Position numbers and translations under genes: made by a program
Notes under the pieces: generated by a model
Database searches by the model: none
What the model saw: only the letters and a program-made list of their open reading frames with translations
Told to the model about the DNA's origin: nothing
In this document: in pieces, positions 1 to 49,262 of the stretch
Layout of the letters: each line of letters begins with the position of its first letter
Numbering within the stretch: the stretch's first letter is position 1
NCBI GenBank assembly: GCA_937124965.1
Contig: CAKZLB010000042.1
Span: 1 to 49,262, forward strand
Direction: 5' to 3'
DNA: 49,262 bases
Source: an uncultured Bacteroidota bacterium
Lineage (GTDB): Bacteria; Bacteroidota; Bacteroidia; NS11-12g; UBA9320

Positions 1-133
1 TATAAAACAGCGGTATGAGATAGATTTATTGCTCCAATCAATCGTTCTCGAATCACGCCTGTAGTCGGTGTTTTCACAGACGTCTTATTGTGCGGAAATC
101 CTGAATGACGAGTTGCAACAAGAATCCTATGAC
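1..133. other. Left-edge sequence, not assigned
   Basis: On the plus strand one frame is open from base 2 to a TAG at about 62-64 and could be the end of a gene from outside. On the minus strand another frame is open to the edge downstream of the methylase gene. Neither shows a recognisable motif over so few codons. Confidence 0.3.
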
Positions 134-835
134 CTACAACCCAACCACAAACACCGCAGGTCTTTTGTGCAAATGCTCTTCGTTGTCTGACCACTTACTT
201 AGTGGCTTTGTTGTAATGGATTCACTTTCTAGCGTTAAATCAACTCCAACACACAGCTTTGTTGTAGCAGGAAATTGTTGCTTTAATTCCGCAATAAATG
301 CGGCATTTCGATACGGTGTTTCAATAAATATTTGCGTCTCATTTCTCGACAAATCTGAAAGTGCTTGTTTGAGTTTTTTCCGTTTGAGCTGATTGTCGTG
401 CGGTAAATACCCATGAAATTTAAAATTTTGTCCATTAAAACCAGACGCCATCAACGTCATCATCACCGATGAAAACCCAACTAATGGAACCACTTCAATT
501 CCTTTTTGATGCGCAAATTTTACAACCTGATTTCCAGGGTCTGCAACACATGGTAAGCCAGCATCAGACAAAAGACCGACATCTTTACCGTTCAAACAGG
601 CATTCAAATAACCGGGATAATCGGTTACTTCCGAATGTTTTCCAATAAAATGAAAGACAAAGTCGTTTTGATGAATTGGAGATTCAATTGCTTTCAGAAA
701 TGCTCGTGCTGGCTTTTCATTTTCAACAACAAACTCATCCAGTTGATAGATTATATCCAAATTGTATTTAGGTATAAACGCAATGTTGTTTTCACCTAAA
801 AATGAAGGAATCAAGTATAATTTGCCTTTTGACAA
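134..835 (-). CDS. SAM-dependent methyltransferase, tetrapyrrole-methylase fold, RsmI-like
   Basis: This 233-residue protein has the fold of the tetrapyrrole (corrin/porphyrin) methylases, and its closest well-known relative is RsmI, which 2'-O-methylates C1402 of 16S rRNA. The motif SDAGLPCVADPG (about residues 91-102) corresponds to the SDAGTP.ISDPG motif of RsmI, and FIETPYRN (about 170-177) to its FxESPxR motif. The N-terminus reads KGKLYLIPSFLG instead of the usual LYIVATPIGN, and the protein is shorter than RsmI (about 280 residues). Bacteroidota commonly carry such a short paralogue beside true RsmI, so an rRNA substrate is an inference. It lies 13 bp downstream of the S41 peptidase gene on the same strand and may be co-transcribed with it. 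Confidence 0.8.
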   Translation of the reverse strand: MSKGKLYLIPSFLGENNIAFIPKYNLDIIYQLDEFVVENEKPARAFLKAIESPIHQNDFVFHFIGKHSEVTDYPGYLNACLNGKDVGLLSDAGLPCVADPGNQVVKFAHQKGIEVVPLVGFSSVMMTLMASGFNGQNFKFHGYLPHDNQLKRKKLKQALSDLSRNETQIFIETPYRNAAFIAELKQQFPATTKLCVGVDLTLESESITTKPLSKWSDNEEHLHKRPAVFVVGL

Positions 836-848
836 TTGGAAATGCTCG

Positions 849-2936
849 TTAAATCAAGTCTTCTGCAACTTGAATTGTTTCATACAAATACACATCTTTT
901 TTCAGGGACTTATGCCATTCTTCAGCTCGTACAGCTTTCGTTGAGTCCTTTTTAATAACGTCTTCATCAGCCTTTAGAGTCTTAATGTCAAGTTCCTCAA
1001 ATGGCTTAAAAAGCTTTTTATACTCATCAGAAATCACTCGATTTCTCTCAACTTCATCCTGATATTGTTTTAGGTTTAACGTAAAAAGAGTTTTATCTCT
1101 TTGCTCTTTCCAACGAATTGCATTGGCATCTATTTCCTTGAAAATAGGACTTTCAGAAATACGATTTTGACTGGCAGTAACCGTAGATTTAAACTTTGAC
1201 ATTCGCGTCTTGTCAACACCATAGTTCGCTGGTTCAATTTTATCCCATTGTAAACTATTGTCTTGTTCCTTTTCTCCTGTCGGAATGTAGGTATAGTTGT
1301 CAGGCCAAATAATATCGGGAGTAACACCTTTTAGCTGCGTTGCGCCACCATTAACTCTATAAAACTTTTGAGTAGTAATTTTTAACGCTCCTAAATCTGG
1401 ATAACCTTTACCTCTGATTGATCTATTTAAGTCAAAAAACTGTTGTACACTTCCTTTTCCGTGCGTAGTATGCGAGCCAACAATGATACCTCGGCCATAG
1501 TCCTGAATAGCAGCTGCAAGAATTTCACTCGCAGAAGCACTAAACTCATTGACCATGATAACCACAGGTAGATCCCATAGAACACCTTTGTCTTCATCCT
1601 TCAGGATTCTAGGGTCTCGATTACGCGCTTTCACTTGAACTACAGGGCCTTTGTCAATAAAGAAACCAGCAATTTCAACAACGTCTTGAAGCGATCCACC
1701 GCCATTGTTTCGCAGATCAAAGATTAAAGATTTGGCACCTTCTTTTTTTAGTTTTTCTAACTCCTTTTTTACATCCATAGAACTTGATCGTCCTCCTTCA
1801 GCATTAAAATCAGCGTAGAAACTAGGCAAGTATAAATACCCAATTTTGTCTTTTGATTTATCTTTTAGCATTACAGACTTGGCGTATGTTTCTTCTAAAA
1901 GAACCACGTCTCTTATGATTGGAATTACTTTTACAGTTCCGTCAGGTTTTTTGACGGTAAGCCTAACTTCAGTCCCTTTATCACCACGGATTAATTTAAC
2001 CGCATCGTCTATTCGTGCATTTACAATGTCTACCGCTTCTTCTTTTCCTTGAGCTACTTTTAAGATTAAGTCGTTTGCTTTTAATTCCCCTTGGAGTGCT
2101 GATGGTGAACCCGGAACGATTGAAGTTACTCGAATGTAACCGTCTTTTTCTTGCAGCTGAGCTCCAATACCTTGTAGCTGGCCACTCATTCGAATGTCAA
2201 AATTTTCTTTGTCAGCCGGAGGAAAGTATGTCGTATGTGGGTCGTAAAGAGTAGTTATTGCATTCACGTAGGTAGTTAAGCGCTCTTTTCTGTCTAATTT
2301 TTTCAATCGTTCAAACCAATCGTCATGATTTTTTAAAACAGCTTCACGAGTTTCCTTTTCAATTTGCTCAAACGTTTTTATTTCTTCTGTATTTGACGAA
2401 TCGTTAGATTTAGCCTCTTCAACTTTTAATGCAGTGGCCACCCTAGTCATGACATTATACTTCAGATATTTGTGCCAGCGAGTCTTAAGTTCCATTTCAT
2501 CTTTTGCAAAAGGAAGGTCTTCATCAAAGTTGACACTATCTATTAGTTCAAAGTTGAAAGGGTTTTCTAAAATTTCACGGTAAAACTCTTGGCAGAGATC
2601 AATGCGATTTGTTAAAACATCTAAGCTTTTATTAAAGAAAGCATAATTGCCATTGATAGTTTCGTCATCAATTTTGTCCTTAAAAGTAGAGAGTTCATCA
2701 ACATCAGACTGAATTAAAAATCTTTTATTGCCATCAACAAATTCTAAGTAATGATCGAATGCGCGCTCGCTCATTTCGTCGTTAATTTCAAGGGGTGCAA
2801 AGTGCATATAATCAAGATTTTCTTTGATTACCTTCAACAAAACTTCCTCTCCTGTATTTTGGTTCTTTAGTATAAACCCCCAGCTAATTAGAGAAACAGG
2901 GACTACAACCATTAAAACTTTTATAAACTTCTGCAT
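849..2936 (-). CDS. Carboxy-terminal processing peptidase (S41A, Tsp/Prc type)
   Basis: A 695-residue periplasmic serine protease of the Tsp/Prc family, which degrades or trims proteins from an exposed C-terminus. The N-terminus is a single hydrophobic signal/anchor (residues about 5-22). An N-terminal Tsp domain follows, then a PDZ domain (from about IGAQLQEKDGYIRVTSI to IRGDKGTEV), then the S41 catalytic core. The core shows VNEFSASASE, in which the middle Ser is the predicted nucleophile, and THGKGSVQ, whose Lys is the general base. The Ser-Lys spacing is one residue longer than in E. coli Tsp. A C-terminal Prc-type region follows with many charged residues. The length matches the family (650-740). 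It is divergent from the M13 peptidase across an intergenic stretch of about 210 bp. Confidence 0.93.
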   Translation of the reverse strand: MQKFIKVLMVVVPVSLISWGFILKNQNTGEEVLLKVIKENLDYMHFAPLEINDEMSERAFDHYLEFVDGNKRFLIQSDVDELSTFKDKIDDETINGNYAFFNKSLDVLTNRIDLCQEFYREILENPFNFELIDSVNFDEDLPFAKDEMELKTRWHKYLKYNVMTRVATALKVEEAKSNDSSNTEEIKTFEQIEKETREAVLKNHDDWFERLKKLDRKERLTTYVNAITTLYDPHTTYFPPADKENFDIRMSGQLQGIGAQLQEKDGYIRVTSIVPGSPSALQGELKANDLILKVAQGKEEAVDIVNARIDDAVKLIRGDKGTEVRLTVKKPDGTVKVIPIIRDVVLLEETYAKSVMLKDKSKDKIGYLYLPSFYADFNAEGGRSSSMDVKKELEKLKKEGAKSLIFDLRNNGGGSLQDVVEIAGFFIDKGPVVQVKARNRDPRILKDEDKGVLWDLPVVIMVNEFSASASEILAAAIQDYGRGIIVGSHTTHGKGSVQQFFDLNRSIRGKGYPDLGALKITTQKFYRVNGGATQLKGVTPDIIWPDNYTYIPTGEKEQDNSLQWDKIEPANYGVDKTRMSKFKSTVTASQNRISESPIFKEIDANAIRWKEQRDKTLFTLNLKQYQDEVERNRVISDEYKKLFKPFEELDIKTLKADEDVIKKDSTKAVRAEEWHKSLKKDVYLYETIQVAEDLI

Positions 2937-3150
2937 ATTGACTCTTTATATTTAATCAAGAAAAACTTCAGATGGCAAATCACGCAATTTTTGCCAACAA
3001 CAAAAATGATGATTTAATCTTACTATCAATCTCAACGTAATAATAACAATTGAGGTCTCAAAAGTTCGGGTTTTTCGATGTTTAAGGGCTATTGAACGAT
3101 AAAGTATAATCGAACAAGTAAAAGTATTTTCTTTGCACCACCGTAAAATA

Positions 3151-5190
3151 ATGCGAATGAAGAAGCTTGTAATTGCCATAATGGGTTCGATATTGTTTTC
3201 TCAATGTCAAACAGCTAAGCAAAAAAGTGTAAAAGTAGAGGACGAACCGGTTGCGTTTTCGTTAGATAATATTAACACAGACGTGGATGCTTGTGATAAT
3301 TTTTATTCGTACTCGATTGGCAATTGGCAAAAAATGAATCCAGTACCACCAACAGAAGGTCGCTGGATGAGTTTTAACATTCTGGCCGAGGACAATCGTG
3401 ATAAAATTCAAGCTATTTTAGACGAAGCGTTAACAGCAAATCGTCCTGCAAAAGGAAGTGATTTACAACTTATTCAGGATTTTTATAAGTCAGCTCTTGA
3501 TACTGCAACACGCAACGAAAAGTCATTCGAAGCTTTATTGCCGATATTAGAAGACATTGATCAAATAACAGACATAGCAGATTTAAATACCACGTTTGCG
3601 CGTTTGCGAAAATCACGAGTTTCAACTCCAATCGCTATGTACGTTGGGGTTGATGATGAAAATAGCAGCAGTCACATTGTAAATGCAAGTCAATCAGGTC
3701 TCACTCTTGGAGATAAAAGTTATTATTTGAAATCTGAAGAAAAGTTTGTCGCGATTCGCCAGAAGTACACTGAGCATATTGATGCGATTTTTCAATTAGC
3801 TCATATTTACATTCCAGAAGCGGGGAATCGAATTTTGGCCTTAGAAACTCAGTTAGCTGAAATTAGTTGGGATCGCAAAGACTTGAGAGATGCTGACAAA
3901 ACCTACAACAAAATGGCGGTTGAAGAATTTGACAACATGTTGAGCGATATTGACATCCAAAGCATATTAAAGGTGATGAATTTAGACGCAGCGGGTGAAT
4001 TGATTGTTGGGCCAGTAAGTTACTATGAGCAGTTAGATAAGTTAATTCCTGAAGTTCCAATAGACGACTGGAAACTGTATTTGAAGTGGCATGTATTTGC
4101 AAGTTTTTCAGCACATATTAATGATGAATTCGAACGAAAGAATTTCGAATTTTTCAGCACTGAAATGCAAGGAGTGAAAGAAATGCGTTCACGAAAGGAA
4201 CGAATATTAAGAACAGTGGATGGTAATTTAGGAAATCCATTAGGAAAACTATTTGTAGAAAAACATTTTCCGAAAGAATCAAAAGTATACATGACCAATC
4301 TAATTGAGAACTTGCGATCGGCATATAAAGAAAGCATTGAAAACTTGACTTGGATGGGGGACGAAACGAAGGAGAAGGCAAAGAAAAAGTTGGCATCGTT
4401 TACCTATAAAATTGGGTATCCAGATGAGTGGAAAGATTACTCGTCTATTACTATTGAACCAGATAACTACTTGCAAAACTTGTTAAATGTTGCAGAGTTT
4501 AGTTTTAATGAAATGACGAGCAAACTAGGCAAACCAGTTGACAAAAAAGAGTGGCACATGTCGCCACAAACGGTAAATGCATATTACAATCGGAGCGGCA
4601 ATGAAATTGTTTTTCCAGCAGGAATATTGCAACCTCCCTTTTTCCATCCGAGCTTTGACGATGCGATTAACTATGGAGGTATTGGAGCTGTAATTGGTCA
4701 TGAATTTACTCATGGTTTTGATGACCAAGGTGCAAAATACGATTGGGATGGAAACAAAAATGATTGGTGGACAGCTGAGGATAAAGAGCGATTTAATGCT
4801 TTAACAAAACTGCTTGCGGATCAATATAGCAGTTATGAAGTTTTACCAGGAGAGTTTGTCAATGGAGAAATGACACTCGGAGAAAACATTGCGGATTTAG
4901 GTGGATTAACATTGGCATACATGGCGCTCGAAAATGTTATGAAGAACAAGAAAGATCCTAAAATCGATGGGTTTACATGGAATCAACGCTTTTTCTTAGG
5001 TTGGGCCAACGTGTGGAAGGGGAACATAACTGACGAAGCATTGAGAAATAGAATATTGACAGACCCACACTCGCCGGGAGAGCAAAGAGTAATAGGACCA
5101 TTGGTAAATCTTCCTCAATTTGAAGAGGCCTTTGGATGTAAAGAAGGGTTAATGTACAAGCCTGAAAAAGAGCGAATTAAAATCTGGTAA
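3151..5190 (+). CDS. M13 family zinc metallopeptidase, lipoprotein (PepO/neprilysin-like)
   Basis: A neprilysin-type zinc endopeptidase of 679 residues, predicted to be lipid-anchored in the envelope and to cleave oligopeptides. From the chosen ATG the protein begins MRMKKLVIAIMGSILFSQC, a lipoprotein signal with a cysteine right after the hydrophobic core. A longer frame from a TTG at 3133 adds only six residues and spoils the signal; ATG 3157 is equally possible. The catalytic motif HEFTH is at about residues 517-521 with the third zinc ligand in ENIAD (Glu about 578). The substrate-binding NAYY motif is present upstream. The C-terminus ends ..KERIKIW, with the terminal tryptophan typical of M13 enzymes. 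All key residues are intact. Confidence 0.94.
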   Translation: MRMKKLVIAIMGSILFSQCQTAKQKSVKVEDEPVAFSLDNINTDVDACDNFYSYSIGNWQKMNPVPPTEGRWMSFNILAEDNRDKIQAILDEALTANRPAKGSDLQLIQDFYKSALDTATRNEKSFEALLPILEDIDQITDIADLNTTFARLRKSRVSTPIAMYVGVDDENSSSHIVNASQSGLTLGDKSYYLKSEEKFVAIRQKYTEHIDAIFQLAHIYIPEAGNRILALETQLAEISWDRKDLRDADKTYNKMAVEEFDNMLSDIDIQSILKVMNLDAAGELIVGPVSYYEQLDKLIPEVPIDDWKLYLKWHVFASFSAHINDEFERKNFEFFSTEMQGVKEMRSRKERILRTVDGNLGNPLGKLFVEKHFPKESKVYMTNLIENLRSAYKESIENLTWMGDETKEKAKKKLASFTYKIGYPDEWKDYSSITIEPDNYLQNLLNVAEFSFNEMTSKLGKPVDKKEWHMSPQTVNAYYNRSGNEIVFPAGILQPPFFHPSFDDAINYGGIGAVIGHEFTHGFDDQGAKYDWDGNKNDWWTAEDKERFNALTKLLADQYSSYEVLPGEFVNGEMTLGENIADLGGLTLAYMALENVMKNKKDPKIDGFTWNQRFFLGWANVWKGNITDEALRNRILTDPHSPGEQRVIGPLVNLPQFEEAFGCKEGLMYKPEKERIKIW

Positions 5191-5346
5191 ACTCCTTCGT
5201 AAAAAAATATCCAAGAATTTAAAATCCGATTGGTGCAACTTCTCGTACTATTTTTAGACAAAAGAGTAGAGTTAGTTTAAGGTTTTTGAATTGTCAAATA
5301 ATTATAAAAATAGCAAAGCCTGCTTATTCATACTTAACTTTGCCCA

Positions 5347-6636
5347 ATGGCTAGAATACTACTATATACTGCAACCATGTTGGTTTGTTTCAGTGCGTTT
5401 GCACAGGACACCATCCGTATAATGCATTACAATTTGCTTAATTATCGAAACACGACAAACCAATGTACAAACTCAACAAACAACCCTGATAAAAAGGACG
5501 GATTTTTAAGCCAAATTGTCTCGTTTGTTGAACCTGATATCTTAACAGTTAATGAAATGGGAGCAAATTGGCTGAACCCAAATAAGCTCTTAACAAACGC
5601 ATTAAATAAAGGTGGAGTAACTCATTTCGAGCAAGCAGAATTTGCCAATAATAGTTTTAGTAGTCTCACCAATATGTTGTTTTACAACAATCAAAAACTT
5701 GATATCTATAGTCAAGATATAATTTCCAAAGATTTAAATAATGCAGACTTAGTTCGTGTCATCGACGTCTACACGCTATTCGTCAAGAATGGAGGACTAG
5801 GTACTGGAGATACAACGTTTTTAACAATTTTCGTTGCCCATTTAAAAGCGGGTTCAAGTAGTTCAGACAAAGAACAAAGAGCAAAGATGACAGCTGCTGC
5901 GATGGATTATTTGGATAAAAATCACGTTGCTCATAATTACTTCTTTGCAGGTGATTTTAATATTCAGACACATAGCGAAGAATGTTATCAGATTCTAACA
6001 AAAAACACCAACTCAACAATTCGCTTTTTTGATCCAAAAGAGGCACCAGGAAGTTGGAACAACAACAGTACTTACTCTAATTTGCATACTCAAAGTACCC
6101 ATGATGGTGATTCAAGAGGCGGATGTTTTAGTACAGGTGGAATGGATGACCGATTTGATTTTATATTATGTGGGAAAGAAGTGCTAGACGAGACTTATGG
6201 TGTCAAATATGTAGAAGATAGTTACATAGCACTTGGTCAGGATAGTAGAAGATTTAATGGAAACATAAAACTACCAACGAGCAACATTATTCCAGCAACC
6301 GTATCGAATGCGATGTATGAAATGTCAGACCACCTTCCTGTAATACTTGAGGTGAGTGTTAAAGATCCAACGGTTAGTGTAAGTGACAAAACCACAGTTA
6401 GCAAACTATTTGTTCGGTACCTATCAGATGGAAACATCGAAATGGATCTGCCACAACACCTTGAGGTGACAGAAGTTGTACTAAGGGATAACTTAGGCAA
6501 AAATGTATCTACTAGCATAGTAGTTTTGAACGACAAAATTCGCCTTACTAATGGAACACTACCAGCAGGTATTTATTACATACAAGTCAAATTAAATAAC
6601 AACGAAATAGTAACGAACAAAATAAGCGTACACTAA
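5347..6636 (+). CDS. Secreted endonuclease/exonuclease/phosphatase-fold protein with T9SS C-terminal domain
   Basis: A 429-residue secreted hydrolase. Residues 1-20 (MARILLYTATMLVCFSAFAQ) are a signal peptide. Residues about 24-340 form the EEP fold of DNase I and sphingomyelinases, with MHYNLLNYR, VNEMG (metal-binding Glu), AGDFNIQ (Asp/Asn pair) and the C-terminal MSDHLPVI (catalytic His). The last ~75 residues are a T9SS type A sorting domain ending GIYYIQVKLN..IVTNKISVH, predicting export by the type IX system and surface attachment or release. The substrate (DNA, sphingomyelin or another phosphodiester) cannot be told from sequence. The next gene starts 3 bp downstream, so the two are probably one operon. 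A TAACTTTG element at 5335-5342 sits just 4 nt before this ATG, leaving almost no leader. Confidence 0.9.
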   Translation: MARILLYTATMLVCFSAFAQDTIRIMHYNLLNYRNTTNQCTNSTNNPDKKDGFLSQIVSFVEPDILTVNEMGANWLNPNKLLTNALNKGGVTHFEQAEFANNSFSSLTNMLFYNNQKLDIYSQDIISKDLNNADLVRVIDVYTLFVKNGGLGTGDTTFLTIFVAHLKAGSSSSDKEQRAKMTAAAMDYLDKNHVAHNYFFAGDFNIQTHSEECYQILTKNTNSTIRFFDPKEAPGSWNNNSTYSNLHTQSTHDGDSRGGCFSTGGMDDRFDFILCGKEVLDETYGVKYVEDSYIALGQDSRRFNGNIKLPTSNIIPATVSNAMYEMSDHLPVILEVSVKDPTVSVSDKTTVSKLFVRYLSDGNIEMDLPQHLEVTEVVLRDNLGKNVSTSIVVLNDKIRLTNGTLPAGIYYIQVKLNNNEIVTNKISVH

Positions 6637-6639
6637 TTA

Positions 6640-7527
6640 ATGAAACTAAAAGAAGTCATATCCTTATGCCTAATATTGGCGGCAATGCTTGTTTCGAGCA
6701 ACGCTATGGGACAATATTCTTTTAGTAGAAAACCAAGCATCGAAAAGTTTTTTCATGTTGGTGGAGCTTACTTTTTTGGTGACTTGGGTGGGAGAAATCG
6801 AAACTCGGTTTTGATAATGGGTTATGAGGAAATAGACATTGTCAAAACAAAACCCAATCTTGGTTTCGGGCTAAGAAGGAACTTTAATAAATATATATCT
6901 ATACGAGGTAATTTCAATTACGCTCAGTTGCAAGAGAATGATGCGCTTTCAGTTTCAAAAGGAAGACGAAATAGAAATTTAGAGTTTCGTACTAACATTT
7001 ATGAATTGACCATTACACCAGAAATTCGTGTAGCCCGTTTTGACATAGATACCAAGCGAAGACGAAGTACTTGGGAGTATTACGTTTTTGGAGGAGTTGG
7101 AGCATTTTATCATAACCCCAAAACGCATTATAAAGGGCAATATGTTGCACTTCGTCCGCTTGGGACGGAAGGTCAAGGAATAAAAGAAAACACTAAACTG
7201 TATTCGCCAGTTGCGATTTGTCTTCCTGTTGGAGGAGGATTAAGGTTAGGTATAAACTACACAAAGAGTATTTTTTGTGAAATTAGTTATCGGATAACAA
7301 GCACCGACTATATTGATGATGTTAGTACTCAATACTATTCCAGAGAGTCGTTAGCCAACGAGAGAGGCCAAGCCGCGGCAGATTTGAGTTACAGAGGTCC
7401 AAAAGAAAGATACAAGAATGGAGCAGACCGGGGGAATAAATTCAACAATGACAGTTATTTATTTTTTGCAGTGGGTTTTGCGACGTCATTAAAAAGTATC
7501 AAACCTAGACGCTATAACGGCCAGTAA
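6640..7527 (+). CDS. DUF6089 family outer-membrane protein
   Basis: A 295-residue secreted protein with a signal peptide (residues 1-24, cleaved after SNAMG or nearby). The family hallmark is visible: a GGAYFFGDLGG start, a beta-rich middle, the YVFGGVGAFYHNPK segment and LRPLGTEGQG at about residues 170-180. These are typical of DUF6089 proteins, a Bacteroidota family predicted to form an outer-membrane beta-barrel of unknown function. It follows the secreted EEP-fold gene by 3 bp. The C-terminus (..YLFFAVGFATSLKSIKPRR) looks like a last barrel strand followed by a short basic tail. Confidence 0.85.
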   Translation: MKLKEVISLCLILAAMLVSSNAMGQYSFSRKPSIEKFFHVGGAYFFGDLGGRNRNSVLIMGYEEIDIVKTKPNLGFGLRRNFNKYISIRGNFNYAQLQENDALSVSKGRRNRNLEFRTNIYELTITPEIRVARFDIDTKRRRSTWEYYVFGGVGAFYHNPKTHYKGQYVALRPLGTEGQGIKENTKLYSPVAICLPVGGGLRLGINYTKSIFCEISYRITSTDYIDDVSTQYYSRESLANERGQAAADLSYRGPKERYKNGADRGNKFNNDSYLFFAVGFATSLKSIKPRRYNGQ

Positions 7528-7554
7528 ACTCTTAATTACACTAAATAAACCATA

Positions 7555-7590
7555 TGTAACGAAAAATAGATGTTTCGTTGCTTTTAATTA
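7555..7590 (+). terminator. Weak candidate terminator after the EEP/DUF6089 pair
   Basis: A seven-base-pair inverted repeat AACGAAA / TTTCGTT (7558-7564 and 7573-7579) with an 8-nt loop is followed by GCTTTTAATTAATT. It lies about 30 bp after the DUF6089 stop codon. The stem is AT-rich and the U-tract short, so this is tentative. Confidence 0.4.
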
Positions 7591-7649
7591 ATTATCGCAG
7601 AATCGATGAATTCCTCAATTAATATTGTTCATCCAAAAATAATATTGTT

Positions 7650-10600
7650 ATGCGAAAGATTCTTCAGTTGTTTATTCTTGCCGGCCTAGTTCTAATTTCC
7701 TGTAATAATTCGTCGAAATTTCCAGTATATAATCCAGAGTTCGTAAAACATATTTCCGCGTACACCACAGGAGTGGTTTATAGGAACTCAAGCATTCAAA
7801 TCATTCTAGCAGAATCGGTTACCGACAAAAAAAGAGAAAAAACAGACCCAAACGATTTATTAGACTTTAGTCCATCAATAAAAGGAAATGCAACTTGGGT
7901 AGACAACAGGACGATTAAATTTGAGCCTGAATCTGAATTGTCACGTGGCACGGTGTTTCAAGGGGTTTTTTATCTCGGAAAGGTACAACAGGTTAAAAGA
8001 GAACTAAAGAAGTTCCCGTTCAGATTTGAAACGCGTCAACAAGTTCTTCAACTAAACCTGAAAGGGTTAGTTACATATCCGGACAATAACCCGAAGTATC
8101 GCTTGTTGGTTGGTAGCGTATCTACCAATGATCTAGAAGACCAAGAACTAATCGCTGAAACCATGGAAGTGACCATAGGCGAAAAAACTCTTCCAATAAA
8201 ATGGATTGGAAATACACGCCAAAATTTTCAATTTAAAATTGATAGTATCGAGAGAAATGAAAGCGACAAAAAGTTATTTATTAAGATTGATGGAAAGCCT
8301 GTAGAGTCGGAAAGCAAAGAAACGCGTATTGTAAATGTACCTGGAATGGGCATCTTTGGATTGGAAAACATTGAGGTCACACATGAACCAGATCAAAAAG
8401 TTGAATTGTATTTTTCTGAAAACCTAAACAGCTTGCAAAGCTTAGCAGGACTAATCTTACTGGACAGTAATAAAATAGAAAATTATGAACTATCTGGTAA
8501 TAAAGTTACAATTTACCCAGAAAAAAGAATTTCTGGAGATCACGAAATATTTTGTTCGGCAGATATTAAAAACTACGCAGGCTACAGGCTAAAGAAGTCG
8601 CAATCAAGAACGGTGTTTTTTGAAAAAGCCAAACCTAAGTTAAAGATGATTGGCAAAGGGTCTATTGTACCGAATGCTAAAGGAGTTGTGTTTCCGTTTG
8701 AGGCAATGGGATTAAAGGCCGTAGATTTATGGATTTACAGAGTTTATGAAAAGAACATTCCTCAGTTTCTGCAAGTGAACGATTTAGATGGAAATAGTCA
8801 GTTGTCGCGGGTTGGAAAGCTTATTCATAGCGGTAAAGTAGATCTTGCAGAAAACAAAAAACCTCTGGAAAGTGAGTGGACTCGGTACACTTTAAACCTA
8901 AGTAAATATATAAACCAAGAGCCTGGTGCTATTTACAGAGTACTTATTGGATTTAGAAGCTCCTATACATTTTTTGATTGTCCTGAGTCAAATGCAGATT
9001 ATTCGTTAGACGAAGATGGCATGTACTACAACTATTACAACGGTGATAATGATAACTTAGTTGGCTCAACTCCTTGCGATAGTCGGTTTTATTATAGTGG
9101 CTCGCTCTGTCGAAATATTTTAAGTTCTGATGTTGGTTTGATTGTTAAGCGAGGCAAAGATGATAAAACACACGTATTTGCAAGTTCTTTGATTAGTGCC
9201 AGACCGCTAGCGAACATCAAACTAGAATTTTTTACATACCAAAACCAGAGAATATCTGCAACATACACAGATCAACAAGGTATGGCAACTGTAAAATTGA
9301 CAGACGAAGCATATGTTGTTGTGGCAAGTTCAGGTAACCAAAAGGGGTATCTAAAACTTGGAAACGGGCGAAACAACTCAACCTCTAAATTCGATGTTGG
9401 TGGAGTGAATGGAGCATCATCAATAGATGGAATGATTTATACCGAGCGAAGCGTTTGGCGCCCTGGTGATAGCATCTATACTTGTTTTACGCTACAAGAT
9501 CGTGAGAATAAACTTCCTTCAAATGTTCCAGTGACTTTTGAATTGATTAACCCACAAGGTCAAATAGTATCGTCTCGTGTTCGATCAAAAGCAGTGGGAG
9601 ATGTGTATGATTTTAGAACTGCAACTGAAGTGCAATGGGCAACAGGAAACTATACTGCACGGGTTAACGTTGGTGGGTCAACATTCTACAAAACATTAGC
9701 TGTAGAGACGGTTAAACCAAACAGGTTAAAGATTTTACTTAATGTAAAAGATAGCAGTTTGAGCCCAAATCATAAGAATTTCGTGATACTAGAAGGTAAG
9801 TGGTTGCATGGAGCGCCTTCTCCGAATTTGAGATATAACGTCAAAGGTAAAATCAGACCAGTTAAAACGGTGTTCAAAGGATACAAGTCGTTTAACTTTC
9901 AAGACCAAACAAAAAAAACGGAAACCAGAGAATTGGTGCTTTCTGAAGGCGTTTTAGATGAAAATGGTCGAATTACTTTTAGCCCTGAATTTGCGTTAAA
10001 TGACGAAGTTGAAGGAAGTTTAAAAGTAGATTTAATCGCCAAAATATTTGAAAAAGGAGGCAATTTTAGCCAAGATTACGGGACGTTTCCAATTCAAGCT
10101 TATGGAAGCTATGTGGGAGTTCAACCACCAATTGGAAATGAACAAGATAATAGTTTGGAAACAGACCTTAAACATACCTTTAAATTAGTAAACCTTACAT
10201 CGGAAGGGGTGCCATTATCTGGCAAAAAACTTGAAGTAAAGGTGTATAAGATTGACTGGAATTGGTGGTGGGACAATCACCAGAACTTAGCTACATACAT
10301 GCAATCTAGTAGTCTTTTTCCAGTACTGGACACAATTGTAACAACAGATAAAAACGGTTTTGGTGCGACAAATTTTCAACTCCCATATCCAAATTGGGGA
10401 AGGTTTATTATGGTCGTAAAAGACCCAATTTCAAAACATCGAAGTACTCAAACATTTTATGTTGATTGGCCGTATTGGAAACGAGGAAACAGAAACAAAA
10501 CAGAGCAGGCAAAAACGATTGTTCTTTCTAGTAACAAGAAAAAATATGGAGTAAACGAAAAAGTGCAGGTAACGATTCCATCATCGGATTACGGACGCGC

Positions 10601-13124
10601 TTTAGTGTGTATTGAGAATGGGTCTTCGATTTTAAAGAAGTTTTGGATAGATGGATCAAAAGGAGAAACAAAATTTAGTTTTACAACCACCAATAAAATG
10701 ACACCCAATGTCTATGTACACGTAAGTTATTTACAGACCTATAAGGACAAAGAAAATGACTTGCCTGCAAGGCTTTATGGTATTTTGCCAATTTTAGTCG
10801 AAGATAAATCAACACATATTTATCCAGAACTTTTGGTTAAAGACGAAATCAGGCCAGATAGACGCGAACTGGTTAAGGTTCAAGAAAGTTCTGGTCGACC
10901 AATGACATACACCTTAGCTGTTGTTGATGAAGGTTTATTAGATCTAACGCACTTTAAAACCCCAACATTATGGTATCATTTTTACCAAAAACAAGGATTA
11001 GGGGTAAGAACATGGGACTTGTATGATGAAGTTATGGGTGGATATGCAGGTAAGTACGGCAACGTGCTCAGTGTTGGAGGAGATGAGGCTGGTAATAGAG
11101 ATGAGTCTGTGCACAAGGCAAACCGATTCAAGCCAGCAGTAAAGTTTTATGGACCTTTTACCTTGAAGCCAGGTCAAGTTGGAAAACACTTTGTTGAGAT
11201 GGGAGCATACGTTGGTGCGGTTCGTATGATGGTAATTGCACGCCAAGGAAACGCATATGGAGAGGTCAGCAAATCAGTTAAAGTAAAGAAACCACTTATG
11301 ATTCTGCCAACTATGCCTCGAGTAATTAGCCCAGGAGAGTTGGTTGATATTCCTGTAACCGTTTTTTCATTAGTAGACACGAAAACAGATGTAAATGTTT
11401 CTATTAAAACAACACCAAATGTTGAAATCATAGGAGATAAAACTAAGTCCATTCAATTCGCAAAGCAAGGCGATCAAACGGTTTACTTCAAAGCTAAAGT
11501 CGCTGAGGAAATCAGTGTTGCAAAAATCACGACTTCAGCAAAAAGTGGGAAAGAAATTGCTTCGAAGGATATTGAAATTGCTATTCGAACCCCAAATCCT
11601 AAAATTTCAACAGTTAAAGATTTGATGGTGCAAAAAGGTGGTTCTATTGCTTCAGAGGTGTTGCTCGACGGTTTAGATGGTACAAATGAATGCGCTATAG
11701 AAGTTTCAGCATTGCCTCCACTTAACCTACACTCTAGGCTCGATGAGTTGCTTCAATATCCTCACGGTTGTGTTGAACAAACAACAAGCTCAGTGTTTGC
11801 ACAGTTATTTGTAGAAGATATACTTACGCTCAATGAAGATCAGCAGTTCTCTGCGAGCCAAAATATCCAGGCTGCAATCCAGCGTTTACGGTTGTTTCAA
11901 ACTAGTTCAGGAGGATTAGGGTACTGGCCAGGGTCTACAAGTCCCAATGAATGGGGAACAAATTACGCTGGACACTTTTTACTACTTGCTCAAAACAAAG
12001 GGTATAAGGTTGACAAGCAGTTTCTAAAGAAATGGACGAAGTATCAAGAGAAAGAAGCAAAGAATCACTCAAGCAACTCGTGGCATTCTGACTTAACTCA
12101 AGCCTACCGATTGTATACTCTCGTATTAGCTGGTAAACCTGATTTGGCATCTATGAATAGAATGCGAGAACGACAGAACGTTTCCAATATGGCAAAATGG
12201 CGATTAGCGGCAGCTTACGCAAAAGCAGGCATGCCTGAAGTGTCAAATAGCATTATTGACAAGTTGGAATTTGAAATGCACCCATACGCTCATGGTCATG
12301 GATATACTTATGGATCACAGCTTAGGGACAAGGCGATGATTTTAGAGACCCTAACACTATTGGGAGAAGAGTCAAAATCGTTAGACTTAATGAAACAAGT
12401 AGCAGGGCGACTTGCTTCAAATAATTGGTTAAGCACTCAAGAAACCGCATATAGCTTAATTGCTATCTCAGATATTTATAAGAAGAATAAAGGGGTAAAT
12501 GGGTTAAAATTCGAGCTAACACAAAGTGGCACCGTTAATAAAATAAACACCGGTAAAGCACTGTATCAGAAGGTCTTAATTCAAAATGCAAACCACAAGA
12601 AATTATCGGTAAAAATTAAAAATACGAATGACGGAGTGCTGTTTGTTCGAATCATAAAAACTGGTGTTCCAGCACAAACCGATACAATTAAAAAGAGTAG
12701 CAATCTTAAGTTGTTTGTTCGGTATGTTGATTACAATGGAGTTAAAATAGATCCGACCAAACTGGAGCAAGGGAAAGAGTTTAAAGCACGAATTTCCGTG
12801 CAAAGTGGATCGCGAAAAGGGTCCTTGCAAGATTTAGCTTTGTCATTTATGGTGCCTGTAGGTTGGGAAATTGAAAATTCTAGATTGTTAGGAAATGAAA
12901 CTGGGTCGTTTGTTTATAGAGACTATCGAGATGACAGGGTGTATACGTATTTTAATATGGGTGCAAGTCAAACGAGAACTTATGAATTTAAGCTAACAGC
13001 TACGTATTCGGGTAAATTCTTTCAACCCACCATATCAGCAAGTAGTATGTATGACAACACCATACTTGCTACGGAACCTGGAGGTTGGGTTGAAGTAACA
13101 GAACCAGTGACCAAAAACCAATAG
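7650..13124 (+). CDS. Bacterial alpha-2-macroglobulin family lipoprotein
   Basis: An 1824-residue alpha-2-macroglobulin, predicted to trap or tag proteases in the periplasm as part of envelope defence. The N-terminus MRKILQLFILAGLVLISC is a lipoprotein signal (lipid-bound Cys18). A large array of macroglobulin-like beta domains fills the first ~1300 residues, including the segment MIYTERSVWRPGDSIY typical of bacterial A2M. The thioester motif is intact: YPHGCVEQTT with Cys1374 and Gln1377, followed by an alpha-alpha toroid complement-like domain (GGLGYWPGS..). The C-terminal receptor-binding-like domain (about 1690-1824) closes the protein. In many bacteria this gene sits next to penicillin-binding protein 1C; no such gene is next to it here. 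The bait region cannot be placed by eye. Confidence 0.93.
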   Translation: MRKILQLFILAGLVLISCNNSSKFPVYNPEFVKHISAYTTGVVYRNSSIQIILAESVTDKKREKTDPNDLLDFSPSIKGNATWVDNRTIKFEPESELSRGTVFQGVFYLGKVQQVKRELKKFPFRFETRQQVLQLNLKGLVTYPDNNPKYRLLVGSVSTNDLEDQELIAETMEVTIGEKTLPIKWIGNTRQNFQFKIDSIERNESDKKLFIKIDGKPVESESKETRIVNVPGMGIFGLENIEVTHEPDQKVELYFSENLNSLQSLAGLILLDSNKIENYELSGNKVTIYPEKRISGDHEIFCSADIKNYAGYRLKKSQSRTVFFEKAKPKLKMIGKGSIVPNAKGVVFPFEAMGLKAVDLWIYRVYEKNIPQFLQVNDLDGNSQLSRVGKLIHSGKVDLAENKKPLESEWTRYTLNLSKYINQEPGAIYRVLIGFRSSYTFFDCPESNADYSLDEDGMYYNYYNGDNDNLVGSTPCDSRFYYSGSLCRNILSSDVGLIVKRGKDDKTHVFASSLISARPLANIKLEFFTYQNQRISATYTDQQGMATVKLTDEAYVVVASSGNQKGYLKLGNGRNNSTSKFDVGGVNGASSIDGMIYTERSVWRPGDSIYTCFTLQDRENKLPSNVPVTFELINPQGQIVSSRVRSKAVGDVYDFRTATEVQWATGNYTARVNVGGSTFYKTLAVETVKPNRLKILLNVKDSSLSPNHKNFVILEGKWLHGAPSPNLRYNVKGKIRPVKTVFKGYKSFNFQDQTKKTETRELVLSEGVLDENGRITFSPEFALNDEVEGSLKVDLIAKIFEKGGNFSQDYGTFPIQAYGSYVGVQPPIGNEQDNSLETDLKHTFKLVNLTSEGVPLSGKKLEVKVYKIDWNWWWDNHQNLATYMQSSSLFPVLDTIVTTDKNGFGATNFQLPYPNWGRFIMVVKDPISKHRSTQTFYVDWPYWKRGNRNKTEQAKTIVLSSNKKKYGVNEKVQVTIPSSDYGRALVCIENGSSILKKFWIDGSKGETKFSFTTTNKMTPNVYVHVSYLQTYKDKENDLPARLYGILPILVEDKSTHIYPELLVKDEIRPDRRELVKVQESSGRPMTYTLAVVDEGLLDLTHFKTPTLWYHFYQKQGLGVRTWDLYDEVMGGYAGKYGNVLSVGGDEAGNRDESVHKANRFKPAVKFYGPFTLKPGQVGKHFVEMGAYVGAVRMMVIARQGNAYGEVSKSVKVKKPLMILPTMPRVISPGELVDIPVTVFSLVDTKTDVNVSIKTTPNVEIIGDKTKSIQFAKQGDQTVYFKAKVAEEISVAKITTSAKSGKEIASKDIEIAIRTPNPKISTVKDLMVQKGGSIASEVLLDGLDGTNECAIEVSALPPLNLHSRLDELLQYPHGCVEQTTSSVFAQLFVEDILTLNEDQQFSASQNIQAAIQRLRLFQTSSGGLGYWPGSTSPNEWGTNYAGHFLLLAQNKGYKVDKQFLKKWTKYQEKEAKNHSSNSWHSDLTQAYRLYTLVLAGKPDLASMNRMRERQNVSNMAKWRLAAAYAKAGMPEVSNSIIDKLEFEMHPYAHGHGYTYGSQLRDKAMILETLTLLGEESKSLDLMKQVAGRLASNNWLSTQETAYSLIAISDIYKKNKGVNGLKFELTQSGTVNKINTGKALYQKVLIQNANHKKLSVKIKNTNDGVLFVRIIKTGVPAQTDTIKKSSNLKLFVRYVDYNGVKIDPTKLEQGKEFKARISVQSGSRKGSLQDLALSFMVPVGWEIENSRLLGNETGSFVYRDYRDDRVYTYFNMGASQTRTYEFKLTATYSGKFFQPTISASSMYDNTILATEPGGWVEVTEPVTKNQ

Positions 13125-13183
13125 TTATGTGCTGAATCTTTGATGGTATAAATTTAGTATCTTGGGACTTAAATTTATCACAA

Positions 13184-14644
13184 ATGAAACAGTTTGGGTT
13201 ATTCTTCTTCTTTCTTACTCTTGGAACGATTGCAGTTTTTTCACAAAACTACATTGATACTCAATATCAGATTTCTTCGGACCTAGATGTAACGTATGGT
13301 AATGCCATAGATTTCGCGGGAAACCTTCGGACGCTTGCTTACGATGTTTCGTACCCTGTGAACGATACACCTCCAGTTTGTGGTCGTCCACTAATTGTGC
13401 TAATTCATGGAGGTGCTTTCATGCTTGGGGATAAAAGTGAGTCAACGATGGAAACACTTCGTACGCAATTTGCACAACGAGGGTATGTAGCCATGTCGGT
13501 AAATTATAGGTTAGGGATGTATCAAACCGATAAAAGTTTGAATTGCAACATTTCAGCATTAGGGGCAAACTGGAATTGTTTGAATATGGCGGATTCTGCG
13601 GAGTGGCATCGAGCGAATCATCGAGCAGTTCAGGATGTTCATGGAGCCATTAGGTATATAACATCGAATAGAACGAGTTATAAGATAAATGCCAACAACG
13701 TGTTTGTGGCAGGAGAAAGTGCTGGTGGATTAATAGCGTTGGGGGTCGGTTTTATTGATGATCGGTCTGAAATGACAGGTAGTTCCATAACTACATTATC
13801 TAGTGTTCCGGCTCCAAATAAAATGTACGAAAATCCCTGTATCGTATCAATGGGTTTGGATACTTCTATTAGTCACATGGATTTTAGTCGAGATTCTCTT
13901 GGTGGGTATCTAGGCTCAATTAATCCTCCAATTATTAAGAACTACACTATTCGAGGCGTTGGCAGTTTTTATGGAGCCGCGTTCAACAATATCTTTAGAA
14001 GTAAAAAGACCGTAGATCCAGTTTTGTATATGTTTCATCAACCAAACGACTTGATTGTGCCAGTCAACACAAACAAGGTTTTTCATGGATTTAATAGTTG
14101 TGTAATGAACCCTCCTTTTAATTGTCAGAACCTTGTTAATAGGCCGACAGCATATGGTTCTGATGCAATCGTTTCTTTCGTTGACAGTGCGAATAAGGCT
14201 GGAAGAAATATTAAGTATCAATATGATCGAACAACCAATAATGCCAACTGCGCAACACAAATTCTAAATCCATCTACAGGTGGTCATCAATTCGACAACC
14301 TCTCATTGCGTTCAAAAAATATGGCAACGTTGTTTGCCGCTGCTATTGATACATGTTCCAATAGCAGCGTATTACCCCATACCTTAATGCCGCATGTTGT
14401 CCTGAGATCAAACCCCATTTCAAAGGATGCAGAATTAAAAATTATGTACACGGTGTATTCTACTCACGCCACTCTTCGATTGCTCACCTTAACCGGCTTA
14501 GAGATTTACAAATCAGATGTCAGACGGTCTGACCATGAAAAAACCATAGACCTAAGAAAATTAAATATGATTTCTGGGGTGTATCTACTTGAGATTCGGG
14601 ACGGTTCGAGCACTGTTTCAAACAAACTACTCATTACAGAATAA
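13184..14644 (+). CDS. Secreted alpha/beta-hydrolase (carboxylesterase-like) with T9SS sorting domain
   Basis: A 486-residue secreted esterase-type alpha/beta hydrolase. A signal peptide covers residues 1-20 (ending AVFSQ). The oxyanion-hole motif HGGAF is at residues 75-79 and the nucleophile elbow GESAGG has its serine at about residue 179. A catalytic histidine is likely in TGGHQFDN (about residue 366), and the Asp in the region of MFHQPNDLIVP. The last ~90 residues form a T9SS type A sorting domain ending GVYLLEIRDGSSTVSNKLLITE. Family knowledge suggests ester hydrolysis; the substrate is unknown. The gene stands alone, 59 bp after the macroglobulin gene. Confidence 0.88.
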   Translation: MKQFGLFFFFLTLGTIAVFSQNYIDTQYQISSDLDVTYGNAIDFAGNLRTLAYDVSYPVNDTPPVCGRPLIVLIHGGAFMLGDKSESTMETLRTQFAQRGYVAMSVNYRLGMYQTDKSLNCNISALGANWNCLNMADSAEWHRANHRAVQDVHGAIRYITSNRTSYKINANNVFVAGESAGGLIALGVGFIDDRSEMTGSSITTLSSVPAPNKMYENPCIVSMGLDTSISHMDFSRDSLGGYLGSINPPIIKNYTIRGVGSFYGAAFNNIFRSKKTVDPVLYMFHQPNDLIVPVNTNKVFHGFNSCVMNPPFNCQNLVNRPTAYGSDAIVSFVDSANKAGRNIKYQYDRTTNNANCATQILNPSTGGHQFDNLSLRSKNMATLFAAAIDTCSNSSVLPHTLMPHVVLRSNPISKDAELKIMYTVYSTHATLRLLTLTGLEIYKSDVRRSDHEKTIDLRKLNMISGVYLLEIRDGSSTVSNKLLITE

Positions 14645-14713
14645 CCTTGGCTAATGTGGTTTAGGGTATGGGTGGAGTAGGTTTATTGTTCTTACTTTGC
14701 GAATCCTAAGCGT

Positions 14714-15841
14714 ATGGCTGGAATTTATATTCATATCCCTTTTTGCAGGAAAGCATGTCACTACTGTGATTTCCATTTTTCAACTTCGTTAGCAAGGAGA
14801 GGCGACATGATTGCTTCTTTAATTGCGGAAATACGTTCTCGTAAAGTGGAACTTCAGAATCAACTCGTGGAAACCATATATTTTGGGGGAGGAACACCGA
14901 GCGTTTTAGACCACAAAGAGCTAGAATGGTTACTAACTACAATCTATGATAATTTTCAAGTTAGTGAAACTGCGGAGGTCACTCTAGAGGCGAATCCAGA
15001 CGATTGTACACAAGCGTTATTACTCACTTGGAAGTCATTAGGGGTTAATCGATTAAGTATCGGGGTCCAATCGTTTTACCAAAAAGATTTGGAGTGGATG
15101 AATCGGTCTCATAACAACAAACAAGCTAAAGCAGCGTTGGAGTTTGCTGAAAAGGCAGGATTTAAATCAATTAACCTAGACTTGATATATGGAATACCAA
15201 CCATGACCCATGAAGACTGGTTACGCAATGTAGAGACGGCATTTAGTTTACCCATTAATCACATCTCCGCATACAGCTTAACGGTTGAAGAAGGTACGGC
15301 ATTACATCACTTCATAAAGAAGCAAACATATCCTCCAATTAAAGATTCGGATGCTGAAGAGGATTACGTGATTTTACAGAAAGCGATAAAAGAACGTGGC
15401 TGGCAACAATATGAAATTTCTAATTATTGCAAATCAGATAATTATGCGAAGCACAACACAAATTATTGGAAGAAGGAACCATATATAGGTATTGGCCCAT
15501 CAGCGCACTCCTATGGCAATGGATTGCGTCGTTGGAATATTGCAAACAACGCAAAGTATATGAAGGCAATCAAATCAGGGGAACAATACTTTGAGACTGA
15601 AGAATTAACAATCTTAGACCAAGTTAACGAATCAATTATGTTGGGTCTACGCACAAAATGGGGAATTAACGTACAAGAAATTGAAGAAATTAGTGGTTTA
15701 CGTTTTATGGATGTTAATGCAATACAGCTTGAAGAGTTAAAGAACAGAGGCTTGATTTATCAGAATAATGACACAATTGCATTAACAGAAGCTGGAAAGT
15801 TAATGGCTGATGGAATTTCTGCAAGTTTATTTATGGTTTAA
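14714..15841 (+). CDS. hemW: Radical SAM heme chaperone HemW
   Basis: A 375-residue radical SAM protein of the HemW (formerly HemN-like) family, which binds heme and delivers it to membrane proteins such as respiratory enzymes. The cluster motif is in IPFCRKACHYCDFHF with Cys11, Cys15 and Cys18, one residue spacing as in HemW (CxxxCxxC). The GGGTPS motif follows (about residues 58-63), then the SAM-binding LSIGVQSF and the HemN C-terminal region (LGLRTKWGINV). HemW, unlike coproporphyrinogen oxidase HemN, lacks the long N-terminal extension and the extra cysteine; this protein starts right at the cluster motif. A TTACTTTG element at 14692-14699 could be its -7 box, giving a leader of only a few nucleotides. 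Confidence 0.93.
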   Translation: MAGIYIHIPFCRKACHYCDFHFSTSLARRGDMIASLIAEIRSRKVELQNQLVETIYFGGGTPSVLDHKELEWLLTTIYDNFQVSETAEVTLEANPDDCTQALLLTWKSLGVNRLSIGVQSFYQKDLEWMNRSHNNKQAKAALEFAEKAGFKSINLDLIYGIPTMTHEDWLRNVETAFSLPINHISAYSLTVEEGTALHHFIKKQTYPPIKDSDAEEDYVILQKAIKERGWQQYEISNYCKSDNYAKHNTNYWKKEPYIGIGPSAHSYGNGLRRWNIANNAKYMKAIKSGEQYFETEELTILDQVNESIMLGLRTKWGINVQEIEEISGLRFMDVNAIQLEELKNRGLIYQNNDTIALTEAGKLMADGISASLFMV

Positions 15842-15875
15842 CACGAGAATTCATCGTTATGTCGGGAACATCTGC

Positions 15876-15883
15876 TACCTTTG
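15876..15883 (+). promoter_or_regulatory. Candidate promoter -7 element for the cold-shock gene
   Basis: TACCTTTG matches the Bacteroidota -7 consensus TAnnTTTG; the -33 region 19 nt upstream is TCG instead of TTG. A start site near 15890 would give an untranslated leader of about 90 nt before ATG 15981, long for this genome and like the long leaders of cold-shock genes. Confidence 0.45.
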
Positions 15884-15980
15884 CAAAAAATTCTATAAGT
15901 CTTCAGCATAGCACTAAATCCAATATATAAGATTTTTAAGATGTTTGAGTTTATAGTAATTCAAACACTTAACAAAATAT

Positions 15981-16430
15981 ATGGGTAGATCTCAAGAAAC
16001 ATTCGGTAAAAAAGAAGTTAGAAACAAAAAAGCCAAAAAGCAGCGCGAGAAAGAAGCTAAGCGGATGGCCAAGCGTGACCAAGAAAAGAAAAGCTTAGAC
16101 GACATGATCATGTACGTTGATGCTAATGGAAATTTCACGGAAACACCACCAGATCCAGCGTTAAAAGAAGAGATTGAAGTAGAAAGCATTTCAATTAGCG
16201 TTTCGAAACAGGAAGATATTGTTCAAGAAATTGAACGAACAGGAACTGTTACATTTTTCAACGACGACAAAGGTTTTGGTTTTATAAAGGATTCAGTTAC
16301 ACAAGAAAGTGTATTTGTTCACATCAATAATACTTTAGAGCCGATTAAGGAAAACAACTTGGTTAAATTCGAAGTTGAGCAAGGTACGCAAGGACCTGTC
16401 GCAGTTAAAGTAGAAGTTAAAAGAGATTAA
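15981..16430 (+). CDS. Cold-shock domain protein with basic N-terminal extension
   Basis: A 149-residue single-stranded nucleic-acid-binding protein. Residues 1-50 are highly basic ([23 protein letters not shown]). Residues about 84-149 are a cold-shock domain with both RNA-binding motifs: KGFGFIK (RNP1) and VFVHI (RNP2). A typical Csp is about 70 residues, so this is the extended form seen in Bacteroidota. Its role is probably RNA chaperoning. Its stop codon overlaps by 4 bp the stop of the convergent DEAD-box helicase, another RNA-remodelling protein. The basic N-terminus probably adds RNA affinity (inference). Confidence 0.9.
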
Positions 16431-17680
16431 TATCTCCTCCTTTTAGGTTTATTTCCGCTGGATTTTCTCTGGTTAGACCTTCCTTGGTTTGATCTTGGAT
16501 TTCTATTTGCAGATGGTTTTTGAGCTTTCGGTTTTTCAACTATTTCATCTGTCGGCTCAAACCCTTCTAAGGTTTTAGTTTTTGGGTTAAAACCTATTAG
16601 TTTGGCAATATTCTTAATTAAGTCCAATTCTTCAATACTCACTAAAGAAACGGCCTCACCGTTTGCTCCTGCTCTGCCCGTTCTTCCAATTCGATGGACA
16701 TAATCTTCAGGGACATTCGGCAATTCATAGTTTACAACATGTGGCAAAAGAGGAATATCTAATCCTCGTGCAGCTATATCAGTAGCAACTAATACACGTA
16801 CAGTTCCTTTTTTGAAATCTGCTAATGCTTTAGTACGAGCATTTTGGCTTTTGTTTCCGTGAATAGCCGCAGCATTGATGCCATTTTTGGACATTTTTTC
16901 GGCAAGTTTATTTGCACCATACTTAGTTCTAGTAAAAACCAAAACCTGTCTCCAGTTACCCTTTTTAATTAATTCAATAATTAATGCTGGCTTCTTTTTC
17001 TTGTCAACTCTGTATACCGTTTGATTGATTTTGTCGACGGTTGTGTTTTCAGGTGTTGCTTCTACAATTGCTGGATTAGTTAAGAAGGTATTTGCTAATT
17101 GTTTAATTTCCTTGGAGAAAGTAGCTGAAAAAAGTAGGTTTTGACGTTTTGTAGGTAGAAGTCTTAGAATTCGCTTTATATCACGCAAGAACCCCATGTC
17201 TAGCATTCTGTCTGCTTCATCTAGAACGAGATGCTCAACTTGACTTAGGGATAATTTATGCTGTGATTCTAGATCCAAAAGTCTTCCTGGCGTTGCAACC
17301 AATATATCAACACCTTTTTGTAGTGCATTTATTTGAGGATTTGCACTTACTCCACCAAAAATAACCGTGGAACGAATGTCCAGAAACTGGCTGTATTGCT
17401 CAAGATTCATAAGAATTTGCGCAGCTAATTCTCGTGTAGGTGTAAGAATTAGCACTTTAATTGGGCGTTTCCGTTGAACAGGAGATTCGGACAAAATCTG
17501 TAAAAGCGGTAAAGTAAAACCTGCAGTTTTGCCAGTACCTGTTTGTGCCGATGCAAGTAAATCGCCTCCTTTAAAGATTGCAGGAATTGCTTTTTCTTGA
17601 ATTGTTGTGGGCGTTTTATATCCTTGACGGCTTAAAGCCTTCAATAACGGCTCGGATAAGCCTAGTGAGTTAAATGACAT
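16427..17680 (-). CDS. DEAD-box RNA helicase, RhlE-like
   Basis: A 417-residue ATP-dependent RNA helicase. All core motifs are visible in order: Q motif ([10 protein letters not shown], about residues 24-33), Walker A AQTGTGKT (45-52), PTRELA, DEAD ([13 protein letters not shown]), SAT (LFSATFS), and in the second RecA domain [10 protein letters not shown] and [10 protein letters not shown]. The C-terminal ~45 residues are a low-complexity basic tail rich in Lys, Arg, Asn, Gln and Ser ending KPKRRRY, as in RhlE proteins, which act in ribosome assembly and RNA decay. The gene is convergent with the cold-shock gene and overlaps its last four bases. Confidence 0.92.
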
Positions 17681-17791
17681 TTAATAATATTGAATTAACA
17701 AATGACATAGAAAAAAATGCCATTTCTGAAAACTTTGACGAAGATATAGAGTTTATACTAGTGAGCAAGCATTATTAAATTCAATCTTCCT

Positions 17792-18706
17792 ATGAAAACT
17801 ATATTAGTTACTGGCGCTTCCGGCTTAGTTGGTTCGCATTTGTGTATGAAACTTTTGGACAAAGGATACAATGTTAAGCGCTTGGGTAGGCAGGTTGTCA
17901 ACGGTGCCCCAAATCGATTCTCATGGGATGTGAAGAACATGAAAATTGATGATGAAGCACTCAGTGGTGTTCATGCAATCATTCACCTTGCTGGTGCAAA
18001 TATTAGCGAAGGTAGGTGGACAGATAACAGAAAAAAAGAGATTGTTGATAGTCGAGTGAACTCAACTAATTTGTTGCTTGAAGCAGTAAAGCGTACAAAG
18101 CCACCGTTAGAAACGTACATCACGGCTTCAGCTATTGGTTACTATGGAGCAGTAACAACTGACCATATTTTTAAAGAGGATGATAATCCTGCAACAGATT
18201 TTATTGGAGAAGTATGTTCACGTTGGGAGGACGCTGCAAATCAATTTAACGATATTAAGGTCAGAACGGTTGCGCTCCGAACTGGAGTAGTTTTAACAGC
18301 TAAAAATGGGCCCTTACAAAAAATGAAGCTGCCCGTTGCGCTGGGTATTGGTTCTGGACTGGGGAAAGGGAGTCAATACTTTCCTTGGATTCACATAAAC
18401 GACCTCTGTGATATGTACATTTATGCCTTAGAGCATTCTAACATATCAGGGCCGTACAACGCGGTAAGTCCAGAGCATATAACAAATTTGGAGTTTACAA
18501 AGAATATTGGTAATGCATTAAGGAGAAAAGTGTTTTTACCAAATGTACCTAGTTTTATCCTGAAGTTAATTTTTGGACAAATGGCAGTTATTTTTTTAGA
18601 AGGGAGTCGAGTGTCTTCACAGAAAATAGAACACGAAGGGTATTTATTTACCTATAAATCATCTCAAAAAGCACTTAACGACCTAGTTGGAAACAAGTCT
18701 AGTTAA
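17792..18706 (+). CDS. TIGR01777-type SDR epimerase/oxidoreductase (YfcH-like)
   Basis: A 304-residue extended short-chain dehydrogenase-like protein. The nucleotide-binding motif [11 protein letters not shown] is at residues 7-17, HLAGANI near 67-73, and a YYGA segment marks the active-site Tyr region. The C-terminal part ([28 protein letters not shown]) matches the DUF1731 tail that defines the TIGR01777/YfcH group. The true substrate of this family is not known. It diverges from the helicase gene and converges with the UDP-xylose synthase gene, overlapping it by 8 bp. Confidence 0.88.
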
Positions 18707-19673
18707 ACTCTCTTGGGTGAGCATACTTGTACAAGTCATCTTTAGGCAGATTCTTGAAGTATTCGTAGGTAATCTTAAGACCCTCTTGGCGGGAGTACTT
18801 AGGCTCCCAATTTAAGAGCTCTTTTGCTTTTGTGATATCAGGTTTACGTTGCTTAGGATCGTCTTTTGGAAGATCTTTTAAGACTATTTTTTGGTCAGTA
18901 CCAGTTAAAGCGATAATCTCTTTAGCAAAATCTAATATGCTAATTTCGTCTGGGTTACCAATATTTACGGGATGAGCATAATCACTCATAAGTAATCTAT
19001 AAATACCTTCCACTAAATCATCTACATAACAGAAACTTCTTGTTTGGCTACCATCACCAAAAACTGTGATATCTTCACCACGCAATGCTTGACCAATAAA
19101 AGCGGGCAACGCTCTTCCGTCATTCAGTCGCATTCTTGGGCCATACGTGTTGAATATTCTAACGATTCGAGTTTCCACTCCATGGAATGTATGATAAGCC
19201 ATGGTCATGGCCTCTTGGAATCGTTTAGCTTCATCATAAACACCACGCGGACCTACAGGGTTTACATTACCCCAGTAGTTTTCATCTTGAGGGTGAACCA
19301 TTGGGTCTCCGTACACCTCCGACGTACTAGCGATGAGCATTCTTGCTCCTTTTGCTAATGCTAATCCTAAGCAGTTATGAGTTCCTAGCGAACCAACTTT
19401 TAGGGTTGGAATTGGAATTTTAAGGTAATCAATTGGACTTGCAGGAGAGGCGAAATGTAAAATGTAATCTAATTCTCCAGGAATATGAATAAACTTAGAG
19501 ACGTCATTATGATAAAACTCAAATTGCTTTAAAGGCATCAAGTGTTCTATATTCTTTAGGTCACCAGTTATAAGATTGTCCATGGCTATAACATGGTAAC
19601 CTTCTTTTATAAAGCGATCGCAAAGATGTGAACCTAAAAAACCTGCACCTCCAGTGATTAATACCTTTTTCAT
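18699..19673 (-). CDS. UDP-glucuronate decarboxylase (UDP-xylose synthase)
   Basis: A 324-residue SDR enzyme predicted to decarboxylate UDP-glucuronate to UDP-xylose with NAD as an internal cofactor. The glycine motif [10 protein letters not shown] is at residues 8-17, the catalytic triad lies in STSEVYG (Ser/Thr 116-118) and Y146xxxK150 (YDEAK), and [13 protein letters not shown] is the signature that separates UXS from other epimerases. It is the last gene of a leftward operon; its ATG overlaps the stop of the upstream UDP-glucose dehydrogenase by 4 bp, and that enzyme makes its substrate. The product probably feeds capsule or lipopolysaccharide glycan synthesis. Confidence 0.92.
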
Positions 19674-20980
19674 TTAATTGTTTCTCTACCTATGGAATAA
19701 TATGTAAACCGTTCCTCTGACATTTTTTCGAGGTTAAATAAGTTTCTACCATCGAAAATAGTCTTGTTTTTTAGACCTTTTCCAATTCTTTCAAAATTTG
19801 GGTTTCTAAATTCCGCCCATTCAGTTGCAATAATTAAAGCATCTGCATTTTCTAACGCAAGATACATATCGTTTGCATAGTTGATTTTATCACCAACAAC
19901 GTCCTTAACGTTTTTCATTGCCTCAGGGTCGAAAGCAGTCACGATCGCACCAGCTTTCAACAACTCATCAATCAAATATAAAGCGGGAGCCTCTCTAATA
20001 TCATCGGTATTTGGCTTAAATGCTAAACCCCAAAGCGCGAATTTCATTCCTTTCAAATCACCAGCAAAGTGTGCTTTAATCTTTGGTATCAAGTACGTCT
20101 TTTGACTTTCATTTACCTCTTCTACTGCATTTAATATCTTGAAGTCATAATTTACTTCCGATGAACTTTTTACAAGGGCTTTTACGTCTTTAGGAAAGCA
20201 CGATCCTCCATATCCAATACCCGGAAATAAGAATCTATTTCCAATACGAGTATCAGTTCCTATACCCTTCCTAACCTTGTCAACATCGGCACCTACCAAT
20301 TCACAAACTCTCGAAATTTCATTCATGAAAGTAATTTTCGTAGCTAAGAATGAGTTTGCGGCATACTTAGTCAATTCTGCAGATTTTTCATCCATGAAAA
20401 TAACAGGATTACCTTGGCGTACAAAGGGAGCGTATAATTCTGCCATCAGTTTTTGAGCACGCTCTGAACTGCAACCAACAACAACCCTGTCTGGTTTCAT
20501 AAAATCGTCAACCGCAACACCTTCTCGTAAAAATTCTGGATTTGAAACGATGTCAAAGTCGCCTGAATAATTTGCAGCAACCGCTTTGTGAACTTTTTCT
20601 GCTGTACCAACTGGAACAGTGCTTTTGTCAACAATGACTTTGTATTCCGTCATTATTTTTCCTAACTGTTCTGCAACACCCAGAACATATGACAAGTCTG
20701 CTGAACCATCTTCACCTGGAGGTGTTGGTAGAGCCAAGAAGATAATTTTGGCCTCTTTTATGGCCTCTTCAATATTTGTAGTAAAATGAAGCCTACCTTC
20801 CTTTAAATTTCGTTCAAATAGCTTTTCTAAACCGGGTTCGTATATGGTAATTTTTCCACTTTGAAGACTTTTTACTTTAGCTTCATCGATATCTACGCAG
20901 GTTACTTGATTTCCTGTTTCAGCGAAACACGTCCCCGAAACTAATCCAACATAACCTGTTCCAATAACTGCAATTCTCAT
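19670..20980 (-). CDS. ugd: UDP-glucose 6-dehydrogenase
   Basis: A 436-residue NAD-dependent enzyme that oxidises UDP-glucose to UDP-glucuronate. The N-terminal dinucleotide-binding motif is GTGYVGLV (residues 7-14). The catalytic cysteine is Cys261 in [10 protein letters not shown], at the expected place for the family, and SNPEFLREG and [10 protein letters not shown] are typical signature segments. The length agrees with bacterial Ugd. It is the middle gene of the operon, 1 bp from the stop of the DegT aminotransferase gene and overlapping the start of the UDP-xylose synthase gene, so the two steps UDP-Glc to UDP-GlcA to UDP-Xyl are encoded side by side. Confidence 0.95.
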
Positions 20981-20981
20981 T

Positions 20982-22094
20982 TTACTTAATGAATTTCAAT
21001 ATGGTTTGAATGACTGTATTTTGATTTTCTTCTGATAACTCAGTACAAATTGGTAATGACAACACTTGTTTACAAAGGTCTACTGTTACGGGGAAATTTC
21101 CAACTGTTTTAAAAGCCTCTTGCTCATTCAATGGAACAGGATAATAAACCATACTTGGAACACCGTTTTCAGCGAGGTAAGCCTTCACAGCATCGCGATC
21201 TACACCATTTAACTTCAGTGTGTACTGATGAAAAACATGTGTTGAGTTTTCAACTCTCTTTGGAGTAATAAAGCGTGGGTCATTTTTAAACGCTTCATCA
21301 TATCGTGCTGCGACTTTTCTTCGTGCATCACTATAACTATCTAAATGTTTAAGCTTAACATCTAAAATCGCTGCCTGCAACGTATCTAGTCTTGAGTTAA
21401 CTCCTATTACACTGTGATAATATTTTTTCTTTTGTCCATGGTTACAAATCATTTTTGCTTTGGCAGCCAACTCCGAGTCATTGGTCAATATTGCACCACC
21501 ATCACCATAACAGCCTAAGTTTTTGGATGGAAAAAAAGATGTGGTTCCAAAGTGACCAATACATCCAGCAGAGCGCTGCACTCCATCTTTCATAGTAATT
21601 TTTGCCCCAATCGCTTGAGCTGTATCTTCAATAACGAATAGACCCTGCTCATCTGCAATTTCCATAATAGCATCCATATCAGAGCATTGCCCGAAGAGAT
21701 GCACTGGAACCACAGCTTTTGTATCTGCCGTTATAGCTGATTTGAACTGATGTATGTCAATCTGAAAGGTATCTGGATCCACATCAACTAAAACAGGTGT
21801 GAGTCCAAGAAGTGCGATAACTTCTGCTGTTGCAACATACGTGAAACATGGAACGATTACTTCATCACCTGGTTTAAGCCCAAGAGCCATAAGAGCCACT
21901 TGAAGCGCATCGGTTCCATTAGCACAAGGTATGACATGCTTTACGTCAAGATAATTTTCTAAATTTTTAGCAAATTCTTGAACCTTTGGTCCATTAATGA
22001 AGCTAGTTGAATCAATAACGCCTTGAATGGCATCATCAACTTCATGTTTAATTTTTTGATACTGACCTTTCAGGTCAACCATTTGTATCGACAT
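20982..22094 (-). CDS. DegT/DnrJ/EryC1/StrS family sugar aminotransferase
   Basis: A 370-residue PLP-dependent enzyme that converts a nucleotide-linked keto-sugar to an amino-sugar. PLP-binding Lys191 lies in SFFPSKNLG followed by CYGDGGA, and Asp157 in EDTAQAIGA is the pyridine-nitrogen partner; both are standard for the family. The N-terminal MVDLKGQYQKIK and CANGTDALQ resemble the WbpE/FdtB subgroup (3-amino sugars), though assignment of the exact sugar is inference. It is the first gene of the leftward aminotransferase, ugd, UDP-xylose synthase operon. No matching dehydrogenase or acetyltransferase for a full amino-sugar pathway is in this window. Confidence 0.9.
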   Translation of the reverse strand: MSIQMVDLKGQYQKIKHEVDDAIQGVIDSTSFINGPKVQEFAKNLENYLDVKHVIPCANGTDALQVALMALGLKPGDEVIVPCFTYVATAEVIALLGLTPVLVDVDPDTFQIDIHQFKSAITADTKAVVPVHLFGQCSDMDAIMEIADEQGLFVIEDTAQAIGAKITMKDGVQRSAGCIGHFGTTSFFPSKNLGCYGDGGAILTNDSELAAKAKMICNHGQKKKYYHSVIGVNSRLDTLQAAILDVKLKHLDSYSDARRKVAARYDEAFKNDPRFITPKRVENSTHVFHQYTLKLNGVDRDAVKAYLAENGVPSMVYYPVPLNEQEAFKTVGNFPVTVDLCKQVLSLPICTELSEENQNTVIQTILKFIK

Positions 22095-22179
22095 ACCTCT
22101 GTAATAAAGGCTGCAATATTAACCAAAACTTCACCTAATCCAGTGATTTTTACGTTATTTGCTCTGTTAATTCTTTGAA

Positions 22180-22950
22180 ATGAAATATACCATTCGTCTT
22201 CTGTTCACCACTTTGTTTGTCACCGCTATTGCACTTAACGTTGATGCTCAACAAAAAACTACGTTCGCTCCAAAGCAAGGGTACTTGTTTGATGTTCAGT
22301 ACAATATCCAAAATCCTGGTGGAGATTTAGAAGAAAGATTCGGATGGAATTCTGCGATCGGAGTGGGAGCGCGGTATAAGTTTCTTAATGGTTGGATTGC
22401 GGGTGTTCAGTACAATTGGATGTTTGGTAACCGAGTTAAGGAGGTTAGTATGTTTGACTCGATACTTGGACCCTCTCAAGAAATCATTGATAAAGACGGT
22501 TTGTTTTCTGTTGTACGACTTAACCAAAGAGGACATACCTTAACCATGAATGGAGGCAAACTGTTTCCGCTTTTAAAGCACAACAAAAACTCTGGAATTT
22601 TAGTAGACGTTGGCTTTGGGTTTATGCTTCATAGAATCGACATATATGCCTCATCGTTATCTGTTCCTCAAATTACTGAAGATTACGAAAAAGGATATGA
22701 CCGCCTAACTGGAGGTTTAGCGCTTACTCAATTTATAGGTTACCAACATTTAGATCCGAAGAAAAGAGCAAATTTTCAAGTTGGTTTTACCTTCCAACAA
22801 GCCTTTACCAAGAGTATGCGGAGTATTGATTTTGATACGCGTGTTTACAATCCAACAAAACGAACAGATTTACTTAATGGTTTCAGAATTGGAATCACTA
22901 TTCCTGTTTATACCAAAAAAACAAGCGAGGAAGAATTTTTTATTGACTAA
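22180..22950 (+). CDS. Outer-membrane beta-barrel protein, unassigned family
   Basis: A 256-residue protein with a signal peptide (residues 1-23, ending VDAQ). The rest alternates aromatic and small residues in amphipathic stretches (GVGARYKFLNGWIAGVQYNWMFG, GILVDVGFGFMLHRI, FQVGFTFQQAF, FRIGITIPVY), the pattern of an outer-membrane beta-barrel. I do not recognise a specific family. Its stop codon and the Kdo transferase start overlap as TAATG, so the two genes are translationally linked, which suggests an envelope-assembly role. Confidence 0.75.
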   Translation: MKYTIRLLFTTLFVTAIALNVDAQQKTTFAPKQGYLFDVQYNIQNPGGDLEERFGWNSAIGVGARYKFLNGWIAGVQYNWMFGNRVKEVSMFDSILGPSQEIIDKDGLFSVVRLNQRGHTLTMNGGKLFPLLKHNKNSGILVDVGFGFMLHRIDIYASSLSVPQITEDYEKGYDRLTGGLALTQFIGYQHLDPKKRANFQVGFTFQQAFTKSMRSIDFDTRVYNPTKRTDLLNGFRIGITIPVYTKKTSEEEFFID

Positions 22951-24179
22951 TGAGTCGCGCATACAACTTGACGGTATTGTTCGTTGAGAAATTACTTCCC
23001 TTGATAGGAGTTTTTAATAAAAAACTGAAACGTTTCTACTTTCAGCGTAAAAACACAGTTTCAAGAATAGAGGAGTGGAGCAAGACAAAATCCAACAAAC
23101 CAATTGCTTGGTTTCATTGTGCATCTTTGGGAGAATATGAGATGATTGTCCCAATAATTCGCCACAAATTATTCTTTGAAAAGTACGAAACGATAATTAC
23201 CTTTTTTTCTGAGTCAGGGTATAATCATTCAAAAATTTTATATGGTACAGGTTCAAAGTTTTACCTTCCCATAGATTCGCTGTCGAAAATGCGTAGAATG
23301 GTCACATGTTTGAACCCTTCGTTGTTTGTGCTTGTGAAATATGAACTGTGGTTCAACCTTCTTAAAGCTCTTGAAGAGCAATCCATTCGACGTGTTTTGG
23401 TTAATGGAAACTTCATTAATTCTCATTTTGTTTTTGGCTTTTTCGGAAAACCCTATCAACAGAAGTTGAAGAATTTTGAACGGATATATGTGTTAAATGA
23501 AAGTGTTCATAGAAACCTGGTTGAACATGGATTTACAAATTCACAAGTCTTATCTGATTTACGATACACACGTGTTGCAATGGTTGCAGAATCAAACACA
23601 AGTCATGAACTTATCGAAAGGTTTGTTCAGAACAAAACAACTTTGATCATTGGGAGTTCGTGGCCGCATGAGGAGGATTTGGTGCTACGATATTTATTAG
23701 AAGTAAACCCAGACATAAGAGTAATCATTGCGCCTCATGATGTATCTGAACCTCACATACTTGAGATTGTTCAGAAATTCAAAAACGTCGGAGTTTCAAG
23801 AATTTCTGCAGCTAAAGATCATAAAGGAGAACAGGTTTTAATCCTCGATACCATTGGTCATTTATCTTCAGCATATCAATACGCTGATATTGCGTTTGTA
23901 GGTGGAGCTTTTGGCAAAGGACTGCACAATGTATTGGAAGCACTAGCATTCGGACTACCAATAATTACTGGACCGAAAATCTCTAAGTTTCCAGAGGCAT
24001 TGGAACTTCAAAATGAAGGCCTGCTTGTTTCAATTCAATCGTACGAACAAGGATTTGTACAAACACTGAGAAGCCTAATTGACGACGTTGACCGTCGAAA
24101 TCAACTAAAGGTAGACGCGAAGCTCTTTTTAAAAGCAAAAACGGGAGAGCTGGATAGCTTCGTTAAGGAGCTTCTTTAA
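22950..24179 (+). CDS. waaA: 3-deoxy-D-manno-octulosonic acid (Kdo) transferase
   Basis: A 409-residue GT30 glycosyltransferase that adds Kdo to lipid A precursor at the inner face of the inner membrane. The N-terminal hydrophobic/basic segment anchors it. The motif FHCASLGEYE (about residues 53-62) contains the catalytic Glu of the ASxGE motif. The second domain contains GSSWPHEED, GHLSSAYQYADIAFVGGAFG and GLHNVLEALAFGLPIITGP, the nucleotide-sugar site typical of KdtA/WaaA. The length fits (about 400-430). It overlaps the upstream barrel gene by one base, and its end overlaps by 4 bp the convergent small membrane gene. Confidence 0.93.
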   Translation: MSRAYNLTVLFVEKLLPLIGVFNKKLKRFYFQRKNTVSRIEEWSKTKSNKPIAWFHCASLGEYEMIVPIIRHKLFFEKYETIITFFSESGYNHSKILYGTGSKFYLPIDSLSKMRRMVTCLNPSLFVLVKYELWFNLLKALEEQSIRRVLVNGNFINSHFVFGFFGKPYQQKLKNFERIYVLNESVHRNLVEHGFTNSQVLSDLRYTRVAMVAESNTSHELIERFVQNKTTLIIGSSWPHEEDLVLRYLLEVNPDIRVIIAPHDVSEPHILEIVQKFKNVGVSRISAAKDHKGEQVLILDTIGHLSSAYQYADIAFVGGAFGKGLHNVLEALAFGLPIITGPKISKFPEALELQNEGLLVSIQSYEQGFVQTLRSLIDDVDRRNQLKVDAKLFLKAKTGELDSFVKELL

Positions 24180-24514
24180 CTGGACTTGATTATGTCATCA
24201 AGCAGTTCATCCGAACTAGAGTCTTGTGTACTTTCATTCGACCAACGTTTGGATAGATATTTATAAAGCAACCAGCACGTTAAAATGCCAATGGGTAAAG
24301 CCATCAAGCCAAGTAAATACTCATTCGTATTCATTAAAAATGTTTCCTGACCCATCGCAACTAGTACAGCTCCGAGTAAAAACCCTCCAGCAAATAATCC
24401 AATGTAATAGCTTGCTACTCCTAAAATAGCAAACCCCCATTGACTTTTACCGTATAACTTTGCTAAATCGTAATATGCCTTCCCAGCAAAATAGAGTAAT
24501 AATAAACCTATCAT
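24176..24514 (-). CDS. Small membrane protein, function unknown
   Basis: A 112-residue protein with three hydrophobic segments (residues about 1-10, 27-50 and 68-85) and a charged, Ser/Asp-rich cytoplasmic tail (NESTQDSSSDELLDD). I recognise no family. It follows the giant TraB/GumN gene by 9 bp on the same strand and may be co-transcribed with it. Codon use and reading frame look genuine. Confidence 0.65.
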   Translation of the reverse strand: MIGLLLLYFAGKAYYDLAKLYGKSQWGFAILGVASYYIGLFAGGFLLGAVLVAMGQETFLMNTNEYLLGLMALPIGILTCWLLYKYLSKRWSNESTQDSSSDELLDDIIKSS

Positions 24515-24523
24515 AATTTGTTT

Positions 24524-27500
24524 CTAATAACCGTAATAATTATACCGTTGATTCTTTTTCTTAACCCTATTTCTTTCAGTGTAAAGTAGGTTCTCAACAG
24601 CGTCTTTCATTTTTTCATCTAAGTCTTCATCGTCTAGATAATCATTGCCAGTATTTCTAACATCAGTACGCTCAGGAATAATCGTCGAATCTTCAGGAAG
24701 TACACCTACATAATCATAGTTCCATTCGGCCTCATCGTACTTGTCTTTTTTCTTAAAGATATAAATATACCCTTTTGTATCTTTTGTACTTGCTGGGATG
24801 CGCTTCAAGAACTGAACACTGTCTTCATCCTTTATAGTTACATAACGGTATAACAAACCCTTTGCAATCTTTTCTTGAGTGAGGCAGCTATCTGGAATCA
24901 AATCCGTTCTATTTATGTCTTTTAGTTTTGTGTAAAGTTTGATTAAGTACTTGTCCTTGTTTGCAAAATGTGCCCAAATGGAGTCTTCGACAGGTATACC
25001 TGCTTTAGTCATTTGAATGCTTGTGTTCAGCAAATCTGGATCTGAGTTTAATCTTTTCGTCCGCTCAAAATATTCTTGTACATCTTTAGAGTTTTTAAAA
25101 GGTATCAGCAACTTATTATAGGCTTCCATGCTCTCAGAGTGGCTTGTGCTGCTGTACGAGTATCTTGAGTACGAGTCGTAACCATTTTCATCATGCGATT
25201 CTGCCATGACACGTTTTAACCCATCCTTTGCTTCTCGAACCAAATCCTTTCGGAATTTTTTGTAGTCTTTCGGTTTTAAAACACCACTATCTAACATTTC
25301 AGCCATCAATACATATACTCCTGTTTTATATTCAGGATATCGCGTAAACTTAAGCAAGAAGGGAAACAGTTCTCGGTAAATTACCAGACTATCACTCATA
25401 CTACTTGTTAAGTAAGAAACTGAATTTTCACTAACAAGAGGGGTTTCCGACTCCAACAGTTTAGCAAATACTTTTGTTGCTGACTTAGTACGTTGATTAA
25501 CTAAAGCTTGCAAAACAGCCACTTGAATTTGAGCAGTATCTACACTTCTGTTATAAACACTTTCTAAGTATGGAATAACACTTCGATGCTTTAAATATCC
25601 CAATTCTTCAATTAAGTGGACACGTTCCTTTACTCCAAAATCTTTGTGTTTAAAGCCGTCAATAATATCAATTACTTGCTTTGCATGTTTCTTATTAAAA
25701 CTGATAGATTCTACAGATTGTAAGGCATAATCTTTTGCTAAACTATCCTCACTATACAAGTCTTCAATAAATAAGTCTCCTTTATTCTGGTTAAATGGCA
25801 ACCCAACAATTGTATCAGATTGTGGTTTAAACGTTGTAAAGAATGTTTCACCAAACGTATTCGACTTACCTTCTTCACTTACGTATTTCATTGCGTATAA
25901 AACGCCACCTCTCACATGGTACTGCACATGGATATTGCGTATACTATTCGTATCGGATAGTACAAGATTTAATGTGCTTGAGTCTTTGCTAACTTCGTCC
26001 TTGCTTATTACCAATCCTTTGTTTTTGTAGAAATGTCTTTCACCTCTCCAAAGTGAATCATATGATGGTCGATAATAGTATCTTGAAAACTGACGGAAGT
26101 ATAAATAAACCTCCTCATCAGCCATCATATCTGCATAATAAATGTATTCAGAGTTTCCATCATAATTACGGTCGTTTTCTTTGTTTTTGATACGTTCTGT
26201 AATTTCTCTTAAATCGAAAGCACTGTAACCAGAACGTTTGGTATTCGAGCTTACGGAATAGTAGTACGTTGTATCTTCAAAAGTTGTATATCCGCGTATT
26301 GGTTTTACTTCCGATTTTTCAAAGGAGTTAAAGAAGGTTTCTGGCCAAATGGAATCCTTTGTTTTTGCCAAAATTTGGTAGTATCGAGGGCCGTCAATGA
26401 GATAAAGTGAATGAACAAACATGAGTGAATCTCTACACGTTGTTTTCATCGCTTTCATTCCTTTGTGATCAATAAAGGAGCGACTTATTTCCTTGTGCTT
26501 CAAGTCATCTTGAAACTGTGTAGCAATGTAAGATAATTCAAAAGTGTCTTCTTCGATATATCCCTGATCGTGATAGCTAGCACGTTTAACCGAGTAGAAA
26601 TTGTCTCCATCTGATGCGTAAAGTTCACATGTGTTGGCAAACAAGTGCTTCATATCTTCATTCTTTTCATCGGTAATTGGCGTTCCAGGTAGGTCGATAG
26701 AAAAGCCATAAGGAGACGTGTGCTTTTTCCAACTGTGATCTTGACCATTAACTTTGAAGGAGTTAAATATTTCTTCCAAATTGTTATTGTCTTTTACGTA
26801 ATCAAGTGTGCCACCTACTTTAAAGACAATCATTTCAATTGGCGTTGCAAAGATTAGGTAACGTTGGTAATCGCTTTTTTTGGTTTTATTGATGATGTCA
26901 AAACCAGGATATCCATTGCGTTCGATAGATTTTTGTTCTAAGATTTTACCTGGAATATTTTCATACAGCAAACTATCAATTCGTTTAATCATGTATTCCT
27001 TAGTTTGATTTCGCATGGATCCATGATATCTCAATCGGATAAGTGAGTAGTTGGTTCCATTTGACATATCTGGATAGAAGTACATCTTATAATATTGATT
27101 TGCAGGCATTTCGAACAATTTTCCTGGAAGCTTTACCTCAATCCAGTCATCGGAGGATTTGTACACTTGTAAGTCTTGCTTGACATACGTTTTCTCCAAT
27201 TTGTCGCGATACTGTTTGCTGTACTCACCAATGTTTCTGGTAACAGGTCGAACGGTGTATCCTTTTTCACGCATCATTTCAATTACCCCTTTATTACCAG
27301 CTAAATGCGCAGCACCAATACCAGAAAACAACGTGTTGCCGTTCTGAATAATTGAATCCATCCGACGAGCCATATTTTCGTTTCGTACGTGAAGCATGTA
27401 TTTCTGGTGATTTGCACTTGGATTCATGATGCGTTGAAGCGAGTCAACCATGTCTAAGTCCGCATTTCTGTATGCATCCTCTAACATTTCTCGAGGACTC

Positions 27501-28156
27501 TTACCTGAGTTAATGATTTTTCGATAATCAAGATTTTTTGGCTTGTCTTTTTCGTCAGGATCTGGGATTTCTGATTTTTGCACCAAACGCTGTGACTCCA
27601 TAAACCCTTCCAAGCCAATGATTTTTTTATTCAGTTTCTCACCTGCTTGATGAATATACATATCAAGGTAGGTTTCCTCTTCAAAATCTGCAGCGTAGTT
27701 TGACTTTCGATACAGCATGCCGTTCATAATTCGATTGCTGAAGTTCAAACTGCTGCCCATCACCTTCTTATCTACCTCTTGAAACTTAAACGCATCTCGA
27801 TAGAAGTCTCTGTAATACTGAGCCGTGCGGTACAAGCCACCAGTTTCTTCCATATACTCTTCGCTAAACATATAACCTAGCCAAGTAGTAGCGTCACTTT
27901 CAAGAGCAACATAATCGCAGCTTTCAAGCGCCATAAAGAAGGTATCTCCTAAATGAAATGCAAGCTTGCTACTTACGTGCATTGTTCCGTATAGATAGCT
28001 TGGCTTTTCTGTACCATTCCCAGATATTTCCCATAAAAGGCTAGGATATTTTTTTGGAGCATCTTGCGCTCGACAAACCATCGAGAAAGATGAAAAAATT
28101 AGGGTGAGGAATAGAGTGTATCTCAAGGGCTTAATAAATTTGAAAAGGTGGTTCAT
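24524..28156 (-). CDS. Very large TraB/GumN-domain secreted protein
   Basis: A 1210-residue protein with a signal peptide (residues 1-30, ending CRAQ). Residues about 35-310 form a TraB/GumN domain, a metal-dependent putative peptidase fold; its signature YLYGTMHVSSKLAF is near 55-68 and the closing GIGAAHLAGNKGVIEMMREKGY near 283-304. Plain TraB/GumN proteins are about 290 residues, so some 900 residues are extra. The extension has repeated beta-rich units (two segments near 330-460 and 480-620 each ending in a KVxG or F.NSF motif) and, at about 820-1000, a helical HEAT-like region. The C-terminal 60 residues are very charged. Function is unknown. Confidence 0.85.
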   Translation of the reverse strand: MNHLFKFIKPLRYTLFLTLIFSSFSMVCRAQDAPKKYPSLLWEISGNGTEKPSYLYGTMHVSSKLAFHLGDTFFMALESCDYVALESDATTWLGYMFSEEYMEETGGLYRTAQYYRDFYRDAFKFQEVDKKVMGSSLNFSNRIMNGMLYRKSNYAADFEEETYLDMYIHQAGEKLNKKIIGLEGFMESQRLVQKSEIPDPDEKDKPKNLDYRKIINSGKSPREMLEDAYRNADLDMVDSLQRIMNPSANHQKYMLHVRNENMARRMDSIIQNGNTLFSGIGAAHLAGNKGVIEMMREKGYTVRPVTRNIGEYSKQYRDKLEKTYVKQDLQVYKSSDDWIEVKLPGKLFEMPANQYYKMYFYPDMSNGTNYSLIRLRYHGSMRNQTKEYMIKRIDSLLYENIPGKILEQKSIERNGYPGFDIINKTKKSDYQRYLIFATPIEMIVFKVGGTLDYVKDNNNLEEIFNSFKVNGQDHSWKKHTSPYGFSIDLPGTPITDEKNEDMKHLFANTCELYASDGDNFYSVKRASYHDQGYIEEDTFELSYIATQFQDDLKHKEISRSFIDHKGMKAMKTTCRDSLMFVHSLYLIDGPRYYQILAKTKDSIWPETFFNSFEKSEVKPIRGYTTFEDTTYYYSVSSNTKRSGYSAFDLREITERIKNKENDRNYDGNSEYIYYADMMADEEVYLYFRQFSRYYYRPSYDSLWRGERHFYKNKGLVISKDEVSKDSSTLNLVLSDTNSIRNIHVQYHVRGGVLYAMKYVSEEGKSNTFGETFFTTFKPQSDTIVGLPFNQNKGDLFIEDLYSEDSLAKDYALQSVESISFNKKHAKQVIDIIDGFKHKDFGVKERVHLIEELGYLKHRSVIPYLESVYNRSVDTAQIQVAVLQALVNQRTKSATKVFAKLLESETPLVSENSVSYLTSSMSDSLVIYRELFPFLLKFTRYPEYKTGVYVLMAEMLDSGVLKPKDYKKFRKDLVREAKDGLKRVMAESHDENGYDSYSRYSYSSTSHSESMEAYNKLLIPFKNSKDVQEYFERTKRLNSDPDLLNTSIQMTKAGIPVEDSIWAHFANKDKYLIKLYTKLKDINRTDLIPDSCLTQEKIAKGLLYRYVTIKDEDSVQFLKRIPASTKDTKGYIYIFKKKDKYDEAEWNYDYVGVLPEDSTIIPERTDVRNTGNDYLDDEDLDEKMKDAVENLLYTERNRVKKKNQRYNYYGY

Positions 28157-28236
28157 TCGTATCGGTTAAATGTCTATGAGTTTCGCAAAATACAACGGAA
28201 CCCGCTATTTTTAGTAACGCTAATTTGATTGATTAA

Positions 28237-28692
28237 TTATTCTTTATTTTTTGAATCTAAAGTAATTGTAACAGGACCATCGTTTGTGAATTGAAGTTGC
28301 ATATCTGCCCCAAATTCACCCATTCCTACATAACAATCCACTGCTGTTTTTTGAACCTGCTGGATGAAGTATTCATAGAGAGGAATTGCCGCATCAGGTC
28401 GGGCTGCCCGAATATACGAAGGGCGATTTCCTTTTTTTGTTGAAGCAAATAACGTGAACTGGCTAACTATGATAATTCCATACTTCTTTACTAAAAGCGA
28501 TTCGTTCATTACACCATTTTCATCGTCGAAGATTCGCATGTTGACGATTTTTTTGATCAGCCAATCAGCATCCGTTGAGTCATCGGATTGCTCTATTCCT
28601 ATTAAAACCATCAAACCGTTTTGGAAAGAAGCAACGTTTTTGTCTTGAATAATAACACTAGCGTTTCTGGCTCTTTGAACAATTGCTCTCAT
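28237..28692 (-). CDS. dtd: D-aminoacyl-tRNA deacylase
   Basis: A 151-residue enzyme that hydrolyses D-amino acids mischarged onto tRNA. The chosen start gives MRAIVQRARNASV, the standard Dtd N-terminus; a longer frame to 28797 would overlap the upstream gene and adds no family sequence. The two active-site motifs are present: SQFTLFAST (canonical SQFTL) and NDGPVT at the C-terminus (the Gly-cisPro motif NxGPVT). The gene begins 4 bp after the stop of the nitroreductase gene, so the two form an operon. Confidence 0.95.
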   Translation of the reverse strand: MRAIVQRARNASVIIQDKNVASFQNGLMVLIGIEQSDDSTDADWLIKKIVNMRIFDDENGVMNESLLVKKYGIIIVSQFTLFASTKKGNRPSYIRAARPDAAIPLYEYFIQQVQKTAVDCYVGMGEFGADMQLQFTNDGPVTITLDSKNKE

Positions 28693-28696
28693 ATTT

Positions 28697-29275
28697 TTAT
28701 TCCCTAATCCAAGTTGTTTTTTCTTCGACTGGTCCTCTTTTGGATTTTGGCTGAATAGCATTTTCTTTAAGAGTTCCCACATACACAATCCCAGCACATA
28801 TCTGATTGTCGTCTAATTCTAGAAAGTCGGCAAATTCTTGAAGGTAGACCAACATTCCCGTGCTCCAGTAACCGCCAATAGTTGGATCTGCAGAAATCGT
28901 TAAGAGCATGTTTTGCACTGCACAAGCTACCGCTTCAATTTCTTCAATTGCCGGTAAGTTGGGTTTGTCACTTTTATCTACCACCACAACAATAGCATGA
29001 GACACCTGTTTTGCTCTAGCAGCGTACCGAGCGTATTTCGAGTCATTAAATGCTTCGCCACTGTGTTGCTTATATAACTCCGATAGAGTTGACATTAGTC
29101 TTTTTAAACCGTTGTTTTCAAATACGATAAATCGCCAGGGCTCTGTGTGGTAATGGTTTGGAGCCCAATTAGCATTTTCAAGAAGTTGTTTAATTACAGA
29201 CTTTCGTACTTTTTTCCCAGAATACTGACTTGGGTAAATCGATCGTCGTGATTGTATTAGTTTGTTGATGTCCAT
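28697..29275 (-). CDS. Nitroreductase family protein
   Basis: A 192-residue FMN-dependent oxidoreductase. The N-terminal RRSIYPSQYSGKKV and WAPNHYHTEPWRF (about residues 36-48) are FMN-contact regions typical of the small YdjA-type nitroreductases; the expected substrate is a quinone or nitro compound, reduced with NAD(P)H. The C-terminal GTLKEN.IQPKSKRGPVEEKTTW follows the GYP..xP.KKRxxxxE pattern of the family. It lies just upstream of dtd and is divergent from the superoxide dismutase gene. Confidence 0.87.
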   Translation of the reverse strand: MDINKLIQSRRSIYPSQYSGKKVRKSVIKQLLENANWAPNHYHTEPWRFIVFENNGLKRLMSTLSELYKQHSGEAFNDSKYARYAARAKQVSHAIVVVVDKSDKPNLPAIEEIEAVACAVQNMLLTISADPTIGGYWSTGMLVYLQEFADFLELDDNQICAGIVYVGTLKENAIQPKSKRGPVEEKTTWIRE

Positions 29276-29340
29276 GAAAGGGATTAAAAATTTTAAAACA
29301 ATTTTACGACTTATTACGTATCATTACTGAAGCTTTTAGA

Positions 29341-29348
29341 TAATTTTG
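29341..29348 (+). promoter_or_regulatory. Candidate -7 promoter element for superoxide dismutase
   Basis: TAATTTTG matches TAnnTTTG and lies 23 nt before the ATG, predicting a leader of about 17 nt. No TTG is seen at the expected -33 position, so the match is partial. Confidence 0.35.
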
Positions 29349-29371
29349 TCTTACAGTAAAAAACAATCATT

Positions 29372-29971
29372 ATGGCATTTGAATTACCAGCATTACCGTA
29401 TGCTACGGACGCATTAGAACCAAACATCGACACCAAAACAATGGAAATTCATCATGGTAAGCACCATGCTGGATATGTTGCAAAGCTGAATGCAGCAGTT
29501 GAAGGTACAGATATGGAAGGTAAGTCGTTAGAAGACTTATTAAAAAACCACAGCGACAATGGCGCAGTGAGAAATAACGGTGGAGGACACTACAACCATT
29601 CATTATTTTGGAGCATTATGTCGCCAAATGGTGGAGGAAATCCCTCAGGAGATTTAGCAGCAGCTATTGAGTCAGACTTAGGAGGATTAGAAGCATTTAA
29701 AACGGCATTTGCAAACGCAGCGGCAACGCAATTTGGATCAGGCTGGGCTTGGTTATGTGTTTGTGAAGGAAAGTTATGTGTGTGTAGCACACCAAACCAA
29801 GACAACCCAGTTATGGGAGCAGGTTGTGCAGGAACGCCGATTTTAGGAATTGACGTTTGGGAACACGCATATTACTTGAACTACCAAAACCGTCGACCAG
29901 ACTACATTTCTGCATTTTGGAATGTAGTAAATTGGGATGAAGTTGCTAAGCGATACGCAGCAGCGAAATAA
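29372..29971 (+). CDS. Superoxide dismutase, Mn-type signature
   Basis: A 199-residue cytoplasmic Fe/Mn superoxide dismutase. Metal ligands are His27 (EIHHGKHH), His76 (NHSLFW), Asp161 and His165 (DVWEHAYY). Two markers separate the types: the segment NNGGGHYNH has Gly where Fe enzymes carry a Gln, and NQDNPVMG places Gln143 where Mn enzymes have their active-site Gln. Both point to manganese. A strong hairpin terminator follows 22 bp after the stop. The enzyme is cytosolic; no signal peptide is present. Confidence 0.95.
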
Positions 29972-29993
29972 ATTTATTTATACAGTTCTAGTT

Positions 29994-30031
29994 GAGTCCG
30001 AACCCATTAAAGGTTCGGACTCTTTTGTTTT
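29994..30031 (+). terminator. Rho-independent terminator of superoxide dismutase
   Basis: A perfect 11-bp stem GAGTCCGAACC / GGTTCGGACTC (29994-30004 and 30012-30022) with loop CATTAAA is followed by TTTTGTTTT. It is the strongest hairpin terminator in the window and closes the monocistronic superoxide dismutase unit. Confidence 0.9.
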
Positions 30032-30079
30032 ATACGATTTCATGTATCTTGGCGTTATTCTAGTACCAAGATTAATGAT

Positions 30080-31330
30080 ATGAAGTTTGCAGCTATTCTA
30101 GTTTTAACGATTCTTTCGTTTACAATTTCCTATTCTCAAGATTATCAAAATGTACTTAAAACCAGTGTAGTAAAGGAGAAGCCATTCAAAAAAATTAAAG
30201 GTGTTACATGGGTTGAGCCACTCAGCACAAAATTTATAAACACAAAGAAACTTGATGATACATTACGTCTTGAGGTACCAAGTATTGCACGATTTTATCC
30301 AGAAGTTAATCAGTTGAATCAAAGTCCGAATGACGGAAGTAGATTAGACGTTTTTAAATATGGCACCAGTCCAACTACGGCAAACTTAAGTGAAGTTTTA
30401 AAACCATTTTATATTAAAAACTTTGAAGTAACTAATGGAGAGTACAAGGAATTTTTAAATGAACAGAGTTCAGCAAATCGTTTAAGACTACAACCAGACA
30501 CAACCGTGTGGATTAGTGATTTCATGTTTAGTTATAATGATCCAATGACCAGAAGGTATTTTTATCAAAAAAGGTATGATAATTACCCCGTTGTAGGAGT
30601 TACGTACCACCAAGCCATTGCATATTGCAAATGGTATCAAGAGAAACTAAATAAAGAGTTAAAACTAGAAGGTAAGAGGGTGATTGTTGATCTACCAAAC
30701 CAATTTGAATGGGCTTTTGCAAACGGCAACCACTATTACGCATTTAATGATAGTAAGGTTTACCTCAACAACTCATTTTTTGATGAAGATTACTTAACGA
30801 ATTTAAATTTAAAAGGAGACACAACCCACCATAACTTAGTGAACAGAGCTATTCTTCCAGCTTATGCGAATATGAATTCTCATAATTTTATGAATGATGG
30901 GTATTTATATACTACATCTATCGACCAACTAAAAAACGTTAAAAGCCCAATTGTGGTTCACAAAGATCAGGTGAATGGGGTGTTTTATTTAAATACCAAT
31001 GTAAGTGAATGGTGTAAAGAAACCTATCAAGATAATTGGAAGGAATTGTTCGAATGGCGACAAAAAGAATTACGAAAATTGGGAACCAAAGAGGCTGTGT
31101 TGACTGCGGATTTGGAATCGTATTTCAATTCATTTAATGACACAACTTCTGGTCAGTTAGTGCGTGGTGGTAATTGGTTATACGAACACCATGCGTTTAG
31201 AAATGGACAAAATGTTGGGATGCACAATGCCAAGTTATTTATCAATCCAAATGAAAGTCATTCTACGTTAGGCTTTCGATATGTGATTAGAGTGGTAGAA
31301 ACTTCAGAGGAATTGTCGACATCAAAATAA
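30080..31330 (+). CDS. SUMF1/formylglycine-generating-enzyme-fold secreted protein
   Basis: A 416-residue protein with a signal peptide (residues 1-19, ending ISYSQ). Its body carries the SUMF1/FGE fold: FYIKNFEVTNGEYKEFL (about 110-126), YPVVGVTYHQAIAYCKWYQ (about 173-191), LPNQFEWAFANG, NVSEWC (about 309-314), RGGNWLYEHHAFRNG and GFRYVIRV at the end. Bacteroidota gliding proteins GldJ and GldK share this fold, but this one has no lipoprotein cysteine and no gld neighbours, so it is a generic family member. The catalytic cysteines of true FGE are not evident. Its end is 1 bp from the stop of the convergent YkvA gene. Confidence 0.85.
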   Translation: MKFAAILVLTILSFTISYSQDYQNVLKTSVVKEKPFKKIKGVTWVEPLSTKFINTKKLDDTLRLEVPSIARFYPEVNQLNQSPNDGSRLDVFKYGTSPTTANLSEVLKPFYIKNFEVTNGEYKEFLNEQSSANRLRLQPDTTVWISDFMFSYNDPMTRRYFYQKRYDNYPVVGVTYHQAIAYCKWYQEKLNKELKLEGKRVIVDLPNQFEWAFANGNHYYAFNDSKVYLNNSFFDEDYLTNLNLKGDTTHHNLVNRAILPAYANMNSHNFMNDGYLYTTSIDQLKNVKSPIVVHKDQVNGVFYLNTNVSEWCKETYQDNWKELFEWRQKELRKLGTKEAVLTADLESYFNSFNDTTSGQLVRGGNWLYEHHAFRNGQNVGMHNAKLFINPNESHSTLGFRYVIRVVETSEELSTSK

Positions 31331-31331
31331 C

Positions 31332-31745
31332 CTACAGGTTTTCTAACTCTTCAACCGAATTATTGGCTTCCCATAAGGTAAACTTGGTGAGTTCTGTCTG
31401 GATCTTTTTCACTATAAAAGCGATTACTGTAGCGTCATCTGCAAAACCAAAACCAAGGATAAAATCAGGGATTACGTCAAAAGGGTTAACAAAATAAACA
31501 ATGCCTGCAACCAGGTAAACAAGCGTGTAAGCGCTAACATCTTTATAATGACCGTTTGAATACGCTTTAATCAGACGTATCATTTTTTTTAAATCCGTTA
31601 CAAATGCAGCTAATTTATTATCAGACTTATTGATTTTTTCAATGCTCCGTTTTATCAGTTTGGTAAGTTTACTACCGTTCTGAATCAGCTTGGTGGCTCT
31701 GCGTTTGGCGCGTTTTAGTCCTGAAGGTTCTTTTTCATTTGACAT
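31332..31745 (-). CDS. YkvA family (DUF1232) membrane protein
   Basis: A 137-residue protein whose C-terminal half is a DUF1232/YkvA domain: VYLVAGIVYFVNPFDVIPDFILGFGFADDATVI. The hydrophobic stretch with the NPFDVIPD motif at about 88-95 is diagnostic. The N-terminal half is very basic (KRAKRRATKLIQNGSKLTKLIKR). The function of the family is unknown. It is convergent with the SUMF1-like gene. Confidence 0.88.
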   Translation of the reverse strand: MSNEKEPSGLKRAKRRATKLIQNGSKLTKLIKRSIEKINKSDNKLAAFVTDLKKMIRLIKAYSNGHYKDVSAYTLVYLVAGIVYFVNPFDVIPDFILGFGFADDATVIAFIVKKIQTELTKFTLWEANNSVEELENL

Positions 31746-31827
31746 GGGTGTAAGATGGGTTCAATTTGACAAATTCACAAATATTTTCAACCATTTTCTA
31801 ATTTCTCTCGTCATAGAAGAAAACACT

Positions 31828-32457
31828 ATGAAAAAATGGATGAGTATTGGTTTGTGTTTAATGGCAGTAACAGCCATGGCACAAGAAAAGACAACAGTGA
31901 CAAGTGGTTGGGTGAAAGATTCCACGTATTTCTATTCTAAATCGGGACGTGATATGTATGAAAACGATACCCTTGAAATTCTACCGTATCGAAACTGTTT
32001 GAGGTTTTGTTGTTTAAACTTTACTAAAGGTTGTCCACTGACATTTTTGGTGGATTTGGGAGTTTATCACGAAAAATCTCAGAACAAACAAACATTCAAA
32101 GGTGGAATTGGAGTGTATATTCCTGATATTAATACACTTATAACGACAGATTATCATCGAACTTTTTCAACGAATGCACAAGCAATTGGATTAAACGTTT
32201 TAAAGCAATTAGGGAAAAAGCGGGTTTCAAGAACCTCTATTAGTTTCCACCCGATTCGAGCGGGATTTAATGCGGGGTTGTACAAACCTAAACGAAGGCA
32301 ACCTGTCCCGTATGTCGAGCCTAAATTAGGAATAATTACACCGTTTGGGCGAGGTCATTTGTATACGTCATATCGTTTTGTTGGAGGCAATAGTGAAATG
32401 TATCAAGCAACCAAGGGGTGGAATTTTGGAATGACTGTTTTGCTGACTAACGAGTAA
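31828..32457 (+). CDS. Secreted protein, probable outer-membrane component, unknown family
   Basis: From ATG 31828 the protein has 209 residues and starts with a clean signal peptide (MKKWMSIGLCLMAVTAMAQ). An upstream in-frame start at 31690 would bury this signal and overlap the YkvA gene antisense, so the shorter form is chosen. The rest is rich in aromatic and alternating residues (GVYIPDINTLI, GIITPFGRGHLYTSYRFVGG, WNFGMTVLLTNE) compatible with a small beta-barrel or periplasmic beta protein. I do not recognise a family. It converges with the AsmA gene, 12 bp apart. Confidence 0.7.
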   Translation: MKKWMSIGLCLMAVTAMAQEKTTVTSGWVKDSTYFYSKSGRDMYENDTLEILPYRNCLRFCCLNFTKGCPLTFLVDLGVYHEKSQNKQTFKGGIGVYIPDINTLITTDYHRTFSTNAQAIGLNVLKQLGKKRVSRTSISFHPIRAGFNAGLYKPKRRQPVPYVEPKLGIITPFGRGHLYTSYRFVGGNSEMYQATKGWNFGMTVLLTNE

Positions 32458-32469
32458 ACGGTTCTTATT

Positions 32470-34926
32470 TTACTCTAACCATTCTACTTTTTTGGTATCC
32501 TTAGTGGTGGTTTTTTCGCGTTTGATTTCACGTTTTAATTCTTGGAAAAACTCTTTGCGTTCTTTTTTGACTTCCTTTTTGATCTTGTCTTTAACTGCCT
32601 TACGATCGTACTTGATTTTTAAGTCATCTGGTGTTCCTACCATGAGAATATAGGCACTCAAACCTCCGTCTTTGTTGTCTTCTAATTGCCGCTCCTTTTT
32701 GCGTTTGACCCAGCCAGACTTTGACGCCAAGAGCTCTGTAACGCGTATTTTCATTCGATAATTCATGTAATTATCAAAATCATGAGTTCCACCAATTTCA
32801 AGGTTGATTGCGTTGTTTTTAATCGACATGGTTGGAATCGATATGGTACGGTCACTTATTTCGATTACGTTGGCTAATTTTTCAAATCGAATATCACGCA
32901 AATCTTCCAATTCAACAAAAGAGGATAATGACTCCATAGTTTGATAATTGGTGAGTCGACCATCGTTGATTTCAAAATCCGCCAGACAAACTAGCTTGTC
33001 TTCTATTAAATTAAATTGTCGATCAAAGAACATGTCTAACTTGATAGTAGTCGTCAAGTTGCCTTTTAAAATATCGGCAGTAAACTCGGTTTGTTCGAAA
33101 TTTTTGAATTCATCAAATAACTGTGGGAGGGATATATTTTCAGAAATTGATGTCGAATGAACTTCAAATCGATCTGAATACTGAACCAGGTCGGCGTCTA
33201 ATTCATTTTTCCCATTCCAAGCGTTGAAGGCAAAGTTTCTATATTTCATTCCAGTTTTATCCCAAAGTAAATGACCACTCAGAGCTGTTGCATGAACATT
33301 TCCCCAATCAAACTTTTGTACGTCTAGTTGAAGATCTGTGTCGATATTAAAGTCTAACGAAACAATGCTAGTTGAGTCGTATTCTGACGTTGTATCACTT
33401 GTAAAGTCTAAATTTATAAATGAACTTCTCAAATCACCTACAACTGATAGCCGATCATCTGAAAACGCATATGACTGCCACTTGTTTATTGTTCCTTTAA
33501 AATCAACATTGTTTTTCCAGAAATCGCCCTTTATTTCTACGGATGATAAGTGGTTTATTGCAATCCGTGCTTTCGCTGTTACAGCGCTAAGTAATGTGTC
33601 CCTAGAGTTTACATAGGTCACATTACGCGTTTCAATATCTCCTGAGATAGGAGTAAGTTCATACATGGAACTAGAAACAGGTTGCACTTGAGGGATTGCC
33701 CCTTCTACGTTGAATAGTACCTTACCTTTTAGAAAAGAAGATTCATCAGTAACAAGTCCGCTAACGTCGGATAAATCCAAAAGGCCTTTTAAACTGGCAG
33801 TTGGTTTTGGGTTGAGTAAGTCTGGGATTGAAATAGTACCAGAAACACTGGATGCCTTTAAATTAAGCTCTGTTAGGTTAACGTTTAAAGCCAGGGCATC
33901 ATTTTTAGAATTCAATGAACCTGCAAGATTGATTTTTTGACAGTTTATTTCATGCTTTTTCGATTTAACTGCTACATCATTAAACTCAAACTCAAGATTT
34001 ATAGCGGGTAACGCATTGTCGGTAATCATTCCGACTATGGATCCAGATAGATTGATATCTCCTGAACTTTTGTAATCTCTAAGAGGATAACTTACATGGT
34101 TTGGCAGCACGGATAAGACAGATTGAATGTCAATGTTATTGCCTGTTATTTTTATGTCAACATCTGGATTTTTATCAATCATCATGATATCACCAGCAAC
34201 ATCGACGAGCAGGTTTCCCATACCTATATGACCACGTTCAATGTGATATGCATTTATTTCCTGGTTAATATCTAGAGCGAGGTCTACAAGTATTTTTTTT
34301 CCTTTAATGTAATCAACATCATCAATAGATAAATGATCAAAAAGACCATCTCCTTTTGTAGATAGCGCAAATTTTGTGTCACTAAATTTTCCAGAAAATG
34401 AGAGATTCTCAGATTTAAAGTTGAAACTTTGGTTATCTATTTCATTTACATAGACACATTGAAAGTTTTGGAGTAACACTTTTTTCAGGTCAATGTTTAA
34501 GGCGTCGTCTGTCGAGCTAGAGTCGGGTTTGAACAGCTCATAGTTGGTTGTTCCTTTTTTATCAGTAAACAATCTGACAGCACCACCTTGCAAGTGAATT
34601 TTTTCAATTTCGTTGTTTCCTGCCAAAAGTTTGAGGGCATCAAAAACAACAATTACCTTTTTTGCTTGAAGCACATATTGGTCGTAATGTTTCGTTGATT
34701 CGTTTACACGAACATTGGTCATTTCAAGACTTATTCTCGGAAAGGTTTTAAGGCCATTTAGGTTAATGGCGTTGACGGTGGCACGAACGTTTAGTTGAGC
34801 ATTCAACTCATCAATCATCATGTTTCGGACGAGTTTACCTCCAAAATAATACGATAGTAAAATTACTGGAGCTATGTAAAGCAGCCACCAGAGGATTTTA
34901 TGTACTATTTTGGGCAGTTTTTTCAC
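32470..34926 (-). CDS. AsmA-family protein
   Basis: An 818-residue envelope protein of the AsmA family. A single N-terminal transmembrane segment (about residues 8-26, ILWWLLYIAPVILLSYYF) anchors it, followed by a large beta-rich periplasmic region with repeated LxxxGxxxL units (ALNIDLKKVLLQNFQ, GHIGMGNLLVDVAGDIMM, NIDLNLSGSI-like stretches) typical of the AsmA/TamB-like bridge proteins. The C-terminal region ends in a highly charged coil rich in Lys and Glu (KKEVKKERKEFFQELKREIKREK). Family members are thought to help phospholipid transport to the outer membrane; that role here is inferred. Confidence 0.85.
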   Translation of the reverse strand: MKKLPKIVHKILWWLLYIAPVILLSYYFGGKLVRNMMIDELNAQLNVRATVNAINLNGLKTFPRISLEMTNVRVNESTKHYDQYVLQAKKVIVVFDALKLLAGNNEIEKIHLQGGAVRLFTDKKGTTNYELFKPDSSSTDDALNIDLKKVLLQNFQCVYVNEIDNQSFNFKSENLSFSGKFSDTKFALSTKGDGLFDHLSIDDVDYIKGKKILVDLALDINQEINAYHIERGHIGMGNLLVDVAGDIMMIDKNPDVDIKITGNNIDIQSVLSVLPNHVSYPLRDYKSSGDINLSGSIVGMITDNALPAINLEFEFNDVAVKSKKHEINCQKINLAGSLNSKNDALALNVNLTELNLKASSVSGTISIPDLLNPKPTASLKGLLDLSDVSGLVTDESSFLKGKVLFNVEGAIPQVQPVSSSMYELTPISGDIETRNVTYVNSRDTLLSAVTAKARIAINHLSSVEIKGDFWKNNVDFKGTINKWQSYAFSDDRLSVVGDLRSSFINLDFTSDTTSEYDSTSIVSLDFNIDTDLQLDVQKFDWGNVHATALSGHLLWDKTGMKYRNFAFNAWNGKNELDADLVQYSDRFEVHSTSISENISLPQLFDEFKNFEQTEFTADILKGNLTTTIKLDMFFDRQFNLIEDKLVCLADFEINDGRLTNYQTMESLSSFVELEDLRDIRFEKLANVIEISDRTISIPTMSIKNNAINLEIGGTHDFDNYMNYRMKIRVTELLASKSGWVKRKKERQLEDNKDGGLSAYILMVGTPDDLKIKYDRKAVKDKIKKEVKKERKEFFQELKREIKREKTTTKDTKKVEWLE

Positions 34927-35075
34927 GATTAACGTAGAGTATTATGTAACAAACAAAGATGGCAAAACCGTTGCTGTGTTTGTATAAAACGAATAAACAT
35001 TGGGAATCGGTGTGTCTAAAAATTAAACCATGAATTTTTTTTCAAAAAAGTGTGTTATTAAAATTAAGGGAACAT

Positions 35076-35083
35076 TATATTTG
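35076..35083 (+). promoter_or_regulatory. Candidate -7 promoter element for tRNA-Val
   Basis: TATATTTG matches TAnnTTTG and ends 19 nt before the first base of the tRNA. The -33 region is GT-rich (AAGTGTGTT) without an exact TTG. Confidence 0.5.
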
Positions 35084-35102
35084 CAGCCCTTTAAGAGGAA
35101 AA

Positions 35103-35177
35103 GGGCGATTAGCTCAGTTGGTTTAGAGCATCTGCCTTACAAGCAGAGGGTCGTAGGTTCGAATCCTACATCGCCCA
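35103..35177 (+). tRNA. tRNA-Val (anticodon TAC)
   Basis: A complete tRNA: acceptor stem GGGCGAT pairs with ATCGCCC, D arm GCTC..GAGC, anticodon stem TCTGC/GCAGA with loop CTTACAA (anticodon TAC, reading GTA and related valine codons), and T arm GTAGG TTCGAAT CCTAC. The discriminator is A; CCA is not fully encoded (ACCT follows). Its last 46 bp including one trailing base are repeated exactly at 42587-42632, showing it is the integration target of the element to its right; the copy here stays complete and functional. Confidence 0.96.
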
Positions 35178-35178
35178 C
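35133..35178 (+). repeat. Left attachment core (attL) within tRNA-Val
   Basis: The 46 bp begin in the anticodon stem and run one base past the discriminator; they are identical to 42587-42632. The flanking bases differ on both sides (C versus A before, C versus A after), fixing the limits of the identity block. Confidence 0.93.
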
Positions 35179-35197
35179 CTGATAATCAATCACTTAG

Positions 35198-35225
35198 AAG
35201 CCTTCTCAAACGAGAGGGCTTTTTA
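35198..35225 (+). terminator. Terminator after tRNA-Val, supplied by the element
   Basis: A 10-bp stem AAGCCTTCTC / GAGAGGGCTT (one G-T wobble) with loop AAAC (35208-35211) is followed by TTTTTATTT. It lies 20 bp right of the att core, so it is carried by the element and replaces the native tRNA terminator now displaced to 42637. Confidence 0.8.
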
Positions 35226-35246
35226 TTTGCATATTATTTGCATACT
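35225..35246 (+). repeat. Left-end tandem repeats ATTTGCATA(C/T)T, candidate integrase arm sites
   Basis: Two copies of ATTTGCATA start at 35225 and 35236, exactly 11 bp apart (one helical turn). The same unit occurs three times at the other end of the element in the same orientation. The layout is that of arm-type binding sites of a tyrosine integrase; the binding protein is inferred. Confidence 0.7.
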
Positions 35247-35268
35247 TTTTCGATAATTAACGTGGGCA

Positions 35269-36660
35269 TTATTTTAAATATATTTCTTCTTTCACGTAAC
35301 TTGCGTTAAGCCAAAAACAATGCTTTGTAAACTCTGTTAATCCTGTCAATTTATCCGCAACAGGTAATTCATATGTGTCCTCTGCATTTCTAGCGTGCGG
35401 TCTAACGTGGCTTACTCTGTTTTCGGTTTTCTTTGGAAAATTTGTCTTTCTAATTCCTTTGTCAGTTAATTCTTTTACGATTTCTCCGTTTGAAACTGTC
35501 TTTACCATTTCTTCCCAAACATCTTTTGCTTCAAGAATATCAGAATGTGGCATATTCCAAAACTTTACTTTTCGTAAAATCAAATTTTCGCCTTCAAATT
35601 GGTAAAACACAAAGAAAAATTTACTTTCTAATATGTTCTTAAAATCAGAATCTTCCCAATCGGTTTCTACAAGTTCTTGGTATTCAAATGTTGGAAATGA
35701 AATATCTTCTTTCGGCAAATTATTTTCTTTAAGTCGAATAGTTTTAACTTGAATATCTGCTTTTTCAAACTCTTCTATTTTTTTACCTAGTTCTATTCCA
35801 AGGATTGCATTTGTAAGATTCGCAAAATAGCTTTTAGCCTTTTGGTTTAGTTCCAAACCTAATTCTTGTTCAATCTGTTCTGCGGATTTCCCATAAAATG
35901 GGTGAAATTTCAGAATTACTATTTCCTCAATTGAACGAACTTCTTCTAAAATTTGCGGTCGTACAATTATTTTTCCGTAAACTGCTTCTTCTTCTTGGGC
36001 AATATTTGCAATGATATGATTTACATATCCTTGCTTTAATGAATATGCTCTTTGCTTTGCTCTTTCCTCATTAAAAGGTTGGTCTCTAAACGATTTTAAT
36101 GCTGTCGAGCCTTTGGTACAAGCTCCAAGATAGAATGTATCTCCTTCTGATAATTCGTGTGCTTTTCCTTCTTTTATTTTTTGGTTGATAAATTCCCAAT
36201 CACGCTGAATAATTTTTAAATCTTCGCTTGGGTATTTCCAACCTTCAACCAATTTTATTATGTAATCGAGTAAATCTAAATCTTTATCGTGAAGGTAAAA
36301 CACCAAAAGTAAATGAGCATTTTTCTTCCAAAATGAACTGGTTTCAAAATCCTCTTTATGAACTTCTAAATAATTTATGATATTTAAAACCAATCTTTCT
36401 TTTGAACGAAATTCTCCATTTCTCAATGTTTTTAAAGGACTTGATTTTAGTTCAATTCCTGCTTCTTTAAAATCAGGTTCGGCATCAGAATTAGGTTCGT
36501 AACCGAAATAGAATTTTTCTAAAATTTGACCAAAATTGCCTTTTCCTTTATAGCCGTGTTTTTCAATTTCTTCGCCACAGGCTTGTCTTAAAGTTTGGTT
36601 TTTTAGCAGTTTGGCAAAATCAATAATTGAATCTGCCGAAGTAATATCAAGCATATTCAA
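35269..36660 (-). CDS. Sau3AI-family type II restriction endonuclease
   Basis: A 463-residue restriction enzyme, close to the length of Sau3AI (489). The N-terminal half is a MutH/Sau3AI nuclease domain: Glu48 in GQILEKF, Asp63, then Glu70 and Lys72 in GIELKSSP, and FRSKERLVL (84-92); these match the E..D-x6-ExK catalytic set of MutH. The C-terminal half is a second domain, as in Sau3AI, where it resembles MutH but lacks catalysis and acts as an allosteric site. Family knowledge predicts cleavage at GATC. The gene overlaps the methyltransferase gene by 14 bp. The cassette contains no GATC by eye, in accord with this specificity. Confidence 0.88.
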   Translation of the reverse strand: MNMLDITSADSIIDFAKLLKNQTLRQACGEEIEKHGYKGKGNFGQILEKFYFGYEPNSDAEPDFKEAGIELKSSPLKTLRNGEFRSKERLVLNIINYLEVHKEDFETSSFWKKNAHLLLVFYLHDKDLDLLDYIIKLVEGWKYPSEDLKIIQRDWEFINQKIKEGKAHELSEGDTFYLGACTKGSTALKSFRDQPFNEERAKQRAYSLKQGYVNHIIANIAQEEEAVYGKIIVRPQILEEVRSIEEIVILKFHPFYGKSAEQIEQELGLELNQKAKSYFANLTNAILGIELGKKIEEFEKADIQVKTIRLKENNLPKEDISFPTFEYQELVETDWEDSDFKNILESKFFFVFYQFEGENLILRKVKFWNMPHSDILEAKDVWEEMVKTVSNGEIVKELTDKGIRKTNFPKKTENRVSHVRPHARNAEDTYELPVADKLTGLTEFTKHCFWLNASYVKEEIYLK

Positions 36661-37885
36661 ACTGATTTATTTGTTTATAAAGTTCTTCTCCAATTTTTTC
36701 GATTACTCCAACTACCAAAGCATTTCCCATAAAAAATGCTCGTTTCGTGTCGGTAATCCCATCAATTTTTGTGTGATTATCGGGGAACATATTCAGTCTT
36801 TCCAATTCAATTGGCGTTAGTCTACGTAATCCTCTATCCGAAACAACAACGTGTTTAAATCTAGAAGGGGATTTACCGCCTTCTCCTGTGATTATAGTTC
36901 TTGAAGCATTGTCTAAAGCGTCTGGGTATATCATTCCTCCTTCTGAATATTTGTAAACAAAACCATCTGGTGACTTACGCTCAATGGTTTTTGCACCTTT
37001 TAAATATTCCCATTTGTCTTTGTCTTTATCGTCAATAAAAAACTCGGAAGTAACTTCTCCATTTTGCAAAATGTCGCCTAAAACAATTCTGTTTCCATCA
37101 TAATTAGGTTCTGTTTTAGTAGTGTAAACTTTACCTTTTATAAGTAATCCTGTATTTTGAAAAGGCGACAATTTTCCGTTTTTATTGAAATTATTGGTTA
37201 TTTCAACTAAATCTCCTTTTAATTCAATTTCTTGTATTGAGTTTGTTTTTGCTACAGGAAAAGCATTTGCAATTGTTCCTTCCTTTGTTAGCCAATCTAT
37301 TTTTTTGGATTTTTGAAGTCTTTTATATACGTCTGTTGATTTATGGTAACCAATAAAGAAAACTCTTCTTCGTCTTTGTGGCATTCCGTATTCTGCTGCA
37401 TTAATTACACGCCATTCAACTGCATAGCCAAGTTCATTTAAACTTTGCAACATTACTGCAAAATCACGACCTCTTTGTTTTGCTGGCGATTTTAAAAGTC
37501 TATCTACATTTTCTAGAAAAAGGTATTTTGGTTTGTTCTTTTTTTCTTCTAAAATTCTGTGGATTGACCACCAAAGAACACCTTTTTTGCCTTTCAATCC
37601 TTTTGAGTTATGTAGAGTTGTTGCAACAGAATAATCTTGACACGGAAAACCACCAACTAACAAATCGTGATTAGGAATTTCGTCTGTCGGAACTGTCGAG
37701 ATATCTTGGTTTGAATGGTTTTCTTTTCCGAAGCGCTTTTCATAAACCATTGAAGCGTGTTGTATTTTCGTTGAAGGTTCCCATTGGTTACTCCAAACAA
37801 CTTTATAATTACTTTTCTCAAGTCCAAGTCTGAAACCACCGACTCCTGCGAATAGTTCTACTACTTTTAATGTTTTATTTTCCAT
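36647..37885 (-). CDS. C5-cytosine DNA methyltransferase (type II modification)
   Basis: A 412-residue DNA methyltransferase that would methylate C5 of cytosine and protect the host from the neighbouring endonuclease. Conserved motifs are in order: I, ELFAGVGGFRLGL (10-22); IV, GGFPCQDYS with nucleophile Cys82; VI, ENVDRLLKSP; VIII, PQRRRRVFFIGY; a target-recognition region of about 150 residues; IX, RRLTPIELERLNMFPD; X, GNALVVGVIEKIGEEL. The pairing with a Sau3AI-like nuclease predicts GATC methylated at the C. Its start overlaps the controller gene end by 11 bp and its end overlaps the endonuclease start by 14 bp, so the order is controller, modification, restriction. Confidence 0.93.
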   Translation of the reverse strand: MENKTLKVVELFAGVGGFRLGLEKSNYKVVWSNQWEPSTKIQHASMVYEKRFGKENHSNQDISTVPTDEIPNHDLLVGGFPCQDYSVATTLHNSKGLKGKKGVLWWSIHRILEEKKNKPKYLFLENVDRLLKSPAKQRGRDFAVMLQSLNELGYAVEWRVINAAEYGMPQRRRRVFFIGYHKSTDVYKRLQKSKKIDWLTKEGTIANAFPVAKTNSIQEIELKGDLVEITNNFNKNGKLSPFQNTGLLIKGKVYTTKTEPNYDGNRIVLGDILQNGEVTSEFFIDDKDKDKWEYLKGAKTIERKSPDGFVYKYSEGGMIYPDALDNASRTIITGEGGKSPSRFKHVVVSDRGLRRLTPIELERLNMFPDNHTKIDGITDTKRAFFMGNALVVGVIEKIGEELYKQINQFEYA

Positions 37886-38183
37886 TTTGTTGAGTTTGAT
37901 AATAGTGTATTTTTTCTTCTGCTACCTTTAGAATTTCGGAAGTAGATTCGGTATATCTTAATTCTTCTGCAATTTTTTCGGAGAACCAATTTATTATTAA
38001 TTCTCTTTCTGGAAGTTCGTAGAACTTTCCAAGTCTTATTATTTGTTCCATAGTTGGTTTTCTGGTGTTTTTCTCAAATTTGCTAATAAGAGACTGGTCA
38101 ATATCTACTTCTGCTGCTACTTTTCTTAGTATCAATTGTTTTTCCTCCCTTGCACATTTTAATGTGTCGCCTAATGTCTTCAT
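37875..38183 (-). CDS. XRE-family HTH regulator, probable restriction-modification controller (C) protein
   Basis: A 102-residue protein with an N-terminal XRE helix-turn-helix (about residues 7-62: LKCAREEKQLILRKVAAEV..IDQSLISKFEKNTRKPT) and a C-terminal helical tail ending in a possible coiled segment (EILKVAEEKIHYYQTQQ). It is slightly longer than classic C proteins (about 80 residues). It is the first gene of the controller-methylase-nuclease operon, overlapping the next gene by 11 bp. A promoter (TTG-N19-TAATTTTG) and an inverted repeat TTGGTCA/TGACCAA lie directly upstream, which suggests autoregulation and timing of methylase before nuclease; the mechanism is inferred. Confidence 0.82.
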   Translation of the reverse strand: MKTLGDTLKCAREEKQLILRKVAAEVDIDQSLISKFEKNTRKPTMEQIIRLGKFYELPERELIINWFSEKIAEELRYTESTSEILKVAEEKIHYYQTQQNGK

Positions 38184-38216
38184 TGGTCAAAATTGTTTTG
38201 GACAAATAATGACCAA
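38183..38216 (-). promoter_or_regulatory. Candidate controller operator (inverted repeat TTGGTCA / TGACCAA)
   Basis: The seven-base half sites at 38183-38189 and 38210-38216 are perfect inverted repeats with a 20-bp spacer. One half overlaps the -7 promoter element and the other touches the start codon, so a bound regulator would block its own transcription. A third half-site, TTGGTCA, lies at 38281-38287. Confidence 0.6.
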
Positions 38217-38243
38217 AATTACACATACTATTTGAATTTCCAA
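38214..38243 (-). promoter_or_regulatory. Promoter of the restriction-modification operon
   Basis: Read on the minus strand, TTG (38243-38241), a 19-nt spacer and TAATTTTG (38221-38214) match the Bacteroidota promoter TTG-N19-TAnnTTTG exactly. The expected start near 38207 gives a leader of about 24 nt before the controller ATG. Confidence 0.75.
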
Positions 38244-38481
38244 GATTCAATAAGATAAATTCGAATTATTGATATCAATCTTGGTCAAAACTAAAGCATT
38301 AAACTTTTCTTCAAACTGATTGAAAAACTAGTTTTAAGTCTTCTGGTTATATTTTTAACAACAATCTTTTCAAAACTTGTTCCTTTTCAACTTTTCAAAA
38401 ATAGCACTTGCGCAAAAAGTTGATTGCTGCGTTTCCTTGATAGTTCGTGGTTTTCTTTTGGATGTCCCCCTCTGGTACATT
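38244..38481. other. Intergenic stretch between Rep and the restriction-modification promoter
   Basis: About 240 bp of AT-rich non-coding sequence with one further TTGGTCA half-site (38281-38287) and no convincing gene. It separates the Rep gene end from the cargo cassette and would be a natural cargo insertion point. Confidence 0.5.
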
Positions 38482-39546
38482 CTAACTACTGTTTTTGTCA
38501 ATACGAAAGGCTAATAGCTCTAACAGCTCGAAGGGTGCTACATAACCCGTTAGCGGTCGTTTAGTCTTGTCATTTATCCAGTTGCCTTGATCGGTCTTAA
38601 ATGTCCAGTGTTCGTAATTGTCTGTAAGTGTGATAGTCGAAGCTATTTTTTCGTCTGATTTAGGAAGATTGAAACCGAATCGCTCAAATATTCGCTGTCC
38701 TGACATCGCTTGTAAGATGTTGTGAAGTGCTTTTGCATATATTTTTCGGTCTCCTTTTTTAGCTTTTTTAATATCTGGTTCGGTGAAGATTTTACTTCCG
38801 TACTTGATAATCTCAATTAACACCTTTTCATGATTTGTAATCGGTATAATTTTTTGTGCCTTGTGCGTTACGTGTTTTATTTTTTTGGTTTTAATTGTCT
38901 TTAGCCATTCAGTAACCAATAGTTCAGCCATTTCTTTCGTCTTAACGATAATATGATAGTGAGGGTTATAGGTTCTTGCTTTCGCATTAAAGTTGCATTC
39001 TAACGAACGTATTCCGACAAGTTTCAAACCAGTACCTCTTTGATTCCGTTTCTTTTGCCTTTCGTGAATTAGTCGAAACGTTCTTAGCATTCCTTTTATG
39101 TAATAGGGCAATAGTCCTTCTTTACATGACTTAATAGTTATCGTTACGAATTGCGCATCGTTCCAGTTTTTCAATTCAGGTAGATAGCGGTTTATTACGT
39201 CTGCTTTTCGGTTGGCGTTACAAACGGTGCAAATTCTATTCTTGCAATATTTACCATAAACTTTGCCGTTACTGCTTACCACACTATTTTGACAATGAAA
39301 GGTGTTCCAATATTGTTTAACGGCTTCGTGTTGGTTTAATTCCTTTGCGACATCAACAAGACTAATAATCATTGAATTTGTTATTAGCTTTCTTTTGGTT
39401 CGACCTTTGGAAGATGTCTCGCTTCCTAATTCAGACCCTGTTCCTATTAATAATATTGGTGTTTTTGGTGGTTTAGTTGTCCCACTCTGTACTAATGTAT
39501 TGAAAACACCCTTTCCAGAGTGCTTATACGGACTATTTGCCTTCAT
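38482..39546 (-). CDS. Rolling-circle replication initiator (Rep, HUH endonuclease)
   Basis: A 354-residue Rep protein that would nick one DNA strand to begin rolling-circle replication. The three motifs are present: motif 1 FVTITIK (133-139), motif 2 NPHYHIIV with the HUH-type His196/His198, and motif 3 EIIKYGSK with the single catalytic Tyr249. A CxxxxCxxC knuckle (Cys101, Cys106, Cys109) followed by NANRK lies before motif 1, as in plasmid Rep_1-type initiators. One catalytic Tyr favours a plasmid-type Rep. Its start and the upstream HTH gene stop overlap as TAATG, so they are translationally coupled. The role in an integrated element (replication after excision or transfer) is inferred. 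Confidence 0.85.
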   Translation of the reverse strand: MKANSPYKHSGKGVFNTLVQSGTTKPPKTPILLIGTGSELGSETSSKGRTKRKLITNSMIISLVDVAKELNQHEAVKQYWNTFHCQNSVVSSNGKVYGKYCKNRICTVCNANRKADVINRYLPELKNWNDAQFVTITIKSCKEGLLPYYIKGMLRTFRLIHERQKKRNQRGTGLKLVGIRSLECNFNAKARTYNPHYHIIVKTKEMAELLVTEWLKTIKTKKIKHVTHKAQKIIPITNHEKVLIEIIKYGSKIFTEPDIKKAKKGDRKIYAKALHNILQAMSGQRIFERFGFNLPKSDEKIASTITLTDNYEHWTFKTDQGNWINDKTKRPLTGYVAPFELLELLAFRIDKNSS

Positions 39547-39875
39547 TAGTTCCCTAATAAGTTGTGAGCGTTTTCTTTGTCTTCTTGCTTCGTGTTTTGG
39601 CGACCGCTTTTGATGTAGCTCGTTAAGTCCTCACGAGAAAAATAAAGGCGTTTAGATACCTTCATGAAAGGCAATTCACCTTTTGAAACTTTCGAATAGA
39701 TCGTTGGAACGGATAGCGATAAAAATTCGGCTGCTTGTTTAATTGTGATTAACTCAGAATTGACTTGATTCTGGTTTGGGTTTAATGAATTTGCGTTAAT
39801 AGCATTGTCAACGCATTTCTGAATAATTGTCTCTAAATCGCTTAATGGGATTTGAGTAAGAATAATGTTTTCCAT
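39546..39875 (-). CDS. Excisionase-like helix-turn-helix protein
   Basis: A 109-residue small DNA-binding protein with a MerR/HTH_17-type winged helix at about residues 44-92 (ITIKQAAEFLSLSVPTIYSK..ELPFMKVSKRLYFSREDL), the fold used by excisionases and by the small regulators beside Bacteroidota integrases. It overlaps the Rep start by one base (TAATG), so it probably controls Rep or excision. It may be the directionality factor of the element; no biochemical evidence is implied. Confidence 0.82.
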   Translation of the reverse strand: MENIILTQIPLSDLETIIQKCVDNAINANSLNPNQNQVNSELITIKQAAEFLSLSVPTIYSKVSKGELPFMKVSKRLYFSREDLTSYIKSGRQNTKQEDKENAHNLLGN

Positions 39876-39940
39876 AACCTTGTGTTATTTTGTTGGTGCA
39901 AAAGAAAACAAGGTAAACGGCTAATAATGAGAATGGTAAC

Positions 39941-39967
39941 TATGCAAATTGCAAAATTGCAGTTTGC
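39941..39967. promoter_or_regulatory. Repeat-rich candidate binding site upstream of the HTH-Rep operon
   Basis: TATGCAAAT (39941-39949) is the exact reverse complement of the end-repeat unit ATTTGCATA. It overlaps GCAAA..TTTGC inverted arms (39944-39948 and 39963-39967) with an inner ATTGC direct repeat. The site lies about 70 bp upstream of the HTH gene. It could bind the HTH protein or integrase, or be an origin; single chance copies of the unit do occur elsewhere, so this is tentative. Confidence 0.35.
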
Positions 39968-39983
39968 GTAATTTAGGTAATGA

Positions 39984-41168
39984 CTAATTTTCTGGTAATG
40001 GTTGGATAAATTCAACGCCTTGGGAGACGGTAGGGGCTTTCTCGAATGTACTTTTACTTACATCACACTTAAAAGAGTTTTTGCAGATAAATAAATATTG
40101 CGATATGGTTGGTCTAGTTTCGACATTGAAATAACCTTTTGAAAACAGGCTTTTAAGAATAGAACTCAAAAGAGTTTTGTTTGATTTTTTATCGTCAATC
40201 CAAAAGTGAGTTCCTTCTTCAATAAGTTTTTTACTTACAAAAAGTTTCATCGTATCGTTATAAAGCTGTTCACTTTTGAAAATGCTTTTTAAAGACAAAT
40301 CAACTTTTTTCTCTAATGAAATATTTGGTTTTAGCCACTTAACAAAACTTTCACAAATTTCAATAAACGCCTGTCTTAGTTCTGATTCCTCATAAAACAA
40401 GTTAATATGTTCTAATGTCAGTTTGAGCGTGTTTCTTTCCTGTTCGATTAACCAACTTAGATCGCTAGTCTTTAGATGCGAATCAATAATCGAATTACGG
40501 CTTCGAACGTCCTGTAATCTTTCGTTAAGGTAAGCCGAATAAACATCTTCGACTTTTTTGGCTGGTTGTATTTTATCGAACATTTCGAAAGTGAACCGCC
40601 TTAATTGTTCCATTCTATGCAGATATATAGGAAAACCAACCAGCTTAATGTCGGGTTCTCGGTTTACAGATAAGTTATCGAATTTCATTTTTGTCGCTTG
40701 TGTTCGATAGGTCACGATTGCGTTTTCAAATTGATTTCCTGTAAATACTAATCGTTGTCGAATAGTAATTTCTTTAGTGACGATTGCATTCACTAGCTCG
40801 TGAGCTTCTTCATATAAAAACTTGTTCTTTAATACGGTTGGATATATCTCTTTTGCTTCTGGATAGATGTAGGTCAATAAAATAAAACGGATAAAATTCG
40901 AGTCTTGATAGTTGCTGTTTCCAGCTAACCAATATTTATGCTCGTCACCGCTTTTAACATATTCAGGATATGGGTATTCTCCGACTGGGTTGTTTGCTCC
41001 AGCTTTTACGATGTTTATAACATATTCGTCTCGCATCATAGTAATATGGTTTAGTATTTCACGAGCGTTCATAAGCGAAACGCCTTCTAATGCGTCTAAT
41101 CCGTATTTCTTAATATTGTCGCAATAGATTGATATATCACCGTTAGTTAGATTTTTCATATTATTCAA
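39984..41168 (-). CDS. Element-encoded protein of unknown function
   Basis: A 394-residue protein that I do not recognise. It looks soluble and mostly helical, with no signal peptide or transmembrane segment. Visible landmarks are a Tyr/Pro-rich stretch at about 65-75 (YPYPEYVKSGDEHKYW), a helical middle with many Glu, Lys and Arg, and a C-terminal ~110 residues (KVDLSLKSIFKSEQLY..GTHFWIDDKKSN..LLSSILKSLFSKGYF) that might be a winged-helix-like domain. Its ATG overlaps the integrase stop by 8 bp, so it is co-expressed with integrase. A role in recombination, replication or regulation of the element is possible. Confidence 0.7.
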   Translation of the reverse strand: MNNMKNLTNGDISIYCDNIKKYGLDALEGVSLMNAREILNHITMMRDEYVINIVKAGANNPVGEYPYPEYVKSGDEHKYWLAGNSNYQDSNFIRFILLTYIYPEAKEIYPTVLKNKFLYEEAHELVNAIVTKEITIRQRLVFTGNQFENAIVTYRTQATKMKFDNLSVNREPDIKLVGFPIYLHRMEQLRRFTFEMFDKIQPAKKVEDVYSAYLNERLQDVRSRNSIIDSHLKTSDLSWLIEQERNTLKLTLEHINLFYEESELRQAFIEICESFVKWLKPNISLEKKVDLSLKSIFKSEQLYNDTMKLFVSKKLIEEGTHFWIDDKKSNKTLLSSILKSLFSKGYFNVETRPTISQYLFICKNSFKCDVSKSTFEKAPTVSQGVEFIQPLPEN

Positions 41169-42426
41169 AGTTCATTAGTGATTCGGAAAACTCTTTTTTG
41201 GTATCATCGTCAAAACCACCAAAATAGTCTTGGGTTGTTTTTGGGCTTTGGTGTCCTAAACTTTCTTGCATAAATGCCATTGAAGCCCCGTTTTTTATTC
41301 CTTGGGTCGTGAAGCTGTGTCTTGCCCAATAAGTCGAAATTTCGTCCGTTAATCCGTTTGCGGTTGCTAGCTTTTTAATATGCTGGTTTATGAATCTGGT
41401 GAAGGCTTGAATTTTTAGTCTTTGTACTTTTGGTTCTGTAATACCACTTAAGAACGGAAAAACGAAGTTTTCAGGGCTTTTGTCCTCAGAACCATAAAGT
41501 TCTATAACATGATTTGCATAGTCGTTCAAATGGACGGTAATAGGCTTTAAATTCGCTTTTCGAGTGAGCTTCGTCTTTGCTCTAATGAACGTTAACGAGC
41601 CTTCGCTTATATCTTTATATTTCAATAGACAAATATCTTTTATATTCATGCCGTTACAAGCATACGAAAAGAACCAGAAATCTTTCGCTTTTTGTTGATA
41701 GTGGTTTGCTGGGTTCGACTTAAATAAAACGCTTAATTGCTGTTTAGATAAGGCCTTTTTAACCTTCTTAGTTGCTGGCACTTGATATTTCCGTTTTCCG
41801 AATGGATAGAACTCTTTATTAATTTCTTTTTCGTCTATTGCCTTATTAAATAGAGTTCTTAGAGTTCTCACATACATACTGACGGTTGTCGAAGATTTCT
41901 CCAGATTATTTATCATAAAAGTTTCAAAACTGTTTAACCATTTCTTATCAATATCATATAGCGTTAACGAAAGGTAATTTTTTTTGTAATGCTCGCAATA
42001 TCGGATAAAAGACTTTTGAGCTAGATCATAGTTACTAGCTGTATTTAATTGATTGTTATCGGTTAGTTCTTTTATCTGGGATTTATACAAATATTCTAGC
42101 CTAATAGATTCGCCTACTTTCAGATAGATTTTCTTTTCGAACTTCTCAAAAGAAAATGGAGTTAACGATTGTGCTATATTTTCAGCGTGTAATAAAACAG
42201 CATCAATTTTTTGTTTTTCGGCCTTGTGTTCTTTTCTGGGTTTAGCCGTATAAATCGAACTAAATTCTTCTTGTGTGTATTTGAATTTCGTTGCAAATAA
42301 TTTCTGTTTCCTTGGGTGCGAAGTAAAGACTTGAAGTTTTACAGGAAACTTTCCGTTTTTGTTCGCTCGTCTGGTGTCTAAATATACTGAGATATTATAG
42401 CCCTTTTTTGTTGTTACGTCCGTCAT
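41161..42426 (-). CDS. Tyrosine recombinase/integrase of the tRNA-Val element
   Basis: A 421-residue integrase with three parts: an arm-binding domain (about 1-105, NISVYLDTRRANKNGKFPVKLQV), a SAM-like core-binding domain (about 110-205) and the catalytic domain (about 225-421). Visible catalytic residues are Lys284 or Lys286 (IRAKTK), Arg369-His370 (ARHSFTT), His392 (LGH) and the nucleophile Tyr401 (DYFGG). The position of the first catalytic Arg (GLR in Xer proteins) holds Asn261 (NGMNIKDI), and the usual first His is Tyr. IntDOT of CTnDOT likewise lacks that Arg. It sits at the right end, reading into the element, and starts 13 bp from the end repeats. Confidence 0.92.
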   Translation of the reverse strand: MTDVTTKKGYNISVYLDTRRANKNGKFPVKLQVFTSHPRKQKLFATKFKYTQEEFSSIYTAKPRKEHKAEKQKIDAVLLHAENIAQSLTPFSFEKFEKKIYLKVGESIRLEYLYKSQIKELTDNNQLNTASNYDLAQKSFIRYCEHYKKNYLSLTLYDIDKKWLNSFETFMINNLEKSSTTVSMYVRTLRTLFNKAIDEKEINKEFYPFGKRKYQVPATKKVKKALSKQQLSVLFKSNPANHYQQKAKDFWFFSYACNGMNIKDICLLKYKDISEGSLTFIRAKTKLTRKANLKPITVHLNDYANHVIELYGSEDKSPENFVFPFLSGITEPKVQRLKIQAFTRFINQHIKKLATANGLTDEISTYWARHSFTTQGIKNGASMAFMQESLGHQSPKTTQDYFGGFDDDTKKEFSESLMNFE

Positions 42427-42438
42427 AGTGATTTGAAA

Positions 42439-42471
42439 ATTTGCATACTATTTGCATACTATTTGCATACA
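42439..42471 (+). repeat. Right-end tandem repeats ATTTGCATACT, candidate integrase arm sites
   Basis: Three exact copies of ATTTGCATAC start at 42439, 42450 and 42461, each 11 bp apart. They match the two-copy array at the left end in sequence, spacing and orientation. The array begins 13 bp upstream of the integrase ATG and overlaps its predicted transcription start. Confidence 0.75.
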
Positions 42472-42501
42472 AAAGTAATAAATAACCATATACCAACGCA
42501 A
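42470..42501 (-). promoter_or_regulatory. Promoter of the integrase gene
   Basis: On the minus strand, TTG (42501-42499), a 21-nt spacer and TACTTTTG (42477-42470) fit the Bacteroidota promoter. The start would fall near 42463, inside the third end-repeat, so a protein bound to the repeats would repress integrase. Confidence 0.65.
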
Positions 42502-42586
42502 AGAAACACAAACTAAAACGGCTTTAAACCCTTGTAAATAGTGGAGTTTAGATATTAAAAGAATAATAACGAAAATATGGACATTA

Positions 42587-42632
42587 TGCCTTACAAGCAG
42601 AGGGTCGTAGGTTCGAATCCTACATCGCCCAC
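42587..42632 (+). repeat. Right attachment core (attR), duplicate of tRNA-Val 3' end
   Basis: This is a 46-bp exact copy of 35133-35178. Only the 3' part of the tRNA is present, with no 5' half, so this is not a second tRNA gene; it marks the element/chromosome boundary. Confidence 0.93.
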
Positions 42633-42636
42633 ATTG

Positions 42637-42670
42637 AAAGCCTTCCGTCGATAGTCGGGAGGCTTTTTTT
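42637..42670 (+). terminator. Original tRNA-Val terminator, displaced by the element
   Basis: An 11-bp stem AAAGCCTTCCG / CGGGAGGCTTT (one wobble) with loop TCGATAGT and a run of seven T follows attR by 4 bp. Before integration it would have sat just after the tRNA. Confidence 0.8.
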
Positions 42671-43043
42671 ATGGCTTCCTGCGAGGCTTTTTTTCAGGTT
42701 ATAAGCCATAAAAAGGACAATAGTGCATAGAAAGGCTTTGAATGTGAAGGCCTCCCAAATAAATAACCGACCGAGGCGAGGTAATCCTGCGCTGAACATG
42801 ATGACCTTAAAATAGTTGCAAGACATGTAAATATGAAGGGCTTTCCTTTTTACAAAGAGTTTAAGAGAAGTCAGCTATATCGCTGTACAGTACCCCTCCG
42901 GGAATCCGTCAATAGTTCATTTCAACTAAAAACTAAGAAGCAAAGTGTAATACATTTTTTATCAAAGCACTGTACCCTTTGGCTTTTCCTAGGGTGCTTT
43001 TCGAATTAAGTTAAAGGTTTGAACTGAAGAATTTTATGAACTT
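42671..43043. other. Non-coding stretch between the displaced terminator and the cytochrome gene
   Basis: About 370 bp without a convincing gene. Short open frames on either strand include the terminator hairpin read as peptide or lack family features. A second AGGCTTTTTTT run at about 42681-42691 has no good stem. It may hold decayed coding sequence, but I could not identify a source. Confidence 0.5.
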
Positions 43044-44042
43044 TTAAAGACTCTCTATGTACTTTGTTAATAGGTCAACGCCTTCTTTGTCTAAAATTGT
43101 TGTTCCAATAAATGGCATCTCCTGATTGATGACATTGCGCAAAATTTTGTCTTTCCCATCTGAAATTCCTGTATTTTCAAATGCAGTTTGGTGCCTGAAA
43201 TCAAAGTCACGTCCAGCAGGAATATCCCAAGCATTTGGGTTATGACAATGTGCACAATTCATCGCTAAATATGCTCGTCCTCTTTCTTCTAAGGAAGCAT
43301 TTACGTCGTTGTAGTCGACCATCTGAGCAACTAGGTCAATAGAGAATTCAGTTAAAATGCCAGATGACTGAAGGTGACCAATTTGGTTTACATCGATTCC
43401 ATTTCTGCTTACATCGCGGTTCAAATTTAGAAGTGTTGGACCTAATGGAGTCATTGAAGAGTTGGACTGATGACAAGTCATGCATTCATTTTTCGTTGGA
43501 ACATGATAAACGGTTGATTGGTTTTCTCCATTCGGATTAATCCATGAAACCTCTGTATCAAATCCATTTAACTCTAAGGTGGCATCTGTTTGAGATTCGT
43601 TCCATAAATACGTTGCTACGTTCCATGTTTCCTTCTCTTTAATTAAGAGTCGAGTTTCAATAATTCGTTTACCTAAGCTAGTATCTCGGTCGTCAAAATA
43701 GTAAAAGAACGTTTTTGTCAGAATTGTTCCATTCGGAAAATCGATTGAACCATCATTCAGTCTTTTTAGTTTTTTCCCAGCTGGCACTTTAACTAACCTT
43801 TGTTTGTGGGCGTAATCGGTAAATAAACTTGAACTTAATTTTAGTATTTCAAAACTATCAATGGGTTTGAGATCAGATATAGTTCCTTCAAAAATGTCGT
43901 AGGCCAAAAGACTTGTCTCAAAGGTTACGGTTTGGGAAAAATTAAAATCGGGAATTTGAACCTTAAAGTCTTGGTCATTGTCCCTACACGCAGAGACGAT
44001 TAGAATAACAAGCCCAACGATATAAACTATTTTTCTTTGCAC
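43044..44042 (-). CDS. Diheme c-type cytochrome lipoprotein, SO2930-like
   Basis: A 332-residue envelope electron-transfer protein. The signal MQRKIVYIVGLVILIVSAC is a lipoprotein signal with Cys19. Two CxxCH heme sites are present: CMTCH (Cys187-His191) and CAHCH (Cys263-His267), with flanking RAYLAMNCAHCHNP and MPFIGTTILDKEGV typical of the SO2930 family, where the Met is a likely heme ligand. In Shewanella and others the family is paired with a parallel beta-helix protein (SO2931 type); none lies beside it here. The partner oxidase or donor is unknown. Confidence 0.87.
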   Translation of the reverse strand: MQRKIVYIVGLVILIVSACRDNDQDFKVQIPDFNFSQTVTFETSLLAYDIFEGTISDLKPIDSFEILKLSSSLFTDYAHKQRLVKVPAGKKLKRLNDGSIDFPNGTILTKTFFYYFDDRDTSLGKRIIETRLLIKEKETWNVATYLWNESQTDATLELNGFDTEVSWINPNGENQSTVYHVPTKNECMTCHQSNSSMTPLGPTLLNLNRDVSRNGIDVNQIGHLQSSGILTEFSIDLVAQMVDYNDVNASLEERGRAYLAMNCAHCHNPNAWDIPAGRDFDFRHQTAFENTGISDGKDKILRNVINQEMPFIGTTILDKEGVDLLTKYIESL

Positions 44043-44185
44043 TTTATTTCTCTTTCAACAAATAACGGTAGTAATTGTTTCGAATTATACTTTCGTCTAA
44101 TAATTATGAAGAATTTTAAAAATTCAAGCTTTCGAAAAAACGTACTTTGTGCTGAAGTTGACTTCAATCAAAAAACTTTGAAACT

Positions 44186-45058
44186 ATGAGAATTCCAACC
44201 ATTTGGTATAAACATTCTGAAAAAATAGAGACTGATAATTATGAAGTGATTGATAATGTGTGGCAAAAAAACGGCACTGAGCTGAGAACGTATAACTTTT
44301 TAGGTGGTTCGTTAAGTTCCTTAGATGAAGCCAAAAAGAATGCATTAAAAAAGCGGGATGTTATTCGCAATAAAATAGAAGGGAAAGAGGATTATAGAAA
44401 CCCACAGGAATATGACATAGATATTTGTGAAGAGATAATTGCCACAATCGACGAGAAAAACGTCATTACCCGTAATCGCTATGGAGCACTTGTGCTCAAC
44501 GCTGAACACCTGATGATTGTGGATGTGGACCACAACAAGGCTAGATATAGAATCCCAGACTTTAATATTTTTCGATATTTAGTATCATTTTTCAAACAGA
44601 AAAAATACAGTGAAGGACTCCTTGGACATTTGGAAGAGGCACTTGACAAAAAGGCTTATCACCACTTGTATACACGTATATATCAAACACCAAATGGTTA
44701 TAGGTTAATACTGCAAGGACAAAAGTTTAATGCGCGTTCACAAGAATCTAAAAAACTAATGAGACGCTTGTATGCAGACTGGGAGTACTCCAATATCTGC
44801 TACCAGCAGCAATGTTATAGAGCCCGACTGACACCCAAGCCTTGGCGTATTAAAATAAAGAGACCTAAAATTATCTTTCCTTTTCGAACGGATGAAGAGA
44901 ATTTAAAGCATAATGCGTGGGTTGAGCAATACCAAACAAAATCCGAAGGATATTCTGCATGCCGACTAATACGCGAAATTGGAGAAAAACGAAAAAACAA
45001 AGTGGTTGACTACCACGATGAGTTTTGTAAGGCGCTGAGCAATTTGCCAATGGCGTGA
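44186..45058 (+). CDS. Conserved protein of unknown function with primase-like motifs
   Basis: A 290-residue soluble protein. Three landmarks stand out: LMIVDVDHN (Asp113, Asp115) after a beta-rich stretch, IYQTPNGYRLILQG (165-178), and CYRARLTPKPWRIK (210-223). The order DxD, then a Gly-rich strand, then an Arg-containing strand resembles motifs I to III of the archaeo-eukaryotic primase (AEP/PrimPol) fold; I recall the RARLTPKPWR motif from widely spread uncharacterised bacterial proteins. The usual motif-II His is replaced by Arg. The link to primase is a hypothesis. The gene stands alone, between the cytochrome gene and a small hypothetical gene. Confidence 0.72.
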   Translation: MRIPTIWYKHSEKIETDNYEVIDNVWQKNGTELRTYNFLGGSLSSLDEAKKNALKKRDVIRNKIEGKEDYRNPQEYDIDICEEIIATIDEKNVITRNRYGALVLNAEHLMIVDVDHNKARYRIPDFNIFRYLVSFFKQKKYSEGLLGHLEEALDKKAYHHLYTRIYQTPNGYRLILQGQKFNARSQESKKLMRRLYADWEYSNICYQQQCYRARLTPKPWRIKIKRPKIIFPFRTDEENLKHNAWVEQYQTKSEGYSACRLIREIGEKRKNKVVDYHDEFCKALSNLPMA

Positions 45059-45198
45059 GAATCGAGAGTTGACAGGTACCAAATTTTAACCGGCATTTTT
45101 TAGTAAAACGTTGTGTGGTACGTCATAATCCACGCTCGGAGATTGATTGGTTGTCTCCATTTCACAACATAGTATATTGGAGTATAAACTAAATTTCT

Positions 45199-45462
45199 AT
45201 GTCTAAACCAACGGATAAACTGTGGGAAATTGTACCTGTATTTGACAACTACAAATCTTTAAAATATGTAAAAGGTGGGTGTCGTGCAGTTATTAATCAA
45301 ATCCCTAAAAACTACAATCTAGTAAATTTCCTCATAAGTGTAATTGTTCAGCGGAACGATTGTACAAATTGTATTCTGATACACTTTGAAGAACGATATG
45401 ACGACTCACTTTCGGTTAGAGTTTCATTATTCGCAGCCCCAAAAATCCAGATTTTTCAGTAA
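45199..45462 (+). CDS. Small hypothetical protein
   Basis: An 87-residue frame with a balanced residue composition (KLWEIVPVFDNYKSLKYVKGG at its start) and no membrane segment. It lies in the same direction as its neighbours with no antisense alternative of quality. I recognise no family; it could be a real small gene or a chance frame. Confidence 0.45.
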   Translation: MSKPTDKLWEIVPVFDNYKSLKYVKGGCRAVINQIPKNYNLVNFLISVIVQRNDCTNCILIHFEERYDDSLSVRVSLFAAPKIQIFQ

Positions 45463-45562
45463 TTAATGACACCCCAAAGGTCGTTAGGTGCTTTGCACAA
45501 CTTATACTACTGACGGTTCTTCTCCAAAATTCATTAACCCAAACTAACTTGATAATAAACCA

Positions 45563-47008
45563 ATGCCAGTTTCCGATATTTTCAAACAATTAAAAACTCA
45601 AAAAGTACGATCATTTTTAATAAAAGCACTTGCCATTTCTTTACTATTTTATCAGCTAATTGGGGCGTTTTCTATTGCTCCTGTTGAACTTGATGGAATA
45701 CGAATAGCCACAGGTGTAACTACAATTAACAGTCACGGAATTGAAAGTTCAAAGGAGGAGTTATATGCATATGACGTTCAGGCTGGGACCTACCTTACAA
45801 TTCTTAGAATTCACCAGCTTACATCTGTTAACCCCTTTACCATTTTTTCAATACTGTCTACGGTCGGTTGTTTATCGTTTATTTTTTTTGGGGCCCAAAT
45901 GGTTTCATATTATACAAACTCCAATTTTTGGGTTGCTCTGGTTTGCATATTGCTTTTTCAAGAAGCCTTAGTGAATGCCTATTATCCAAACTCCAATGTG
46001 TTTGCTGCACCCTTTCTCATTATGAGTGTCTACTTTTTAACGCAACGGGTTTCAAATGGTAATGTTCTTTTAAGCGCAATGTTACTTGCTTTTGGTGTAT
46101 GGATGAGAATAGATTCGATAATGATTTCTTTAATTTTTCCATTGTTACTATTTCGACAAACCTTAGCTGGATTTTTAAGAAGGTCAAGTCTATTCGCTTT
46201 AACATTTATCACAGTTTTTATCACTCTTTCGCAGCTAAGCAACGTTGAACTTTCAAATATATTTGGGTTAACTCAAAGACATATGGAAGGTACTTTCGGA
46301 GGAAAACCGATGCTTGGAATACTTGGTCAAGTTGAAATTCAAAGTTATTTAAGCTTTTATTCATTGGTAAATATTGTAATGATAGGCATAGGTATTATCT
46401 ACCTTCTACGAACAAATAACCTAAAGCTGCTCTCTTCATGTCTGGTTGCTATATTACCCTTAGTTTGTGTTTACTTTGGTGACTTATCGTCTCCCAAATA
46501 TCTGTTTTATGTGCTGCCATTTTATGCAATATTTACTGCAAGTGCACTGAAATACTTGAAAGGAAGGCCTGTTTTGAGTTCATTCGTTGTGTTTCTATGG
46601 ATGTCACAATACCTCTTTTTTGGGATACAAACCACCACTAACAATGGAGAATTTTCTGGGGTAGAAATTGGAGATTTTATCGTTTCCCCAAAGGCTAAAA
46701 ACATTCAACCTTATCTGCTAAATACGGATGATGGCAAGAGAATGCTTTCTGGGAAAATGCTTCTTCCTGTAGCATGGTATTTAAAGAAACTAGAGAGAAA
46801 TACTAGAGTTAAGGAATTAGAAGGAATCGTTTCTACATACAACACTTCACGGTTAGATAAAAAAGGGTTAGCACTTGATACCCATAATGATTTAATGCTG
46901 CTGTCATTAATTCTGAGTCAGAAGAATATTCACCTAACCAATAAAGAAGGGAATATGCATACGTATTCTAATGGTGATTTAGAATTATTAGTTGCTCTGA
47001 ATGATTAA
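45563..47008 (+). CDS. Polytopic membrane protein, possible glycosyltransferase-C type
   Basis: A 481-residue integral membrane protein with about ten hydrophobic segments between residues 20 and 360 and a soluble C-terminal tail of ~110 residues. The first periplasmic loop after segment 1 holds acidic residues (VELDGIRIATGV, SKEELYAYDVQAG), the place where GT-C (PMT/ArnT-like) enzymes keep their catalytic Asp. The RVSNGNVLLSAMLLAFGVWMRID stretch is similar to GT-C cores. The fold assignment is an inference from topology. Confidence 0.65.
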   Translation: MPVSDIFKQLKTQKVRSFLIKALAISLLFYQLIGAFSIAPVELDGIRIATGVTTINSHGIESSKEELYAYDVQAGTYLTILRIHQLTSVNPFTIFSILSTVGCLSFIFFGAQMVSYYTNSNFWVALVCILLFQEALVNAYYPNSNVFAAPFLIMSVYFLTQRVSNGNVLLSAMLLAFGVWMRIDSIMISLIFPLLLFRQTLAGFLRRSSLFALTFITVFITLSQLSNVELSNIFGLTQRHMEGTFGGKPMLGILGQVEIQSYLSFYSLVNIVMIGIGIIYLLRTNNLKLLSSCLVAILPLVCVYFGDLSSPKYLFYVLPFYAIFTASALKYLKGRPVLSSFVVFLWMSQYLFFGIQTTTNNGEFSGVEIGDFIVSPKAKNIQPYLLNTDDGKRMLSGKMLLPVAWYLKKLERNTRVKELEGIVSTYNTSRLDKKGLALDTHNDLMLLSLILSQKNIHLTNKEGNMHTYSNGDLELLVALND

Positions 47009-47053
47009 GTCAATTTTCTATACAAACTGTTTGTATTTGAATGAACGAGACAA

Positions 47054-47613
47054 TTATCGCTTAACAACCTTTTTAAAAAATCGGTCATTATCAACAAGTA
47101 TTTCTATAAAATAGAGACCTGGTTGACCAACAATCTCTACGGATACTTGGATCCTCTTATTGAACTGGTTTGACCGAACTACTTGTCCGTTTGAGTAGGG
47201 TTTGGATAACAAATGATTGAAGGGTTTTCAATGGATTGTATTTTACTCAAACTCGAATCAATTGAGAAGAAAAAACCGGTTTGGGAGCCTGTAGAACCTG
47301 CAATTATGTCCCTACCATAAATTCCAACAAAATGACCTGTTTTAAATTGATTTGTGGTATCATAATTTGTCAACCGCTGAAAAAGTGACCATTTACCATT
47401 TTTGTTTTGGGAATAAGTGGTATCATACTCGTGATCAGCGTGAGAGCCAACAATGGCGTGGGTTTCATGAATATCAACTACATCGTAACTGTAACCGGCA
47501 CGTCCGTTAGAAACTCTTGAATTTTTGTAAATACTTGTGCAAGCAGCTGATTTGATGAAATCAGTTATGAGGCAATTAGGCTTATAGTTTTCATAGGATA
47601 ATTTTTGTTTGAT
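47054..47613 (-). pseudogene. Remnant of a secreted FG-GAP-repeat protein with T9SS sorting domain
   Basis: Reading leftwards, an open frame without a start codon encodes an FG-GAP-like repeat (GRAGYSYDVVDIHETHAIVGS, then QNKNGKWSLFQRLTNYD, GHFVGIYGRDIIAGS) followed by IICYPNP, the start of a T9SS type A domain. Right after NP, at about 47197-47199, the frame breaks into TDK-stop. Moving one base restores YSNGQVVRSN..VSVEIVGQPGLYFIEILV..FFKKVVKR-stop, an excellent T9SS C-terminus ending at 47054. So one base is missing, and the 5' part of the gene is absent (in-frame TAA just upstream of 47613). A sequencing error could explain the frameshift but not the missing 5' end. Confidence 0.8.
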
Positions 47614-47723
47614 TTAAGATACGGTAATATCTTGGAAATGGTTGGGTGGATAAAAAAAGTTGTAGTTGGGTTCACTACTTTTAATACGTGCAGTTGCACC
47701 CATACTTCGTTCATTGATAAGCA

Positions 47724-47757
47724 CAAAAAAAGCCCTCCGTCAATTAACGGAAGGCTT
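47724..47757 (-). terminator. Terminator of the right-edge T9SS protein gene
   Basis: Read on the minus strand, AGCCTTCCGT and ACGGAGGGCT (one G-U wobble) form a stem with loop TAATTG, followed by TTTTTTTG. It begins about 28 bp after the stop codon at 47785. Confidence 0.8.
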
Positions 47758-47784
47758 GTACATGTTTCTGTTTTACTTACTATT

Positions 47785-49262
47785 CTAATGTTTTATAATG
47801 AGTTTTTCTGTTTTAGAGAAGTCTTCTCCAATAAACTCTAAGAAATAAATTCCTGTATCGTAGTTAGTTATGTCTATGTCAACACTGTAAACATTCTCAG
47901 TGTTGAAATGAGCAATACTCTTACCTTTTAGGTCTTTCATAACTATTTGAGTTGGTCGTTCAACGTTGTTCCATTCTACCACAACATTGTATTTTGCTGG
48001 GTTTGGATAAATAGTGGCTTTAAACCCACCTTCTTCAACCATACCGTGAACCATAACTACTTTAGAGTAATCGAATTCTCCATCGAAATCTACTTGCTTG
48101 ATTCGGTAATACGTTACGTCGCTATATGGATTTTCATCTATAAATGAATAACGATTTATTTGTGAAGAAAATCCAGCTCCTGCCTCTTCCCCAATTACTT
48201 CCCAATGAGCTCCGTCGTGTGTTCTTTCAATAACAAAATGACTGTTGTTATCTTCAGAGCCTGTAGCCCATCTTACTTTAACTACATTTCCTAAGTATCT
48301 AGCTTTTACCGACAACCATTCAACTGGCAAAGCACCACCCCAAAGACCGAAGTCGTTGTTGTTGTCTTCGTTTCCACCAGAACTAAAGGAAGCAGTTTCG
48401 ATATTGTTTGTTGTCATAGAGGCACCACTTGGAACTGTTAACTCGTCAATTGTTGTTGCATAACACAGGGTACCTGATGGCGTTTCTTCTTCCTCTTCAC
48501 CTGTTTCATATGTTACTACGAGCAAAGCAGCTTTAGAAGAATTATCATCGTATGTATACGCATCTCTGTCGCCAGAGTCATCTTTTTTAAGAATGAATGC
48601 CATATCGTTTGTCGAACTCCAACCACTGCGATTAACAATTTCTTGAACGATATCTTTTATGTCAGGGGAGTTGTATTGTCCATTATTGTACCAACTTCCA
48701 AAAGTCCAGTTAACATAGTTTGAGGTTGTCGAACGATCGCTAATATCCTTTTTACTTGAAGAGAACTGACTAGCGCTATTTATGTCGTGACCATAGATTT
48801 TTACAGAGGCACTGCCTGTTTCAGTCTCTGTACCAGTAAATTGTATGTATGCATTGGTAATGGTTGCACCTTGTGGAATGCTTAGCGATTGGAATCGAAT
48901 ACCAACTAGGTCTTCAGCTAAATCTAAATCGCTGCTAGTGCGCGACATATCACCTTTTTTACCTGATTCTTCCGCATCGTCATACGAATGAGATACACGT
49001 TTGGAAATTGTTGCAGTAGAAGAACCACCACCACCGTTTCCAGGGATATAAGGTTGTAAGAAGCAATACTTACCATCAACACCAACTACGGTGCTGTCTA
49101 ATAATTCTTCTCCGTATGAGATGTTTCCATCACAGTTTTCATCGGCGTATAAATATACTTTTACACCAGATACACCGTATTCCAAGTTTTCAAGTAATCC
49201 GTTTTCGTTGATATCAGCAAACACATTTCCGTTAATAATATTAATAAAGTCAGAAGAGTCGG
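47785..49262 (-). CDS. Large secreted T9SS protein with SdrD_B-like and DNRLRE-like domains (partial, 5' end outside)
   Basis: The frame is open to the right edge; codons beyond GTG 49224 continue (DSSDFINIINGN), so the real start is outside the window. From the edge inward there is an SdrD_B-like domain (VFADINENGLLENLEYGVSG, VKVYLYADENCDG), a Gly/Ser linker, a DNRLRE-type beta-domain of about 165 residues (LVGIRFQSLSIPQGATITNAYIQF through AALLVVTYETG), a short linker with an EEEEE-rich turn, a fibronectin/immunoglobulin-like segment (VKARYLGNVVKVRWATGSEDNN) and a T9SS type A domain starting ATIYPNPAKYN and ending FSKTEKLIIKH. It is likely a surface-exposed adhesin or carbohydrate-binding protein. 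Confidence 0.85.
   Translation of the reverse strand, partial: DSSDFINIINGNVFADINENGLLENLEYGVSGVKVYLYADENCDGNISYGEELLDSTVVGVDGKYCFLQPYIPGNGGGGSSTATISKRVSHSYDDAEESGKKGDMSRTSSDLDLAEDLVGIRFQSLSIPQGATITNAYIQFTGTETETGSASVKIYGHDINSASQFSSSKKDISDRSTTSNYVNWTFGSWYNNGQYNSPDIKDIVQEIVNRSGWSSTNDMAFILKKDDSGDRDAYTYDDNSSKAALLVVTYETGEEEEETPSGTLCYATTIDELTVPSGASMTTNNIETASFSSGGNEDNNNDFGLWGGALPVEWLSVKARYLGNVVKVRWATGSEDNNSHFVIERTHDGAHWEVIGEEAGAGFSSQINRYSFIDENPYSDVTYYRIKQVDFDGEFDYSKVVMVHGMVEEGGFKATIYPNPAKYNVVVEWNNVERPTQIVMKDLKGKSIAHFNTENVYSVDIDITNYDTGIYFLEFIGEDFSKTEKLIIKH

What the first reader, a model, noticed from the sequence alone, without database searches (positions are those of the whole stretch)
35133..42632. 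Compact tRNA-Val-integrated element joining a tyrosine integrase, an HUH Rep and a restriction-modification cassette
Seen: a perfect 46-bp duplication of the tRNA 3' end, seven co-directional genes in about 7.45 kb, no conjugation or phage structural genes. Known: tyrosine integrases target tRNA 3' ends, and rolling-circle Reps are usually on free plasmids. Inference: the element is an integrative plasmid or a satellite that excises, replicates by rolling circle and probably moves with help from another element. Its backbone (integrase, 394-aa protein, excisionase-like HTH, Rep) may define a family in Bacteroidota with swappable cargo after Rep.
Basis: partly seen in the sequence, partly recalled or inferred. 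Interest (0 to 1): 0.8.

Follow-up and report, generated by a model that had tools for sequence, protein, structure and literature searches.

The report
Integrating mini-plasmid carrying a restriction system
A 7.5-kb piece of mobile DNA sits in a valine tRNA gene and carries its own replication protein, a likely replication start site hidden inside that protein's gene, and a restriction system; related elements with swapped integrases, integration sites and cargo occur across the Bacteroidota.

Summary
In detail: a perfect 46-bp repeat flanks seven minus-strand genes at tRNA-Val (integrase, 394-aa orphan X, excisionase-like HTH, Rep, Xre, C5-methylase, Sau3AI-family endonuclease). It is one element: other Bacteroidota carry the same order with their own flanking repeats at tRNA-Val, -Asn, -Arg, -Leu, ssrA, mnmE or secA. 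Over 28 loci the conserved core is HTH-Rep. Integrases and Reps diverge independently (rho 0.03, 16 loci), X mostly keeps only its position, and cargo is often restriction-modification or defence (10 of 15 loci scanned, proteins picked by eye).

New here: a 23-nt DNA block, ATACATTAGnACAnAnnSGGACA, about 46 nt into rep, often preceded by a stem-loop. Third codon positions in it barely vary (0.96 against 0.47 elsewhere in rep); it lies in another reading frame in one relative and its core lies outside the gene in another. I read it as Rep's nick site (double-strand origin). A packaging-site reading was tested and rejected for one phage.

Best reading: an integrative element with its own Rep_1 (pC194-type) rolling-circle replicon; excision, nicking and transfer are inferred. 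New variant of a known kind; nearest described are streptococcal IMEs with rolling-circle initiators.

The parts
35103..35179 (+). tRNA-Val (tac), the integration target, left intact
   Evidence: ARAGORN
35133..35178 (+). att copy at the tRNA (46 bp, anticodon loop to 3' end)
   Evidence: same borders in L015; 44-bp copy at tRNA-Val in L040
42587..42632 (+). att copy at the far end, identical
35225..35245 (+). arm-type repeats near the tRNA end (ATTTGCATAT, ATTTGCATAC); role inferred
   Evidence: same 10-mer at both ends of L015 and L035
42439..42470 (+). arm-type repeats at the integrase end (3 x ATTTGCATAC, 11-bp spacing); role inferred
41161..42426 (-). tyrosine integrase, 421 aa (Phage_int_SAM_5, Phage_integrase)
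39984..41168 (-). X: 394-aa protein of unknown fold and function, the gene between Int and HTH
   Evidence: no Pfam/NCBIfam/PADLOC/PHROG match; exactly one ORF of 100 aa or more in that position in 14 of 18 loci with an integrase; single-sequence model pLDDT 36, unusable
39546..39875 (-). excisionase-family HTH_17 protein, 109 aa, next to rep
   Evidence: HTH upstream of rep in 23 of 28 loci, 17 of them within 10 nt
38482..39546 (-). Rep, 354 aa, Rep_1 (pC194) class HUH initiator: YNPHxH, E245-x3-Y249, CxxxxCxxC
39478..39500 (-). conserved DNA block ATACATTAGTACAGAGTGGGACA inside rep: candidate nick region / double-strand origin; predicted nick between 39501 and 39500 (inference)
39504..39525 (-). 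9-bp stem-loop (GGAA loop) 3 nt before the block
   Evidence: MFE -9.9 kcal/mol (RNA parameters), z -2.4
37875..38183 (-). Xre-type regulator, 102 aa; probable controller of the R-M genes or repressor (inference)
36647..37885 (-). C5-cytosine DNA methyltransferase, 412 aa
35269..36660 (-). Sau3AI-family type II restriction endonuclease, 463 aa (GATC expected from the family)
   Evidence: NF040973 552.9 bits; PDB 4pxg E 2.4e-76

Best explanation
It is an integrative element with its own rolling-circle replicon. The tyrosine integrase recombines the 46-bp end of tRNA-Val, probably using the ATTTGCATAC arm sites, and the HTH_17 protein is the likely directionality factor (function inferred from family). 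After excision the circle is kept or amplified by Rep, a pC194/Rep_1-class HUH endonuclease. Rep is proposed to nick its own gene just 5' of ATACATTAG, where a stem-loop followed by a conserved 23-nt block forms a double-strand origin overlapping the coding sequence. Cargo, here a Sau3AI-type GATC restriction-modification cassette, follows Rep and favours retention and phage exclusion. Shown: boundaries, gene content, family-wide gene order, DNA-level constraint on the block, independent variation of integrases and targets. Inferred: excision, nicking at the block, replication, cargo benefit, transfer by a helper.
For: Same order with flanking repeats elsewhere: L015 tRNA-Val 46 bp, L040 tRNA-Val 44 bp, L035 tRNA-Asn 50, L036 tRNA-Arg 17, L054 tRNA-Leu 16, L045 a tRNA 16, L039 ssrA 15, L034 mnmE 21, L053 secA 17. 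HTH just upstream of Rep in 23 of 28 loci; integrase on the same strand upstream in 18 of 28. Rep_1 in 23 of 23; invariant YNPHxH and E-x3-Y-x2-K; pC194 uses Tyr214 and Glu210, the same spacing (passage in PMC5703833). Block: up to 3 mismatches to the degenerate pattern in 25 of 28 loci, 9-nt core only in 2, absent in 1. Third base 0.957 (4 columns) against 0.473 at 63 other conserved 4/6-fold columns, maximum 0.74. Out of frame in L044, core outside the ORF in L015. Upstream stem: mean -6.0 against -2.8 kcal/mol for control windows, p 4e-6, 25 loci. Rep residues 1-25, where the block lies, are under pLDDT 50 in the model. One match in its own 4.09-Mb genome at up to 2 mismatches.
Against: No circular form, empty site or transfer was seen. 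Relatives gave no empty site: 2 of 23 other genomes matched the flanking gene, and neither stretch held a tRNA. None of the 8 whole contigs tested had overlapping ends. The stem is weak or absent in about half of the loci (z below -1 in 13 of 25; none in L046). The block pattern was derived from the same loci it is counted in. It is missing from L032 and from more distant Reps (L017, L030, L018) and from the three plasmid records checked (one has a one-mismatch core 484 nt upstream of its rep match). Two phage contigs carry the block with no Rep found in their records, which the origin reading does not explain. Rep fold search gave no significant hit (best E 0.06; HUH transposase 4er8 Z 7.2 among unrelated rows).
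Confidence: 0.72

Rival explanations
1. Integrative and mobilizable element of a non-canonical sort: Rep is first of all the relaxase, the block in rep is its oriT, and a co-resident conjugative element supplies coupling protein and pore.
For: Streptococcal IMEs use rolling-circle initiators as relaxases, shown for a Rep_trans protein (passages of PMC7563843; PMC5704250). The same genome has a VirD4-type coupling protein, a MobA-type relaxase and MobC within 15 kb of a third copy of this element's att end. One of 23 Reps has a weak MobA_MobL match, E 0.0083.
Against: Rep is Rep_1, not one of the initiator families named there (Rep_trans, Rep_2, PHA00330, Viral_Rep). No coupling protein recognised in the element. 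No transfer tested. Compatible with the best explanation rather than exclusive of it.
Confidence: 0.35
2. Phage satellite: the element is packaged by a helper phage, and the block in rep is a packaging (cos/pac) site copied from the helper.
For: The only two contigs with an exact match to the strict pattern in the viral collection (L059, L060) have it upstream of a small-terminase gene, about 0.1 kb in L060 and 0.5 kb in L059 with a 115-aa ORF between (terminases by PHROG models). A related Rep sits in a 45-kb viral contig (L032).
Against: L089, L091 and L092 share 4442 bp at 100% with L059, including both terminase genes, but have other DNA where L059 has the block and no block at up to 4 mismatches in the stretches held, so it is not that terminase's site. 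The ten relatives of the L060 terminase lack it too. In the relaxed scan the 11 further contigs have the match inside a long ORF (the print was cut in part). No capsid or packaging gene recognised in the element.
Confidence: 0.12
3. The conserved block is not an origin but an operator or translational control element of the HTH-rep operon.
For: It lies near the start of rep, just after the HTH gene; a stem-loop there could act on the mRNA.
Against: Stem sequence and strength vary while the block after it is nearly fixed; the block is asymmetric, unlike a typical HTH operator; the pattern suits a nick site beside a hairpin. None of this was tested directly.
Confidence: 0.2
4. A dead island: an old integrated plasmid kept only for its R-M genes.
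For: Relics exist in the family (rep in pieces in L057 and L058; a rep C-terminal fragment in L016).
Against: All seven window genes are open, the 46-bp repeats are identical, and catalytic residues and the block are intact.
Confidence: 0.12

Closest known systems
Streptococcal IMEs with rolling-circle initiators (IMESag-rpsI, IME_Sga2069_rpmE, IME_oriT)
   Same: Small integrated elements with a recombinase, an RCR initiator and variable cargo; many target the 3' end of a tRNA or housekeeping gene (passages of PMC5704250, PMC7563843)
   Different: Those initiators are Rep_trans, Rep_2, PHA00330 or Viral_Rep types; host is Firmicutes; here Rep_1 type, Bacteroidota, no coupling protein recognised
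Bacteroides mobilizable units NBU1/NBU2 and other Bacteroidota IMEs
   Same: Tyrosine integrase and tRNA 3'-end targets; Int followed by small accessory genes (recalled)
   Different: Those encode a MobP relaxase; here no relaxase recognised but a replication initiator
pC194/pUB110-type Rep_1 plasmids and 4.6-5.7-kb Bacteroides/Phocaeicola plasmids
   Same: Rep_1 domain, E-x3-Y catalytic pair; weak match to the Bacteroides/Phocaeicola plasmid Reps, 23.5-26.7%
   Different: Free plasmids; dso usually upstream of rep in RCR plasmids, inside rep in the pT181 family; the three plasmid records checked lack this block
Riemerella anatipestifer 10K genomic island
   Same: Flavobacteriaceae tyrosine-integrase island at a tRNA with 53-bp repeats and an observed excised circle (passages of PMC6764341)
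   Different: Gene content other than integrase not seen by me; no Rep was mentioned in the passages read
Sau3AI restriction-modification system
   Same: Endonuclease 553 bits to the Sau3AI equivalog, C5 methylase beside it
   Different: Carried here with an Xre gene as cargo of a mobile element

Membership tests
Rep_1 (pC194-type) rolling-circle replicon | Rep_1 domain | tested here: met
   Window Rep 33.3 bits against cut-off 33.2; 23 of 23 aligned Reps at E<=0.01
Rep_1 (pC194-type) rolling-circle replicon | HUH motif and catalytic Tyr with Glu four residues before | tested here: met
   Invariant YNPHxH, E245, K248, Y249, K252 over 23 sequences
Rep_1 (pC194-type) rolling-circle replicon | double-strand origin nicked by Rep | tested here: inconclusive
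   Conserved block and stem-loop found; nicking needs biochemistry
Rep_1 (pC194-type) rolling-circle replicon | autonomous plasmid form | tested here: inconclusive
   No overlapping ends in 8 whole contigs; reads were not available
Integrative and mobilizable element (canonical) | integrase with att sites | tested here: met
Integrative and mobilizable element (canonical) | canonical relaxase | tested here: not met
   None recognised among the seven window proteins
Integrative and mobilizable element (non-canonical, RCR initiator as relaxase) | RCR initiator encoded | tested here: met
   Rep_1, though not one of the families described for such elements
Integrative and mobilizable element (non-canonical, RCR initiator as relaxase) | transfer by a helper | not testable with these tools
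   Candidate helper genes on C74 only
Phage satellite | helper packaging site or capsid-diverting genes | tested here: inconclusive
   No such gene recognised, but X is unknown; the block is not the packaging site of the phage in L059; other sites not excluded
Prophage | virion structural genes | tested here: not met
   none recognised
Sau3AI-type R-M | Sau3AI-family endonuclease plus C5 methylase | tested here: met

The most novel reading that the evidence does not exclude
A so far unnamed, phylum-wide class of integrative elements in Bacteroidota whose only fixed part is an excisionase-Rep pair with the replication origin written into the rep gene. Everything else, integrase, integration target and cargo (often restriction-modification), is exchanged around it. 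The same 23-nt site does triple duty as coding sequence, replication origin and transfer origin, and phages that carry stray copies of it may be replicated, or interfered with, by the element's Rep.
Probability: 0.2. Interest if true: 0.82.

Novelty: new variant of a known kind. Interest (0 to 1): 0.62.

Why it matters
It gives a compact, testable replicon for a phylum in which the integrated mobilizable elements named in the review I read (Tn4399, Tn4555, NBU1, NBU2) use relaxases, and a predicted nick base that can be tested with one purified protein and a short oligonucleotide. The independent variation of Int and Rep suggests that integration specificity is a plug-in for this replicon. The cargo, often restriction systems of different types near Rep, suggests a shuttle for R-M genes among Bacteroidota. 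The origin-in-gene arrangement is a clear case of one DNA stretch under both coding and non-coding constraint.

Tried and rejected
Packaging-site reading of the block: suggested by the strict viral scan, rejected for L059 by near-identical phages without the block and not supported by L060's relatives. Origin sought by shared 10-mers (27-28 loci, one base shuffle as control): the 700 nt after rep gave 14 against 13 sequences, the 900 nt before 19 against 17, rep itself 23 against 17. Circular contigs: none of 8 with terminal overlap. Empty site in relatives: not informative. X as a known domain: no Pfam family above cut-off for the window X or for nine other X genes (the tenth protein, from L058, was host MnmE); RteC-like fold was an idea from memory and was not shown; single-sequence model unusable. 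Rep fold search: no significant match, HUH chains only among unrelated rows. 30-nt block against annotated phages: only chance-level hits (11 records, best E 0.2); against plasmids: no match. Plasmid relatives of X: none. Rep in annotated phages: no match. Literature: nine searches showed no description of this family in their listings; two returned nothing, and subscription papers and preprints are not held, so this is weak evidence of absence. From papers I read only passages found by term (PMC5704250, PMC11389934, PMC5703833, PMC6764341, PMC7563843); all others were seen as search listings.

Rows dropped before counts: L050 and L052 duplicate L014 and L015. L043 (near twin of L042) was left out. 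L046, L056, L057, L058 and L043 were left out of the codon test (23 loci). L032 has no block and L047 starts at it, so 25 of 27 were folded. L019, a contig end from a same-genus genome that has a Rep N-terminus and the block at one mismatch, is not among the 28. One search stopped on a script error and was redone. Cargo was scanned by library in 15 of 28 loci, one to three proteins each, picked by eye among the larger ORFs, so 10 of 15 is no unbiased estimate.
Full report
Observation. The 46-bp repeat is perfect and starts in the anticodon loop of tRNA-Val(tac). Seven main minus-strand ORFs lie between the copies. Integrase, excisionase-family HTH_17, Rep_1-class Rep, Xre protein, C5 methylase and Sau3AI-family endonuclease are supported by profiles (Rep by Pfam only); the 394-aa protein (X) matches nothing. 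Element G+C is 33.9% against 37.3% in the rest of the window. Arm-like repeats ATTTGCATAC/T stand at both ends, five of the six copies in the 49-kb window.

It is one element. Searches with Rep found it in 7 of 147 near genomes including its own, 3 of 395 genomes drawn from the phylum including its own (one of the two others weak, E 2.9e-4), and 26 loci in the named genome collection (from two peptide patterns, so a lower bound); the titles are Bacteroidota groups except one labelled Candidatus Dojkabacteria. Twenty-eight loci were compared: the window, L014 and L015, one viral locus (L032), and the loci without two duplicates. The HTH gene lies upstream of rep in 23 of 28, in 17 of these within 10 nt. 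An integrase lies upstream on the same strand in 18 of 28; four of the other ten are cut by the contig start within 2.2 kb of rep. Flanking repeats were found at tRNA-Val (window, L015, L040), tRNA-Asn (L035), tRNA-Arg (L036), tRNA-Leu (L054), a tRNA cut by the contig end (L045), ssrA (L039), and the 3' ends of mnmE (L034) and secA (L053). L049 has a 17-bp repeat at its contig end that resembles the tRNA-Leu site of L054, and the L044 contig ends in a sequence like the site of L034. tRNA and tmRNA were called by ARAGORN or Rfam (L045 at 32.2 bits, cut); mnmE and secA were read from C-terminal protein sequence by eye. The repeats of L036, L039, L045 and L054 are only 15-17 bp but fall on the 3' end of an RNA gene.

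What is conserved and what is not. For 16 loci with full Rep and Int, pairwise identities of the two proteins are uncorrelated (Spearman 0.03, p 0.74). Elements with the same or a like target tend to have closer integrases than Reps (L049/L054: Int 76%, Rep 41%; L034/L044: 62% and 43%; window/L015: 48% and 42%), but the third tRNA-Val element, L040, has an integrase only 29-32% identical to the other two. Exactly one ORF of 100 aa or more lies between Int and HTH in 14 of 18 loci. By sequence, eight of these X genes form one cluster and a few form pairs; the window's X joins none. A distant X relative stands beside Int and HTH in a genome without a recognised Rep next to them (L097). So the constant unit is HTH-Rep.

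A DNA signal inside rep. Shared short words were searched around and inside rep. A block, ATACATTAGnACAnAnnSGGACA, sits about 46 nt into rep. Against the pattern ATACATTAG[CGT]ACAA[AG][ACG]N[GC]GGACA it is present with up to 3 mismatches in 25 of 28 loci, as the core ATACATTAG in L015 and L053, and missing in L032. It is also in L019, a truncated same-genus locus outside the 28, and missing from the distant or partial Reps L017, L018 and L030. It is not a protein motif. The encoded codons (Thr ACA 18 of 20, Leu TTA 19 of 19, Gln CAA 14 of 15, Gly GGG 13 of 14, Thr ACA 19 of 19) have a mean third-base major frequency of 0.957 in the four 4/6-fold columns, against 0.473 over 63 other conserved 4/6-fold columns of rep, whose maximum is 0.74 (23 loci). 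In L044 the same DNA is in another reading frame. In L015 its core lies 58 nt before the start codon. The N-terminus it encodes is unstructured in the Rep model (residues 1-25 under pLDDT 50, as are 250-264; whole model 81.6). A stem-loop precedes it: mean energy -6.0 against -2.8 kcal/mol for windows further on in rep (p 4e-6), though z is below -1 in only 13 of 25 and some loci have no stem. In the window the stem is 9 bp with a GGAA loop, 3 nt before the block. The whole genome has one match at up to 2 mismatches, and one of 394 other phylum genomes has a match, at one mismatch.

Mechanism. Rep has the invariant HUH motif YNPHxH and E-x3-Y-x2-K. In pC194 RepA the nucleophile Tyr214 and the terminating Glu210 have the same spacing, and an origin inside the rep gene is known for the pT181 family (passages in PMC5703833). 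A hairpin beside a fixed block, next to an HUH gene, is what a nick site looks like. The base before the block varies and ATA follows; phiX174 and pC194 are nicked at TTG^ATA (recalled, from no call), and L057 reads CTTGATACATTAG. One contig, L047, begins exactly at base 1 of the block; with many contigs looked at this is a curiosity only. I conclude that the block is most likely the double-strand origin (about 0.7), possibly also an oriT.

The phage lead. The strict pattern hit two viral contigs, both upstream of a small-terminase gene (about 0.1 kb in L060; about 0.5 kb in L059, where a 115-aa ORF lies between and would overlap the last bases of the block; terminases by PHROG models), which suggested a packaging site. 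Phages L089, L091 and L092 share 4442 identical bases with L059 across both terminase genes but have other DNA in place of the segment with the block, and no block at up to 4 mismatches in the 7.2 kb held of each. So it is not the packaging site of that phage. The ten relatives of L060's terminase do not have it either, and L060's 35-kb record has no recognised Rep. Why phages carry the block stays open.

Cargo. In 15 loci one to three larger ORFs near Rep, picked by eye, were scanned by profile libraries. Ten carry R-M or other defence genes: Sau3AI type (window), type ISP/IIG (L035, L039, L043, L049), type I (L045), ThaI type (L053), type III methylase (L047), AbiL (L055), and a PADLOC candidate (L038). 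Three carry metal-transport or efflux genes (L034, L036, L044). L014 has no match; L054 has only a 16-bit ZorA match. In L035 the R-M gene lies between Int and X, not after Rep. Boundaries are not known for L038, L043, L047 and L055, so some of these genes may be neighbours. GATC occurs 4 times in the element's 7.5 kb against 23.5 in shuffles (0.17), and 76 times in the other 41.8 kb against 146.7 (0.52), which fits residence with a GATC enzyme but is a small count.

Transfer. No relaxase, coupling protein or phage structural gene was recognised in the element. On contig C74 of the same genome a third att copy with the element's terminal sequence (110 bp, 92%) is followed by KwaA/KwaB and, within 15 kb, a VirD4-type coupling protein, a MobA-type relaxase and MobC: a possible helper that uses the same attachment end. 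This is a lead, not a test.

Verdict. Observation confirmed. A new variant of a known kind: an integrative element with a Rep_1 replicon in Bacteroidota.

Noticed in passing
G000 contig C74:118975-119084 (L013 10976-11085): Third copy of the 46-bp att plus the element's terminal sequence (92%), with no tRNA called there; KwaA/KwaB directly beside it, and a VirD4-type coupling protein, MobA-type relaxase and MobC within 15 kb.
   Followed up: partly
L059 839-861 and L060 2740-2762: The rep block occurs in two phage contigs upstream of the small-terminase gene, with no Rep found in their records; near-identical phages have other DNA there.
   Followed up: partly
L032 9720-11176: A 54%-identical Rep gene in a 45-kb viral contig lies between 259-nt direct repeats (93%) that include part of the gene before it; a DNA-methylase gene follows 1.7 kb on; no HTH partner and no block.
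   Followed up: no
L109/L110 (G539 C1), joined coordinates 4988-13728 and 13727-22467: Exact 8741-bp tandem duplication of X-HTH-Rep and following genes inside a tRNA-Val element, starting just after the integrase gene; real or an assembly loop.
   Followed up: partly
L047 position 1: The contig starts exactly at the first base of the block, the predicted nick point.
   Followed up: no
window 35133-42632: GATC is about threefold rarer in the element, relative to shuffles, than in its flanks, matching its Sau3AI-type enzyme; only 4 sites.
   Followed up: partly
L016 8817-9185; L058 9989-10791; L057 9974-11019: Relics of rep: a C-terminal fragment (64% identity) after a DNA-invertase-type gene in a same-genus genome, a rep in two pieces about 65 nt after mnmE, and a rep in three pieces.
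   Followed up: no
L097 (G414 C34): Int - 126 aa - X - HTH order with no recognised Rep next to it; the only phylum-sample relative of the window's X outside its own genome.
   Followed up: no
window 38184-38481: 298 bp of AT-rich DNA without a called gene between rep and the Xre gene; a possible single-strand origin or promoter region.
   Followed up: no
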